Positions 1-44,903 of a stretch of 44,903 nt of DNA are shown piece after piece. The position numbers and the translations under genes were made by a program. This DNA is from Comamonadaceae bacterium (GTDB lineage Bacteria > Pseudomonadota > Gammaproteobacteria > Burkholderiales > Burkholderiaceae_C). Below the pieces are notes generated by a model, which made no database searches, had not been told where the DNA came from, and was given only the letters and a program-made list of their open reading frames with translations. The stretch is taken from assembly GCA_947451285.1 (NCBI GenBank), contig CANFYL010000005.1:1-44903 (forward strand), in the 5' to 3' direction. Numbering within the stretch: the stretch's first letter is position 1; every line of letters starts with the position of its first letter.

Positions 1-1
1 C

Positions 2-283
2 AAGCGCATCCAGGTCAAGCCCAAGGCCAGCCTCAGCCTGCAAAAACACCATCACCGCGCTGAGCACTGGATTGTGGTGAAGGGCACTGCTGAAATCACC
101 AACGGAGACAAGGTGCTGACCTTGACCGAAAACCAGTCCACCTACATCCCGCTGGGTGAGGTGCACCGCCTGGCCAACCCCGGCAGCATTCCGCTGGAAA
201 TCATTGAGGTGCAGTCGGGCAGCTATTTGGGCGAAGACGACATCGTCCGGTTCGAAGACACCTACGGACGGGCGCAATCATGA
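2..283 (+). CDS. manC: Mannose-1-phosphate guanylyltransferase / mannose-6-phosphate isomerase, C-terminal part
   Basis: This is the last 93 codons of a gene cut by the window edge, in frame from base 2. The visible part is the type II phosphomannose isomerase cupin, with the metal-binding signature HHHRAEHW at visible residues 16-23, followed by regularly spaced beta-strand segments. In the full enzyme the N-terminal half makes GDP-mannose from mannose-1-phosphate and GTP, and this domain isomerises fructose-6-phosphate to mannose-6-phosphate. The stop codon overlaps the fcl start (ATGA), and gmd follows. That places it at the head of a GDP-mannose to GDP-fucose pathway. The nucleotidyltransferase half is not visible, so the bifunctional nature is inferred from the domain type and neighbours. 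Confidence 0.88.
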
Positions 284-1257
284 CCCAACATCCCAAAATC
301 TACGTCGCTGGCCATCGTGGCATGGTGGGCTCCGCCATCGTGCGCCAGCTGCTGGCCCAGGGGCAACCGGTTGAACGTGTCGTCACTCGCACCCATGCGC
401 AACTGGACTTAACGAGCCAAGCCGCCGTCAACGCATTCTTTGCCGAAGAAAAGCCCGACCAGGTCTACCTGGCCGCTGCCAAGGTGGGCGGCATCCACGC
501 CAACAACACCTACCCGGCCGAATTCATCTATCAGAACCTGATGACGCAGGCCAACGTCATCGATGCGGCCTTCCGCAATGGCGTACAAAAGCTGCTCTTC
601 TTGGGCTCCAGTTGTATTTACCCTAAGCTGGCAGATCAGCCCATGCGCGAAGACGCATTACTGACAGGCATGCTGGAGCCCACCAACGAGCCCTATGCCA
701 TCGCCAAGATTGCTGGCATCAAGCTCTGCGAAAGCTACAACCGTCAGTACGGCCAAAGCCATGGGGTGGACTACCGCAGCGTCATGCCCACCAACCTGTA
801 TGGGCCCGGTGACAACTACCACCCCGAAAACTCCCACGTTATCCCGGCGCTGATTCGTCGCTTCCATGAAGCCAAGGTCAACCAGGCGCTCAGCGTCACC
901 ATCTGGGGCACCGGCACACCCAAGCGCGAGTTCTTGTACGTGGACGACATGGCAGCGGCCAGCGTGCACGTCATGAACCTCGATAAAGCCACCTACGACC
1001 AGCACACCCAGCCCATGCTCAGCCATATCAACGTGGGATGCGGGGAAGACGTGACCATCCTGGAAGTGGCACAAGCTGTGGGCCGAACCGTGGGGTACAC
1101 CGGCCTCATCCACACTGACCCTGCCAAGCCCGATGGTACGCCGCGCAAGCTCATGGACAGCACCCGTCTTAACGCGCTGGGCTGGCAAGCACAGGTCGGA
1201 CTTGAAGTAGGCCTGAAAGCTGCCTACGAGGACTTTTTGGCCCATTACGCCGCATAA
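280..1257 (+). CDS. fcl: GDP-L-fucose synthase
   Basis: A 325-residue extended short-chain dehydrogenase. It converts GDP-4-keto-6-deoxy-D-mannose to GDP-L-fucose by 3,5-epimerisation and NADPH-dependent reduction in the cytoplasm. The NADP-binding loop [10 protein letters not shown] is at residues 10-19. The active-site GSSCIYP (Ser111, Cys112 in this numbering) and the YxxxK pair Tyr139/Lys143 match the Ser/Cys/Tyr/Lys set of the E. coli enzyme in order and spacing. Its length is normal for the family. The start overlaps the manC stop by 4 bases, and gmd begins 15 bases after its stop, so the three are one operon. Gene order fcl before gmd is reversed relative to the reaction order. A GT10 fucosyltransferase-like gene at 13361 is a likely user of the product. 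Confidence 0.96.
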
Positions 1258-1272
1258 ACATACAGAAAACAA

Positions 1273-2376
1273 ATGACGTCAAGACCCAATGCATCCCCAA
1301 AAGTCGCCCTCATCACGGGCATCACAGGCCAAGACGGTTCTTACCTCGCTGAATTTCTTCTGGAAAAAGGCTATATCGTCCACGGCATCAAGCGCCGTGC
1401 TAGCAGCTTCAACACCCAGCGCGTGGACCACATCTACCAAGCCCCGCATGTAGACAACGCCAACTTTAAATTGCACTACGGAGACCTCAGCGACACCAGC
1501 AACCTGGTGCGCATCGTGCAAGAAACCCAGCCCGACGAAATCTACAACCTGGGCGCACAAAGCCACGTGGCCGTGTCATTTGAGTCGCCTGAATACACCG
1601 CCGACGTGGACGCCATGGGCACCCTGCGCATTCTCGAAGCCATCCGCATCCTCGGCCTGGAAAAGAAAACCCGCTTCTATCAAGCCAGCACCTCCGAGCT
1701 GTATGGTCAGGTGCAAGAAATCCCCCAAAAAGAAACGACACCCTTTTACCCCCGCAGCCCCTACGCCGTGGCCAAGTTGTACGCCTACTGGATCACGGTC
1801 AACTACCGCGAAGCCTATGGCATCTATGCCTGCAACGGCATCTTGTTCAACCACGAAAGCCCACGCCGTGGCGAAACCTTCGTCACTCGCAAAATCACCC
1901 GCGGCATGGCCAACATCAGCCAAGGCCTGGAAGACTGCCTCTACATGGGCAACATCGACGCCCTGCGCGACTGGGGCCACGCCAAAGACTATGTGCGCAT
2001 GCAGTGGATGATGCTGCAACAAGACCAGCCTGAAGACTTCGTCATTGCCACAGGCGTGCAATACAGCGTGCGCCAATTCATCGAATGGACCGCTGCAGAG
2101 TTAGGCATGCAACTTCGCTGGGCAGGCGAGGGCATCAATGAAGTGGCTTATTGGAAGGAAAAAGCCATCGTCCGTATCGATCCCCGTTATTTTCGCCCCA
2201 CCGAAGTCGAAACCCTTCTCGGCGACCCCATCAAAGCCAAACAAAAACTCGGCTGGGTGCCCGAAATAACCGCTCAAGAAATGTGCGCCGAAATGGTTGC
2301 AGCCGACCTGGCCCAGGCCAAGCAGCATGCCTTGCTCAAAACCAACGGCTACAATGTCAACGTGAGCCTGGAGTAA
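1273..2376 (+). CDS. gmd: GDP-mannose 4,6-dehydratase
   Basis: A 367-residue NADP-dependent extended SDR that converts GDP-D-mannose to GDP-4-keto-6-deoxy-D-mannose, the substrate of Fcl. The Rossmann motif [10 protein letters not shown] is at residues 15-24, with the family-specific RRASSFNT after it. The catalytic Thr/Glu region STSELYG (residues 139-145) and Tyr164/Lys168 of YAVAK are present. Length and C-terminus are typical. ATG start 1273 lies 15 bases after fcl. The G+C and codon use resemble the flanking fcl and ddh genes, so this part of the locus looks older or better adapted to the host than the block after 10 kb. Confidence 0.97.
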
Positions 2377-2382
2377 ACACAA

Positions 2383-3378
2383 GTGCCTGTCGTGAAGCTC
2401 AGCAGCGGACGTGAATTTTCGGCCACCGCAGGTGCCTCTTTGGTGGATGCGTCCTTGTTGGCGGGCATCACGCTGCCCCACAGCTGCAAAACGGGCCGTT
2501 GCAGCACCTGCAAGTGCAAAGTGCTGCAAGGCGAAACCACGGCCCTGCAAACAGAAACAGGGCTTACAGACGCAGAAAAAGCCGACGGCTGGATTCTTAG
2601 TTGCGTGCGATTGGCCCAAACCGATGTCACGCTAGAAGTCGAAGACCTGGGCAATGTCGTCTTGCCTCCCAGCAAAACCCTCCCTTGCCGCATCAGCAGC
2701 ATCGACCGGCTGGCCACCGACGTCATTCGTGTCATGCTGCGCCTGCCGCCAACGGCCGAATTCAGGTCTATTCCCGGTCAATATATTGACGTCATTGGCC
2801 CCGGTGGTGTGCGCCGCAGCTATTCACTGGCCAACGCCAACACGGCAGGCAAAACCCTGGAACTGCACATTCGCGCAGTCGATGGCGGCGTCATGAGTGA
2901 TTACTGGTTCAAGCAAGCCAAAGTCAACAATCTGTTGCGCTTCACCGGTCCCTTGGGCACCTTCTTTTTGCGAGGTCTGGACCAACTCAATCTGGTCTTT
3001 CTAGCGACTGGCACAGGCATTGCGCCTGTCAAAGCCATGTTGGAATCGCTCACCCATATCGCGCCCGAACATGCCCCTCTATCAGTCACCGTGTTTTGGG
3101 GTGGGCGCACTGCCGAAGACCTCTACTTTGACCCACAAGCGATCCCGGCAGGTCATCGGTTTGTACCCGTGCTGTCTCGTGCTGCAGCAGGCTGGGCTGG
3201 CGTCAGCGGCTACGTTCAAAACGCACTGCTTGCCACGCAGCCTGATCTGGCCCGCACCGTTGTGTATGCCTGCGGCTCAGACGCCATGATTCGCAGCGCC
3301 AGGTCCAGTTTGTTGACCGCAGGCCTTCCCGATAACCGGTTCTTTGCCGATGCGTTCGTACCTTCGACTTCTCATTAA
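2383..3378 (+). CDS. ddhD: CDP-6-deoxy-delta-3,4-glucoseen reductase (2Fe-2S flavoprotein)
   Basis: A 331-residue electron-transfer protein with a GTG start 6 bases after gmd. An N-terminal plant-type ferredoxin domain carries Cys35, Cys40, Cys43 and Cys74, the CxxxxCxxC...C pattern for a [2Fe-2S] cluster. An FAD domain with RRSYSLAN (about residues 145-152) and an NAD domain with TGTGIAP (about residues 208-214) follow. This is the E3/DdhD/AscD/RfbI architecture. The protein passes electrons from NADH to the PMP-enzyme DdhC (gene at 5243) during C-3 deoxygenation of CDP-4-keto-6-deoxyglucose. Its position before ddhA, rather than next to ddhC, is a local arrangement. Generic reductases of the same fold exist, but the CDP-sugar genes next to it settle the assignment. 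Confidence 0.92.
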   Translation: MPVVKLSSGREFSATAGASLVDASLLAGITLPHSCKTGRCSTCKCKVLQGETTALQTETGLTDAEKADGWILSCVRLAQTDVTLEVEDLGNVVLPPSKTLPCRISSIDRLATDVIRVMLRLPPTAEFRSIPGQYIDVIGPGGVRRSYSLANANTAGKTLELHIRAVDGGVMSDYWFKQAKVNNLLRFTGPLGTFFLRGLDQLNLVFLATGTGIAPVKAMLESLTHIAPEHAPLSVTVFWGGRTAEDLYFDPQAIPAGHRFVPVLSRAAAGWAGVSGYVQNALLATQPDLARTVVYACGSDAMIRSARSSLLTAGLPDNRFFADAFVPSTSH

Positions 3379-3396
3379 CTTTAACCAAAGCACTTT

Positions 3397-4170
3397 ATGA
3401 AAGCAGTCATTCTGGCCGGTGGCCTCGGCACTCGCCTTAGCGAAGAAACCGCAACTCGCCCAAAACCCATGGTTGAAATTGGTGGCAAGCCAATCCTCTG
3501 GCACATCATGAAGATGTATTCCCACCACGGCATCAACGACTTCATTGTCTGCTGTGGTTACAAGGGTTACCTCATTAAAGAGTATTTCGCCAACTACTTT
3601 TTGCACATGTCAGATGTCACGTTTGACATGCAAGCCAACATCATGCACGTGCACGAAAAACGCGCCGAACCTTGGAAAGTAACCTTGGTCGACACCGGCG
3701 ACAACTCCATGACAGGGGGGCGACTGCGCCGTGTTGCCGAACACGTCCAAGACGAAGAAGCTTTTTGCTTTACCTATGGTGACGGTGTGGGCGATAACGA
3801 CATTACCGCCAGCATCGCCTTCCATCGCAGCCATGGCAAAGCCGCTACATTGACTGCAACTTATCCTCCTGGCCGTTTTGGCGCATTGGACATTCAAGAT
3901 GGACAAGTTCGCAGTTTCAAAGAAAAACCTCGTGGAGATGGTGCCTTGATCAATGGTGGCTTTTTTGTTCTATCCCCCAAGGTACTGTCTTTGCTGGATG
4001 GTGATGACACCATTTGGGAGCAAGAGCCGCTCATGAAGTTGGCCGAACAAGGCGATCTCATGGCATTCAAGCATGAGGGCTTTTGGCAACCCATGGACAC
4101 CCTGCACGACAAAAATACCCTCGAAAAAATGTGGACCACCAACACAGCCCCCTGGAAGAAGTGGGAGTGA
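3397..4170 (+). CDS. rfbF: Glucose-1-phosphate cytidylyltransferase
   Basis: A 257-residue nucleotidyltransferase (also called ddhA or ascA) that makes CDP-D-glucose from CTP and glucose-1-phosphate, the entry step to CDP-3,6-dideoxyhexoses. The signature [20 protein letters not shown] runs from residue 7, and GDGVGDND near residue 128 carries the metal-binding Asp. Length is that of the family. The sequence around [17 protein letters not shown] and the C-terminal [10 protein letters not shown] are characteristic of this enzyme rather than of dTDP-glucose pyrophosphorylases. It sits 18 bases after ddhD, and its stop overlaps the possible GTG start of the next gene. Confidence 0.95.
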
Positions 4171-4178
4171 GCACAAGC

Positions 4179-5246
4179 ATGCAAATCCGCCCTGAATTTT
4201 GGCAAGGCCGCAAAGTGCTCATGACTGGGCACACCGGTTTCAAAGGCAGTTGGCTCAGCCTGTGGCTTCAGTCCATGGGCGCAGAGCTGCGCGGCATCGC
4301 CTTGGAGCCGCCAACGACGCCCGCCTTGTTTGATGTGGCCCAGGTGGCCAAAGGCATAGATAGCCACATTGTCGATATACGCGATGCCAGCGCCATCGCC
4401 CGCCTGGTCAAAGACTTCCAGCCCGAAATCATCATCCACATGGCCGCGCAGCCGTTGGTGCGCTTGTCTTATCAGCAGCCTATTGAAACTTACGCCACCA
4501 ATGTGATGGGCACGGTGCATGTGCTGGAGGCTGCACGACACGCAGGCAGCGTGTGTGCCATTGTCAACATCACCACCGACAAGTGCTACGACAACCGCGA
4601 ATGGGCCTGGGGCTACCGCGAAGACGAAGCCATGGGCGGGCATGATCCGTATTCCAGCAGCAAAGGCTGTGCAGAATTGGTGAGCAGCGCCTATCGCAAA
4701 TCGTTCTTAATAGATGCAGGCATCGCAATGGCCACGGCGCGAGCTGGCAACGTGATTGGCGGCGGCGACTGGGCGCTAGACCGCTTGGTGCCCGACACCT
4801 TGCTAGCGTTGGAAAAAGGCCAACCCGTACAAATTCGCAACCCACACGCCACTCGCCCATGGCAGCACGTGTTGGAGCCTTTGTCTGGCTATCTGCTGCT
4901 GGCAGAAAAGCTGCACGAACAAGGGCAAACCTTTGCCGAAGGCTGGAACTTTGGCCCGCGTGACGAAGATGCCCGCCCCGTGCAGAGGATTGTTGAACAG
5001 CTTTGCCAAGCCTGGGGGCAGGGCGCCAGTTGGCAACTGCAGCCAGGCCACCATCCGCACGAAGCCAACTACCTCAAGCTCGACATCTCCAAAGCCAAGC
5101 AGCGCCTGCATTGGGTGCCTCGCTGGTCGCTTGAGCATGCGCTTAAACACATCACCCACTGGCACCGAGCTTGGCTGGATGGGCAAGATATGCATGTCCT
5201 ATGCCTTCAACAAATCCATCAATACCAAAACCAGGCCCAACCATGA
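4179..5246 (+). CDS. rfbG: CDP-glucose 4,6-dehydratase
   Basis: A 355-residue NAD-dependent SDR (also ddhB/ascB) forming CDP-4-keto-6-deoxy-D-glucose. The Rossmann loop [10 protein letters not shown] is at residues 16-25. Landmarks include [28 protein letters not shown] and [11 protein letters not shown] (YxxxK near residue 157), then [10 protein letters not shown] and [13 protein letters not shown]. The open frame extends upstream inside rfbF. I chose ATG 4179 because the resulting N-terminus ([10 protein letters not shown]) matches the family, and GGAG lies upstream at 4164-4167. GTG 4167, which overlaps the rfbF stop, is an alternative giving four more residues. The 3' end overlaps the next gene by ATGA. 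Confidence 0.95.
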
Positions 5247-6595
5247 CCACTTCAACTGTCACCTTCAACCCCAAACTGGACAAACTGCGCACCCAAATCA
5301 GCGAGTTGGTGCAGCAATACGCAGAAATTGCGCATGCCCCTGTTCCCTTTGTACCTGGCCAGTCTGCTGTGCCAGTGTCGGGCAAAGTCATTGGTACCAA
5401 AGAGCTGCAGCTCATGGTGGAGGCATCGCTGGACGGCTGGTTGACCACGGGCCGCTTCAATGCCATGTTTGAAGAGCGCATGGCCAGATTTTTGGGCGTC
5501 AAGCATGTGCTGACGGTCAACTCTGGCTCGTCTGCCAACTTGGTGGCTTTCTCGGCATTGACCAGCCCCAAGCTGGGCGACCGCGCCATTCAACCCGGTG
5601 ACGAAGTCATTGGAGTGGCCGCAGGCTTCCCCACCACCGTCAACCCCATCCTGCAGTTTGGCGCCGTGCCCGTGTTTGTCGATGTCGACCTGGCCACTCA
5701 CAACATTGATGTATCAAAAATCGAAGCCGCTATCAGCCCCAAAACCAAAGCCATCATGCTGGCCCACAGCCTGGGCAACCCGTTTAACTTAGACATGGTT
5801 ACCGCCCTCTGCAAAAAATACAACCTGTGGTTGGTCGAAGACTGCTGCGACGCACTGGGTGCCACCTACAAAGGACAAATGGTCGGCACCTTTGGCGACA
5901 TCTCAACGCTGAGCTTTTACCCCGCGCACCACATCACCATGGGCGAGGGCGGTGTGGTGTTCACCAACAACAGCGAGCTGAAAATGATTGCGGAGTCCTT
6001 CCGCGACTGGGGCCGCGACTGCTATTGCCCACCCGGTAAAGACAACACCTGCGACAAACGCTTTTGCTGGACCAAAGAGCAAATCGGTGGAGACTTGCCC
6101 GACGGATATGACCACAAATACACGTACAGTCACCTGGGTTACAACCTAAAGATTACAGACATGCAAGCCGCGTGTGCCCTCGCGCAGATGGACCGTTTGG
6201 AAGAGTTCATTTCCAAGCGGCGCGCCAACTTCTCCTACTTAAAAGCACGTCTGCAAAGCTGCGCTGAATTTTTGCACCTGCCCGAGGCGGCTCCCAATTC
6301 AGAGCCATCGTGGTTTGGTTTTCCGCTGGTGTTGAAAGAAAGCAGCGGCATCAAGCGCACAGACCTGATCAATTACCTGGACCAAAACAAAATCGGCACA
6401 CGGCTTTTGTTTGCAGGCAACCTGACCAAGCAGCCCTATATGGCGGGCCGCAACTTCCGCGTAAGCGGTGAGCTGCAAAACACTGACGTGGTGATGAACC
6501 AGACCTTCTGGCTCGGCACCTTTCCGGGCCTGGATGAGCCGCAACTGGACTACATCGCGGACAAGCTCGAAGAGTTTTTTGGAGTCAATTTCTGA
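5243..6595 (+). CDS. rfbH: CDP-4-keto-6-deoxy-D-glucose 3-dehydrase (PMP / 2Fe-2S)
   Basis: A 450-residue member of the aspartate-aminotransferase fold sugar enzymes (also ddhC/ascC, E1). It removes the C-3 hydroxyl of CDP-4-keto-6-deoxyglucose together with the reductase at 2383. The usual PLP lysine is replaced by histidine in [14 protein letters not shown] (from about residue 223), the hallmark of this PMP-dependent dehydrase. The cluster cysteines [11 protein letters not shown] (about residues 259-269) follow, and a further pair lies in [12 protein letters not shown] 5243 overlaps the rfbG stop by 4 bases. Longer starts at 5171 would run into rfbG. The stop codon overlaps the start of the transketolase-like pair by one base, so the dehydrase and that pair are translationally coupled. 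Confidence 0.96.
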
Positions 6596-7449
6596 TGACA
6601 ATACTCGCGACTCCCAAAGTCGGCGCTTCTGCAGACACACGGTTCGCACCGGCAAGCCTGAGACGCACGGTACTAGAAATGGCCTATGCCGGATCAACCG
6701 TGCACATCGCATGTGCATTCTCGATCATTGAATTGGTCTCGGTACTGTACCGAAACCATCTGCGCTACCCAGGCAACGATCCACGTGCTGAAGGGCGCGA
6801 CTATCTGGTTCTTAGCAAAGGACATGGCGTTATGGCTCAGTACGCCTGCATGTATGAGTTGGGTTGGCTAAACGACTCACACATCCAGGGCTACTTTGCT
6901 GACGGCAGTGAGCTTAAGGGCCTGTCTGACTCGCGTGTGCCGGGGCTTGAGGTGACGTCAGGATCGTTGGGTCACGGCTTCTCCGTCGGCGTTGGCATCG
7001 CAATGGGACTACAACGCAAGAGCACTGACCAGAAGGTCTATGCCATCGTTGGTGACGGCGAGCTCAACGAAGGACCAATCTGGGAAGGTGCGCTGGTTGC
7101 GGCCCACCACCGGATGGACAACCTGATGCTGATCATTGACAAGAACGGGTTCCAGGCGATGGGCACGACGGATGACGTGTTAGCACTGGGCGACCTGTCC
7201 GCAAAGTTCACCAGCTTTGGCTTCGAGACGCTGGAGGTCGACGGGCATGACGAAGCGGCAATCGACATCGCAATCCACCAACTCTGGCGCACAGGCGTTG
7301 GCAAACCCAAAGCGCTGATCGCGCGAACTGTTAAAGGCAAAGGTGTGCCCTTCATGGAGTCAGACAACCGCTGGCATTACACACGCCTGGACGCTCAAAC
7401 GTTTTCCGAAGCAATCAATTCCCTCGATCCTAAGGGAGATTCTAAGTGA
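6595..7449 (+). CDS. Transketolase-like protein, N-terminal (TPP-binding) subunit
   Basis: A 284-residue protein matching only the pyrophosphate-binding half of transketolase. It shows SKGHG near residue 75, SGSLGHG near residue 122, and the TPP/metal motif GDGELNEG near residue 152 with DKNG about 30 residues later. The second half is encoded by the next gene (GTGA overlap), so the two make a split alpha2beta2-type transketolase. A housekeeping transketolase is one chain of about 660 residues. The ATG overlaps the rfbH stop (TGATG), which ties it to CDP-sugar synthesis. By analogy with YerE in yersiniose synthesis, which is a different TPP family, it may add a two-carbon unit to the 4-keto sugar. 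That role is inference; an unrelated pentose-phosphate role remains possible. Confidence 0.85.
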   Translation: MTILATPKVGASADTRFAPASLRRTVLEMAYAGSTVHIACAFSIIELVSVLYRNHLRYPGNDPRAEGRDYLVLSKGHGVMAQYACMYELGWLNDSHIQGYFADGSELKGLSDSRVPGLEVTSGSLGHGFSVGVGIAMGLQRKSTDQKVYAIVGDGELNEGPIWEGALVAAHHRMDNLMLIIDKNGFQAMGTTDDVLALGDLSAKFTSFGFETLEVDGHDEAAIDIAIHQLWRTGVGKPKALIARTVKGKGVPFMESDNRWHYTRLDAQTFSEAINSLDPKGDSK

Positions 7450-8360
7450 GAGACGCATTTTCCAACGCGCTGGTGCGCCTAGCTTTAGCTGACCCAACGG
7501 TGCTGCTGTTGACCGGTGACCACGGCTATGCGCTGTTCGATCAGTTCCGCAAACGCTGCCCAGATCAATATATAAATGCTGGTATTGCCGAGCAGAACAT
7601 GGTAGGCATGGCGGCGGGCCTAGCACGTGTCGGATTTCGACCGTTTGTTTATGGTTTGGCGGCATTCGTTCCGATCCGCACGGTTGAGCAAATCAAGCTC
7701 GACATTGCACATGACAACCTGCCTGTCGTATTGTTAGGTGACGGTGCTGGGTTTGTCTATAGCCATTTGGGAACCAGCCACCAGTCGACCGAGGACATCG
7801 CCTGCACTCGCGCGATCCCCGGTCTGCAAGTGCTGTCCCCAGCAGACCGTTTTGAAATGACGGCCTGCATGGACTACGCCTACGCCACGCGAGGCCCGGT
7901 CTATTTGCGCATGGGCAAGTCGGATTGCGGCGACGTGCATCTGGGCCCGATCGGCGCCCTGCAGTGCGGCCGCCTGCTTAAACTGCGTGACGGCCGACCG
8001 GACCGGCCCGGCCTAATCGCCACCGGATCGATGGTCCGTACCGCGATGAATATCGCTGAGTCACGCGAGTTAACGGTGTGGAGCGCCCCGTCCCTTAAGC
8101 CGTTGTCGGTGGACGACGTCCGCGCCGCCGCGAGCGGTTGCTCCAGCCTGGTGACGCTGGAAGAGCATTCGATGCTGAACGGCCTCGGCGCGGCTATCAC
8201 GGAGATCACCAGTGAACATGCCCTTACGCGTGTGCTGCGCATAGGCGTGCCGGACCGCTTCTCGGAACGCTGCGGCACGTACGCCTACTTGCTGTGCGAA
8301 CACGGCATTGACCATGAATCCGCCGGGCGTCGCATCGATGACTTCATCTCAGCTGCCTGA
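7446..8360 (+). CDS. Transketolase-like protein, C-terminal (pyrimidine-binding) subunit
   Basis: A 304-residue partner of the preceding gene, with a GTG start overlapping its stop (GTGA). It covers the pyrimidine-binding and C-terminal domains of transketolase. The cofactor-activating Glu lies in AGIAEQNMVGMAAGLA (Glu about residue 48), followed by RPFVYGLAAFVPIRTVEQIK. HLGTSHQSTEDIA fits the substrate-channel region, and the C-terminal Rossmann-like domain is present. Both halves keep their key motifs, so an active two-subunit enzyme is expected. It is encoded between rfbH and an SDR gene, which overlaps its 3' end by 47 bases if translated from 8314. The assignment to the family is firm; the reaction is not known. 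Confidence 0.85.
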   Translation: MRDAFSNALVRLALADPTVLLLTGDHGYALFDQFRKRCPDQYINAGIAEQNMVGMAAGLARVGFRPFVYGLAAFVPIRTVEQIKLDIAHDNLPVVLLGDGAGFVYSHLGTSHQSTEDIACTRAIPGLQVLSPADRFEMTACMDYAYATRGPVYLRMGKSDCGDVHLGPIGALQCGRLLKLRDGRPDRPGLIATGSMVRTAMNIAESRELTVWSAPSLKPLSVDDVRAAASGCSSLVTLEEHSMLNGLGAAITEITSEHALTRVLRIGVPDRFSERCGTYAYLLCEHGIDHESAGRRIDDFISAA

Positions 8361-9393
8361 GTTCCCCTCGTTCCGCCATCCGGCCAAGCGGAGGCTGTTC
8401 ATCACTGGCGGCACGGGCTTCCTCGGCCGCTCGCTGCTGGATCTCCTCGCGACGATCGCGCCGCAATGTTGGCCGGACCTGCAGATCGATGTGCTCAGCC
8501 GTGACCCGTCCGCCTTCCTGCGCCGCTTTCCGCATTACGCGGACCACCGCTGGCTCTCTATCGTCGAAGGTTCACTGGATCGGCTACCCGAGGGCCGAGG
8601 CTACACCGACCTGATCCATGGCGCGGCAGACACGCATTGGGACGGCGACAAACTGACCTGGTTGACGCAATTGGTCGACGGCACGCGCCAGATCCTCGCA
8701 TTCGCGCGAGAGACAAAAGTGCAGCGGCTGGTCTTCCTGAGTTCCGGCGCAGTTTATGGCCCCCGGCCTGATGAATTACCGCTCGATGAAAGTCAGCCCC
8801 AAGCTCCACTGTCCACCGACGTCTCCAAACTGTATGGCCACGGCAAGCGCATGGCAGAAACACTCTGCGCGCTCTATTCAGCCCAGTACGGCGTGCCGAG
8901 CGTCATCGCCCGCTGCTTTGCTGTTGTGAGTGGCCACGTGCCGCTAGACGGCCCCTACGCGGTTGGGAACTTCCTGCGTGATGCTCTCGATCCTAATAGG
9001 CCAGCCATCGTCGTACGAGGCACAGGACAGGCAGTGCGGACCTATATCGACGGCAGCGATATGGCGCGTTGGCTGCTGGCAATGCTTGACCACGGCACGC
9101 CTGGCGCCGCCTATAACCTCGGAGGCGATCAGCCCATCACTACCTTGGCCTTGGCCGAGATGGTGGCGCGTATCGTGTCGCCTGGCAAGCCTGTCCATGT
9201 GGAACGCCAAGTGGAGACTTCCTCGCAGTCCGATCGGTCGGTCTATGTCCCGTCCGTCGAACGCGCACGTGGCCTAGGTCTGGTGGCACGGGTGCCGCTC
9301 GAGGAGTCCATCGCCGTCGCCGCGCGCCACATTACCCTTCGCGGTGTCTTACCTAGCAGTCGACCTTCAGCAATATTCGGGTCGTTCGCATAG
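8314..9393 (+). CDS. NAD(P)-dependent SDR family epimerase/reductase
   Basis: A 359-residue extended SDR. The coenzyme loop GGTGFLG lies at residues 32-38, FLSSGAVYGP supplies the Ser/Thr of the active site, and LYGHGKRMAE (about residues 172-181) gives the YxxxK pair. It is not clearly GalE, RfbB or Fcl. Following the CDP-dideoxysugar genes and the split transketolase, it is placed to reduce or epimerise the final keto sugar, as YerF, Abe or Prt do in related pathways. That role comes from context only. Start choice is uncertain: ATG 8314 overlaps the previous gene, ATG 8338 gives a shorter leader, and neither has a strong ribosome-binding site. The G+C here is higher than in the genes after 10 kb. 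Confidence 0.8.
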   Translation: MNPPGVASMTSSQLPEFPSFRHPAKRRLFITGGTGFLGRSLLDLLATIAPQCWPDLQIDVLSRDPSAFLRRFPHYADHRWLSIVEGSLDRLPEGRGYTDLIHGAADTHWDGDKLTWLTQLVDGTRQILAFARETKVQRLVFLSSGAVYGPRPDELPLDESQPQAPLSTDVSKLYGHGKRMAETLCALYSAQYGVPSVIARCFAVVSGHVPLDGPYAVGNFLRDALDPNRPAIVVRGTGQAVRTYIDGSDMARWLLAMLDHGTPGAAYNLGGDQPITTLALAEMVARIVSPGKPVHVERQVETSSQSDRSVYVPSVERARGLGLVARVPLEESIAVAARHITLRGVLPSSRPSAIFGSFA

Positions 9394-9422
9394 CCGCCGG
9401 CCCCGCCACTCTTCAGACTTCC

Positions 9423-10292
9423 ATGGCTACCAGATCCCGACTGCTCGTCTTCATTCCCACCTACCGGCGCCCCGAAGCGCTGACGCGCCAGCTAGCGGCG
9501 CTGGAGTCGCTGCGAAAGGCCAACCCGGGGGTCGATATCGATATTCAAGTCTCCCACAACGAGTCGGCCGACGCACTGACGCGGGCAACTTCCGAAGGGC
9601 CCGCACACCACCGCTTTAACCCGATCAACCTGGGCGCCGACATCAATATCGCTTTGGCATTTACCGCCTGTGATGGGTACGACTTTCTCTGGATCCTCAG
9701 CGATGACGATTTCCTGTCACAGGACGACGGGCTGCCCCCGCTGCCCTTCGAAAAGGAGTTCGACCTACTGGTGTTCGATGACGCAAAGTGCGGCGCGGTG
9801 GAGACTAGGAAAATCCTCGCCTCAGATCTATTGAACTCGCGTATGGGCCTGATATCTGACGTCATCTACCGGGTGGACTCAGTGCGGACCAGCCTGCAGG
9901 AGTCATTGAACAACGTGAACTCCTGCTTTCCGCACTTGTCAGTCATCGCATCGGCCTTTGCCCGCCAAGCCTGCTGCATCCGCTATCTGTCGCGCTCGCC
10001 CACCTTCGCGCGTAATTCGAAGTACGACGCGGAGTGTGTCACCGACTACTCCGCTGCGCGCACCGGAGTGCTTATGGTGGGCAAGTACCTCCCTAAGAAA
10101 GAGCAGCGTCACTTCGCCTTCTTCTATGTTCGCCATGCCGATTTCTCAAAACTCAGCCTTGCAGGACCTAAAGGCTCCTTAATTGCCGTAGCCAGGGAAG
10201 TCTCCACGCTCCACATCTTGACTTTGCCAACACTTGTATTTTTTTACGTCCTAAGGAAGATGCAGAATTATGCTCACCGCACTTATAAATAA
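9423..10292 (+). CDS. Glycosyltransferase, GT-A fold (family 2-like)
   Basis: A 289-residue protein beginning RLLVFIPTYRRPEALTRQLA, the usual N-terminus of inverting GT2 enzymes. It has a DxD-type motif SDDDFLSQDD near residues 93-102 that would bind the metal and nucleotide sugar. The C-terminal half is poorly recognisable, ending in a hydrophobic stretch (LTLPTLVFFYVL) that may contact the inner membrane. It starts 30 bases after the SDR gene. Its last 23 bases overlap the FkbM gene, and composition drops there, so a recombination junction near its 3' end is possible. Donor and acceptor cannot be told from the sequence. Confidence 0.78.
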   Translation: MATRSRLLVFIPTYRRPEALTRQLAALESLRKANPGVDIDIQVSHNESADALTRATSEGPAHHRFNPINLGADINIALAFTACDGYDFLWILSDDDFLSQDDGLPPLPFEKEFDLLVFDDAKCGAVETRKILASDLLNSRMGLISDVIYRVDSVRTSLQESLNNVNSCFPHLSVIASAFARQACCIRYLSRSPTFARNSKYDAECVTDYSAARTGVLMVGKYLPKKEQRHFAFFYVRHADFSKLSLAGPKGSLIAVAREVSTLHILTLPTLVFFYVLRKMQNYAHRTYK

Positions 10293-10977
10293 TGCCAAAA
10301 TTCACATAAAGATATTTCTTGGAAAACGAATACATCCCTTCACGCATTTCCCTCAAACGGTCGACATAAAGACTTTTTTGGACATAGGAGCCAATAAGGG
10401 AGAGTACTCTTGGTCATATTTTCGTAGTTTTCCGAAGGGTCGCGCATGGCTGATCGAACCAATCCCGAAGTTGCACGACGTAATACGTGCAAAGCTTGAT
10501 GACCATGCTGACAGTTATATGCTGTTTGATGCTTGCCTAGGGGCTGGGCCGGGCATTGTCGACTTGCACGTAACAAATCATATTGGCGCTTCCTCTGTGT
10601 TGCCAATGCACGACGCTTTTGTCCAAGCCAACCCCCATGTGAAAGAGGTAGAAGTTATTCGAAAGAAACTCATTACTCTGGATGAGTTTGTAAATATAGA
10701 GTCGATTCCTCCTGTCGACTTACTGAAGGTTGACGTAGAGGGCTTCGAGCTTGAAGTCGTCTCTGGTGGAAAAAACTACCTGCGCAACGGCGTCAAATGG
10801 ATTCTTATTGAGCATAGTTTTGTGCGTAGCGCCGACAGCCAGCGTCGCTTTGTCGAAGTGCACTCCCTTTTGCTCGATTCAGACTTCGAGTTATACGCAA
10901 TCTGCGATCAATACCATCACGCAGACTCACACCGAATTATTCAGTTCGATGCCATCTACCGAAATCGAAACGAATGA
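10270..10977 (+). CDS. FkbM family SAM-dependent methyltransferase
   Basis: A 235-residue protein of the FkbM family. The SAM-binding motif FLDIGANKGEYS (residues 36-47) is followed by WLIEPIPK, and further on come KKLITLDEFV and LLKVDVEGFELEV (about residues 152-164), all in the usual order. FkbM proteins O-methylate sugars or polyketides. In an O-antigen cluster it would methylate a sugar residue of the repeat unit or cap the chain end. ATG 10270 has AAGGAAG upstream and overlaps the previous gene by 23 bases. The next gene overlaps its stop (ATGATGA). The gene is clearly poorer in G+C than the genes before 9.4 kb, which suggests separate acquisition. Confidence 0.88.
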   Translation: MLTALINNAKIHIKIFLGKRIHPFTHFPQTVDIKTFLDIGANKGEYSWSYFRSFPKGRAWLIEPIPKLHDVIRAKLDDHADSYMLFDACLGAGPGIVDLHVTNHIGASSVLPMHDAFVQANPHVKEVEVIRKKLITLDEFVNIESIPPVDLLKVDVEGFELEVVSGGKNYLRNGVKWILIEHSFVRSADSQRRFVEVHSLLLDSDFELYAICDQYHHADSHRIIQFDAIYRNRNE

Positions 10978-12062
10978 TGAAAGACAGCAATCGTTCTAGT
11001 GTTGTCTTTTTCCTTCCAAATTTGCAAATGGGAGGTGCCGAAAGCATGACAGTGTTGCTTGCAAGCTGGCTTTCAAGTCAAGGTTTTGGAATTTCAAGCG
11101 TGGTTCTGCATGCGCAGTCACGCAAATTTGACCATCTAGGTCCTCGTCTGGCAGGCACCGAGGTAAAAGTCCTTCATGGAGTAATTGGCTACGTGCGCAC
11201 ACTCCTTTCGAGTTGCTTGCGTGGGAGAGCGACGACCTTTGTTGCGGCTACAGAGACATACCCCGTGCTACTCTCGTTAGTCGCACATCTTCTTTGCCCT
11301 CGATCGCGGCTAATATTATGGCTGCACACCGACCCCTGCCGCTATTTCCAGCAAATGCCGCGATTTCGTCGCTTATACCGATTCGTCGCCCAATCTGGTC
11401 TCGCGAAGATTATCTGTGTTTCAGAAACCGTAGCAAGGCAACTGTTAGTATTTACTGGGAAGCTAGTACCTTCGGTAGTCATTCACAATGCCATCGACCC
11501 TAATGAGGCGATATCTATACGCAATGCATGCCAAAGTAACCAAGCGACGCCAACTCAAATCGGCTATGTCGGTCGTATTTCGAAGGAGAAAGGAATCGAT
11601 AGTCTGCTGTTGGTGTTTGTTGATCCAACTTTTAGCGCTGGCAGACCGGAGCTTTCCCTTAGCGTTTTCACTGACGAGGCGGGAGAACGTATCCTCCATT
11701 CACGCATTAAAGATTTGACTGGTTGTAGAGTTCTTGTAAGTCAACGCAAAGAGCAAATCTACAGTGCCATTGGTACAGTTGTAATTGCTTCGTGGTTTGA
11801 AGGATTTTCCTTAGTTTGCCTGGAGGCAATAACGGGTGGTTTAAATATTGTGTATCGCCGGGAACTTGACGCGGTGAAAGAACTGTTGGAGATCGCAAAT
11901 TATCCAGCAGCAAACCGATTTGAATATTCAACAAATGAAGAGATGTTGTCTGCGATTCTGAGGTCGTCACAAACTCCGAGACTTCGAATAGAGAACCATA
12001 CTGAAATTTCGGCTCTTGGCTTTGCGAAGTTTTCACGGGCTTGGCTCAGCCAATTAAGTTGA
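10974..12062 (+). CDS. Glycosyltransferase family 4
   Basis: A 362-residue GT-B fold enzyme. FFLPNLQMGGAESMTV near the N-terminus carries the glycine-rich acceptor-side loop. IGYVGRISKEKGID (about residues 196-209) opens the donor domain, and SWFEGFSLVCLEAI (about residues 272-285) holds the EX7E-type glutamates of retaining GT4 enzymes. The donor sugar is unknown. Start ATG 10974 overlaps the FkbM stop; ATG 10977 is equally possible. The gene has the same reduced G+C as its FkbM neighbour, so the two probably arrived together. Confidence 0.85.
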   Translation: MMKDSNRSSVVFFLPNLQMGGAESMTVLLASWLSSQGFGISSVVLHAQSRKFDHLGPRLAGTEVKVLHGVIGYVRTLLSSCLRGRATTFVAATETYPVLLSLVAHLLCPRSRLILWLHTDPCRYFQQMPRFRRLYRFVAQSGLAKIICVSETVARQLLVFTGKLVPSVVIHNAIDPNEAISIRNACQSNQATPTQIGYVGRISKEKGIDSLLLVFVDPTFSAGRPELSLSVFTDEAGERILHSRIKDLTGCRVLVSQRKEQIYSAIGTVVIASWFEGFSLVCLEAITGGLNIVYRRELDAVKELLEIANYPAANRFEYSTNEEMLSAILRSSQTPRLRIENHTEISALGFAKFSRAWLSQLS

Positions 12063-12107
12063 TGAGGCGCTTCCAGTTATCTAAAAGTGATAGGCGGCGT
12101 AATTATT

Positions 12108-13364
12108 ATGAACTCTTCACTTTTGCGTGAATTGAATCCTGCACTTATATCATTTGCAACTCGCTTCATCGGGCTGGGTATGCAGGCAGCGACGTTATTT
12201 ACCATGCGTCTGCTGCACCCGGCCGAAGCGCAGGCGCTTTTCTTCACGGCGCAGACCGTGCTGGGCCTGCAGTTCCTGGCGGAGTTCGGCGCGACCCAGG
12301 CGATGCTGCAGCGCATGCGGCGGGCGCAGGTGGACCCGACGCTTAAGCCCTGCCACCTGCTCTTCGGGCCCTATGCGCTGGTGGCCAGCACGCTCTTCCT
12401 CGGCCTCATCGTCCTGGCCTGGGCGGGTTTCTACGGCCACAGTCTGCCGCAACCCGCGCTACTGATCGGCGCCCTGGCTCTGGCGGGCGCGCTGCGGCTG
12501 TCCACCGTGTTCGTCGAAGCCCATGTGGAGGGTTCCGGCCGCATCAACGAGGTCTACCGCACCCGATTCGTCGCCACGCTGGCCAGCCAGGCCGCCATGC
12601 TGGCTGGCATGGCGCTGCTCTCGCCAATGATCGCGCTGTTGTGCAGCACTCTCACCTACGTGCTGTTTTCCAAGGGGCTGCAGCGCCGCGACGTGCGGCA
12701 CTTCTACAGCGGTGTCAGGCTGGAGCGCGGCGCGCTGGCCGAGCTGCTGTCCGACCTGCGTGCCACGGGCCGCTACCAGGTGTCGCTGATGCTGTCGGCA
12801 GCCTGCGGCTACCTGATCTTCTCGGGTCCCGTGATCGTCGCCGGCATGGTGCTGGATGCCAGCCGCGTGGCGGAGATCGGCACCTCCTTGCTGCTGGCCA
12901 GCGTGGCGTCCAGCCTGTGCGGGGCCATCATCGCCCCCTACTCGGTGCGCATCATGGACAACATGCTCCATGGCCGCACTCAGGCAGCCTGGTACCTGGA
13001 GCGCCGCCTGATCGCCGCCAGCGCCAGCCTGTTCGCTGCGGCGGTCGTCGCGCTGTGGCTGGCAGAGTTCATGCACCTTCGCGCGCTGCCGGCCACCCAA
13101 GACCTCATGCTGGCGCTGGCGGCTTACTTCTGCTTCTCGCAGGGACTGGTCTTCGCGCCCGGCCTGCGAGCCCTCGGCAACGACCGCATGCTGCTGCCCT
13201 CCGTGGTCGCGGCAGCGGCCTTCGCAGCACTGTCCGCAGGCACGCTCAACCACCTCACCTGGGGTCCGGATCCCCTCTGGATCTTCGCGATCGCGCAGGG
13301 CGGCGTGTTCCTGCCCCTGGTCCTGTTGACCCGCCGCGTGCTGCATCGCTCGACTTGGACATGA
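12108..13364 (+). CDS. wzx: Flippase-like polysaccharide export membrane protein (Wzx type)
   Basis: A 418-residue polytopic membrane protein with about 12 hydrophobic segments and few charged loops, the layout of Wzx/MATE-like flippases. It would move lipid-linked repeat units across the inner membrane for Wzy to polymerise. ATG 12108 is preferred because AGGCGG lies about 10 bases upstream; GTG 12087 would add seven residues. The first 25 or so codons are AT-rich (about 43% G+C in 12121-12180), then the gene becomes very G+C-rich (about 70% in 12241-12300), so a recombination breakpoint inside its 5' end is likely. It overlaps the GT10 gene by 4 bases (ATGA). Confidence 0.75.
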   Translation: MNSSLLRELNPALISFATRFIGLGMQAATLFTMRLLHPAEAQALFFTAQTVLGLQFLAEFGATQAMLQRMRRAQVDPTLKPCHLLFGPYALVASTLFLGLIVLAWAGFYGHSLPQPALLIGALALAGALRLSTVFVEAHVEGSGRINEVYRTRFVATLASQAAMLAGMALLSPMIALLCSTLTYVLFSKGLQRRDVRHFYSGVRLERGALAELLSDLRATGRYQVSLMLSAACGYLIFSGPVIVAGMVLDASRVAEIGTSLLLASVASSLCGAIIAPYSVRIMDNMLHGRTQAAWYLERRLIAASASLFAAAVVALWLAEFMHLRALPATQDLMLALAAYFCFSQGLVFAPGLRALGNDRMLLPSVVAAAAFAALSAGTLNHLTWGPDPLWIFAIAQGGVFLPLVLLTRRVLHRSTWT

Positions 13365-14434
13365 CAACCCTCGCCATCGCCTCCGGGCTGCCCAGCCTGG
13401 ACAACTCGACTGACCTGCGCGCGTTTCCCGATTACGCGAGTTATCCCGGTTCCATCTGGTACCAGGCCCTGGCCGAGGAAGCCGCCCAACGCAGCCTGCC
13501 CCTGCTGGGCGCGGAAGCTGCGCTGAGCCAGGTGTCGCAGGGCCGGCTAGACGCCCGTTCGGTGCTGCTGGTGCAGGAACGCGAATCGCGCAGCGGCGAA
13601 GCGCTGCTTCGCCTGGGCGCTCGCGGCGGCGCGCTGACCTGCCTCGAATCGCCGATGTACGCCAGCAAGTTTTACCGGAATCTGCCACTGATCTCCGGCA
13701 GTTTCCACGCCTCCTTCCTGTTCGCGCCCTTCGTGCACACCTCTCGCGCCAAACGGTCGGAGATCATCTGTTTCCCGCGCGTGTCGCTCGCCCAGGCGTT
13801 CTCGGCGAACGGCCCGCGCAGCGGCTTCATCGCGATCGCCAGCTACCGCAGCACGCCGCAGCAGGGGCTGAACGTTCGGGGCCGTTTCCGCCTGGCGCTG
13901 GACACGGTCCAGAGCGCTGCGGTCCGGGACGGTGTGAGGAACCACCTGCTGGGCGTGCGTGCCCAGGTCATCGAGCAGGCGGCTGGCGTCGATCAGGTCC
14001 ATGTCTATGGCCGCCACTGGCCCGCCCCGTCGACGCTTGCGCCGCGCCACGCGGAGCGCATCACGGTCGCGGGCCCTTGTGACGACAAGATCGAGACGCT
14101 GCGTCGACACCGCTTCAACATCTGTCTCGAGAACGCGGCCATCCCCGGCTACGTAACCGAGAAGTTCGCCGATGCTGTTGAGGCCGGTTGTGTGCCTATC
14201 TATGCAGCACGTAATTTTGCCTCTTGTGACACATCACTCTACCCACCTTTCGTCGACGCGGATGAACTGATATCAACCAAAACCCCTAAACAGCTTCTGG
14301 ACCGGGTGGCCAGTAAGTTCGATGAATGGCTGGCCCAGCCTCACGCAAGCCAACGATTCCTCAACCTGTTCAGCCACACCGACCTTGCGCGTCGTGTCAT
14401 GCTTTCCATTGAGCCATGCTTCAAATCGAGATAA
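13361..14434 (+). CDS. Alpha-1,3/4-fucosyltransferase-like glycosyltransferase (GT10)
   Basis: A 357-residue protein whose C-terminal third carries the GT10 signature: FNICLENAAIPGYVTEKF followed by GCVPIYAA (about residues 252-284). This motif binds GDP-fucose in Helicobacter FucTs and eukaryotic alpha-1,3-fucosyltransferases. The N-terminal part is not conserved, as is normal. The open frame extends far upstream through wzx in another frame; ATG 13361, overlapping the wzx stop, is the credible start. The GDP-fucose genes at the start of the locus provide its likely donor. Composition falls from about 62-70% to about 50% G+C near 14170, inside the gene, just after the signature motif. It overlaps the next gene by 19 bases. 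Confidence 0.8.
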   Translation: MTTLAIASGLPSLDNSTDLRAFPDYASYPGSIWYQALAEEAAQRSLPLLGAEAALSQVSQGRLDARSVLLVQERESRSGEALLRLGARGGALTCLESPMYASKFYRNLPLISGSFHASFLFAPFVHTSRAKRSEIICFPRVSLAQAFSANGPRSGFIAIASYRSTPQQGLNVRGRFRLALDTVQSAAVRDGVRNHLLGVRAQVIEQAAGVDQVHVYGRHWPAPSTLAPRHAERITVAGPCDDKIETLRRHRFNICLENAAIPGYVTEKFADAVEAGCVPIYAARNFASCDTSLYPPFVDADELISTKTPKQLLDRVASKFDEWLAQPHASQRFLNLFSHTDLARRVMLSIEPCFKSR

Positions 14435-15258
14435 TTATTCTTCACAGTGGTCGTGTGAACCGTCTTAGGGCTTGCTTGGCCCGAGTAGCACCGTTGGCGC
14501 AATTGCCGGGCATATCCGTGCGCGTCAGCGATAACTCTGGCAAGCACACAGCAGCACCCTTAGCGGCGGATTATCCGGACATCCCCTTCAAGCACCGTCA
14601 ACGATGCACCTTCCCTGAGCACTTCAATGCCAACTCGACCGAAGCGCAGGGTGACATCGTCGTGCTCCTGCACGACGATGATGCCGTCACGTCCGAATAC
14701 ATAGCGGCGATCCGCAACGTGTTCGTCGATCCAGACGTGGTGGCCGTCTCCACCAATGCTCAGGTGGAGGTTGCGGAAGGCACCATCTATGGATTGTTTG
14801 CCACTATGCCAGACAACCAAACATTGCGAAATCCGGACCAGCTTCTGCTAGCCTACTTCGGTCAAGGTACCAGCGCGTTCTGCCCCTTCAGCCTCTACGC
14901 CTACAGGCGCAGCGCCCTACTGATGCGGCGCTACCGTGACGACTTAGCAGGCAAATATTCGGACGTGTCTTTCATTGCTAGCCAACTCGAGCTAGGGACG
15001 ATTCGCTGGCTGGGTGCGCCACTGGGAATCGTTGGCCATTTCGGCGACAACGACAGCCATAACGAAGACTCGCGCCACCGTTTACTACAATTTAATGTGA
15101 TGGAACAGTTGCCAGTCGCTCCTGCGACGCTACGCATGACGCAACGCCACATAGGGCGTAAGATTTTCATGAAGCTGGGCGCGGATCTCTATCACTTCCG
15201 CAAACCCGCTCTAAACCTATCCAATTACCTATCCGTCGCTAGACGCTGTTTGCGGTAA
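14416..15258 (+). CDS. Glycosyltransferase family 2
   Basis: A 280-residue GT-A enzyme starting MLQIEIIILHSGR, with the nucleotide-binding motif VVLLHDDDAVTSEYI (DDD about residues 86-88) and a following YAYRRSALLMRRY segment. These proteins transfer a sugar from a nucleotide donor to the lipid-linked oligosaccharide at the cytoplasmic face. The start overlaps the GT10 gene by 19 bases and the stop lies 6 bases before the polymerase gene. Composition is intermediate between the G+C-rich block before it and the AT-rich block after it. Specificity is not evident. Confidence 0.85.
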   Translation: MLQIEIIILHSGRVNRLRACLARVAPLAQLPGISVRVSDNSGKHTAAPLAADYPDIPFKHRQRCTFPEHFNANSTEAQGDIVVLLHDDDAVTSEYIAAIRNVFVDPDVVAVSTNAQVEVAEGTIYGLFATMPDNQTLRNPDQLLLAYFGQGTSAFCPFSLYAYRRSALLMRRYRDDLAGKYSDVSFIASQLELGTIRWLGAPLGIVGHFGDNDSHNEDSRHRLLQFNVMEQLPVAPATLRMTQRHIGRKIFMKLGADLYHFRKPALNLSNYLSVARRCLR

Positions 15259-15264
15259 GCCGCT

Positions 15265-16398
15265 ATGAAACTCGCCTGGATTACCCTCATTATCGCGTTG
15301 GCTATCGCATCGCCTCAGTTTTGGTTAAGGCTTGATGCCCCATCGAATCTGCAACCTATTTTCCTGCTTGCCTTTATATTCTTTGCCCTGTTTAAAGGAA
15401 AGGTAAGTATCCCAAGTCGCCTCGCACCGAGACTTGTTTTGCTTGGATTTTTCACACTTTTTATGGCGGGGTTATTGTCACTGCCGTTTGCCAGGGAATT
15501 TGAATTATTCAAGCAGGAATTTTATCGTCGGATAATATTATTTCTTTTTTTTATTGCGGCCTATACGGCTGCAAGTACAAGCGATAAGCTTTTTCGATCG
15601 GTCACTTATGTGGCGGTTGTTACTACAATTATATATCTGGCTACCATGGTGCTATATTATATAGGTTGGGACGTTTTGTCCGAAAGCGGTGCGTTCGATT
15701 CATATCCATTCGGCTTAATATTTCCAATTGCGGTCTACAACAATCCGCTAATATTTTCAGAGACGCAAGTAATGGGGTATTTTATTATTGGTGCTGCAAT
15801 GCTTCATTTCGCAAAAGCGAGTAAGACTTTTTGGTCATTGTTGCTTGCAGGGATGTTGCAGTTTGGCAAGGGGCCAATAATTGGCTATGCGGCATCATTA
15901 CTCCCGAAACTTTCGCGCGTCCTAATGATATTAGTATTGCCGCTAGTTTTTTTTATTGCTGCTACAAGCTATTCGGGTGCACCAAGATTTGATGGTGATT
16001 TTGGTTCGCTATCAGAACGAGTGTTTCATGCCAATTTTGTTCTTCACTCGCTTCTGGAGCATCCTCTGCTTGGTGCTTTAGGATATGGGTTTCGGCAGTA
16101 CGGTACCTATGTTCAGTTTATTAGCGGCGATTTTAATCAAGACACTCAGCCACTCTCTGTAATGCAATGGTTTTTTGAAGCTGGAGTTCCACTTGCTTTG
16201 TTTGGACTGATAGCACTGTTTGCCGGTACAGTTGTTTTATCAGGCAAACGATGGCTGCCTGTAGGTATCTATCTATTTATCGGCCACCTGGCCCTGCCTA
16301 ACCCCGTTGATCCAGCTGTGTTACTATTATTTGCATTATTTTCTGCCCAGATTAATGGATTTCCAAAAAATTCAAATGAACAAAGAAATATTTCTTGA
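15265..16398 (+). CDS. wzy: O-antigen polymerase (Wzy-like) membrane protein
   Basis: A 377-residue hydrophobic protein with about ten predicted membrane spans and one large loop near residues 240-300, a layout shared by Wzy polymerases and O-antigen ligases. Short elements such as EHPLLGALGYGFRQYG in the loop resemble the Wzy_C region. As the only such protein in the cluster, and next to a flippase-like gene, polymerase is the more likely role. The gene is AT-rich (about 40% G+C in 15541-15600), unlike the host-type genes, a common property of wzy. The 3' end overlaps the next gene by 23 bases. Confidence 0.75.
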   Translation: MKLAWITLIIALAIASPQFWLRLDAPSNLQPIFLLAFIFFALFKGKVSIPSRLAPRLVLLGFFTLFMAGLLSLPFAREFELFKQEFYRRIILFLFFIAAYTAASTSDKLFRSVTYVAVVTTIIYLATMVLYYIGWDVLSESGAFDSYPFGLIFPIAVYNNPLIFSETQVMGYFIIGAAMLHFAKASKTFWSLLLAGMLQFGKGPIIGYAASLLPKLSRVLMILVLPLVFFIAATSYSGAPRFDGDFGSLSERVFHANFVLHSLLEHPLLGALGYGFRQYGTYVQFISGDFNQDTQPLSVMQWFFEAGVPLALFGLIALFAGTVVLSGKRWLPVGIYLFIGHLALPNPVDPAVLLLFALFSAQINGFPKNSNEQRNIS

Positions 16399-17434
16399 TG
16401 CACGGCTTTCAGCGAATTCAGGCATTGGACGTTATATCGATTGTCTTATTCATGAATTTGTTAAGCATCCCGACTGGGGCTACAGTTGGTCACTGCTTAC
16501 AAATGACAAATCACAATTTGGCAGAGTAGGCGAATGCTACAAAAGCCAGTTAAGTCCTTTCTCGCCTCTATGGCAGCTTCAAGCGCCCCTGGTTATTCCA
16601 AGACATAAACTGCTTTGGACCCCTCACTGGAATCACCCATTATTGACTGGCTCCAGAGTGGCTAATGTGGTCACAATACACGATGTTATGCCGCTGCGGT
16701 TTCCAGAACTTTATTCAAACTTTGATCGCTATTTATTTAATCTATTTTTATCCGCTGCTGTTAAGAGAAAATATACCATAATCACTGTTTCGGATTTTTC
16801 AAAAAGAGAGATACTGGATTTATACCCCTCTGCAATAGTGGAGGTTATTTTTAATGGAACCACGGCACTCCCATTTGATCATTCTGGAGAAAATAGCCGG
16901 AATCCTTACCTTCTCTGTGTGGGAAACTGGAAACCACACAAAAATATTTCGTTTGCGATCCGAGCCTTCAGGTTGGCTAAAGAACGAGGCTGGATTAGTT
17001 CAAATATAAAACTTATCGTTGCGGGCAAAGTTAAGGGGCTGCGCCAAGCGGATTCGTCATTGCTGCAGATCTACGGCAGAGAGCCTGACATAAAATTCGT
17101 AGAGCATCCATCCGACTCGAAACTAGGACGGCTTTATCAAGACTGCCTTGCACTCATCGCTCCGTCCAAATATGAAGGGTTTGGGCTTCCCATACTTGAA
17201 GCGATGCATTTTAATAAGCCAATTGTTTGTTCCGACATCCCTCCTTTCAGAGAAATCGCTGATAATACAGTGGAGTATTTTGATGTCCAGGATGTTGATG
17301 CTTGCGCCATTGCGATAACTAAGATTGTGTCAACTATGGGAGCTTGCGAAAGTCGGTATGAACAAATATTGAAACGCTTCACCTGGGCTCAATCAGCTTT
17401 GACTCACCATCAGATTTTTAGCAAATTATATTAA
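16376..17434 (+). CDS. Glycosyltransferase family 4 (mannosyl/rhamnosyltransferase-like)
   Basis: A 352-residue GT-B enzyme. The start ATG 16376 gives MNKEIFLDARLSANSGIGRY, the standard N-terminus of WbdA/WbpY-type GT4 enzymes, which transfer mannose or rhamnose. Earlier in-frame starts lie deep inside wzy. VGNWKPHKN (about residues 180-188) marks the donor domain. PSKYEGFGLPILEAM (about residues 262-276) carries the two conserved glutamates, and the gene ends with a TAATG overlap to the next glycosyltransferase. It is AT-rich like wzy and the following gene. The linkage formed is not predictable. Confidence 0.87.
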   Translation: MNKEIFLDARLSANSGIGRYIDCLIHEFVKHPDWGYSWSLLTNDKSQFGRVGECYKSQLSPFSPLWQLQAPLVIPRHKLLWTPHWNHPLLTGSRVANVVTIHDVMPLRFPELYSNFDRYLFNLFLSAAVKRKYTIITVSDFSKREILDLYPSAIVEVIFNGTTALPFDHSGENSRNPYLLCVGNWKPHKNISFAIRAFRLAKERGWISSNIKLIVAGKVKGLRQADSSLLQIYGREPDIKFVEHPSDSKLGRLYQDCLALIAPSKYEGFGLPILEAMHFNKPIVCSDIPPFREIADNTVEYFDVQDVDACAIAITKIVSTMGACESRYEQILKRFTWAQSALTHHQIFSKLY

Positions 17435-18252
17435 TGATTTCACTTATTCTTGCGACTTTGGGACGGTATGAGGAACTTGACCGCTGCATCGAGTCTATAC
17501 TATCACAAATTAATGTTAAATACGAAATTTTAGTGGTAGATCAAAATCGCCCTGAATTTCTCTCCAATCTTCGCGAGAAATATTCTGACGTTCGCATTGT
17601 TTGGAAAAACATTTCTACAGTTGGATTGTCGAATGCGCGCAACGAAGGTCTCGCATTGGCTCGTTATAATAGGATAGCTCTTATCGATGATGATTCAGTT
17701 TTGCAAAATCCGCGGCACTTGCAAAATGCTATTTCCTGGCTTGAGCGATACGACTTTGTTAGTGGCATATGTGTCGACTTTAACGGAGTAGACGCAAATA
17801 AATTTTTTCCAACTAACGATGTAGTTATCTCCTCTTCGAATATTTTTTCATGCATCATAAGCCCTTGCTTCTTCTTTAATTTAAAAAAAGATGCCGTATT
17901 TGATGTCCGGCTGGGAGTTGGGGCGTATTTTGGAAGTGGAGAAGAAACCGATTTTGCAATCACTTTAATTATCGACGGCGGAACAGGCTATTTTACTCGC
18001 TCCCTTAGTGTTATTCATCCCGAAGGAGATGGCAAACAACTTTCCAAAAGTCGTCGATATAAATATGCACTTGGGGTCGGTGCGCTGATGCGTAAGCGAT
18101 CTCTTTTTTTTGGCCCGCGTATGGTAATTCGCAAAATATTGGGCCCACTGCTGACGTCTCTTAGGCATTTGTCGAATGGGAAGTTGGTTCACGCAAAGCT
18201 ATCAGTGATAGATTTTTTAGGGCGCGTCTATGGATATTTGGTTTTTAGGTAG
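17434..18252 (+). CDS. Glycosyltransferase family 2
   Basis: A 272-residue GT-A enzyme beginning MISLILATLGRYEELDRCIES, with IALIDDDSVLQNP (DDD about residues 85-87) as the metal and nucleotide-binding motif and GSGEETDFAITL further on, close to the usual ED region. The ATG overlaps the stop of the previous GT4 gene. It is the last gene of the AT-rich block. The 99 bases before galE hold no other gene. Donor and acceptor are unknown. Confidence 0.86.
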   Translation: MISLILATLGRYEELDRCIESILSQINVKYEILVVDQNRPEFLSNLREKYSDVRIVWKNISTVGLSNARNEGLALARYNRIALIDDDSVLQNPRHLQNAISWLERYDFVSGICVDFNGVDANKFFPTNDVVISSSNIFSCIISPCFFFNLKKDAVFDVRLGVGAYFGSGEETDFAITLIIDGGTGYFTRSLSVIHPEGDGKQLSKSRRYKYALGVGALMRKRSLFFGPRMVIRKILGPLLTSLRHLSNGKLVHAKLSVIDFLGRVYGYLVFR

Positions 18253-18351
18253 GTGACTATTAGCCTGCATTTACCAAGAGAGGTGCTAAATTTTTATTCA
18301 TGAATTCTGCTGTAATACTGGCAGTTATCAATTTTAGGCGATACGAATTTG

Positions 18352-19320
18352 ATGAACGCTCTAGTTGTTGGTGGAGCTGGGTATATAGGGTCTCACATGG
18401 TCAAGATGCTTGGCCAACTGGGGTGCAGCGTAACAACCTTGGATGACTTGTCCAGCGGTCACCGCGATGCCGTGCTTTGTGGCGATTTTGTGCAGGGCAA
18501 CTTTGGCGACCGAACGTTGCTAGACACAGTGCTTTCGCGTGGGTTTGATGCCGTGATGCATTTTGCCTCGTTCATCCAGGTGGGTGAGTCTGTGCAGCAC
18601 CCAGACAAGTACTACCGCAACAACGTCACCAACACGCTGGGCCTGCTCGATGCAATGCGTTCGCATGGGGTGAACAAGTTCATCTTCTCGTCGACTGCTG
18701 CCACTTTTGGCGAACCACAGTACACACCGATTGATGAACTGCATCCGCAGCAGCCCATAAACCCTTATGGACGTACGAAGCTCATGGTTGAGCAGGCTTT
18801 GGCTGACTACGATAAGGCCTTTGGGGTTAAATCGGTCTGTCTGCGTTACTTCAACGCGGCGGGTGCTGACCCTGAAGGGCTATTGGGAGAGCGGCATGAC
18901 CCCGAAACGCATTTAATTCCGCTGGTGCTGCAAACGGCATCTGGTAGACGCCCCAGCATTTCAGTGTTTGGTCATGACTACGATACACCTGACGGCACTT
19001 GCATTCGCGACTACATTCATATTCAAGACCTGTGCTCTGCCCACTGGTTGGCCTTGCAGTCCTTGGTAAATGGCGCAGCCAGCCAGTCCTACAACCTGGG
19101 CAACGGCAATGGGTTCTCGGTACAGGAAGTCATTGACACTGCTGAGCAGGTAACCGGTCGCAAGATTTCAGTGGTGAATGGGCCTCGCCGTGATGGTGAT
19201 CCAGCTCGACTGGTCGCGGATTCGCGCCTTGCCCGCGAGAAACTTGGTTGGCAGCCGCAGTATGCGGATTTGGCAACCATCATTGACCATGCTTGGAAGT
19301 TGGAGACACGGGGCGGATGA
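18352..19320 (+). CDS. galE: UDP-glucose 4-epimerase
   Basis: A 322-residue NAD-dependent epimerase. GGAGYIGSHM is at residues 7-16, LDDLSSGHRDAV follows, FSSTAATFGEP holds the catalytic Ser/Thr, and NPYGRTKLMVE the YxxxK pair near residue 138. The late motif LRYFNAAGADP is typical of GalE. It interconverts UDP-glucose and UDP-galactose, and possibly the N-acetyl forms, to supply the repeat unit. ATG 18352 is preceded by a TTG that I did not use. Composition returns to the host level here. The last 41 bases overlap the end of the convergent TPR gene. Confidence 0.94.
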   Translation: MNALVVGGAGYIGSHMVKMLGQLGCSVTTLDDLSSGHRDAVLCGDFVQGNFGDRTLLDTVLSRGFDAVMHFASFIQVGESVQHPDKYYRNNVTNTLGLLDAMRSHGVNKFIFSSTAATFGEPQYTPIDELHPQQPINPYGRTKLMVEQALADYDKAFGVKSVCLRYFNAAGADPEGLLGERHDPETHLIPLVLQTASGRRPSISVFGHDYDTPDGTCIRDYIHIQDLCSAHWLALQSLVNGAASQSYNLGNGNGFSVQEVIDTAEQVTGRKISVVNGPRRDGDPARLVADSRLAREKLGWQPQYADLATIIDHAWKLETRGG

Positions 19321-20404
19321 ATCCGTGCCGATCCCACGGCCAAATCTCATCTCCCCACCGATTCGTGACCTTTCGCACTATCTTCTTGGACAGCGTGTCC
19401 GTGATGCGATTGATGAAATCCAATGATCGCTGTGCGTAGGGTGCGCGCTTTTCAGAGTCTCGCTCGTAGGTCATCCCCTCATGGAGCGCCGTCATCTCAG
19501 CGCGCTCCTTCAGCACGGGTGATGCATTGAACACCCAGTCGACGAAGTCGATCTCCTCCGGCGTCCAGTCACAGGCGGCGGAGTTAAGGTAGTCAACCGC
19601 CCATTCAGGGCCGTGCACATTGCTGGCATGCCAGTACAGATGTTCTGAAAGCACCGTGCGTCCGGTCAACCCCTCCGCCATGTAGGGGTTCGCGGCAATG
19701 CCCCGCCGCAGGTAGGTGCAGGCCGCCACATAGTCCCCCTCCCGAAACGCAATCAGCGCAGCCTGGTACCAGTGCGCCGGTGAGTTGGGCGCGCCTTTCA
19801 GGTATTCCTTCATGGCGGCTTGGTGGTCACCCTGGAGCAGGGCGATATCACCCAGCAAGAAGCGCACACCGATGTTGTCCATGGGGCACCAGGCCAGCAT
19901 CTGCTTGGCCAGCGCCATGGCGGCTTCGCCCCCTTTGGCTTTGTCCTGCCGGCGCATCAAGCCCAGCAGGGTGCCGTGCGCCAGGCGCAGGAAGGGCCGG
20001 TTGTCCACCTCACCCCAGGTGATCTGGCCTTTGAAGCCTTTGGGGATGTGGGCCACTGCCTGCTTGTGGGCCCGTTCATACACCTCGCTGGCTTCATCCT
20101 GCAGGCCCAGTGCCCACAGCCGGTTGGCAATGAAGTTCTGAATTTCCAGGTTGTAGGGCGTGGTGGCTTCCAGCTTGCGCGCTTGCATCAGCGCCTGCTT
20201 GTGGCTGAGTTGGCCGGCCCCCAGCTTGTCGATCAGCACATCCAGGGCTTCTTCGTCCTGCCAGTGGCGGCTAAAACGGCCGTATTGGGTGGGCTTGCCC
20301 GTTTCTGGGTCATCGAAAGTTTCGATGGTGAAAGAAAGGGAGGAGAACTCAGGACTTGGGACTGAGGACTGAGTGGGGGCCGGGTCAGGTTTTTTCTTGG
20401 GCAT
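19280..20404 (-). CDS. Tetratricopeptide-repeat protein of unknown function
   Basis: A 374-residue soluble protein. The first 35 residues are rich in Pro and Ser and probably disordered. Beyond about residue 80 there are repeated helix pairs of TPR type, for example LLGDIALLQGDHQAAMKEYLKGAP and HWYQAALIAFREGDYVAACTYLRRG (A at positions 8, 20 and 27 of the repeat). The region after residue 270 is rich in aromatic residues and not recognised. No signal peptide is seen. ATG 20404 is preferred over an upstream in-frame start at 20491. The gene's 5' end overlaps the XRE regulator by 20 bases, so both are one transcript. The 3' end overlaps galE in the opposite direction, which may reflect truncation where the polysaccharide locus was inserted. 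Confidence 0.75.
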   Translation of the reverse strand: MPKKKPDPAPTQSSVPSPEFSSLSFTIETFDDPETGKPTQYGRFSRHWQDEEALDVLIDKLGAGQLSHKQALMQARKLEATTPYNLEIQNFIANRLWALGLQDEASEVYERAHKQAVAHIPKGFKGQITWGEVDNRPFLRLAHGTLLGLMRRQDKAKGGEAAMALAKQMLAWCPMDNIGVRFLLGDIALLQGDHQAAMKEYLKGAPNSPAHWYQAALIAFREGDYVAACTYLRRGIAANPYMAEGLTGRTVLSEHLYWHASNVHGPEWAVDYLNSAACDWTPEEIDFVDWVFNASPVLKERAEMTALHEGMTYERDSEKRAPYAQRSLDFINRITDTLSKKIVRKVTNRWGDEIWPWDRHGFIRPVSPTSKHGQ

Positions 20405-20711
20405 GGTCAGAATTTGGAGCTTCGGGGTGGTTGGGTGCGGCAGCGGCTTGGCCAGCGTGGGTGGTATATATGCGGCCGTTGTTGGCCACATAGCGGCGCA
20501 GATCGGGCGCCATGGCGTCCGGCACGATCAACGCCGTCATTCCCATCGCCTCCGCCATGCGCTCGATGGACGACAAACGCGGATCGCGCTTGCCGCTTTC
20601 AATCTCCGACAAATGCTGCGGCGACATGCCCACCTTGGCAGACAACATCTCGAGCGTCAGACGACGCTGGTTGCGCTGGCGGCGCAGGAAGGCGGGAATC
20701 AAAGTGTCCAT
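20385..20711 (-). CDS. XRE-family helix-turn-helix regulator
   Basis: A 108-residue protein. The N-terminal 65 residues form a Cro/C1-type HTH (RRLTLEMLSAKVGMSPQHLS then EIESGKRDPRLSSIERMA). A tail of about 35 residues without recognisable structure follows. It is encoded just upstream of the TPR protein and overlaps it. A perfect 16-base palindrome lies 34 bases before the start codon and is a natural operator, so autoregulation is likely. XRE proteins of this size are often antitoxins or repressors. The TPR partner does not look like a known toxin, so I do not call a toxin-antitoxin system. Confidence 0.85.
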   Translation of the reverse strand: MDTLIPAFLRRQRNQRRLTLEMLSAKVGMSPQHLSEIESGKRDPRLSSIERMAEAMGMTALIVPDAMAPDLRRYVANNGRIYTTHAGQAAAAPNHPEAPNSDHAQEKT

Positions 20712-20744
20712 GGGGGTAGCGTAGCGCAGCCACGGGGTAATCGC

Positions 20745-20760
20745 TCATACGATCGTATGA
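20745..20760. promoter_or_regulatory. Perfect palindrome, probable XRE operator
   Basis: The 16 bases TCATACGATCGTATGA are a perfect inverted repeat with no spacer. They lie 34 bases upstream of the XRE start on the minus strand, where an autoregulatory operator is expected. The flanking bases are not symmetrical. Binding by this particular regulator is inferred from position. Confidence 0.6.
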
Positions 20761-20795
20761 ATTCGTGTGGGGGTGCGATCTTTTTTGGCATCGGG

Positions 20796-21011
20796 TCAGT
20801 CCTGTGGGTTCGTCAGTTCCCCTTTGCAGCCGGTGGCACTTTGCAGGGTCTGCCGCTCAAAAGATTCGATGTCCTCGAGCCGGTAGCGAACGTGGCCCCG
20901 GAGCTTGAGAAAGACAGGGCCCATGCCCTCGGATCGCCATCGGGCGACAGTCGACAGGCTGATCGACCAGCGCTTGGCAAGAACTTCGGGCGTGAGGATG
21001 GCGTTTTCCAT
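20796..21011 (-). CDS. Small HTH DNA-binding protein (paralogue 1)
   Basis: A 71-residue protein consisting of little more than one MerR/AlpA-like helix-turn-helix (HTH_17 type): LTPEVLAKRWSISLSTVARW, then GPVFLKLRGHVRYRLEDIESFE. The form 'xLA.RW.iS..Tl..WR' followed by 'GP.F.KL...VRY...dI' is shared with two further genes in this island (22064 and 22551). AGGAAG lies 7-8 bases before ATG 21011. A longer open frame upstream is not credible because the family begins here. It stands back to back with the parDE operon, with a repeated box between them. Such proteins act as excisionases or small regulators in mobile elements, but no integrase is near. Confidence 0.8.
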   Translation of the reverse strand: MENAILTPEVLAKRWSISLSTVARWRSEGMGPVFLKLRGHVRYRLEDIESFERQTLQSATGCKGELTNPQD

Positions 21012-21042
21012 GGGGCTTCCTGTTTGCAGTTGAGACGTGCCT

Positions 21043-21072
21043 ATGAACGCGCTGTTCTCAATGGAAGCCAAG
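21043..21072. repeat. Repeated box, copy A (between HTH 1 and parD)
   Basis: Two identical segments, ATGAACGCGCTGTT and ATGGAAGCCAAG, separated by 4 bases. The same pair with the same spacing recurs at 22813-22842. In both places it lies 31-34 bases upstream of an HTH paralogue start on the minus strand and in front of a toxin-antitoxin operon on the plus strand. The core GAACGCGCTGTTC is an inverted repeat around GCGCT. It may be an operator or a recombination scar. Read on the plus strand it could encode MNALFSMEAK at the start of a short open frame. Confidence 0.65.
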
Positions 21073-21207
21073 TGGAATCTGCTGAACCAACAGTCCGTCT
21101 TGGGACGCGGGTTCAATGTTGAAACGCGGAATTGAAGTGCCTGGACGGTGGGGGCGGTGACCATGCGTCGCCGCCGGTAGGCCCGACCGTTTGACCGCAA
21201 ACGCCTG

Positions 21208-21228
21208 CATTGGCATAATCTGCCAATG
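21208..21228. promoter_or_regulatory. Inverted repeat in front of parD, probable ParD operator
   Basis: CATTGGCA, 5 bases, TGCCAATG: a perfect 8-base inverted repeat ending 20 bases before the parD start codon. The spacer with its flank reads CATAATC, which resembles a -10 element. ParD-type antitoxins repress their own promoter through such sites, so autoregulation of parDE is the likely role. Not tested here. Confidence 0.65.
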
Positions 21229-21248
21229 ATGTCTATTCGGAGATAAGC

Positions 21249-21530
21249 ATGCCCACACGCAACGTTGTGCTCACAGATCACCAAGCCACCTTGGTGGAGC
21301 AGTTGGTCACCAGCGGTCGCTACCAAAACGCGAGTGAAGTGCTGCGCGAAGGGCTTCGCTTGGTGGAGCAACGCGAGGCGGAAGACGCCCATCGGCTTGA
21401 AGCGCTTCGTGCGGCTGTGCAGCTTGGGGCTGCAGACATTGCCGCAGGACGGTTCAAATCCTTTGACACCAAAGCATCGCTGCGTGACCATCTCAGGTCC
21501 GTTGCCAACAAGGCAGCTGCAGCTGCATGA
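21249..21530 (+). CDS. parD: Type II antitoxin, ParD family
   Basis: A 93-residue ParD/CopG-like antitoxin. The N-terminal ribbon-helix-helix reads RNVVLTDHQATLVEQLV, then SGRYQNASEVLREGLRLVEQ, the latter being the typical ParD segment. The C-terminal third, predicted to be flexible, would wrap the toxin. GGAGA sits 5 bases before ATG 21249, and a perfect inverted repeat lies just upstream. The stop overlaps the toxin start (ATGA), the standard arrangement. It neutralises ParE and represses the operon with it. Confidence 0.92.
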   Translation: MPTRNVVLTDHQATLVEQLVTSGRYQNASEVLREGLRLVEQREAEDAHRLEALRAAVQLGAADIAAGRFKSFDTKASLRDHLRSVANKAAAAA

Positions 21531-21877
21531 GCGTAGTCTGGAAAGTCCGCCTGGCTGCGCAGGCGGAGTTGGATTTTTCCGAAATCATCACCTGGACGCT
21601 TGAAAACTTTGGTGAGCGCCAAGCCGAGACTTACGCTGAGACGCTGACCCTGGCCATCGAGGCCTTGCATGACGGGCTCGAGCAGCTGGGTGCCAAAGTG
21701 CGAGACGACATCGGGCCCGGCATCCGCACCTTGCACGTGGCTCGCCAGGGCAGAAGTGGGCGTCATTTTGTTGTGTTTAGTGAGGCTAAAGATCATTTCA
21801 TCGATGTCCTACGGCTGTTGCACGACAGCATGGACTTGGCCAGGCACATCCCACCTGCCAACCACCAATCACACTGA
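21527..21877 (+). CDS. parE: Type II toxin, RelE/ParE family
   Basis: A 116-residue toxin of the RelE/ParE fold. Recognisable parts are VRLAAQAELDFSEIITWTLE at the N-terminus, the central FGERQAETYAETL helix, and the C-terminal strand pair IRTLHVARQGRSGRHFVVFS then DVLRLLHDSMD. ParE toxins inhibit DNA gyrase; RelE relatives cleave mRNA. The ParD-type antitoxin beside it favours the gyrase type. The frame is intact with no truncation. It overlaps parD by 4 bases. The last ten residues extend slightly beyond the usual end. Confidence 0.92.
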   Translation: MSVVWKVRLAAQAELDFSEIITWTLENFGERQAETYAETLTLAIEALHDGLEQLGAKVRDDIGPGIRTLHVARQGRSGRHFVVFSEAKDHFIDVLRLLHDSMDLARHIPPANHQSH

Positions 21878-21987
21878 CGACCAGAGCGGGAATTTGTGCC
21901 AAACCCGCAGCGATTGCCATTTATCCTCAACCATTGCTAACGGCAGTGGAGAGTGAGTTCGATCCCGGTCGCCTGCCCACCAATAAT

Positions 21988-22044
21988 TTACGGTCCGTTA
22001 CGGTGTCGATCGGTCTGTTACCGAAACCCCCTGAGAATTACGGT
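21988..22044. repeat. Cluster of TTACGGT repeats
   Basis: Three exact copies of TTACGGT at 21988-21994, 21998-22004 and 22038-22044, with a related GTTACCG at 22016-22022 between them. The first two are spaced 10 bases start to start. They lie in the 187-base gap between parE and the convergent HTH paralogue 2. Role unknown; a protein-binding array or a relic of a mobile-element end is possible. Confidence 0.4.
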
Positions 22045-22063
22045 GAAACCCGGCTGATGGATG

Positions 22064-22273
22064 TCAGCTGACTACCCGCAAAGACTGCTCTTCAAAGTCG
22101 ATCACGGCTTGCAGGGGGTACCGAACGGCCCAGCCTTGCAACTTGACGAATTGCGGGCCAGTTTTGCGCCGGCGCCAGTCTTGAAGGGTGCGCACGCTGA
22201 TCTTCCAGCGGCTTGCCAATTCGGTCTCGTTGAACATGGTGGTGGGCTCAGCATGAGTTGCTTGGGTTTGCAT
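22064..22273 (-). CDS. Small HTH DNA-binding protein (paralogue 2)
   Basis: A 69-residue single-domain HTH protein related to the genes at 20796 and 22551: FNETELASRWKISVRTLQDW, then GPQFVKLQGWAVRYPLQAVI. AAGGAG lies 8 bases before ATG 22273. An inner ATG 12 codons later (MFNETELA) is a second possible start. Unlike the other two it has no divergent toxin-antitoxin partner and no copy of the repeated box. It lies 277 bases downstream of paralogue 3 on the same strand. The recognition helix differs in several positions, so its target probably differs. Confidence 0.78.
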   Translation of the reverse strand: MQTQATHAEPTTMFNETELASRWKISVRTLQDWRRRKTGPQFVKLQGWAVRYPLQAVIDFEEQSLRVVS

Positions 22274-22550
22274 GAATTTCACTCCTTGACGGTGATGCGC
22301 AGCAAATCTCGCTACGTGTCTGTATTGGGCCGGAAACGCCACGTACAAGCCAGAAGGGAGTTGGGGGCCACTGCGTAGGCTTGGGCAAGATTGCTGGTCC
22401 CTGCATACCAGTGATGGCAGTTGCAGATTCGTGAACAGGGTTGATGGTCGCAATGGGATGGCTGCGTACGGTTGAGCAGGCGAGATTTCCGCAGCCGTCC
22501 GCAATCTCAGCCAACTTCTGCTACGGGGCAGCAGGAAGCAGCAGCGTTCC
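22274..22550. other. Non-coding gap between HTH paralogues 2 and 3
   Basis: No open frame with a recognisable product or good ribosome-binding site was found in these 277 bases on either strand, apart from the ribosome-binding site of paralogue 2 at the left edge. There is no clear hairpin terminator. It may be the remains of a deleted gene between two HTH cassettes. Confidence 0.4.
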
Positions 22551-22778
22551 TCATTGGGCATCTGCGGCATGCCTTGGGACGGCGCCCGCGCGGTACCGTG
22601 TCGATGCATGCAAGGCTTGGTTCTCGTATGCCAGGATGTCGGTGTCGCGGTAGCGCACTTGGCCCCGGAGCTTCAGGAAAAGTGGACCAATGCCCTCGGC
22701 GCGCCAGCGCTCCAGGGTTGATTCACTGAGCTGCCAGCGCTGAGCCAGTTCGGTTTGGGAAATGCATCGTCCGTCCAT
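22551..22778 (-). CDS. Small HTH DNA-binding protein (paralogue 3)
   Basis: A 75-residue HTH protein, the closest relative of paralogue 1. ISQTELAQRWQLSESTLERW is followed by GIGPLFLKLRGQVRYRDTDI, sharing the GP-FLKLRG-VRYR-DI frame. GAAGGAA lies 8 bases before ATG 22778. It is back to back with the Xre-RES operon and has the repeated box upstream at the same distance as paralogue 1, so the HTH-box-toxin/antitoxin layout occurs twice in this island. Likely a local regulator; an excisionase origin cannot be excluded. Confidence 0.8.
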   Translation of the reverse strand: MDGRCISQTELAQRWQLSESTLERWRAEGIGPLFLKLRGQVRYRDTDILAYENQALHASTRYRAGAVPRHAADAQ

Positions 22779-22812
22779 TTTGGTTTCCTTCCGCAGGTGT
22801 TGTCAGGCCTCC

Positions 22813-22842
22813 ATGAACGCGCTGTTTGCCATGGAAGCCAAG
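22813..22842. repeat. Repeated box, copy B (between HTH 3 and xre)
   Basis: Same two blocks as at 21043-21072 (ATGAACGCGCTGTT, 4 bases, ATGGAAGCCAAG), differing only in the 4-base spacer region. It lies 34 bases upstream of the paralogue 3 start and about 45 bases upstream of the xre promoter. Sequence outside the box is not conserved between the copies. The plus-strand reading gives MNALFAMEAK. Confidence 0.65.
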
Positions 22843-22885
22843 CTCAATTCGCAAGATGGCTGAATTGTTTTGTTTGAAACGGTTC

Positions 22886-22914
22886 TTGTTTCTTTAAAAA
22901 CAAACGGCTATACT
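22886..22914 (+). promoter_or_regulatory. Promoter with overlapping palindrome for the xre-res operon
   Basis: A -35-like TTGTTT (22886-22891) and a -10 TATACT (22909-22914) are separated by 17 bases. The -35 forms one arm of an inverted repeat TTGTTT-6-AAACAA (22886-22903), a good site for autorepression by the Xre antitoxin. AGAGGAG follows at 22936-22942, directly before the xre start. Confidence 0.6.
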
Positions 22915-22948
22915 GCAGTCCTGACCTGTACAGAAAGAGGAGTTGGCC

Positions 22949-23344
22949 ATGGGAGCTGTAGCTGAACGAGAAGTGACGGCGTCACAAGACCGTGGCGCGC
23001 TGGCCAAGATGGTCATGACTTTGCTCGACCACTGGAAGTTGAGCACCGAGGACCAGGCGGCACTGCTGGGCATTGCCAGCAGCAACCGCGCTGCGTTGTC
23101 GAACTACCGCAGCGGCAAGCCCATCGGTACCAGCCGCGACCAGTACGAAAGAGTGGGGCACTTGCTGGGCATCCACAAAAACCTGCGCTTGTTGTTCCCT
23201 CAGAACCGGGACTTGGCCTACCGCTGGATGAGCACCCGCAACAAAGCGTTCGACAACTTGACGCCCGTCGAAGTGGTCAAGGAGTGGGGCTTTGCTGGCC
23301 TGCTGATGGTGCGTGGCTACCTCGATCGCGCGCGGGGCGTTTGA
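22949..23344 (+). CDS. Type II antitoxin, Xre/MbcA/ParS family
   Basis: A 131-residue antitoxin. The N-terminal half is an Xre-like HTH ([20 protein letters not shown] then SNYRSGKPI). The C-terminal half is the toxin-binding Xre_MbcA_ParS region ([20 protein letters not shown], then [12 protein letters not shown] and [10 protein letters not shown]). The latter ends close to the C-terminus, which would plug the active site of the RES toxin. ATG 22949 with AGAGGAG 6 bases upstream is preferred over TTG 22943. It lies 12 bases before the toxin gene, and a promoter overlapped by a palindrome lies upstream, which suggests autoregulation. Confidence 0.9.
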
Positions 23345-23356
23345 ACTGAGCGCGCC

Positions 23357-24073
23357 GTGAACTCCCTGTTCGCACAACTCACACTCGCCGACGTCCATCA
23401 GGATGTGGCCCGGAACATCGTCTCCCTGCGCGAGTCGCAGGATTTGTTTGATGACCTGACCGAGGACCCGGCCGAGTGGTTGCTGGCGCAGAGGGTGGAA
23501 GACGAAGTCAAGCCGCCGCCGTACCGTTCTCGTACGCCGCTGATCGATCGCCCGTTTGAGGACGCCGAATGGTTCAACGCCATCGCGTGGCCTTTCAAGA
23601 ACTGGCAGGCAAGCCGATTCTCGGATGGCACATACGGCGTGTGGTACGGATCAGAATCGGTCGAAACGACGGTCTATGAGTCGGCCTACCACTGGTACAA
23701 AGGCCTGCTTTCCGATGCTGGGTATGAGCGCCATGTGGTGATGACCGAGCGCAAGGTTTACATGGTGGCCTGCGGTGCGGCGCTGCTCGACTTCCGAAAA
23801 GCAAGTCACAAACATGCGGATCTTTTGCATCCTTCGGACTATGCGTTTTGCCAATCGGTGGGTGCCAGGATTCACCGAGAGGGGCACCCCGGTCTTTTGA
23901 CGCCGTCGGTTCGCAGGCCTGCTGGCGAAAACGCGGCGATTTTCAACCCCGACGTGCTGTCCAACCCAAGGCTCAACTGCCAGCTGACTTATCGCCTGGA
24001 CGGCGATCAGATCATGGTGGAGAAGCAACCTGGGGTGGCATGGCTCACCTTGGCTGTGGCGAGCTTTTCTTAG
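23357..24073 (+). CDS. RES-domain toxin
   Basis: A 238-residue protein with the RES fold of NAD+-degrading or ADP-ribosylating toxins. [18 protein letters not shown] is followed by [20 protein letters not shown] and [12 protein letters not shown] (about residues 85-115), which contain the Arg, Tyr and Glu residues typical of the active pocket. The start is GTG 23357, 12 bases after the antitoxin. Known relatives deplete NAD+ (MbcT, Res of Pseudomonas putida) or modify PRPP synthetase (ParT). Length is toward the long end of the family because of an N-terminal extension of about 60 residues. The frame is intact. Confidence 0.9.
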
Positions 24074-24279
24074 CATGGACTTCAATGCCGAGGTTTATTG
24101 CCTGAAGTGCCTAGAAAATAAGCATGGGAGCGTTGAGTACGGCTGAGGGTTTCGCTGCTTTTCAGGAAATGTCACCGGGGTTTACGGCAGAATATCGACA
24201 TACCCTTCGCAGCCATCAGGGGCCGTGAGAGTGTTGTTTGATGCGTGGTGTCGAGGCACCACCATATGCAAAGACAAAG
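24074..24279. other. Non-coding gap after the RES toxin gene
   Basis: No convincing gene was found in these 206 bases. A short hairpin GTGGTG-TCGAGG-CACCAC lies at 24245-24262, and a strong terminator follows directly after the gap. Either the toxin transcript has a long 3' tail or a small RNA is encoded here. I see no good promoter to decide. Confidence 0.4.
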
Positions 24280-24311
24280 GCCGCTAGGTTTAACCACCTA
24301 GCGGCTTTTTT
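24280..24311 (+). terminator. Strong intrinsic terminator
   Basis: A perfect 10-base stem GCCGCTAGGT / ACCTAGCGGC with a 6-base loop is followed by six T on the plus strand, then immediately by the stop codon of the convergent MerR gene. On the minus strand the hairpin is followed by CTTTGTCTTTG, so it may also act weakly for the MerR transcript. Confidence 0.85.
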
Positions 24312-25289
24312 CTATGACTTGTTTTTCTCTTCATGCAAGTCAATGCCTTCATGTTGCGCAATTTTCTCAAGCGCATTTTCAAACAATGACCTGGCAGATC
24401 CAGAGATTGAGCGCAAATAAGCATGCAAGTGCGCGTCCTCTGCATTCTTGTTCAAACACTCCTGGCTGTACGCTTCAAAACTCGCAAGTTGTGAAATCAG
24501 CTCGGCTACATGCCGAGGGCATTCGCATAGAACATTGGTAGAAATGCCGGCCACACGTGCCAATGTTTCGTCCGAGTATTTTCGGCTGGCAATCACAGAC
24601 CCTCGGGTGCCAAACTCTTGTGCGCGTGTTTGGTCAACAAACACCACGGACTGCAAGAGCTCTGCGAGTTCAATGTCAGAGATGGGCTCGCGCCGCACAA
24701 TCAAACCCGAAAACTTCATGGCTTGGATCACGGACTCAGGCGCAAAGTTGTAGATCACGATGGTCTGAGCGAATTTGTGTTTTAAAACAAGATTCTGAAT
24801 CTGCGCCTGAACACCTGCTTGCAGTGTGTTGACTTTGATCAGAAGTACCTGTGGGCTTTCTCCAAACTCAGCCTCGGCTGCTGCGGCCAAGTCCACCAAG
24901 ACGTCGGTGACTTTGATTCTGTTTTGCCTCAGTCCAGTGGCAAATTTTTTCGATTCAATTCGGATGGCGAGACCCAAGCCCACAACAGCCAAAGTCACGG
25001 GTTCGCCTTGAGCACCCAATTTGCTGTGTGCGTTGTTTTGCAAATTACTCATTCTGCGCAGCTGTTCCAAGTCAAGTCCCGCAATCGCACTGATGGCATG
25101 TCCTTCGTTGGAGAGTTGCTTGAGCAAGATGGCTTTGGAAACATCTCGCTCTTCAAACAAGCGCTGCTTTCCCTCTGTCTTGCGCGGGGTGAAGGCTGCA
25201 TAACGCGTCTCCCAAATCCTCAAGGTAGACACAGGAATACCTGTCGTCTTTGACATCGCACCGATTCGAAACAGCAAGTCATTGGGCAT
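24312..25289 (-). CDS. MerR-family regulator with CarH/LitR-like architecture
   Basis: A 325-residue regulator. The N-terminal MerR winged helix (residues 7-75) has STLRIWETRY, the form typical of the CarH/LitR/MlrA branch rather than metal-sensing MerR. Residues about 95-210 look like an alpha/beta domain in the place of the cobalamin-binding domain, with GLGLAIRIESKKFATGL where CarH has its B12-ligand loop. The cobalamin histidine motif is absent, so light or B12 sensing is doubtful. A C-terminal helical part of about 100 residues follows. ATG 25289 is chosen; the longer frame upstream is a low-complexity AT-rich leader. It is divergent from the Rrf2-like gene, with 11-bp-spaced repeats between them. 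Confidence 0.8.
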   Translation of the reverse strand: MPNDLLFRIGAMSKTTGIPVSTLRIWETRYAAFTPRKTEGKQRLFEERDVSKAILLKQLSNEGHAISAIAGLDLEQLRRMSNLQNNAHSKLGAQGEPVTLAVVGLGLAIRIESKKFATGLRQNRIKVTDVLVDLAAAAEAEFGESPQVLLIKVNTLQAGVQAQIQNLVLKHKFAQTIVIYNFAPESVIQAMKFSGLIVRREPISDIELAELLQSVVFVDQTRAQEFGTRGSVIASRKYSDETLARVAGISTNVLCECPRHVAELISQLASFEAYSQECLNKNAEDAHLHAYLRSISGSARSLFENALEKIAQHEGIDLHEEKNKS

Positions 25290-25310
25290 AGGGTTTGTCA
25301 AAATCAGACA

Positions 25311-25332
25311 TTTGAGTAGGAGTTGAGTAGAT
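25311..25332. promoter_or_regulatory. Two direct repeats with 11-bp period, candidate MerR operator
   Basis: TTGAGTAG occurs at 25312-25319 and again at 25323-25330, exactly 11 bases apart. CarH-type MerR proteins bind tandem 11-bp repeats, so this fits self-recognition by the MerR protein encoded 23 bases away. A third copy in reverse orientation lies at 25397-25405. Confidence 0.6.
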
Positions 25333-25396
25333 AATATGACGAAAAATAGAAAAAATAAAAATAATAAATTTAAATGCGTAGATTTATGTCTCAAAA

Positions 25397-25405
25397 TCCT
25401 ACTCA
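25397..25405. promoter_or_regulatory. Inverted copy of the TGAGTAGGA element before the Rrf2-like gene
   Basis: TCCTACTCA is the exact reverse complement of TGAGTAGGA at 25313-25321. It lies directly before the ribosome-binding site AGGAGG (25408-25413) of the gene at 25421. The very AT-rich 60 bases between the two sites could hold both divergent promoters. Confidence 0.5.
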
Positions 25406-25420
25406 TTAGGAGGTTGATCC

Positions 25421-25906
25421 ATGATTTCAAACAAAACAATCCACGCCATTGATGTTTGCGTATTGCTCGCCGCGCAACGCCACGACACTTACCTTTCCAC
25501 TTCAGAGCTTGCGCTGCGTTTGGGGTTGTCGATTTCCTACATAGAAAACATCCTCAAACCTCTCAAGGCGAATGGTTTTGTGAGTTCTCTGAAGGGACCC
25601 GGCGGTGGCTACAAAATCTGCGGCGACATGTCATTGGTCTCCATGTGGGACGTAGCGGCTGTTTTTGAACAGACCTTAGAAGACGAGGAACCCACTGGAC
25701 AGTCGGTTCAGCCCTACGAGTTGGAGCTGGAAAACGTGGTGAGAAAAACCTTGAGCGGTTTTGTGTTGGCTGACTTTGCAGGCTCCTGCGACTCAGAAAT
25801 CAAGTCATTCACGCAAGACATGGGGCGGTTCAAATTCAAACCCATTGCAGCCCCGTTTGTCCCCAAAGCTCCGAACTCCGTATTTCAGTTGCATATGTCG
25901 TTTTGA
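25421..25906 (+). CDS. Rrf2-like transcriptional regulator without Fe-S ligands
   Basis: A 161-residue protein with an Rrf2/IscR-type winged helix: YLSTSELALRLGLSISYIEN is followed by ILKPLKANGFVSSLKGPGGGYKI, where KGPGGGY is the family signature (about residues 60-66). The three closely spaced cysteines that bind [2Fe-2S] in IscR and NsrR are missing; only isolated Cys residues remain. It therefore probably senses something else or acts with the MerR protein. The C-terminal 45 residues are not conserved in a way I recognise. AGGAGG lies 7 bases before ATG 25421. The stop overlaps the start of the TIGR03643 gene. Confidence 0.75.
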   Translation: MISNKTIHAIDVCVLLAAQRHDTYLSTSELALRLGLSISYIENILKPLKANGFVSSLKGPGGGYKICGDMSLVSMWDVAAVFEQTLEDEEPTGQSVQPYELELENVVRKTLSGFVLADFAGSCDSEIKSFTQDMGRFKFKPIAAPFVPKAPNSVFQLHMSF

Positions 25907-26181
25907 TGCGATCCATGTCTTCGACGCTCACACCTGGCGACATCTCCGCTGTGATTCAAATGGCGTGGGAAGACAGGACTTCATTTGAGACCATCAAAGA
26001 TCGCTTGGGGCTCGCCGAATCTGAAGTAATCCGGTTGATGCGTCAAGAGCTCAAACCAAACTCATTCAAGCTCTGGCGTAAGCGCGTGAAAGGGCGAGTG
26101 ACCAAGCACCGTGCCCTCAGAAGTCCAGACATGAGTTTTGCTGATCGAACGGTTGCCAATCACCGCCGTGCCAATTGCTAA
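25906..26181 (+). CDS. TIGR03643-family small protein
   Basis: A 91-residue protein with the pattern of the uncharacterised TIGR03643 family: AVIQMAWEDRTSFETIKDRL, then GLAESEVIRLMRQELKPNSF and KLWRKRVKGRVTKH. Conserved Trp and Met residues and a basic tail are typical. The middle resembles a helix-turn-helix, so nucleic-acid binding is conceivable. ATG 25906 overlaps the previous stop (TGATG); ATG 25915 is an alternative. It is co-transcribed with the Rrf2-like gene and the cysteine-rich gene downstream. No function is established for the family. Confidence 0.8.
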   Translation: MRSMSSTLTPGDISAVIQMAWEDRTSFETIKDRLGLAESEVIRLMRQELKPNSFKLWRKRVKGRVTKHRALRSPDMSFADRTVANHRRANC

Positions 26182-26205
26182 ACCACAAGGACAGGAGACA
26201 CACAG

Positions 26206-26376
26206 ATGAACGACGATCCCAGATGCTGTGGAACAGGGACCTGCATCATCAACGAGGAGGGGCTCTGCTGGTGTGGTCAAGCATGGGATGGCGAAAAAAT
26301 GTGTTTCCTGCCCTCTGCACCGCCATCCACCCCGGAAAACTTGTCCGAGTCTGAAAAGCCGCAAGCCCACGACTGA
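26206..26376 (+). CDS. Small cysteine-rich protein, 56 residues
   Basis: A 56-residue open frame with AGGAGA 7 bases upstream of ATG 26206. It begins MNDDPRCCGTGTCIINEEGL and has six cysteines (residues 7, 8, 13, 21, 23 and 33) in its first 33 residues, including a CWCG motif. A Pro/Ser/Glu-rich tail lacks cysteine. The spacing suggests a small metal- or Fe-S-binding module; no signal peptide is seen. It lies 24 bases after the TIGR03643 gene in the same direction, so it is probably the last gene of the Rrf2-TIGR03643 operon. I do not recognise a named family with certainty. Confidence 0.7.
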   Translation: MNDDPRCCGTGTCIINEEGLCWCGQAWDGEKMCFLPSAPPSTPENLSESEKPQAHD

Positions 26377-26389
26377 AACTTCACCGCGT

Positions 26390-28588
26390 TCAGCTCAGGT
26401 GAAATTTGGCGCGTGTCCTGTGCAACTTCTTGTAACTGTCGATCAAGCGGTGGTGCCTGTCGAGCCCCTCGAGTTGCATATTGGTAGGCGTCAAACCATG
26501 AAAGCGCACGGCGCCACGGACAGACCCCATCACCGCATCCATCCGATTACCGCCATACATGCGTCGCAAGTTGTGGGCGTAGTCATCCATCTCTAGGTCT
26601 GGATCGAGCAGCACTTCCAGCACCACGTTCAAGGCTTGGTAAAACAATTTGCGTTCCACCGTGTTGTCGTTGAACTGCAAAAAGGCACCCACCAACTCAT
26701 GCGCAGGCTCAAATTGCTGCAAGGCCAGATGAATCAATAGCTTGAGCTCCAACACCGTCAGTTGACCCCATTCGGTGTTGTCATCAAATTCGATGCCAAT
26801 CAAAGTGGCAATGTCCCCATAGTCGTCGAGCTCGTTGTTTTCTAGTCGATCGAGCAGGGCAGACAAGCTGGCATCGTCCAAGCGGTGCAAGTTCAAAATA
26901 TCTGCGCGAAACAACAAGGCCTTGTTGGTGTTGTCCCAAATCAAATCTTCAACCGGGTAGACCTCTGAATAACCGGGTACCAATATCCGACAGGCGATGG
27001 CGCCAAGCTGGTCATGCACTGTCGTGTACACCTCTTTGCCCATGTCTTGAAGAATGCCAAACAACGTGGCCGCCTCTTGGGCCGTGGCGTTGTCGCCATC
27101 GCCAGAAAAATCCCATTCGACATATTCAAAATCTGCTTTGGCGCTGAAAAAACGCCACGACACAATGCCGCTGGAGTCGATGAAATGCTCTACAAAGTTG
27201 TTGGGCTCGGTGACGGCGTGGCTCTCAAAGGTGGGTGGTGGCAAGTCGTTGAGCCCTTCAAAGCTACGACCTTGCAGCAACTCGGTCAGGCTGCGCTCGA
27301 GTGCCACCTCCAAGCTTGGATGCGCGCCAAACGATGCAAACACACCGCCTGTGCGTGGATTCATCAAGGTCACGCACATCACCGGGTAAGTCCCGCCCAG
27401 TGACGCATCTTTCACCAGCACCGGAAAGCCTTGGTCTTCAAGGCCTTGAATGCCAGCCAGGATGCTGGGGTACTTTGCCAACACCTCAACCGGCACATCG
27501 GGCAAACACATTTCACCCTCCAAGATCTCACGCTTGACCGCACGCTCAAAAATTTCAGATAAGCATTGCACCTGCGCCTCGGCCAGTGTGTTGCCCGCAC
27601 TCATGCCATTGCTGACAAACAAGTTTTCAATCAAATTGGTCGGGAAATACACCACCTCACCGTCTGAGTGCCGCACAAAAGGCAATGAACAAATGCCGCG
27701 CGTCACATGGCCTGAGTTGGTGTCGATCAGGTGTGAGCCTCGCAATTCGCCCTCGGGGTTGTAGATGGGCAGGCAGTAAGCATCCAAGATATCTGCCGGC
27801 AGTGCATCGCCTGGGCCAGGCTTGAACCATCGTTCATTGGGGTAATGCACAAACGCTGCGTTGGCGATGTCTTCGCCCCAATACGCGCCCGCATAGAAGT
27901 GGTTGTTGCTGAGCCGCTCGATGTATTCGCCCAAGGCAGACGCCAAGGCACTCTCTTTGGTGGCGCCCTTGCCATTGGTAAAACACATGGGCGAATGCGC
28001 ATCTCGGATATGCAGCGACCACACATGGGGAATGAGGTTGCGCCAAGACGCAATTTCAATCTTGATACCCAAGTCCGCCAGTACACCCGACATATTGGCA
28101 ATGGTTTGCTCCAGCGGCAGGTCCTTGCCCGCAATCAAGGTGCGGCTGTCAGGGCTTGGCTTTAAGGTGAGCAAAGACTGTGAATCGGCATCCAAGCTCT
28201 CGACTTCCTCGATCACAAATGCAGGCCCAGCTTGAACGACCTTTTTGACCGTGCAGCGTTCGATCGAATTCAAAATTCCACGTCGATCAATGTCCTGAAT
28301 GTCGGGTGGTAATTCCACCTGAATTTTGAAAATCTGCTGGTAGCGGTTCTCTGGGTCAACGATGTTGTTTTGCGACAGACGAATATGCTCAGTCGAAATA
28401 TTGCGCGTGTCGCAATAGAGCTTCACAAAGTAGGCTGCGCACAAAGCCGATGAGGCTAAAAAATAATCGAAGGGGCCAGGCGCAGATCCGTCACCCTTGT
28501 AGCGGATGGGCTGGTCGGCGACCACCGTGAAGTCATCGAACTTCGCTTCTAGGCGAAGCTTGTCGAGAAAGTTGACTTTAATTTCCAT
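26390..28588 (-). CDS. ycaO: OsmC-YcaO fusion protein
   Basis: A 732-residue two-domain protein. Residues 1 to about 140 form an OsmC/Ohr-like domain (GPFDYFLASSALCAAYFVKL, with Cys50 and Cys112 at places that could form the redox pair). From about residue 165 to the end it follows E. coli YcaO throughout: CFTNGKGATKESALASALGE (about residues 202-221, ATP-binding), YIERLS, then LYVSNGMSAGNT-like FVSNGMSAGNT, FASFGAHPSLEVALERS and a C-terminal helical TPR-like part. YcaO domains use ATP to phosphorylate amide backbones; E. coli YcaO assists RimO in methylthiolating ribosomal protein S12. ATG 28588 is chosen over an upstream in-frame start at 28633. It converges on the Rrf2 operon. Confidence 0.9.
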   Translation of the reverse strand: MEIKVNFLDKLRLEAKFDDFTVVADQPIRYKGDGSAPGPFDYFLASSALCAAYFVKLYCDTRNISTEHIRLSQNNIVDPENRYQQIFKIQVELPPDIQDIDRRGILNSIERCTVKKVVQAGPAFVIEEVESLDADSQSLLTLKPSPDSRTLIAGKDLPLEQTIANMSGVLADLGIKIEIASWRNLIPHVWSLHIRDAHSPMCFTNGKGATKESALASALGEYIERLSNNHFYAGAYWGEDIANAAFVHYPNERWFKPGPGDALPADILDAYCLPIYNPEGELRGSHLIDTNSGHVTRGICSLPFVRHSDGEVVYFPTNLIENLFVSNGMSAGNTLAEAQVQCLSEIFERAVKREILEGEMCLPDVPVEVLAKYPSILAGIQGLEDQGFPVLVKDASLGGTYPVMCVTLMNPRTGGVFASFGAHPSLEVALERSLTELLQGRSFEGLNDLPPPTFESHAVTEPNNFVEHFIDSSGIVSWRFFSAKADFEYVEWDFSGDGDNATAQEAATLFGILQDMGKEVYTTVHDQLGAIACRILVPGYSEVYPVEDLIWDNTNKALLFRADILNLHRLDDASLSALLDRLENNELDDYGDIATLIGIEFDDNTEWGQLTVLELKLLIHLALQQFEPAHELVGAFLQFNDNTVERKLFYQALNVVLEVLLDPDLEMDDYAHNLRRMYGGNRMDAVMGSVRGAVRFHGLTPTNMQLEGLDRHHRLIDSYKKLHRTRAKFHLS

Positions 28589-28602
28589 GCGTGATTTTAA
28601 AG

Positions 28603-28621
28603 CCGAGTCCCGACAACTCGG
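28603..28621 (-). terminator. Hairpin between the FAH-family and ycaO genes
   Basis: A 6-base stem CCGAGT / ACTCGG with a 7-base loop lies in the 65-base gap between two minus-strand genes. On that strand it is followed by CTTTAAAAT, a poor T tract, so termination would be weak. It could instead be an operator for ycaO. Confidence 0.35.
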
Positions 28622-28653
28622 TACCCGTGCCAAGCAGCACAGGCCTCACACTT

Positions 28654-29616
28654 TCAACGCGTGACCGGGTTAGACAGTCGCCCAATGCCATCGATCTCGC
28701 ACACGACCGTGTCGCCGGGCTGCAGGTAGCCTTGGGCTTTGACCATGCCATTGGTGCCGGCCCATTTGCCACCCAACTCTTCGTCGCTCGACCATGCCGT
28801 GCCACTGGGCGTGCCGGTGATGATGACCATGCCTGGGCGCAAGGTCATGTTCACTGAGAAGAAGTGGATCAACTCGGCCACGCTCCAAATCATCTGCGAG
28901 GTGCTGCTGATTTGGCGCAGCTCGCCGTTCACCCAAGCGCGCACCATGATGGCTTGCGGATCAGGAATTTCATCGCGGGTGGTGATGCACGGGCCCAGTG
29001 GCGCACTGGTGTCAAACAATTTGCCACGGCCCAACTCGTACCAATACGAGCCATCGGGGCGACGACGCACTTGGCGGTCACGCGCGGTCACGTCGTTGAC
29101 GATGGTGTAGCCAAACACATGGTCCAGCGCATCTTTCACCGCAATGTGCCGACCTGGTTTGCCAATCACCACGGCCAGCTCCACTTCGCCGTCGAGCTTT
29201 TTGGTGAGCACGGGGTCCCACACGATGGCTTCGTCAGGGCCAACCACGCAGTCGCCCGTTTTGACAAAAAACTCAGGCTCTTTGCCGCTGGTGTCGGCGT
29301 TGGCTTTTTCTTGGTTGTGGCTCAGGTAGTTGCTGCCAGAACACAAGATGGTGCTGGGCGCCATGGGGGCAAGCAAGTGTGCACTTGGGGTCGGGGTGCG
29401 CCCAACGCCGCCGCGACTCAGTGACACGGCTTTCTCAAACAGTGCATGCAGATGGTCCCACTGCGCAATCACGCTCACAGTGCTGCCCAATGCGGCTATG
29501 TCGGTGGTCGTTAAAAAGGGTTGTGCTTCATGCACGGCCAATACGTCGACCACGTGGTCACCATCGAGTACGCCAACGCGGCGCATGCCATGGACTGAAA
29601 GATTGATGAGTTTCAT
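28654..29616 (-). CDS. Fumarylacetoacetate hydrolase family protein
   Basis: A 320-residue FAH-superfamily enzyme. The metal-binding acidic residues appear in KLDGEVELAVVIGKPGRHIA (Glu-x-Glu, about residues 163-182) and GYTIVNDVTARDRQ. The conserved C-terminal segment MTLRPGMVIITGTPSGTA is present. Family members hydrolyse or decarboxylate 2-keto acids such as fumarylpyruvate or 2-hydroxyhepta-2,4-diene-1,7-dioate. The substrate here is unknown. The Bug-type binding-protein gene upstream on the same strand (47 bases) suggests uptake and breakdown of a small carboxylate. Confidence 0.9.
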   Translation of the reverse strand: MKLINLSVHGMRRVGVLDGDHVVDVLAVHEAQPFLTTTDIAALGSTVSVIAQWDHLHALFEKAVSLSRGGVGRTPTPSAHLLAPMAPSTILCSGSNYLSHNQEKANADTSGKEPEFFVKTGDCVVGPDEAIVWDPVLTKKLDGEVELAVVIGKPGRHIAVKDALDHVFGYTIVNDVTARDRQVRRRPDGSYWYELGRGKLFDTSAPLGPCITTRDEIPDPQAIMVRAWVNGELRQISSTSQMIWSVAELIHFFSVNMTLRPGMVIITGTPSGTAWSSDEELGGKWAGTNGMVKAQGYLQPGDTVVCEIDGIGRLSNPVTR

Positions 29617-29663
29617 AAGTTGTCTGGATTGAAGGCTAAAAGAAAAACGAGGCGTGGGGTGAG

Positions 29664-30638
29664 TTACTTGATATCGCCCATATTGGTCAACACCGCGTCG
29701 AGGCGCTTGGTGTCTTCCACCATGAAGCTGGCGAAGTCATCGGAATCCAAATACTGGATGGGCGTGTTCAGGGTGGCCATGGCGCTCTTGAACAGGTTTT
29801 GGTTGGCCGCTTCTTTGACCGAGGCGCGCAAGCGGTTGATGATGGGCGCGGGCGTGCCGGCTGGCGCAAACAAGCCCGTCCACAGGTAGTACTCGCCTTT
29901 GAAGCCTTGTTCTGCGGCCGTGGGCACATCGGGCAGGGTGGCCACACGGTCGCGACTCATCGATGCCAAGACGCGCACTTTGCCGGAGGCGATGTGCCCG
30001 GCAATGGCGCCGGGCGTTTGCATGGTGGCGTCCACATGACCCGCCAGCAAGGCGTTCACCTGCAAACCGCCCCCGGTGTAGGGCACATGCACCAGTTTCA
30101 AGTTGGCGGCATAGGCCAAGATTTCCATGGCCACATGGGTGGTGCCGTACAGGCCTGAGCTGCTGTATGAGATGGTGTCTGGCTTGGCACGAACATCACG
30201 CACAAAATCGGTCAAGGTTTTCCAGGGGCTGTCTGAGCGCACGGCCAGCACCGTGGGGTCGGCGGTCAGGCGGGCAATGGGCTTGAATTGGTTGACCTGA
30301 AAACTCGACGCCCGGTTGCTGATGCGATCTGAAATGGGGATGGTGATCATGCTGGGCAGCGCCATCATCAAGGTATAGCCATCGGGCTTGGCTTTGGCGG
30401 CTGCCGCCATGCCAATGGCGCCACCGGCGCCGCCCTTGTTGTCAATCACCATGGGTTGACCGAGGTTACCTGACATGGCTGCAGCCAGCGGTCTGGCTGT
30501 GATGTCCGACACGCCGCCTGGCGTGAACGGAACGATGACCGTGATGGCCCGTTCGGGGTAATTTTGGGCTAGAGCGACGGTGCAAGTCAGCGCCGCCATG
30601 ACGGTCACAAAGACCTGAGTCAAATATTTGATCTGCAT
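29664..30638 (-). CDS. Bug/TctC-family tripartite tricarboxylate transporter binding protein
   Basis: A 324-residue periplasmic binding protein. The N-terminus MQIKYLTQVFVTVMAALTCT followed by VALAQ is a signal peptide, with cleavage probably after ALA. The mature part starts YPERAITVIVPFTPGGVSDI, the usual Bug signature, with GQPMVIDNKGGAGGAIG next. Bug proteins bind carboxylates or related small acids with high specificity and are very abundant in Burkholderiales, often without membrane partners nearby, as here. ATG 30638 is used; the longer frame from 30803 has no signal peptide and overlaps the next gene. It precedes the FAH-family gene. Confidence 0.92.
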   Translation of the reverse strand: MQIKYLTQVFVTVMAALTCTVALAQNYPERAITVIVPFTPGGVSDITARPLAAAMSGNLGQPMVIDNKGGAGGAIGMAAAAKAKPDGYTLMMALPSMITIPISDRISNRASSFQVNQFKPIARLTADPTVLAVRSDSPWKTLTDFVRDVRAKPDTISYSSSGLYGTTHVAMEILAYAANLKLVHVPYTGGGLQVNALLAGHVDATMQTPGAIAGHIASGKVRVLASMSRDRVATLPDVPTAAEQGFKGEYYLWTGLFAPAGTPAPIINRLRASVKEAANQNLFKSAMATLNTPIQYLDSDDFASFMVEDTKRLDAVLTNMGDIK

Positions 30639-30681
30639 GGTGAGTCTCCGATGGTTGGCCCATCTAGGGCTTGCCGGGTAT

Positions 30682-31215
30682 CTAAGGGGAATGATCAAGC
30701 ATAGCCAGATTTGTAGAAATTCTTGTCGCCACCACGACCATCGCGGGCAGCGCCAGCATCCACGCCAAGGCCAGCGCAGACACGTGGGTGACAGAGGGAT
30801 CAAATGATGCCGCGCCCAACTTTGCGCCTGCGTAGTAGGTCAGGGGGCCAAACAGCAGGCCAGCTAAGGCAGACAGCCACAAAGGCTGCGTTTTCAGGAA
30901 CGAGAGCGACGCATTCAAGGTCATGGCAAACAACACCCACAGCGCCCACAACCAAAACGGACTCAATTCCCACAGGGCCCACCCATAAAAGTGAATCACT
31001 GAAACATACTGCAGCGCCGTGTCCACCACCACACCGATGGCTAGCGCGACCACTGCAAGCTGGATTTCTTGCCAACGGTGTTGAATGTAAAGAAGATGCG
31101 CTCCCGCCAATGCTGCGCAATAAGCAAGCGCCGGCACTTCCCAGCCACGGCCGACGCCCGCAATGCAGGCCCACCAAGCGGTTTGAAAACCTAACGCATT
31201 GATGAGGCGGTACAT
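30682..31215 (-). CDS. DUF2878 family membrane protein
   Basis: A 177-residue protein with about five or six membrane-spanning segments. The first, NALGFQTAWWACIAGVGRGW, is typical of DUF2878, as are WALWELSPFWLWALWVLFAM and GLLFGPLTYYAGAKLGA. Function is unknown. In other proteobacteria DUF2878 genes tend to occur near photolyase or cryptochrome clusters with LitR-type regulators, from memory and not checked here. The MerR gene 5.4 kb away is of that regulator type, but no photolyase lies in the window. It begins 53 bases after serA. Confidence 0.82.
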   Translation of the reverse strand: MYRLINALGFQTAWWACIAGVGRGWEVPALAYCAALAGAHLLYIQHRWQEIQLAVVALAIGVVVDTALQYVSVIHFYGWALWELSPFWLWALWVLFAMTLNASLSFLKTQPLWLSALAGLLFGPLTYYAGAKLGAASFDPSVTHVSALALAWMLALPAMVVVATRISTNLAMLDHSP

Positions 31216-31268
31216 GCAGGATGCTTCGCTATGACCGCGATCTTGGCGTCAAGCCCAGGTCGCAGCTG

Positions 31269-32441
31269 TCAAATCAGACGCACACGGATGACATGTGCCA
31301 CGCCGCGAATGGCATTGAGCACATCGTCAGACGGCGGGCTGGCCACATCAATGATGTTGATGGCCAGTTCGCCTTGGCTCTTGTTGACCATGTCAATCAC
31401 ATTCACCTGGCGATCGGCCAACACCGACAGCACATGGCCCAACACGCCGGAAACGTTATCGTTGCAAAAAGTGATGCGGCTGGTGCCCGGGCTGCGGTCC
31501 ATGTGGATCGCCGGAAAGTTGACCGAGTTGATGACGTTGCCGTTTTCAAGGTAGTTCATCAACTGGTTGGCGGCCATGACGGCACAATTTTCTTCGGACT
31601 CTTCGGTGCTCGCGCCGATGTGCGGCATGGCAATCACACCCGGGTGGGCAATCAAACCGGGCTCTGGAAAGTCGCACACATAGCGCGCCAGTTGGCCCGC
31701 ATTGAGGCGGCGCAACACTGCAGCGGAATCCACAATGGTTTCGCGTGCAAAGTTAAGCAACACGGCGCTGGGTTTCATCAAGGCCAGTGCAGCGTCGTTC
31801 ACCAAGTGGTGCGTGGCTTCGATGGCTGGCACATGCAAGGTCACAAAGTCTGAGCGAGCCAGCAAGGCGGCCAAGTTTTCCATGCGCACCACTTCGTTGG
31901 AGAGGCGCCATGCGGCATCGATGGAGAGTGCAGGGTCAAAGCCCACCACTTTCATGCCCATGGCCAAGGCCATGTCTGCCACCATGGAGCCAATCGCCCC
32001 CAAGCCCACGATGCCCAAGGTTTTGCCTTTGACCTCGGTGCCAGCAAAGCGGGACTTTTCTTTTTCCAGCAGTTGCGACATGGCCGCCGCTTCGGTCATG
32101 TCGCCCAGACCATTCACATAGTCCATGCCAGGCAAGATGCCACGACTGGCCAACAGCATGCCCGCCATGACCAGCTCTTTCACCGCATTGGCGTTGGCGC
32201 CGGGTGTGTTGAACACCACAATGCCGCGTCGGCTGTAGTCTGCAATGGGCACGTTGTTGACGCCCGCGCCGGCGCGCGCCACGGCCAGCAACGAGTCGGG
32301 CACCGCCACGTCGTGTAGTTTTTGGCTGCGCAGCAAAAAGGCGTCGGGGTGGCCAATATCGCTGCCGACTTCATACGATTGACGGCCAAAACGCTCAAGG
32401 CCTTTGAGGGCGATCGCGTTATAGGTTCTGATTTTGTGCAT
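31269..32441 (-). CDS. serA: D-3-phosphoglycerate dehydrogenase
   Basis: A 390-residue enzyme of the first step of serine synthesis (3-phosphoglycerate to 3-phosphohydroxypyruvate, NAD-dependent). ARAGAGVNNVPIADYSRRGI is the substrate-side motif, LGIVGLGAIGSMVADMALAM the NAD-binding loop (about residues 145-164), and NFARETIVD and MPHIGASTEESEEN hold the catalytic Arg and His. The C-terminal 75 residues form an ACT domain, suggesting serine feedback control. It is 24 bases downstream of serC on the same strand, so both serine genes form one operon. Confidence 0.94.
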   Translation of the reverse strand: MHKIRTYNAIALKGLERFGRQSYEVGSDIGHPDAFLLRSQKLHDVAVPDSLLAVARAGAGVNNVPIADYSRRGIVVFNTPGANANAVKELVMAGMLLASRGILPGMDYVNGLGDMTEAAAMSQLLEKEKSRFAGTEVKGKTLGIVGLGAIGSMVADMALAMGMKVVGFDPALSIDAAWRLSNEVVRMENLAALLARSDFVTLHVPAIEATHHLVNDAALALMKPSAVLLNFARETIVDSAAVLRRLNAGQLARYVCDFPEPGLIAHPGVIAMPHIGASTEESEENCAVMAANQLMNYLENGNVINSVNFPAIHMDRSPGTSRITFCNDNVSGVLGHVLSVLADRQVNVIDMVNKSQGELAINIIDVASPPSDDVLNAIRGVAHVIRVRLI

Positions 32442-32465
32442 GGTGTGATCAGGGCTGGGGCCGCG

Positions 32466-33581
32466 TTATTTTTGAACCGCGTGGTAAGCCCAGGTCAACC
32501 ATGGCATGAGGGCCTCAAGGTCTGAGGCCTCGACCGTGGCACCGCACCAAATGCGCAAGCCAGCTGGCGCGTCTTTGTAGGCGCCAATGTCAAAGGCCAC
32601 GCCTTCGGTGTCGAGCAGCTTCACCATTTTTTTGACCTGATCTTCGGACAGCTGAACGCTCAAACACACGCTGGTGTTCGAGCGTGTGGCAGGGGACTTG
32701 GCCAAGAAAGAGATCCAGTCGTTGGCCGCCACAAAATCGGCAATCACTTTCAAGTTGGCTTCGCTTTTGGCGATGGTGGCTTTGACGCCACCCAAACCGT
32801 CCACCCATTGCAGTGCGTCCAAGTAGTCGGCCACACACAGCATGGACGGCGTGTTGATGGTTTCGCCTTTGAAGAGGCCTTCGTTGAGCTTGCCGCCTGA
32901 TTTCATACGGAACACCTTGGGCATGGGCCAAGGTGGGCTGTAAGCCTCTAGGCGCTCCACCGCACGTGGGCTGAGAATGAGCATGCCATGCGCGCCTTCG
33001 CCGCCGAGCACTTTCTGCCAGGAGTAGGTGATGACATCGAGTTTGTCCCAAGGCATGTCCATCGCAAACACGGCCGAGGTGGCGTCGCACAGGGTCAGTC
33101 CGCCGCGGTTGGCCGGAATCCAGTCGCCGTTGGGCACTTTCACACCAGAGGTGGTGCCGTTCCAAACGAACACCACATCGTTGTCAAAGTTCACGCTGTG
33201 CAGATCGACCAAGTCGCCGTAGTCGGCCTTGATCACGTTGACGTTAGGCAGCTTCAACTGCTTGACGATGTCGGTGACCCAACCCGCGCTGAACGACTCC
33301 CACTCCAACACGTCCACACCGCGCCCGCCCAACAAAGACCACATGGCCATTTCAATGGCGCCGGTGTCTGAACCTGGCACCACAGCCACTCGGTAGCCTT
33401 CTGGTAAGCCAAGGATGCGCGCTGTTTCGGTGCAGGCCAGGCCCAAGGCCTTTTTGCCCAATGCAGAGCGGTGTGAGCGGCCCAGCAAGTCCAGTTGGAG
33501 TTTGCTGACGTCATAACCAGGGCGCTTGGCACAGGGGCCAGAGGAAAAGTTGGGGTTTTGGGGCTTGAGCGTAGGTTGCAT
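32466..33581 (-). CDS. serC: Phosphoserine aminotransferase (alphaproteobacterial/archaeal type)
   Basis: A 371-residue fold-type I PLP enzyme that converts 3-phosphohydroxypyruvate to phosphoserine. It starts [20 protein letters not shown] and has the PLP lysine in [20 protein letters not shown] (about residues 185-204). [20 protein letters not shown] supports the cofactor phosphate. These features belong to the second SerC type (TIGR01365), common in Alphaproteobacteria, not to the E. coli type usual in betaproteobacteria. It forms an operon with serA. The next gene upstream is the secretion adaptor, 69 bases away. Confidence 0.92.
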
Positions 33582-33650
33582 AAGTGTTGTCGTGTGGGGT
33601 CAAATGTCTCGGAACCGTCAATTATGGTGCGTTTTATGGGGCTGATCGTG

Positions 33651-34868
33651 TCAGCGCTCCCCCATCGATTGGCTCAAGGCCTTGCTGATGGGTTTGAGCA
33701 AATAGCTCAACACTGAGCGCTCGTTGGCTTTGATGTCGACCGACGCGGACATACCGGGTTTGAGCTGAATGCGCTGTGCTTTGTCTGCTTGCAAGTGCAT
33801 AGGCTGTGGGTGAATGCGAACGCGGTAATACAGAAATGGGCCTTGGCGGGTGTCTTCGCTCAAGACATCGGAGCTGATGTAGTCGACTGTGCCCCTTAGA
33901 GCGCCAAAAATTGAGGCGTCATAGGCGTCCACCTTGATCTGGGCTTCTTGTCCCACAAGAACAAATGCAATGTCGGCGGGTGTAACTTTGGCTTCGATGA
34001 CCAGCTCTTGGCTCCAGGGTAGCAACTCCATCACCGTTTCGCCTTGACGCACCACACCACCGAGTGTGTTGATACGGATGTTGTTGACCACGCCGTTGAC
34101 GGGCGCAGTGAGCACCGTGTGGTCCAGCAGTTGACTGCGGTCGCGCAGCAGCTCAGTTTGGGTGCTGAGTTCTTCTTGCGCTTTGGTCATTTCAGCTTGC
34201 GCGTCTTGCAGGTACTTGTTCTTTTTGCTGGCCAATTGAGCCCGCACATCGGCCACGGACCGTTCCAAGCGCAGCACCTCGGTGCGGCTCACATCGCCAT
34301 TGGCTTCAAGTTGGAGGTTGATCTTGAGCTCGGCGTCGCTGAGCTCAAGGATCTTTGTCAATGCCGCCATATCTTCGCGGAAGGCTTGTTGCCGCTTGAT
34401 GTAAAGGTCGGTTTGGTTGCTGACGTATTCGGGGTAGGCCTTCAGGTCGCTGGCAAAGCTCAGTGGTTTGTTATAGACCTCGGCCTGTAGCCGAGCCAAG
34501 GTGATGCGAAGTGCGGCAACTTTGGCTTTGGTTTCAGAAACGGCAGCTTGGGCGCGTTCTTTGTGCAGGCTGGCCAAGACTTGTCCAGCGGTGACTTTGT
34601 CGCCTTCTTTGACGCGCAACTCAGACAACACGCCGCCGTCGGGCGACTGGATGACTTGGGTGCGCGACTGCGCCACTACCTGGGCTTGTGCGCGAGTGAC
34701 TTGGTCCACCGTGCCCCATGCCGCCCATATGACCAGCAACACCAAACCCAACGCCATCACCCGCAAGGTCAATCGCGCGCGCTGTGGTGGCGACAGTTCC
34801 GTCAATACCTGTGCGTCAATGGCGTCACGGTTTGAAGAAGATGTACGAGAACTGTGGGAGGTTGACAT
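33651..34868 (-). CDS. Type I secretion membrane fusion protein (HlyD family)
   Basis: A 405-residue periplasmic adaptor. A short cytoplasmic N-terminus is followed by one membrane span (VMALGLVLLVIWAAWGTVDQ, about residues 32-51), then a beta-barrel/lipoyl part, a long coiled coil (about residues 110-240, heptad-like with SDAELKINLQLEANGDVSRT) and the conserved return segment PVNGVVNNIRINTLGGVVRQ with GETVMELLPW. It bridges the ABC exporter and the TolC-like channel. It lies 2 bases after the ABC gene, and together the three genes make a full type I system. Confidence 0.92.
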   Translation of the reverse strand: MSTSHSSRTSSSNRDAIDAQVLTELSPPQRARLTLRVMALGLVLLVIWAAWGTVDQVTRAQAQVVAQSRTQVIQSPDGGVLSELRVKEGDKVTAGQVLASLHKERAQAAVSETKAKVAALRITLARLQAEVYNKPLSFASDLKAYPEYVSNQTDLYIKRQQAFREDMAALTKILELSDAELKINLQLEANGDVSRTEVLRLERSVADVRAQLASKKNKYLQDAQAEMTKAQEELSTQTELLRDRSQLLDHTVLTAPVNGVVNNIRINTLGGVVRQGETVMELLPWSQELVIEAKVTPADIAFVLVGQEAQIKVDAYDASIFGALRGTVDYISSDVLSEDTRQGPFLYYRVRIHPQPMHLQADKAQRIQLKPGMSASVDIKANERSVLSYLLKPISKALSQSMGER

Positions 34869-34870
34869 GT

Positions 34871-36670
34871 TCAGCCTTGGGTCGCATGCGATGGTGCAAA
34901 GGATGTCGCCGATGCACTGTTTTGGGCCAAGCGCTGCAACACAGCATCGCGCGGTCCGTCTATGGCCAGGGTGTGGTTGGCCACGATCAGGATACGAGAC
35001 ACCAGCGGCAACAGATTGGGTTTGTGCGTGACCAAGATCAACATTTTTCCTTCATCCACAAGTTCTTGCATCACTTGAATGCACCGACGTTCTTGTTCAT
35101 CGTCCATGCTCGCCGTGGGTTCGTCCAGAAGATAAATATCAGGCTTGCACAAGATCAAACGTGTGAAGGCCAACAGTTGCCGCTGGCCGCCACTGAGCCC
35201 TTTGCCGCCCTCCGCGATAGGACGCTCCAAGCCCTTAGGATGGGCTGAGACAAATTGGATCATGCCGGTACGCGCCATGGCTTGTTGGATGACTGTGTCG
35301 CCGGGGTCGGGCAAGCCAATCAGCAGGTTCTCACGCAAGCTGCCTTGAAACAAACGGTGGTCTTGTTGCAAGTAGCCAATTCTTTGGCTCACCACTTGCC
35401 GGCTGATGTGCGCGAGATCAAGACCGTCGAGCAGCACTTGACCCTCTTGGGGCACATACAAACCGCTGAGCAAACGCAGCAAAGTTGATTTGCCAGCACC
35501 AATTGGGCCCAAGATGGCAATGTGTTCGCCAGGCTGAATGTTCAGCTTGGGCACCACCAGCGCAGGTGGGTTGCCGGGATAAGAAAACTTGGCGTCTGAA
35601 ATTTTGAAATGCCCTTGCACATGATCGGGCGCCAAGGGGCGCGCGATGCCGTGTGTATCGGTTTTGAGGTGGTAGATGGCTTCGATTCCTCTGAGGGCCG
35701 CCATGGCCTGGCCTTGCTGAACCAGCAAGCCGGGCAGGGCCATGATGGGGGCCAGCACACGCCCACTCAGAATAGAACAGGCGATCAACGCCCCCATGGT
35801 GATGCTGCCTTGCATCACCAGCAATGCACCCACCACGATCAGCCCTGCATAACTCAGCTGTTGGATCGAGGCGCAGAGGTAGCCCAATCCTTCCATGAAG
35901 CGTCGCATCTGGGCGTCGTTCTTGATGGTGTGGTGGTTCACCGCGATCCAGCGCGCTAAAAACTTGGGTGCGCCTGCACCCGCTTTGATGGTCTCGACGC
36001 CCTCTACCGCTTCCACCAGCAATCCAGTTTTGGCATTGGAATACGCCGCGCTGTCGGTGGCAAATTGGTTGATTGTTTGCCGTGAACTGACCCCGATGGC
36101 AATGCCCACCAAGCCAAAGACCAAGGGAATCAAGGCCACCCAAGGGCTGGCAATGGCCATCATGACCGCCAGAAATACCAGGCCAAAGGGCAGGTCAATC
36201 AAGGTGAACAAGGTGGTGCTGGTGTAGAAGCTTCGCAATTGTTCGTAGCCTCTCAGTTGCCCCGCCAAGCTGCCTACAGAACTTGGAATTTGGTCCATGC
36301 GCAGTTGCAACAACCGATCAAATATGTCGCGTGACAAGCAAGCGTCTAAGCCCACCACCACATGGTCCATCAACTTGGAGCGGGCGTATTTCATGGCCAG
36401 CTCAAACATGATTGACAGCAGCACGCCCACGCCTAAGACCCACAAGGTGTACTCGCTGCGGGTGGGGATGACGCGGTCATAGACCTGCATGGAAAACATC
36501 GAGGTGGTGAAGGCCAAGATGCCAATGAACAAAGAAGCCAGCGATGCTTCCAGCAATTCACCACGGTAGGTTTTGACAACGTCCTTGGCAACCTGGGCAA
36601 AGCTTGGCGTCAACATGTCGCGACTTGAGGGTGCACCCGTTGACCAGCTGGGTTCGTGAAAAGGGTTCAT
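34871..36670 (-). CDS. Type I secretion ABC transporter, permease-ATPase
   Basis: A 599-residue half-size exporter: six membrane spans in residues 40-330 and an ATPase domain after about residue 360, with Walker A LGPIGAGKSTLLRLL, signature LSGGQRQLLAF and Walker B IYLLDEPTASMD. There is no N-terminal C39 peptidase or peptidase-like domain, which LapB and HlyB carry. In that respect it resembles PrtD/HasD exporters. Substrates of such systems have uncleaved C-terminal signals. It starts with an ATGA overlap to the TolC-like gene and is followed closely by the adaptor gene. Confidence 0.93.
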   Translation of the reverse strand: MNPFHEPSWSTGAPSSRDMLTPSFAQVAKDVVKTYRGELLEASLASLFIGILAFTTSMFSMQVYDRVIPTRSEYTLWVLGVGVLLSIMFELAMKYARSKLMDHVVVGLDACLSRDIFDRLLQLRMDQIPSSVGSLAGQLRGYEQLRSFYTSTTLFTLIDLPFGLVFLAVMMAIASPWVALIPLVFGLVGIAIGVSSRQTINQFATDSAAYSNAKTGLLVEAVEGVETIKAGAGAPKFLARWIAVNHHTIKNDAQMRRFMEGLGYLCASIQQLSYAGLIVVGALLVMQGSITMGALIACSILSGRVLAPIMALPGLLVQQGQAMAALRGIEAIYHLKTDTHGIARPLAPDHVQGHFKISDAKFSYPGNPPALVVPKLNIQPGEHIAILGPIGAGKSTLLRLLSGLYVPQEGQVLLDGLDLAHISRQVVSQRIGYLQQDHRLFQGSLRENLLIGLPDPGDTVIQQAMARTGMIQFVSAHPKGLERPIAEGGKGLSGGQRQLLAFTRLILCKPDIYLLDEPTASMDDEQERRCIQVMQELVDEGKMLILVTHKPNLLPLVSRILIVANHTLAIDGPRDAVLQRLAQNSASATSFAPSHATQG

Positions 36671-37944
36671 GGGGGGCTGACCTTTTGCAGTGGGACGCCT
36701 GCGCGCACTTGGTATTTATAGGCCGCAGCCATCCAAGCTGCTTGTGCATCGGCCAGTGTGTATTCGTTTTGCGTCAGTTCGCGCACCGCGTTGAGCACAT
36801 CCAGCCAAGACTTCTTGCCGCCTTGAAATTGGCGCAGATAAGACGCCAGCACGGATTGCGACCCAGCCACCGCGCGGGCTATGGCTGAAACCTTGGCCTT
36901 GCTCGAGACCATTTCTTCGCGGTCGTTTTCAAAGGCTTCTTGGACTTCACGCTGCGCGGCTTGGACCAACTGCTCGGAACTGTCTACCCGTGTCAGCAGG
37001 GCCTGCGCTTGCAACTGGTTGGAGAAACCTGCATTGGGCGTGTACTGTAAGCCCACGAATGCGCTCATGCGGGTGTCGGCATAGCTGACCACTTTGCCCA
37101 CGGGTTGCTCGACCCGCACAAACAGCTGTGGCCACTTTTCGGCATCTTTGGTGTTGTAGCGTGCGCGTGCCAATTCAACTTCAGCTTGGTTTCTCAACAC
37201 CGCATGGTCTTTGGTCGCCAACAGCCCCAAGTCTTGCGCTTGGATGTCTTGGGTGATCAAACTCGCCACGGCGGGGTTGAAAAAATCAAAAGCTAAGACA
37301 CCCGGTTGTTGAAGGCTTTGCAAACCCGTGAGCTGCTCTAAGCGGCGCAGACTGTTGGCCTGGTTGCTGAGCGCAGAACTGAGCTCCACCTCCGTTTGAA
37401 AGATGCGGGCCTCGACCAGCTCGAGGTCAATGCGCGGTGAGGCCTGTGCCTCCACACGCCGCATCATTTGTGCTTCAAACTCTTTGAGACGCAACATGGC
37501 CCGCTGCGCGGTATTTGCCCGTTCTTTGGCGGCCATGACGTTTTGCCAAGCGTTGACCACAGACAGAAAAACTTGTTGCTGTTGTTGGTAGTACCTGTAG
37601 GTGATGACTTTTTTCTGTGCTTCAGACTCGGACACCAAAGACGCCATGCGGCCTCCGTCCCACACAGGTTGCTGGGCGCGTAATGCCCGCGATGGCAGGG
37701 TGGTCACAGTGCCTGTTTTGGACTCCATCACCGCAGACACAACAGGCCAGCGACCTCGCTCGGCAACTTCCAGGTCTTGCCCACTTGCCACCACTTCTAA
37801 CCAAGCGGCCTTGAGTGTCGGATTGCCTTGGACGGCGGCGAACAACAAATCTGGCAGTTCGGCGCCAAATTCTTTAGCTGGGGCCATGCCGATGGTCAGA
37901 AGGCACCCAAGGCCCAGTGTCAATGAGCGAAAAACAGACCGCAT
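36667..37944 (-). CDS. TolC-family outer membrane channel
   Basis: A 425-residue outer membrane efflux protein. The N-terminus MRSVFRSLTLGLGCLLTIGM then APAKE is a signal peptide. Two repeated halves with long amphipathic helices follow, as in TolC (for example VVNAWQNVMAAKERANTAQR and later QAQALLTRVDSSEQLVQAAQ). It forms the trimeric tunnel across the outer membrane for the neighbouring exporter, and LapE/AggA-type proteins are the likely relatives. It starts 3 bases after the yqeY stop, so it may be read through from rpsU-yqeY, and it overlaps the ABC gene by 4 bases. Confidence 0.9.
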   Translation of the reverse strand: MRSVFRSLTLGLGCLLTIGMAPAKEFGAELPDLLFAAVQGNPTLKAAWLEVVASGQDLEVAERGRWPVVSAVMESKTGTVTTLPSRALRAQQPVWDGGRMASLVSESEAQKKVITYRYYQQQQQVFLSVVNAWQNVMAAKERANTAQRAMLRLKEFEAQMMRRVEAQASPRIDLELVEARIFQTEVELSSALSNQANSLRRLEQLTGLQSLQQPGVLAFDFFNPAVASLITQDIQAQDLGLLATKDHAVLRNQAEVELARARYNTKDAEKWPQLFVRVEQPVGKVVSYADTRMSAFVGLQYTPNAGFSNQLQAQALLTRVDSSEQLVQAAQREVQEAFENDREEMVSSKAKVSAIARAVAGSQSVLASYLRQFQGGKKSWLDVLNAVRELTQNEYTLADAQAAWMAAAYKYQVRAGVPLQKVSPP

Positions 37945-37946
37945 AC

Positions 37947-38393
37947 TCAGGGCGTTAAGGCCTTTTTCACAGCGGCTGAGACCAAACCCATGTCGGCTTT
38001 GCCCGCCAGCTGCGTTTTCACCGCACCCATGACCTTACCCATGTCACCGGGGCCCGTGGCCCCCACTTGGGCCACGATGGTTTGCACTGCCGCAGTGATT
38101 TCTTCGGCGCTCAAGCGCTGGGGCAGATAGACCTCGAGGACTTTCATTTCAGCCAACTCCACGTCAGCCAAGTCTTGCCGGCTTGCGCTCTGATACGCGG
38201 CCACCGAGTCTTTGCGTTGCTTGATGAGTTTGTCGACGATGGCAATCACCGCTGTGTCGTCGAGCTCGACGCGTTCATCCACCTCTTTTTGTTTCATGGC
38301 CGCCATGAGCAGTCGAATGGTGCCCAAGCGCACACTGTCTTTGGCGCGCATGGCGGTTTTCATGTCTTCGGAAATTTGGGCTTTGAGACTCAT
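37947..38393 (-). CDS. yqeY: GatB/YqeY domain protein
   Basis: A 148-residue protein with the YqeY layout: an N-terminal helical part (MSLKAQISEDMKTAMRAKDS, then VRLGTIRLLMAAMKQKEVDE) and the C-terminal small domain found on GatB (EITAAVQTIVAQVGATGPGD, MGKVMGAVK). It may act in tRNA-dependent amidation or bind tRNA; its own role is not settled. ATG 38393 is used, as the longer frame to 38444 runs through the rpsU terminator. It follows rpsU, a conserved neighbourhood in many bacteria, and is followed at once by the TolC-like gene. Confidence 0.92.
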   Translation of the reverse strand: MSLKAQISEDMKTAMRAKDSVRLGTIRLLMAAMKQKEVDERVELDDTAVIAIVDKLIKQRKDSVAAYQSASRQDLADVELAEMKVLEVYLPQRLSAEEITAAVQTIVAQVGATGPGDMGKVMGAVKTQLAGKADMGLVSAAVKKALTP

Positions 38394-38416
38394 GGCAAAT
38401 CCAGTAAAAAAATGAC

Positions 38417-38450
38417 GAAAAAAAACTCGCCTGAGCGTCCCCAAGCGAGT
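38417..38450 (-). terminator. Intrinsic terminator after rpsU
   Basis: On the minus strand, ACTCGC, a 14-base loop and GCGAGT are followed by seven or eight T. It sits between rpsU and yqeY, so it would limit read-through from the highly expressed ribosomal gene into yqeY and the secretion genes. Confidence 0.65.
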
Positions 38451-38492
38451 CGTCTGATTGGGCCTGTGGGCCTGCTTCAGTGAAGAGGCTGA

Positions 38493-38705
38493 TTAGTACA
38501 GCTTCTTGGGCAGTTGCATGCTGCGCACACGCTTGTAGTGGCGTTTCACGGCTGCGGCTTTTTTGCGTTTACGTTCAGCGGTGGGCTTCTCATAGAACTC
38601 GCGGGCACGCAAGTCGGTCAACAGACCGAGTTTCTCAATGGTGCGCTTGAAGCGGCGCAGTGCGACGTCAAACGGCTCGTTTTCTTTTACACGGATGGTG
38701 GTCAT
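38493..38705 (-). CDS. rpsU: 30S ribosomal protein S21
   Basis: A 70-residue basic protein, [20 protein letters not shown] at the start and a Lys/Arg-rich C-terminus ([17 protein letters not shown]), the normal length and sequence of S21. It binds the 30S subunit near the anti-Shine-Dalgarno end of 16S rRNA and aids initiation. ATG 38705 is clearly the start; the upstream extension in the same frame has no such similarity. A terminator follows and then yqeY. Confidence 0.98.
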
Positions 38706-38831
38706 TACCAAAAGTTTCCAAATATTGCAGCCAGAGGGTTCACAAGAAGATCGGGCTTGTGCGCCGTGTCTGCGGGGTTCCCCAACACAAAGTTGATCAG
38801 GCCGTTGGGGTTTTGCCAGCAAAGTCAAGCA

Positions 38832-40079
38832 TTATAGCGATTTTAAAGAGGCCGCCAAAGCCTGCCCACAGGCATAGGCGCTGGCCCAGGCCCACTGGAA
38901 GTTGTAGCCACCGAGCCAACCGGTGATGTCCACCACTTCGCCAATGAAATACAGCCCTGGCTGCTTGGATTCCATGGTCTGCTGGGACAGATCGCGCGTG
39001 TCAACGCCCCCCACGGTGACCTCTGCTTTTTTGTAGCCTTCGGTGCCCGTGGGCATGAGGGGCCAATTGCCCAAGCGCTGAGCCAACTGCACCAAGGCCT
39101 TGTCGCTGGCTTCCATGACAGGGCGTTGCCAGGCCTTGTCTTGGCTGGTCCAGGCATCGGCTAAACGGGATGGGACCCAAGCGCCTAGGGCATTGGCGAC
39201 GAGCTTTTTGGAATGTTGCTTGGCCAGCATCAGTTGCTCTTGCACATCGGTATCCGGTGCCAAATTCACCCGAATCTCGCTGCCTGCTTGCCAGTAGCTC
39301 GAAATTTGCAGCACCGCCGGGCCTGACAAGCCCCGGTGGGTGAACAACAAGTCTTCGTCAAAGCCTTGCAAGTTTTTCTTCGCACCCGTTTCAATGCGCA
39401 CGGGCAGGGACAGGCCCGACAGCTGGGCGTAGGGCGCCCAAGCCGCGCCATCAAAGGTCATGGGTACCAAGCCTGGTCGGGGCTCTACCAAGCGCAGCCC
39501 AAACTGCAGCGCGAGTCGATAGCCCAAATCGGTCGCGCCGATTTTTGGAATCGACAACCCACCCGTGGCCACCACCACCGAGGCCGCACGCACCGTGCCT
39601 TGGTCGGTGTCGACCTCGTAACGCGAAGCGGTGGGTGCCGTGGCATTGAAGCACAACGCCTTCAAGCCGCACGGTTGCCAGCGGGTCACACGCCCGCCTT
39701 GCGCACCCGCGTCGCATTCGCGCAGCAGCATCTGAATCAGGTCTTCGGCCGAACGGTCACAAAACAGCTGGCCTTTGTGCTTTTCATGGAAGGGAATGTG
39801 GTGACGCTGCACCAGTGCAATGAAATTCTGCGGGGTGTAACGCGACAGCGCACTGCGGCAAAACTGGGGGTTGTCGCCCAAAAAGTGCTTGTGCGGTGCA
39901 CGCACATCGAGTTCGCGGTTGGTGAAGTTGCTGCGTCCGCCGCCCGAGATGCGAATCTTCTCGGCCACTTTGTCGCTGTGGTCGAGTACCAGCACCTGCA
40001 AGCCTTGTTGTGCCGCTACGCCTGCACAAAACAAACCGGCAGCACCGGCGCCCACGATCACCACATCAAACGAATTCAT
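38832..40079 (-). CDS. NAD(P)/FAD-dependent oxidoreductase, HI0933/BaiN family
   Basis: A 415-residue flavoprotein. The FAD-binding start is VVIVGAGAAGLFCAGVAAQQ (residues 6-25), then KVAEKIRISGGGRSNFTNRE, the fingerprint of the HI0933/YhiN/BaiN group. The central insert domain is present. A second dinucleotide segment, VVVATGGLSIPKIGATDLGY, and the closing GEVVDITGWLGGYNFQWAWA complete the fold. Substrate is unknown in most members; BaiN in Clostridium reduces bile-acid enones, which need not hold here. It stands alone, 126 bases downstream of the rpsU start region and on the same strand. Confidence 0.92.
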   Translation of the reverse strand: MNSFDVVIVGAGAAGLFCAGVAAQQGLQVLVLDHSDKVAEKIRISGGGRSNFTNRELDVRAPHKHFLGDNPQFCRSALSRYTPQNFIALVQRHHIPFHEKHKGQLFCDRSAEDLIQMLLRECDAGAQGGRVTRWQPCGLKALCFNATAPTASRYEVDTDQGTVRAASVVVATGGLSIPKIGATDLGYRLALQFGLRLVEPRPGLVPMTFDGAAWAPYAQLSGLSLPVRIETGAKKNLQGFDEDLLFTHRGLSGPAVLQISSYWQAGSEIRVNLAPDTDVQEQLMLAKQHSKKLVANALGAWVPSRLADAWTSQDKAWQRPVMEASDKALVQLAQRLGNWPLMPTGTEGYKKAEVTVGGVDTRDLSQQTMESKQPGLYFIGEVVDITGWLGGYNFQWAWASAYACGQALAASLKSL

Positions 40080-40246
40080 GCGGCGAGTTTAGTGGGGTGT
40101 CTGGTTTTTATGGCAGCGCCTCAGCGCGACCGCTTGCACCCCACACACAACCTTATGGCCTAGCGTTGTGCCGATGCTGCTGAGCAAAGGCAAGGGTTCA
40201 TGCGCGGGCTGAAGTGTTCTTATCGGCGGGCCTATCGACGGGCCTA

Positions 40247-41041
40247 TCAACTGGCCTTGCGCTGAGTGACGCCCTGCGTGGCTTGCAGCTCCAACAAGCC
40301 CTTGAACACATCGCCCACCACGATCACCGAGGGGCTGGCCATGGCCTCGCGCATCACGGTGTCATGCAAGCTGCCCAAGGTGCACACCACATGGCGTTGG
40401 GTGGGCAGGCTCACATGCTGCACCACGGCCACAGGGGTGCCCGCGCCCAAGCCTTGCAGCAACGCGTCTTGCAGCTGTGCGGCGCCGCTCATGCCCATGT
40501 AAATCACCAGGGTCAGCTTGGCTTGCGCGGCCGTGTGGGCCAGGCCGACCCAGTCGACGCCGTTGGCGTCATCTTTCTTGGCGTGGCCGGTGATGAAGAG
40601 CACCCCGTGCGCGTGCTCACGGTGGGTGAGCGACACGCCCAGCGAGGTCACGCCAGCCAAGCCTGCGGTGATGCCGTTGACCACCGTCACCGACACCCCT
40701 TTGGCCTGCAAATGTTCTAGCTCTTCACCGCCACGACCAAAGATGAAGGGGTCACCGCCTTTGAGGCGCACCACGTTCTCACCGGCTTTGGCTTCTTGCA
40801 GCATCAGCTTTTCAATGAAGGCCTGCGGCGTCGAGCGGCAACCGCCGCGCTTGCCCACGTGCACGATGCGCGCGCTCGGCGCGGCATAAGCCAGCACCGC
40901 GTCACTCACCAAGTCGTCCACCAACAGCACCGTGGCCGCCCCAATCGCTTTGACCGCTTTGAGGGTCAGCAGTTCCGGGTCGCCCGGGCCTGCGCCGACC
41001 AAGGTGACGTGGGGGGTGGGGGTGGCGTTGGCGCGTGTCAT
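40247..41041 (-). CDS. cobA: Uroporphyrinogen-III C-methyltransferase (SUMT)
   Basis: A 264-residue SAM-dependent enzyme that methylates uroporphyrinogen III at C-2 and C-7 to precorrin-2, the branch to siroheme and cobalamin. VTLVGAGPGDPELLTLKAVK (about residues 12-31) is the first family signature, VVRLKGGDPFIFGRGGEE (about residues 88-105) the second. It is the stand-alone SUMT type without the CysG dehydrogenase/chelatase half. ATG 41041 is preferred; TTG 41080, overlapping the ybiB stop, would add 13 residues. Siroheme is needed by assimilatory nitrite reductase, which fits its place in the nitrate locus. Confidence 0.95.
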   Translation of the reverse strand: MTRANATPTPHVTLVGAGPGDPELLTLKAVKAIGAATVLLVDDLVSDAVLAYAAPSARIVHVGKRGGCRSTPQAFIEKLMLQEAKAGENVVRLKGGDPFIFGRGGEELEHLQAKGVSVTVVNGITAGLAGVTSLGVSLTHREHAHGVLFITGHAKKDDANGVDWVGLAHTAAQAKLTLVIYMGMSGAAQLQDALLQGLGAGTPVAVVQHVSLPTQRHVVCTLGSLHDTVMREAMASPSVIVVGDVFKGLLELQATQGVTQRKAS

Positions 41042-41076
41042 GGTGAGGGAGCGGTTGAAGATCGGGTGTTGGGGTG

Positions 41077-41982
41077 TCAAAGCGCCAAGGCCTGCAACGC
41101 AGCTTGCACTTGGCGCGCAATAGGGGCGGGCACAGGCAGTTGACCGTCCAGCACGGCTTGGATGTAGCGTGCTGTGGTGACGGCATCGGTTTGTGTGGGT
41201 AAGTCGGGCAGTTGCGCCAACGAGCCGCTTTGCGCCTCCACCAAGGTGTGGCGCACGCCATGGGCGAAGGCGTCAATCTGTGGTTGGCGGCGTGCATCGG
41301 CCACCACCTCGCCCTCGGTGCCGCGCAACAGCAGGGCGCGCGCGCCTGTGAGGGCCCAGGTGTTGGCCATGGACACCGCGTATTCAGGGTGCGTGTAGCT
41401 GCCCACCAGCAAGGCCTCGCCCGCCATGGGGTTCATGAGTTTGACCAAGCTGTGGGCCGGGTTGCGCAAACCCACCACACGGCGTACATCCAGCAAGCGT
41501 TTCAGGCCTGGGCACAACACCTCGGTCGGCACAAACACTTGCTCGCCCGCCTTCACATTGCGTACCTCGTGAAGAGGCGCTTGGCCCATGGCAGCCAGCA
41601 CCTCTTGGGTGGTGACACGAGCTGACTCGGTGGCGCAGCCATGCACCACCAGGGCCAGCCCCTCACGTGCCAGCAGCGCTGCCAGCAAAGGCGTGAGCAC
41701 GGGCAGTTTGCGTGCACCGTTGTAGCTGGGCAGCACCACCACGCGGGTGCCCGCGTCAGCACTGAGGCGATGCAAGCGTGCATGGGCGGCGTCTAAAAAA
41801 CCCGCCATTTCTTCAGGCGTTTCGCCTTTGATGCGCATGGCCAAGCAAAAGGCGCCGATCTCCAAGTCGCTCACGCTGCCCTCGAGCACTTGGCCCATCA
41901 AGTCAGCAGCTTGGGCGCGGTCGATGGCGCGTGCGCCGTCGCGACCGCGACCAATGACTTTGAGGTAGTGTGCAATTGCCAT
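41077..41982 (-). CDS. ybiB: DNA-binding protein YbiB (TrpD2-like)
   Basis: A 301-residue member of the TrpD2/YbiB group, related in fold to anthranilate phosphoribosyltransferase. The N-terminal helical domain (ALE-like DLMGQVLEGSVSDLEIGAFC, with LAMRIKGETPEEMAGFLDAA) matches the Glycos_trans_3N fold. The substrate glycine-rich loops of true TrpD are altered, as in E. coli YbiB, which binds nucleic acids without specificity. ATG 41982 is used instead of the upstream start at 42003. It sits between the nitrate reductase gene (34 bases) and cobA, a context common in related betaproteobacteria from memory. Confidence 0.9.
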   Translation of the reverse strand: MAIAHYLKVIGRGRDGARAIDRAQAADLMGQVLEGSVSDLEIGAFCLAMRIKGETPEEMAGFLDAAHARLHRLSADAGTRVVVLPSYNGARKLPVLTPLLAALLAREGLALVVHGCATESARVTTQEVLAAMGQAPLHEVRNVKAGEQVFVPTEVLCPGLKRLLDVRRVVGLRNPAHSLVKLMNPMAGEALLVGSYTHPEYAVSMANTWALTGARALLLRGTEGEVVADARRQPQIDAFAHGVRHTLVEAQSGSLAQLPDLPTQTDAVTTARYIQAVLDGQLPVPAPIARQVQAALQALAL

Positions 41983-42016
41983 GTCTGTATTGTCCCGCAG
42001 CACAGATAACTTGGCG

Positions 42017-44830
42017 CTATATGGCCAATGACGGCGTGGCCGCTTCAGGCTGCAGATGCAGGCGAATCATGCGCCGCAACTCAGGCACGCACGAGCCGCA
42101 CTGGGTGCCGCATTTCAGCGTGGCTTGCAGGTCTGACAAACAGCTGTGCTCGTCGGGCTGGGCGCTGTGTGCAAGCTGCGCTTGAATCGCCACATCGCTC
42201 ACTCCCACGCAGGTGCAGACTGTGGTGCCCACGCTGACCAGCGCCACCGGGGGCGTGTGGCCCGTCATCAGCAAGCGACGGCCGTAGGCTTTGGCCGATT
42301 GCTGGGTTTGCAACAAGGCTTTGAGCCAGGCCTCGGCCGAGGTGTCGCCTGCAATCACGAAGGCGTCCAAGGTGGTGTCTGACTCGGCACGCAAGCGCAT
42401 GCAGCGCAGCTGGCTGCGCTTGGCGTCGACATAGCGCAAGCTGTTGTCTTCGCGCAAGCCCAGTTGTTGTTCGATGTCTTGCACCACCGCCATATCCGGC
42501 GGCTCGCTGCAGGCCGCGCGCAGCAGCACGCCTTGGCGCGGCGTGTCGGTGAGGCCGCTTTCGGCAAAGGGCACACAGCTGGCAAATTCAAACTGGGCCA
42601 TGCGTTCACGCAGGGCTTGCAGCACCGTGTGGGCGCTGTCCTCGGGCAGCCAAGCCACGGCCAGCAGCGTCCAGGGTAATTCGGCTTTGAGCACCTTGAC
42701 GGCGGCGTGCTTGAGTTCGGGTTGCTTGGAAGTGGGGCAATAGGCCGAGGTGGTGATGGCGTTCACACCCGCCAGGGGTTTGTTCTGGTGGTCACGTCCG
42801 CCCAAAAAGGCGGGGCCCCAGTGCATGGCGATGAACGCTTGCTGTGGTCCTAGATCGGGGCTGGCCAGGGCGGGAACCACGATGGAGCCGCGTTTGCTGG
42901 TGACGTGCACCAAGGTGCCGTCGCTCAGCCCCAGGCGCATCATGTCGTCGGGGTGCAGCTGCACCGAGGGCTCGGGCACATGGCCAAACAATTTGCCCAC
43001 CACACCGGTGCGCGTCATGCCGTGCCACTGGTCGCGCAAGCGCCCGGTGTTGAGTGAAAACGGAAAGCGCGATTCACGCGCTTCGGCCACAGGCACGTAG
43101 TCGATGGCGGCAAAGCGGGCTTTGCCGCTGGGTGTGGCAAACACCCCGTCTTGGTACAAACGGGCTTGGCCATGGGCCGCGCCCTCAGGCATGGGCCACT
43201 GTTGGGGGGCAACTTCCAGCTGGGCGTAGCTCAAGCCCGTGATGTCGAGGTCGCGCCCTCGGGTCGATTCGCGGTGCTCCAACCAAATGGCTTCGGGCGA
43301 GGTGTAGGCCATGTGCAAGCCCTGGCGACCTTCGCCCACGCCAGGTTCTTGGGCCAAACGCTGCGCCAGATCGACCACGATCTGCCAGTCATGGCGGGCC
43401 AGACCGGGCGGCGGCACGGCGGCGCGCACACGTGTGATGCGCCGTTCGCTGTTGGTGACCGTGCCTTCTTTCTCGCCCCAGGTGGTGGCCGGCAGCAGCA
43501 AGTCGGCAAAGGCACAGGTCTCGGCGGTGGCAAACGCTTCTTGCACCACCACAAACTCGGCACGCTCTAAGGCGCGACGCACCGTGTGTTGGTCGGGCAT
43601 GGATTGGGCAGGGTTGGTGCAAGCAATCCACAAGGCTTTGATTTCGCCGTCCGCTGCGGCTTCAAACATCTCGACCGCCGTCTTGCCGGGTTGGGCCGGC
43701 ACCTCGTCAATGCCCCACAGCGCGGCCACTTCGGCGCGGTGCGTGGGGTTGGCCAGGTCGCGGTGGGCGCTCAGCAGATTGGCCAAGCCGCCCACCTCGC
43801 GTCCCCCCATGGCGTTGGGCTGGCCCGTGAGCGAGAAGGGCCCAGCACCGGGTTTGCCGATCTGCCCTGTAGCCAAGTGCAGGTTGATCAGCGAGGCGTT
43901 TTTGGCGGTGCCACTGCTCGACTGGTTCAAACCTTGGCAATACAGGCTGAGCGTGGCTTGGGCTGTGGCAAACCAGCGTGCCGCTTGCAGCAAGTCTGGC
44001 ATGGGCAGACCGCAGAGTTGGCTCACGCGCTCTGGGGTGAAGTCGCGCACCAAGGTTTGCAGGGCGGCAAAGCCTTCGGTGTGGGCCTGTATGTAGGCGG
44101 AGTCGGTCCAGCCTTCGCGCAGCATGATGTGCAGCAAGCCATGAAACAGCGCCACATCGGTGCCGGGCTGCAAGGGCAGGTGCAGGTCGGCGCTGCTGGC
44201 CGTGTCGGTACGGCGCGGGTCGGCCACGATGATTTTCAAATTTGGGTTTTGCGCGCGGGCTTCTTCGATGCGGCGAAACAAAATAGGGTGGGCATAAGCC
44301 GCGTTGCTGCCGGCAATGAACAAGCAGTCGGCCTGCATCACATCGTCATAGCAAGCCGGTGGCGCGTCCGCCCCCAGCGTGAGCTTGTAGCCCGCCACCG
44401 CGCTGCTCATGCACAGGCGGGAGTTGGTGTCGATGTTGTTGCTGCCCAGCAAACCTTTGACCAGCTTGTTGAACACGTAATAGTCTTCGGTCAACAGCTG
44501 ACCTGACACATAAAAGCCCACCGCTTCAGGGCCGTGGTTGCGCACGATGTGGCCCAAGCTTTGGCTGGCCCATTGCAGCGAGGCGTCCCACGACATGGGC
44601 AGCAGTTGGCCGCCGCGCACCAAGCGCCGCTGAGGTTGCAGCAAGCGGGTTTGGGCGGCTGCCACGGGGCTGGCGCTCAGGTGCAGGGTCGAGCCTTTGC
44701 TGCACAGGCGCCCCAAATTGGCAGGATGCTCTGGGTCGCCGCGCACACCGGTGATGCGTGCGCCCGATGACTCAATGATCACGCCGCAGCCCACGCCGCA
44801 GTAAGGGCAGGTGGAGCGGGTTTCTTTCAT
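42017..44830 (-). CDS. nasA: Assimilatory nitrate reductase, large subunit
   Basis: A 937-residue cytoplasmic molybdoenzyme reducing nitrate to nitrite. The N-terminal CPYCGVGCGVIIESSGARIT with LCSKG gives the four cysteines of a [4Fe-4S] cluster (residues 9-43). The central part is the bis-MGD domain, and SLNTGRLRDQWHGMTRTGVV starts the molydopterin-dinucleotide-binding domain. The last 70 residues form a BFD-like [2Fe-2S] domain (CTCVGVSD, later CGTQCGSCVPEL), as in Klebsiella-type NasA. There is no Tat signal, consistent with an assimilatory enzyme. It follows the probable nirD and precedes ybiB. Confidence 0.95.
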   Translation of the reverse strand: MKETRSTCPYCGVGCGVIIESSGARITGVRGDPEHPANLGRLCSKGSTLHLSASPVAAAQTRLLQPQRRLVRGGQLLPMSWDASLQWASQSLGHIVRNHGPEAVGFYVSGQLLTEDYYVFNKLVKGLLGSNNIDTNSRLCMSSAVAGYKLTLGADAPPACYDDVMQADCLFIAGSNAAYAHPILFRRIEEARAQNPNLKIIVADPRRTDTASSADLHLPLQPGTDVALFHGLLHIMLREGWTDSAYIQAHTEGFAALQTLVRDFTPERVSQLCGLPMPDLLQAARWFATAQATLSLYCQGLNQSSSGTAKNASLINLHLATGQIGKPGAGPFSLTGQPNAMGGREVGGLANLLSAHRDLANPTHRAEVAALWGIDEVPAQPGKTAVEMFEAAADGEIKALWIACTNPAQSMPDQHTVRRALERAEFVVVQEAFATAETCAFADLLLPATTWGEKEGTVTNSERRITRVRAAVPPPGLARHDWQIVVDLAQRLAQEPGVGEGRQGLHMAYTSPEAIWLEHRESTRGRDLDITGLSYAQLEVAPQQWPMPEGAAHGQARLYQDGVFATPSGKARFAAIDYVPVAEARESRFPFSLNTGRLRDQWHGMTRTGVVGKLFGHVPEPSVQLHPDDMMRLGLSDGTLVHVTSKRGSIVVPALASPDLGPQQAFIAMHWGPAFLGGRDHQNKPLAGVNAITTSAYCPTSKQPELKHAAVKVLKAELPWTLLAVAWLPEDSAHTVLQALRERMAQFEFASCVPFAESGLTDTPRQGVLLRAACSEPPDMAVVQDIEQQLGLREDNSLRYVDAKRSQLRCMRLRAESDTTLDAFVIAGDTSAEAWLKALLQTQQSAKAYGRRLLMTGHTPPVALVSVGTTVCTCVGVSDVAIQAQLAHSAQPDEHSCLSDLQATLKCGTQCGSCVPELRRMIRLHLQPEAATPSLAI

Positions 44831-44832
44831 GC

Positions 44833-44903
44833 TCAGTCCAGGGCCAAGCTGGCCAGCTCTGCACGGTTGAGGGCCACCTCACCATGGGCCACCTGCACCG
44901 CAA
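44833..44903 (-). CDS. nirD: Probable nitrite reductase small subunit, C-terminal end
   Basis: Only the last 23 codons are in the window, reading AVQVAHGEVALNRAELASLA then LD and a stop, 2 bases before the nasA start. The segment fits the end of a small Rieske-like NirD subunit, and nirD directly before nasA is a usual order. The visible part has no diagnostic motif, so the name rests mainly on context. It would pair with NirB, whose siroheme comes from the CobA branch. Confidence 0.5.
   Translation of the reverse strand, partial: AVQVAHGEVALNRAELASLALD

Follow-up and report, generated by a model that had tools for sequence, protein, structure and literature searches.

A split transketolase as a candidate replacement for YerE in a yersiniose-type O-antigen cassette

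CDP-3,6-dideoxy-4-keto-glucose is formed by the established pathway of DdhA, DdhB and RfbH together with a DdhD-type reductase, and in the classical yersiniose pathway YerE carries out the branching step at C4. Papers are cited here by PMC number for the parts of their text that were available. Enzymes of the alpha-KADH2 group have been proposed or shown to transfer acetyl from pyruvate onto keto sugars or analogues (PMC12247030, PMC4753412), and a review of 2025 lists 13 candidate split transketolases for ketone acceptors; every one comes from Streptomycetes and, in the available text of the review, none is characterized in vitro (PMC12247030). The split transketolase of Carboxydothermus hydrogenoformans (ChTK), the only transketolase of its host, refuses pyruvate (PMC7661550). 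Among the matches listed in a search of 5.39 million open-access papers, with most subscription papers outside its scope, there was no paper on an rfbH-linked transketolase.

Organization of the cassette and family of the TKN/TKC pair

The window (the whole stretch of DNA analyzed, 44,903 nucleotides) carries ddhD-ddhA-ddhB-rfbH-TKN-TKC-SDR as one head-to-tail run of open reading frames on the plus strand, with the following features.

280-2376, GDP-fucose genes, upstream of the cassette
2383..3378, + strand, DdhD-like [2Fe-2S]/FAD reductase, a possible partner of RfbH (Fer2, FAD_binding_6 and NAD_binding_1 domains)
3397..4170, + strand, ddhA/rfbF, glucose-1-phosphate cytidylyltransferase (TIGR02623, 472.6 bits, cut-off 300.25)
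4179..5246, + strand, ddhB/rfbG, CDP-glucose 4,6-dehydratase, ATG start (TIGR02622, 511.1 bits, cut-off 278.45)
5243..6595, + strand, ddhC/rfbH, PMP-dependent C3 dehydratase (NF011936, 744.5 bits, cut-off 423)
6595..7449, + strand, TKN, split-transketolase half that binds the diphosphate of ThDP, 284 aa (PF00456, E 2.2e-33)
7446..8360, + strand, TKC, pyrimidine-binding and C-terminal half, 304 aa, GTG start (PF02779, E 1.8e-29; PF02780, E 1.2e-12)
8314..9393, + strand, SDR5-type reductase, proposed YerF-equivalent (PF01370, E 1.5e-28; motifs GGTGFLG and YGHGK)

The initial annotation had claimed that rfbH, the two transketolase halves and the SDR gene overlap by 1, 4 and up to 47 bases, and the reading frames bore this out. 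The last base of rfbH is the first of TKN (6595), TKC starts at 7446 and TKN ends at 7449 (4 bases), and the overlap of TKC (end 8360) with the SDR gene depends on the start codon of the latter, being 47 bases from ATG 8314, 53 from TTG 8308 and 23 from ATG 8338. A further 4 bases are shared by ddhB (end 5246) and rfbH (start 5243). The cassette was also said to lack an ascarylose-type epimerase; this holds for the cassette but not genome-wide, as contig C8 has a further rfbH cassette with a PF00908-type epimerase and an SDR in an ascarylose-like arrangement. The same genome, which is 62% complete, encodes a separate full-length transketolase in an open frame of 701 aa.

Transketolase_N was found in one chain and Transket_pyr with Transketolase_C in the other, which is the architecture of a split transketolase, and the best PDB matches of TKN and TKC were the N half (6yak) and the other chain (6yaj) of the Carboxydothermus enzyme. 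The single-chain TPP_enzyme_N/M/C architecture of YerE was absent, both halves being of the transketolase type. The scores likewise set the pair apart from the E1 alpha/beta enzymes of the alpha-KADH2 group, with 29.7 bits for E1_dh versus 116.1 for Transketolase_N in TKN and 31.8 bits for the PDH E1 beta model versus 136.8 for transketolase in TKC. As two chains, the pair does not belong to DXS either; DXP_synthase_N gave 26.8 bits, which exceeds its cut-off of 21.2, versus the 116.1 bits of Transketolase_N, and TKC taken alone is ambiguous (DXS 128, transketolase 137 bits). A rise in GC after ~7800 and a drop of identity in the C-terminal half had suggested TKC to be a recombination mosaic. 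This reading was dropped because the same drop runs through the whole clade (median identities of 83.5, 76, 50 and 51% over 80 loci).

Recurrence of the cassette, its reductases and the search for YerE

The rfbH-TKN-TKC-SDR order was searched for in other genomes, as the initial annotation had advised, and it recurs. From 178 confirmed relatives, 80 named loci were kept for counts: TKC was present in 80/80, RfbH (at least 45% identity) in 75/80, DdhA in 66/80 and a DdhD-like homologue (at least 30% identity) in 16/80. For each of the three closest TKN relatives among 399 same-order genomes (62-74% identity), ddhA, a ddhB-type gene and RfbH are no more than ~5 kb away, and the 4-base TKN/TKC overlap is found in 72 of 83 relatives. 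Of the five loci without RfbH, L104 and L129 stop at a contig end, and L061, L112 and L117 are genuine exceptions; RfbH matches occur elsewhere in all five genomes, that of L061 in two pieces of 54-56%. By record title, rfbH linkage spans Pseudomonadota, Chlorobiota, Cyanobacteriota, Planctomycetota and Bacteroidota. Carriers include the non-pathogenic Paucibacter sp. B2R-40 and the cultured Curvibacter sp. HBC61 and Massilia sp. CFBP 13721.

This distribution bears on the view that the pair is an accessory pentose-phosphate transketolase for precursor supply, placed here by chance, with the SDR alone making a simple 3,6-dideoxyhexose of the abequose or paratose type. Split transketolases active on ordinary substrates do exist (PMC7661550), but rfbH linkage in 75/80 loci over five phyla, the full-length transketolase already encoded in the genome and the alteration of phosphate-site and donor residues in 84/84 clade members (see below) make such a role highly improbable.

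At the 54 rfbH places surveyed, 51 could be classified: 6 had a transketolase, 18 an AHAS-type gene within 6 kb and 27 neither; G003 (a short contig), G170 and one of the three places in G251 were left unclassified. Two reductase families, SDR5 and X6, occurred in both of the first two contexts. One or the other accompanied the transketolase pair at 74/84 loci (38 SDR5, 35 X6, 1 both) and an AHAS-type gene at 13 of 19 rfbH loci (8 SDR5, 5 X6), the X6 proteins adjoining AHAS-type genes being 63-70% identical to those of transketolase loci. Within the set of 19 AHAS-type enzymes, eight share 67-85% identity with one another, and one of these scored 579 bits against PDB 5ahk, which we take to be P. 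protegens YerE (next best 266 bits). X6 was found at five of these eight loci and SDR5 at the remaining three, and among the 19 AHAS-type loci X6 was confined to this 5ahk-like subfamily.

Trees were built from rows longer than 200 aa (41 X6; 47 of 50 SDR5) by a quick method without bootstrap. The five AHAS-linked X6 rows formed one group (SH-aLRT 88, unstarred; 1 change, 0/500 shuffles as low) and so indicate one switch only; the position of this group inside the transketolase rows depends on midpoint rooting and a support of 86. The SDR5 tree was interleaved, with 7 changes (168/500 shuffles as low), but just 2 of these are required by starred branches. Several SDR5 proteins from AHAS-type loci are remote, at 29-33% identity to the seeds; two of the three that belong to the YerE group are among them.

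In the window, ddhA, ddhB, rfbH, a candidate ThDP branching enzyme and a candidate branch reductase stand together, and the cassette resembles a yersiniose cassette of the YerE kind in which another enzyme has taken the place of YerE. The initial annotation had put the pair in the place of YerE, and the reductases common to both contexts, along with the separate full-length transketolase, agree with this. Since the two SDR families are common to YerE-type loci, the most likely roles are branching of CDP-3,6-dideoxy-4-keto-glucose for the pair and reduction of the branch for the SDR, as the initial annotation had suggested. The role of YerF-equivalent, reducing the branch ketone, is likewise a likely one for the SDR, because SDR5 and X6 accompany the pair as well as AHAS-type/YerE enzymes.

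Transfer of a longer hydroxylated acyl chain, of the ErwE or caryophyllose type, would give an erwiniose-like sugar. ErwE, a YerE-like enzyme, does so on the same acceptor (PMC12247030), and a hydrophobic Leu at position 100 of the pair (see below) might allow longer chains. X6, however, accompanies the 5ahk-like YerE subfamily but no other AHAS type among the 19 loci, and the 15 gene clusters recurring in at least 8 of 81 loci comprise the cassette, GDP-fucose genes, glycosyltransferases, GtrA and Wzz, with no chain-building gene apparent among them. We regard this outcome as quite improbable.

A YerE profile detected no ortholog in 15 carriers of the pair (14 genomes plus that of the window, which being 62% complete counts weakly), with best matches of at most 328.5 bits; the positives gave 1208-1213 bits in three genomes contributing to the profile and 1155 bits in the independent G339. 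Other AHAS-type enzymes adjoining rfbH scored 449 bits (G127) and, in two more cases, 277-280 bits, below the IlvB-like match of the same genome; at such scores the profile cannot separate distant AHAS-type branching enzymes from IlvB, so carriers could still possess one. Within 20 kb of the rfbH of carriers there was no TPP_enzyme_N gene, save in the second cassette of Curvibacter.

B. brasiliensis M130 is presumably P. kururiensis M130, a strain with an NCBI entry. The genome searched was that of the type strain of Paraburkholderia kururiensis (L128), whose O-antigen may differ from that of M130; its single rfbH is located in a TKN/TKC cassette, and it has no YerE ortholog (best profile match 327 bits). 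Yersiniose A has been reported from B. brasiliensis (PMC4153317, PMC4753412). P. kururiensis is probably a species reported with yersiniose A that carries the cassette and lacks a YerE ortholog.

Active-site residues and the two-carbon donor

The TPP motifs noted earlier in both halves were confirmed: the ThDP/Mg-binding and catalytic residues H26, H66, G114, D155, N185, H261, R358, E411 and H473 (E. coli TktA numbering) are unchanged in 84/84 clade members. Donor and phosphate contacts are located as follows.

6922..6924, + strand, codon of TKN Leu110, TktA His100 (donor recognition), Leu in 84/84
7743..7745, + strand, codon of TKC Gly100, TktA His461 (phosphate site), Gly in 84/84
7767..7769, + strand, codon of TKC Leu108, TktA Asp469, Leu in 84/84
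7779..7781, + strand, codon of TKC His112, TktA His473, His in 84/84
7917..7919, + strand, codon of TKC Lys158, TktA Arg520, Lys in 84/84

H100L, D469L, H461G and R520K thus occur together in every member. The position of S385 holds Ala in 79/84 and Ser in 5/84, and a Tyr sits one residue before it in an alignment with intermediate sequences, which led us to reject a natural S385Y in the clade. The donor and phosphate-site set of transketolases (His100, S385, H461, R520) is not that of the clade, and judged from these residues the pair is a transketolase homologue but not an ordinary transketolase.

The survey yielded 58 split-transketolase places, 4 of the clade (the window counted in) and 54 others, of which 17, mostly the best-scoring ones, served as control for His100. 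His was kept in 16 of the 17. D469L was present in 12/17 and H461G in 13/17, nearly all with His100; since both changes are common in enzymes that mostly keep His100, they are no donor markers.

Pyruvate is no donor for wild-type transketolase, and H100L and D469T were put in together to permit its use (PMC10787763); H100L let the E. coli and Geobacillus transketolases take pyruvate (PMC10787763, PMC7661550). The natural H100L of the clade is the same change, and D469 the same position, that engineers picked for pyruvate acceptance. As read from the predicted proteins, H100L shows that a donor contact is lost; use of pyruvate is not thereby proven.

The initial annotation had envisaged the addition of a glycolaldehyde (hydroxyacetyl) unit, which would reach the C4 ketone from hydroxypyruvate or a ketose phosphate; the SDR would then produce a 1,2-dihydroxyethyl branch, giving a new octose. 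The family of the pair and its retained His473, His26, His261 and Arg358 are consistent with this, His473 could still hold a hydroxyacetyl donor, and split transketolases have been proposed to transfer hydroxyacetyl to keto sugars in miharamycin and amipurimycin (PMC12247030). Two other rfbH-linked split transketolases, L039 and L047, both have His100, and judging by this residue the idea may fit them instead. For the clade it appears unlikely: Leu replaces His100 in 84/84, H461, R520 and S385 are altered in all or most members, the reductase families are common to YerE cassettes, and the probable carrier is reported with yersiniose A and, in the available text, with no dihydroxyethyl sugar. 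The glycolaldehyde donor is probably wrong, given that engineered H100L permits pyruvate, and the hydroxyacetyl- or dihydroxyethyl-branched octose was not supported. Acetyl transfer is the better reading because of H100L throughout the clade and the yersiniose A of the probable carrier, and it is mainly the His100-to-Leu change that points to pyruvate as donor and an acetyl product.

Proposed pathway and comparison with known systems

In the explanation that we favor, DdhA, DdhB, RfbH and the DdhD-type reductase would supply CDP-3,6-dideoxy-4-keto-glucose, and TKN and TKC would form one ThDP enzyme adding a two-carbon unit at the C4 ketone, the step of YerE, as conserved gene order and shared reductases suggest. 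The donor would most likely be pyruvate, decarboxylated on ThDP to give a 4-C-acetyl sugar; the SDR would reduce the acetyl to the 1-hydroxyethyl branch of a yersiniose-type sugar, destined for an O-antigen-like polysaccharide encoded downstream. We consider it fairly probable that a pyruvate-using split transketolase acts here as a non-orthologous replacement of YerE making a yersiniose-type sugar, with a donor and a product that we infer from sequence. To a wider proposal, taken as a whole, we would give about even chances: a natural, monophyletic and widely exchanged clade of pyruvate-using split transketolases (H100L on D469L) would have replaced YerE in yersiniose-type O-antigen cassettes, SDR5 or X6 would set the epimer (yersiniose A or B), and L039 and L047, with His100, would make undescribed hydroxyacetyl-branched sugars.

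If correct, this would represent a second, unrelated route to the C4 branching of yersiniose-type sugars in Gram-negative O-antigens, could account for yersiniose in a species without a YerE ortholog and would offer a source of natural pyruvate-using, ketone-accepting transketolases. The SDR5/X6 pair makes the ketoreduction to yersiniose A or B, uncharacterized according to the available text of PMC4753412, directly testable.

The alpha-KADH2 enzymes of aldgamycin, kibdelomycin, avilamycin and paulomycin are likewise two-subunit ThDP enzymes but belong to another ThDP superfamily, and the window halves match E1 weakly. The miharamycin and amipurimycin split transketolases are also proposed to branch a keto sugar, although with a hydroxyacetyl branch. 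In the engineered E. coli transketolase 6M/TK-1 (H100L, D469T, S385Y), H100L and the loss of the D469 acid correspond to the natural state of the clade; 6M/TK-1 is a laboratory variant, whereas the clade has D469L instead of D469T and Ala or Ser at S385 with Tyr one residue before. ChTK (6YAK/6YAJ), the best solved relative of both halves, shares their split point and ThDP residues but retains His100, His461 and Asp469. The YerE/YerF pathway of the Yersinia pseudotuberculosis O:6 type has the same CDP-3,6-dideoxy-4-keto-glucose genes and a ThDP branching enzyme likewise placed, and the SDR family of the window also occurs beside YerE-type genes, a likeness by neighborhood. YerE is a single chain of the AHAS/decarboxylase superfamily, whereas the enzyme of the window is a two-subunit member of the transketolase family.

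The window locus and the conserved rfbH–transketolase cassette

The O-antigen-like locus spans positions 280 to about 19320 of the window, which is one contig of an incomplete genome (62% complete), and contains the following genes:

280-2376, GDP-fucose genes
2383-3378, ddhD-like reductase
after the ddhD-like reductase, ddhA, ddhB, rfbH, the two transketolase halves (N-terminal TKN, 6595-7449; C-terminal TKC, 7446-8360) and an SDR reductase (8314-9393)
further genes of the locus, glycosyltransferases, an FkbM-type protein and a GalE-like epimerase

The anatomy of the cassette proposed in the initial annotation was confirmed, the claimed overlaps of 1, 4 and up to 47 bases being exact on the reading frames, and an additional 4-base overlap was seen between ddhB and rfbH. 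Long frames of the locus gave no Pfam match; two of them (12087-13364 and 15265-16398), judged by eye, may encode membrane proteins. The GC content was 60-69% at 7800-9900 and 12300-14400 and about 39-60% elsewhere within 3000-19800. The minus strand of the window carries a YcaO protein with an OsmC domain (26390-28633) and a type-I-like export set (HlyD, ABC, OEP; 33651-37944).

The rfbH–transketolase arrangement is a conserved cassette and no accident. TKN-like proteins (E up to 1e-40) were found at 58 places among 399 same-order genomes, and all three nearest relatives (62-74% identity) had ddhA, a ddhB-type gene and RfbH inside about 5 kb. In a scan of 84,980 species genomes, 178 relatives were confirmed; among the best 80 of these, TKC was present in all, RfbH in 75 and DdhA in 66. 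A contig end cuts two of the five fetched stretches lacking RfbH (L104, L129), three loci being true exceptions (L061, L112, L117), and all five had an RfbH match elsewhere in the genome. The 4-base TKN/TKC overlap recurred in 72 of 83 relatives. In a quick tree the 84 clade sequences formed one side of a single branch (SH-aLRT 100). Their hosts, according to record titles, were Pseudomonadota, Chlorobiota, Cyanobacteriota, Planctomycetota and Bacteroidota, many of them metagenome bins, and this spread suggests wide exchange. TKC-like frames at <60% identity also occurred in 27 phage-collection records (hits H41-H45), ten labelled Listeria phage; host DNA or cargo genes may account for them.

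Apparent exchange of branching enzymes and reductases

Among the 399 same-order genomes, 51 of 54 rfbH places were classified: a split transketolase accompanied rfbH at six (the window's among them), an AHAS-type ThDP enzyme lay no more than 6 kb away at 18, and the remaining 27 had neither. The cassette is completed by an SDR from one of two families, SDR5 (that of the window) or X6. The 84 transketolase-pair loci had SDR5 in 38 cases, X6 in 35, both in one and neither in ten; the corresponding numbers for 19 AHAS-type loci (a second Curvibacter cassette counted) were eight SDR5, five X6 and six neither. One AHAS-type subfamily holds eight enzymes of 67-85% mutual identity, a member of which matched PDB 5ahk, which we take to be P. 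protegens YerE, at 579 bits (next PDB entry, 266); its eight loci had X6 in five cases and SDR5 in three. With both reductases common to the pair and to AHAS-type/YerE loci, the proposed replacement of YerE by the transketolase pair holds.

In the X6 tree the five AHAS-linked rows grouped together (support 88), nested among transketolase-linked rows (support 86, midpoint root), which points to one switch between branching-enzyme types. The SDR5 tree interleaved both kinds of rows with seven changes, a number as low in 168 of 500 shuffles; its starred branches force two changes, and several AHAS-linked SDR5 are remote relatives. Since both reductases stand beside both enzyme types, branching enzyme and reductase look interchangeable, as expected if both enzymes pass on the same kind of 4-C-acyl sugar.

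The Curvibacter sp. HBC61 genome has both cassette types, the second (L137, 5600-11888) containing a gene with a methyltransferase domain and an AHAS-type enzyme whose closest PDB entry is 8rph. The window's genome also has a second cassette, with RfbH 82% identical to the window's, in an ascarylose-like arrangement:

contig C8, 15624-16961 (fetched locus L208, 5743-11435), ddhD-ddhA-ddhB-rfbH, then a PF00908 epimerase and an SDR

The two cassette types in each of these genomes suggest that different end modules route rfbH products to different ends.

Active site, donor and product

The residues of ThDP chemistry (E. coli TktA numbering: H26, H66, G114, D155, N185, H261, E411, H473) and R358 were kept in all 84 clade members, and H100 was replaced by Leu, H461 by Gly, D469 by Leu and R520 by Lys in all 84; position 385 (Ser) is Ala or Ser. 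Of 17 other split transketolases, 16 had His100 and one Ile, with H461G in 13 and D469L in 12, which makes H100L the mark of the clade. D469 presumably contacts the neighbouring hydroxyl of the acceptor, and its loss fits an acceptor whose C3 hydroxyl was taken off by RfbH.

According to PMC10787763, normal transketolase does not use pyruvate as donor, H100L and D469T were introduced to permit it, and S385Y on top gave an about 400-fold higher specific activity towards a bulky acceptor. Geobacillus transketolase H100L, as cited in PMC7661550, has one third of DXS activity on pyruvate; the Carboxydothermus split transketolase, which has His100, does not accept pyruvate (same source). It thus seems likelier that the pair transfers acetyl taken from pyruvate, leading to a yersiniose-type sugar, than that it uses the glycolaldehyde donor and makes the new dihydroxyethyl-branched octose initially proposed; H100L, a change engineered for pyruvate use and present in 84 of 84 members, disfavours that donor. 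Both donor and product are inferred from sequence.

Comparison with a reported yersiniose A producer and other split transketolases

Paraburkholderia kururiensis M130 is a strain listed at NCBI, and Burkholderia brasiliensis M130 is, we assume, the same strain. The P. kururiensis type-strain genome has one rfbH, inside a transketolase cassette with SDR5; a YerE profile search found no YerE ortholog in it (327 bits at best; positives, 1208-1213 bits for genomes contributing their YerE to the profile and 1155 for an independent one). Yersiniose A is attributed to B. brasiliensis (Mattos 2005, as cited in PMC4153317 and PMC4753412), its source being EPS in the former text, O-polysaccharide in the title cited there and O-antigen in the latter.

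In 13 of 81 loci a GtrA-type gene follows TKC at a distance of no more than 3 kb (e.g. L073, 12657-13055; L128 of the P. kururiensis type strain, 11654-13170), and 19 of 81 have a family 2 glycosyltransferase, judged GtrB-like, no further than 4 kb after TKC; this hints at undecaprenyl phosphate as a possible carrier of the branched sugar.

Outside the clade, His100 was kept in two split transketolases linked to rfbH (L039, 7781-14737; L047, 3815-10938), whose loci also contain an Epimerase-type SDR and an FkbM-type methyltransferase; for hydroxyacetyl branching these two are better candidates than the window's clade. In L043, L044, L049, L051, L052 and L053 a split transketolase adjoins a GDP-mannose-dehydratase-like SDR (about 22-27% identity to the window's GMD); RfbH was not found in these fetched stretches, which possibly represent another branched-sugar pathway.

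As far as the searched open papers show, the Gram-negative clade appears to be undescribed so far, since a 2025 review lists split transketolases for keto-sugar branching, none tested in vitro, from Streptomycetes only (PMC12247030).
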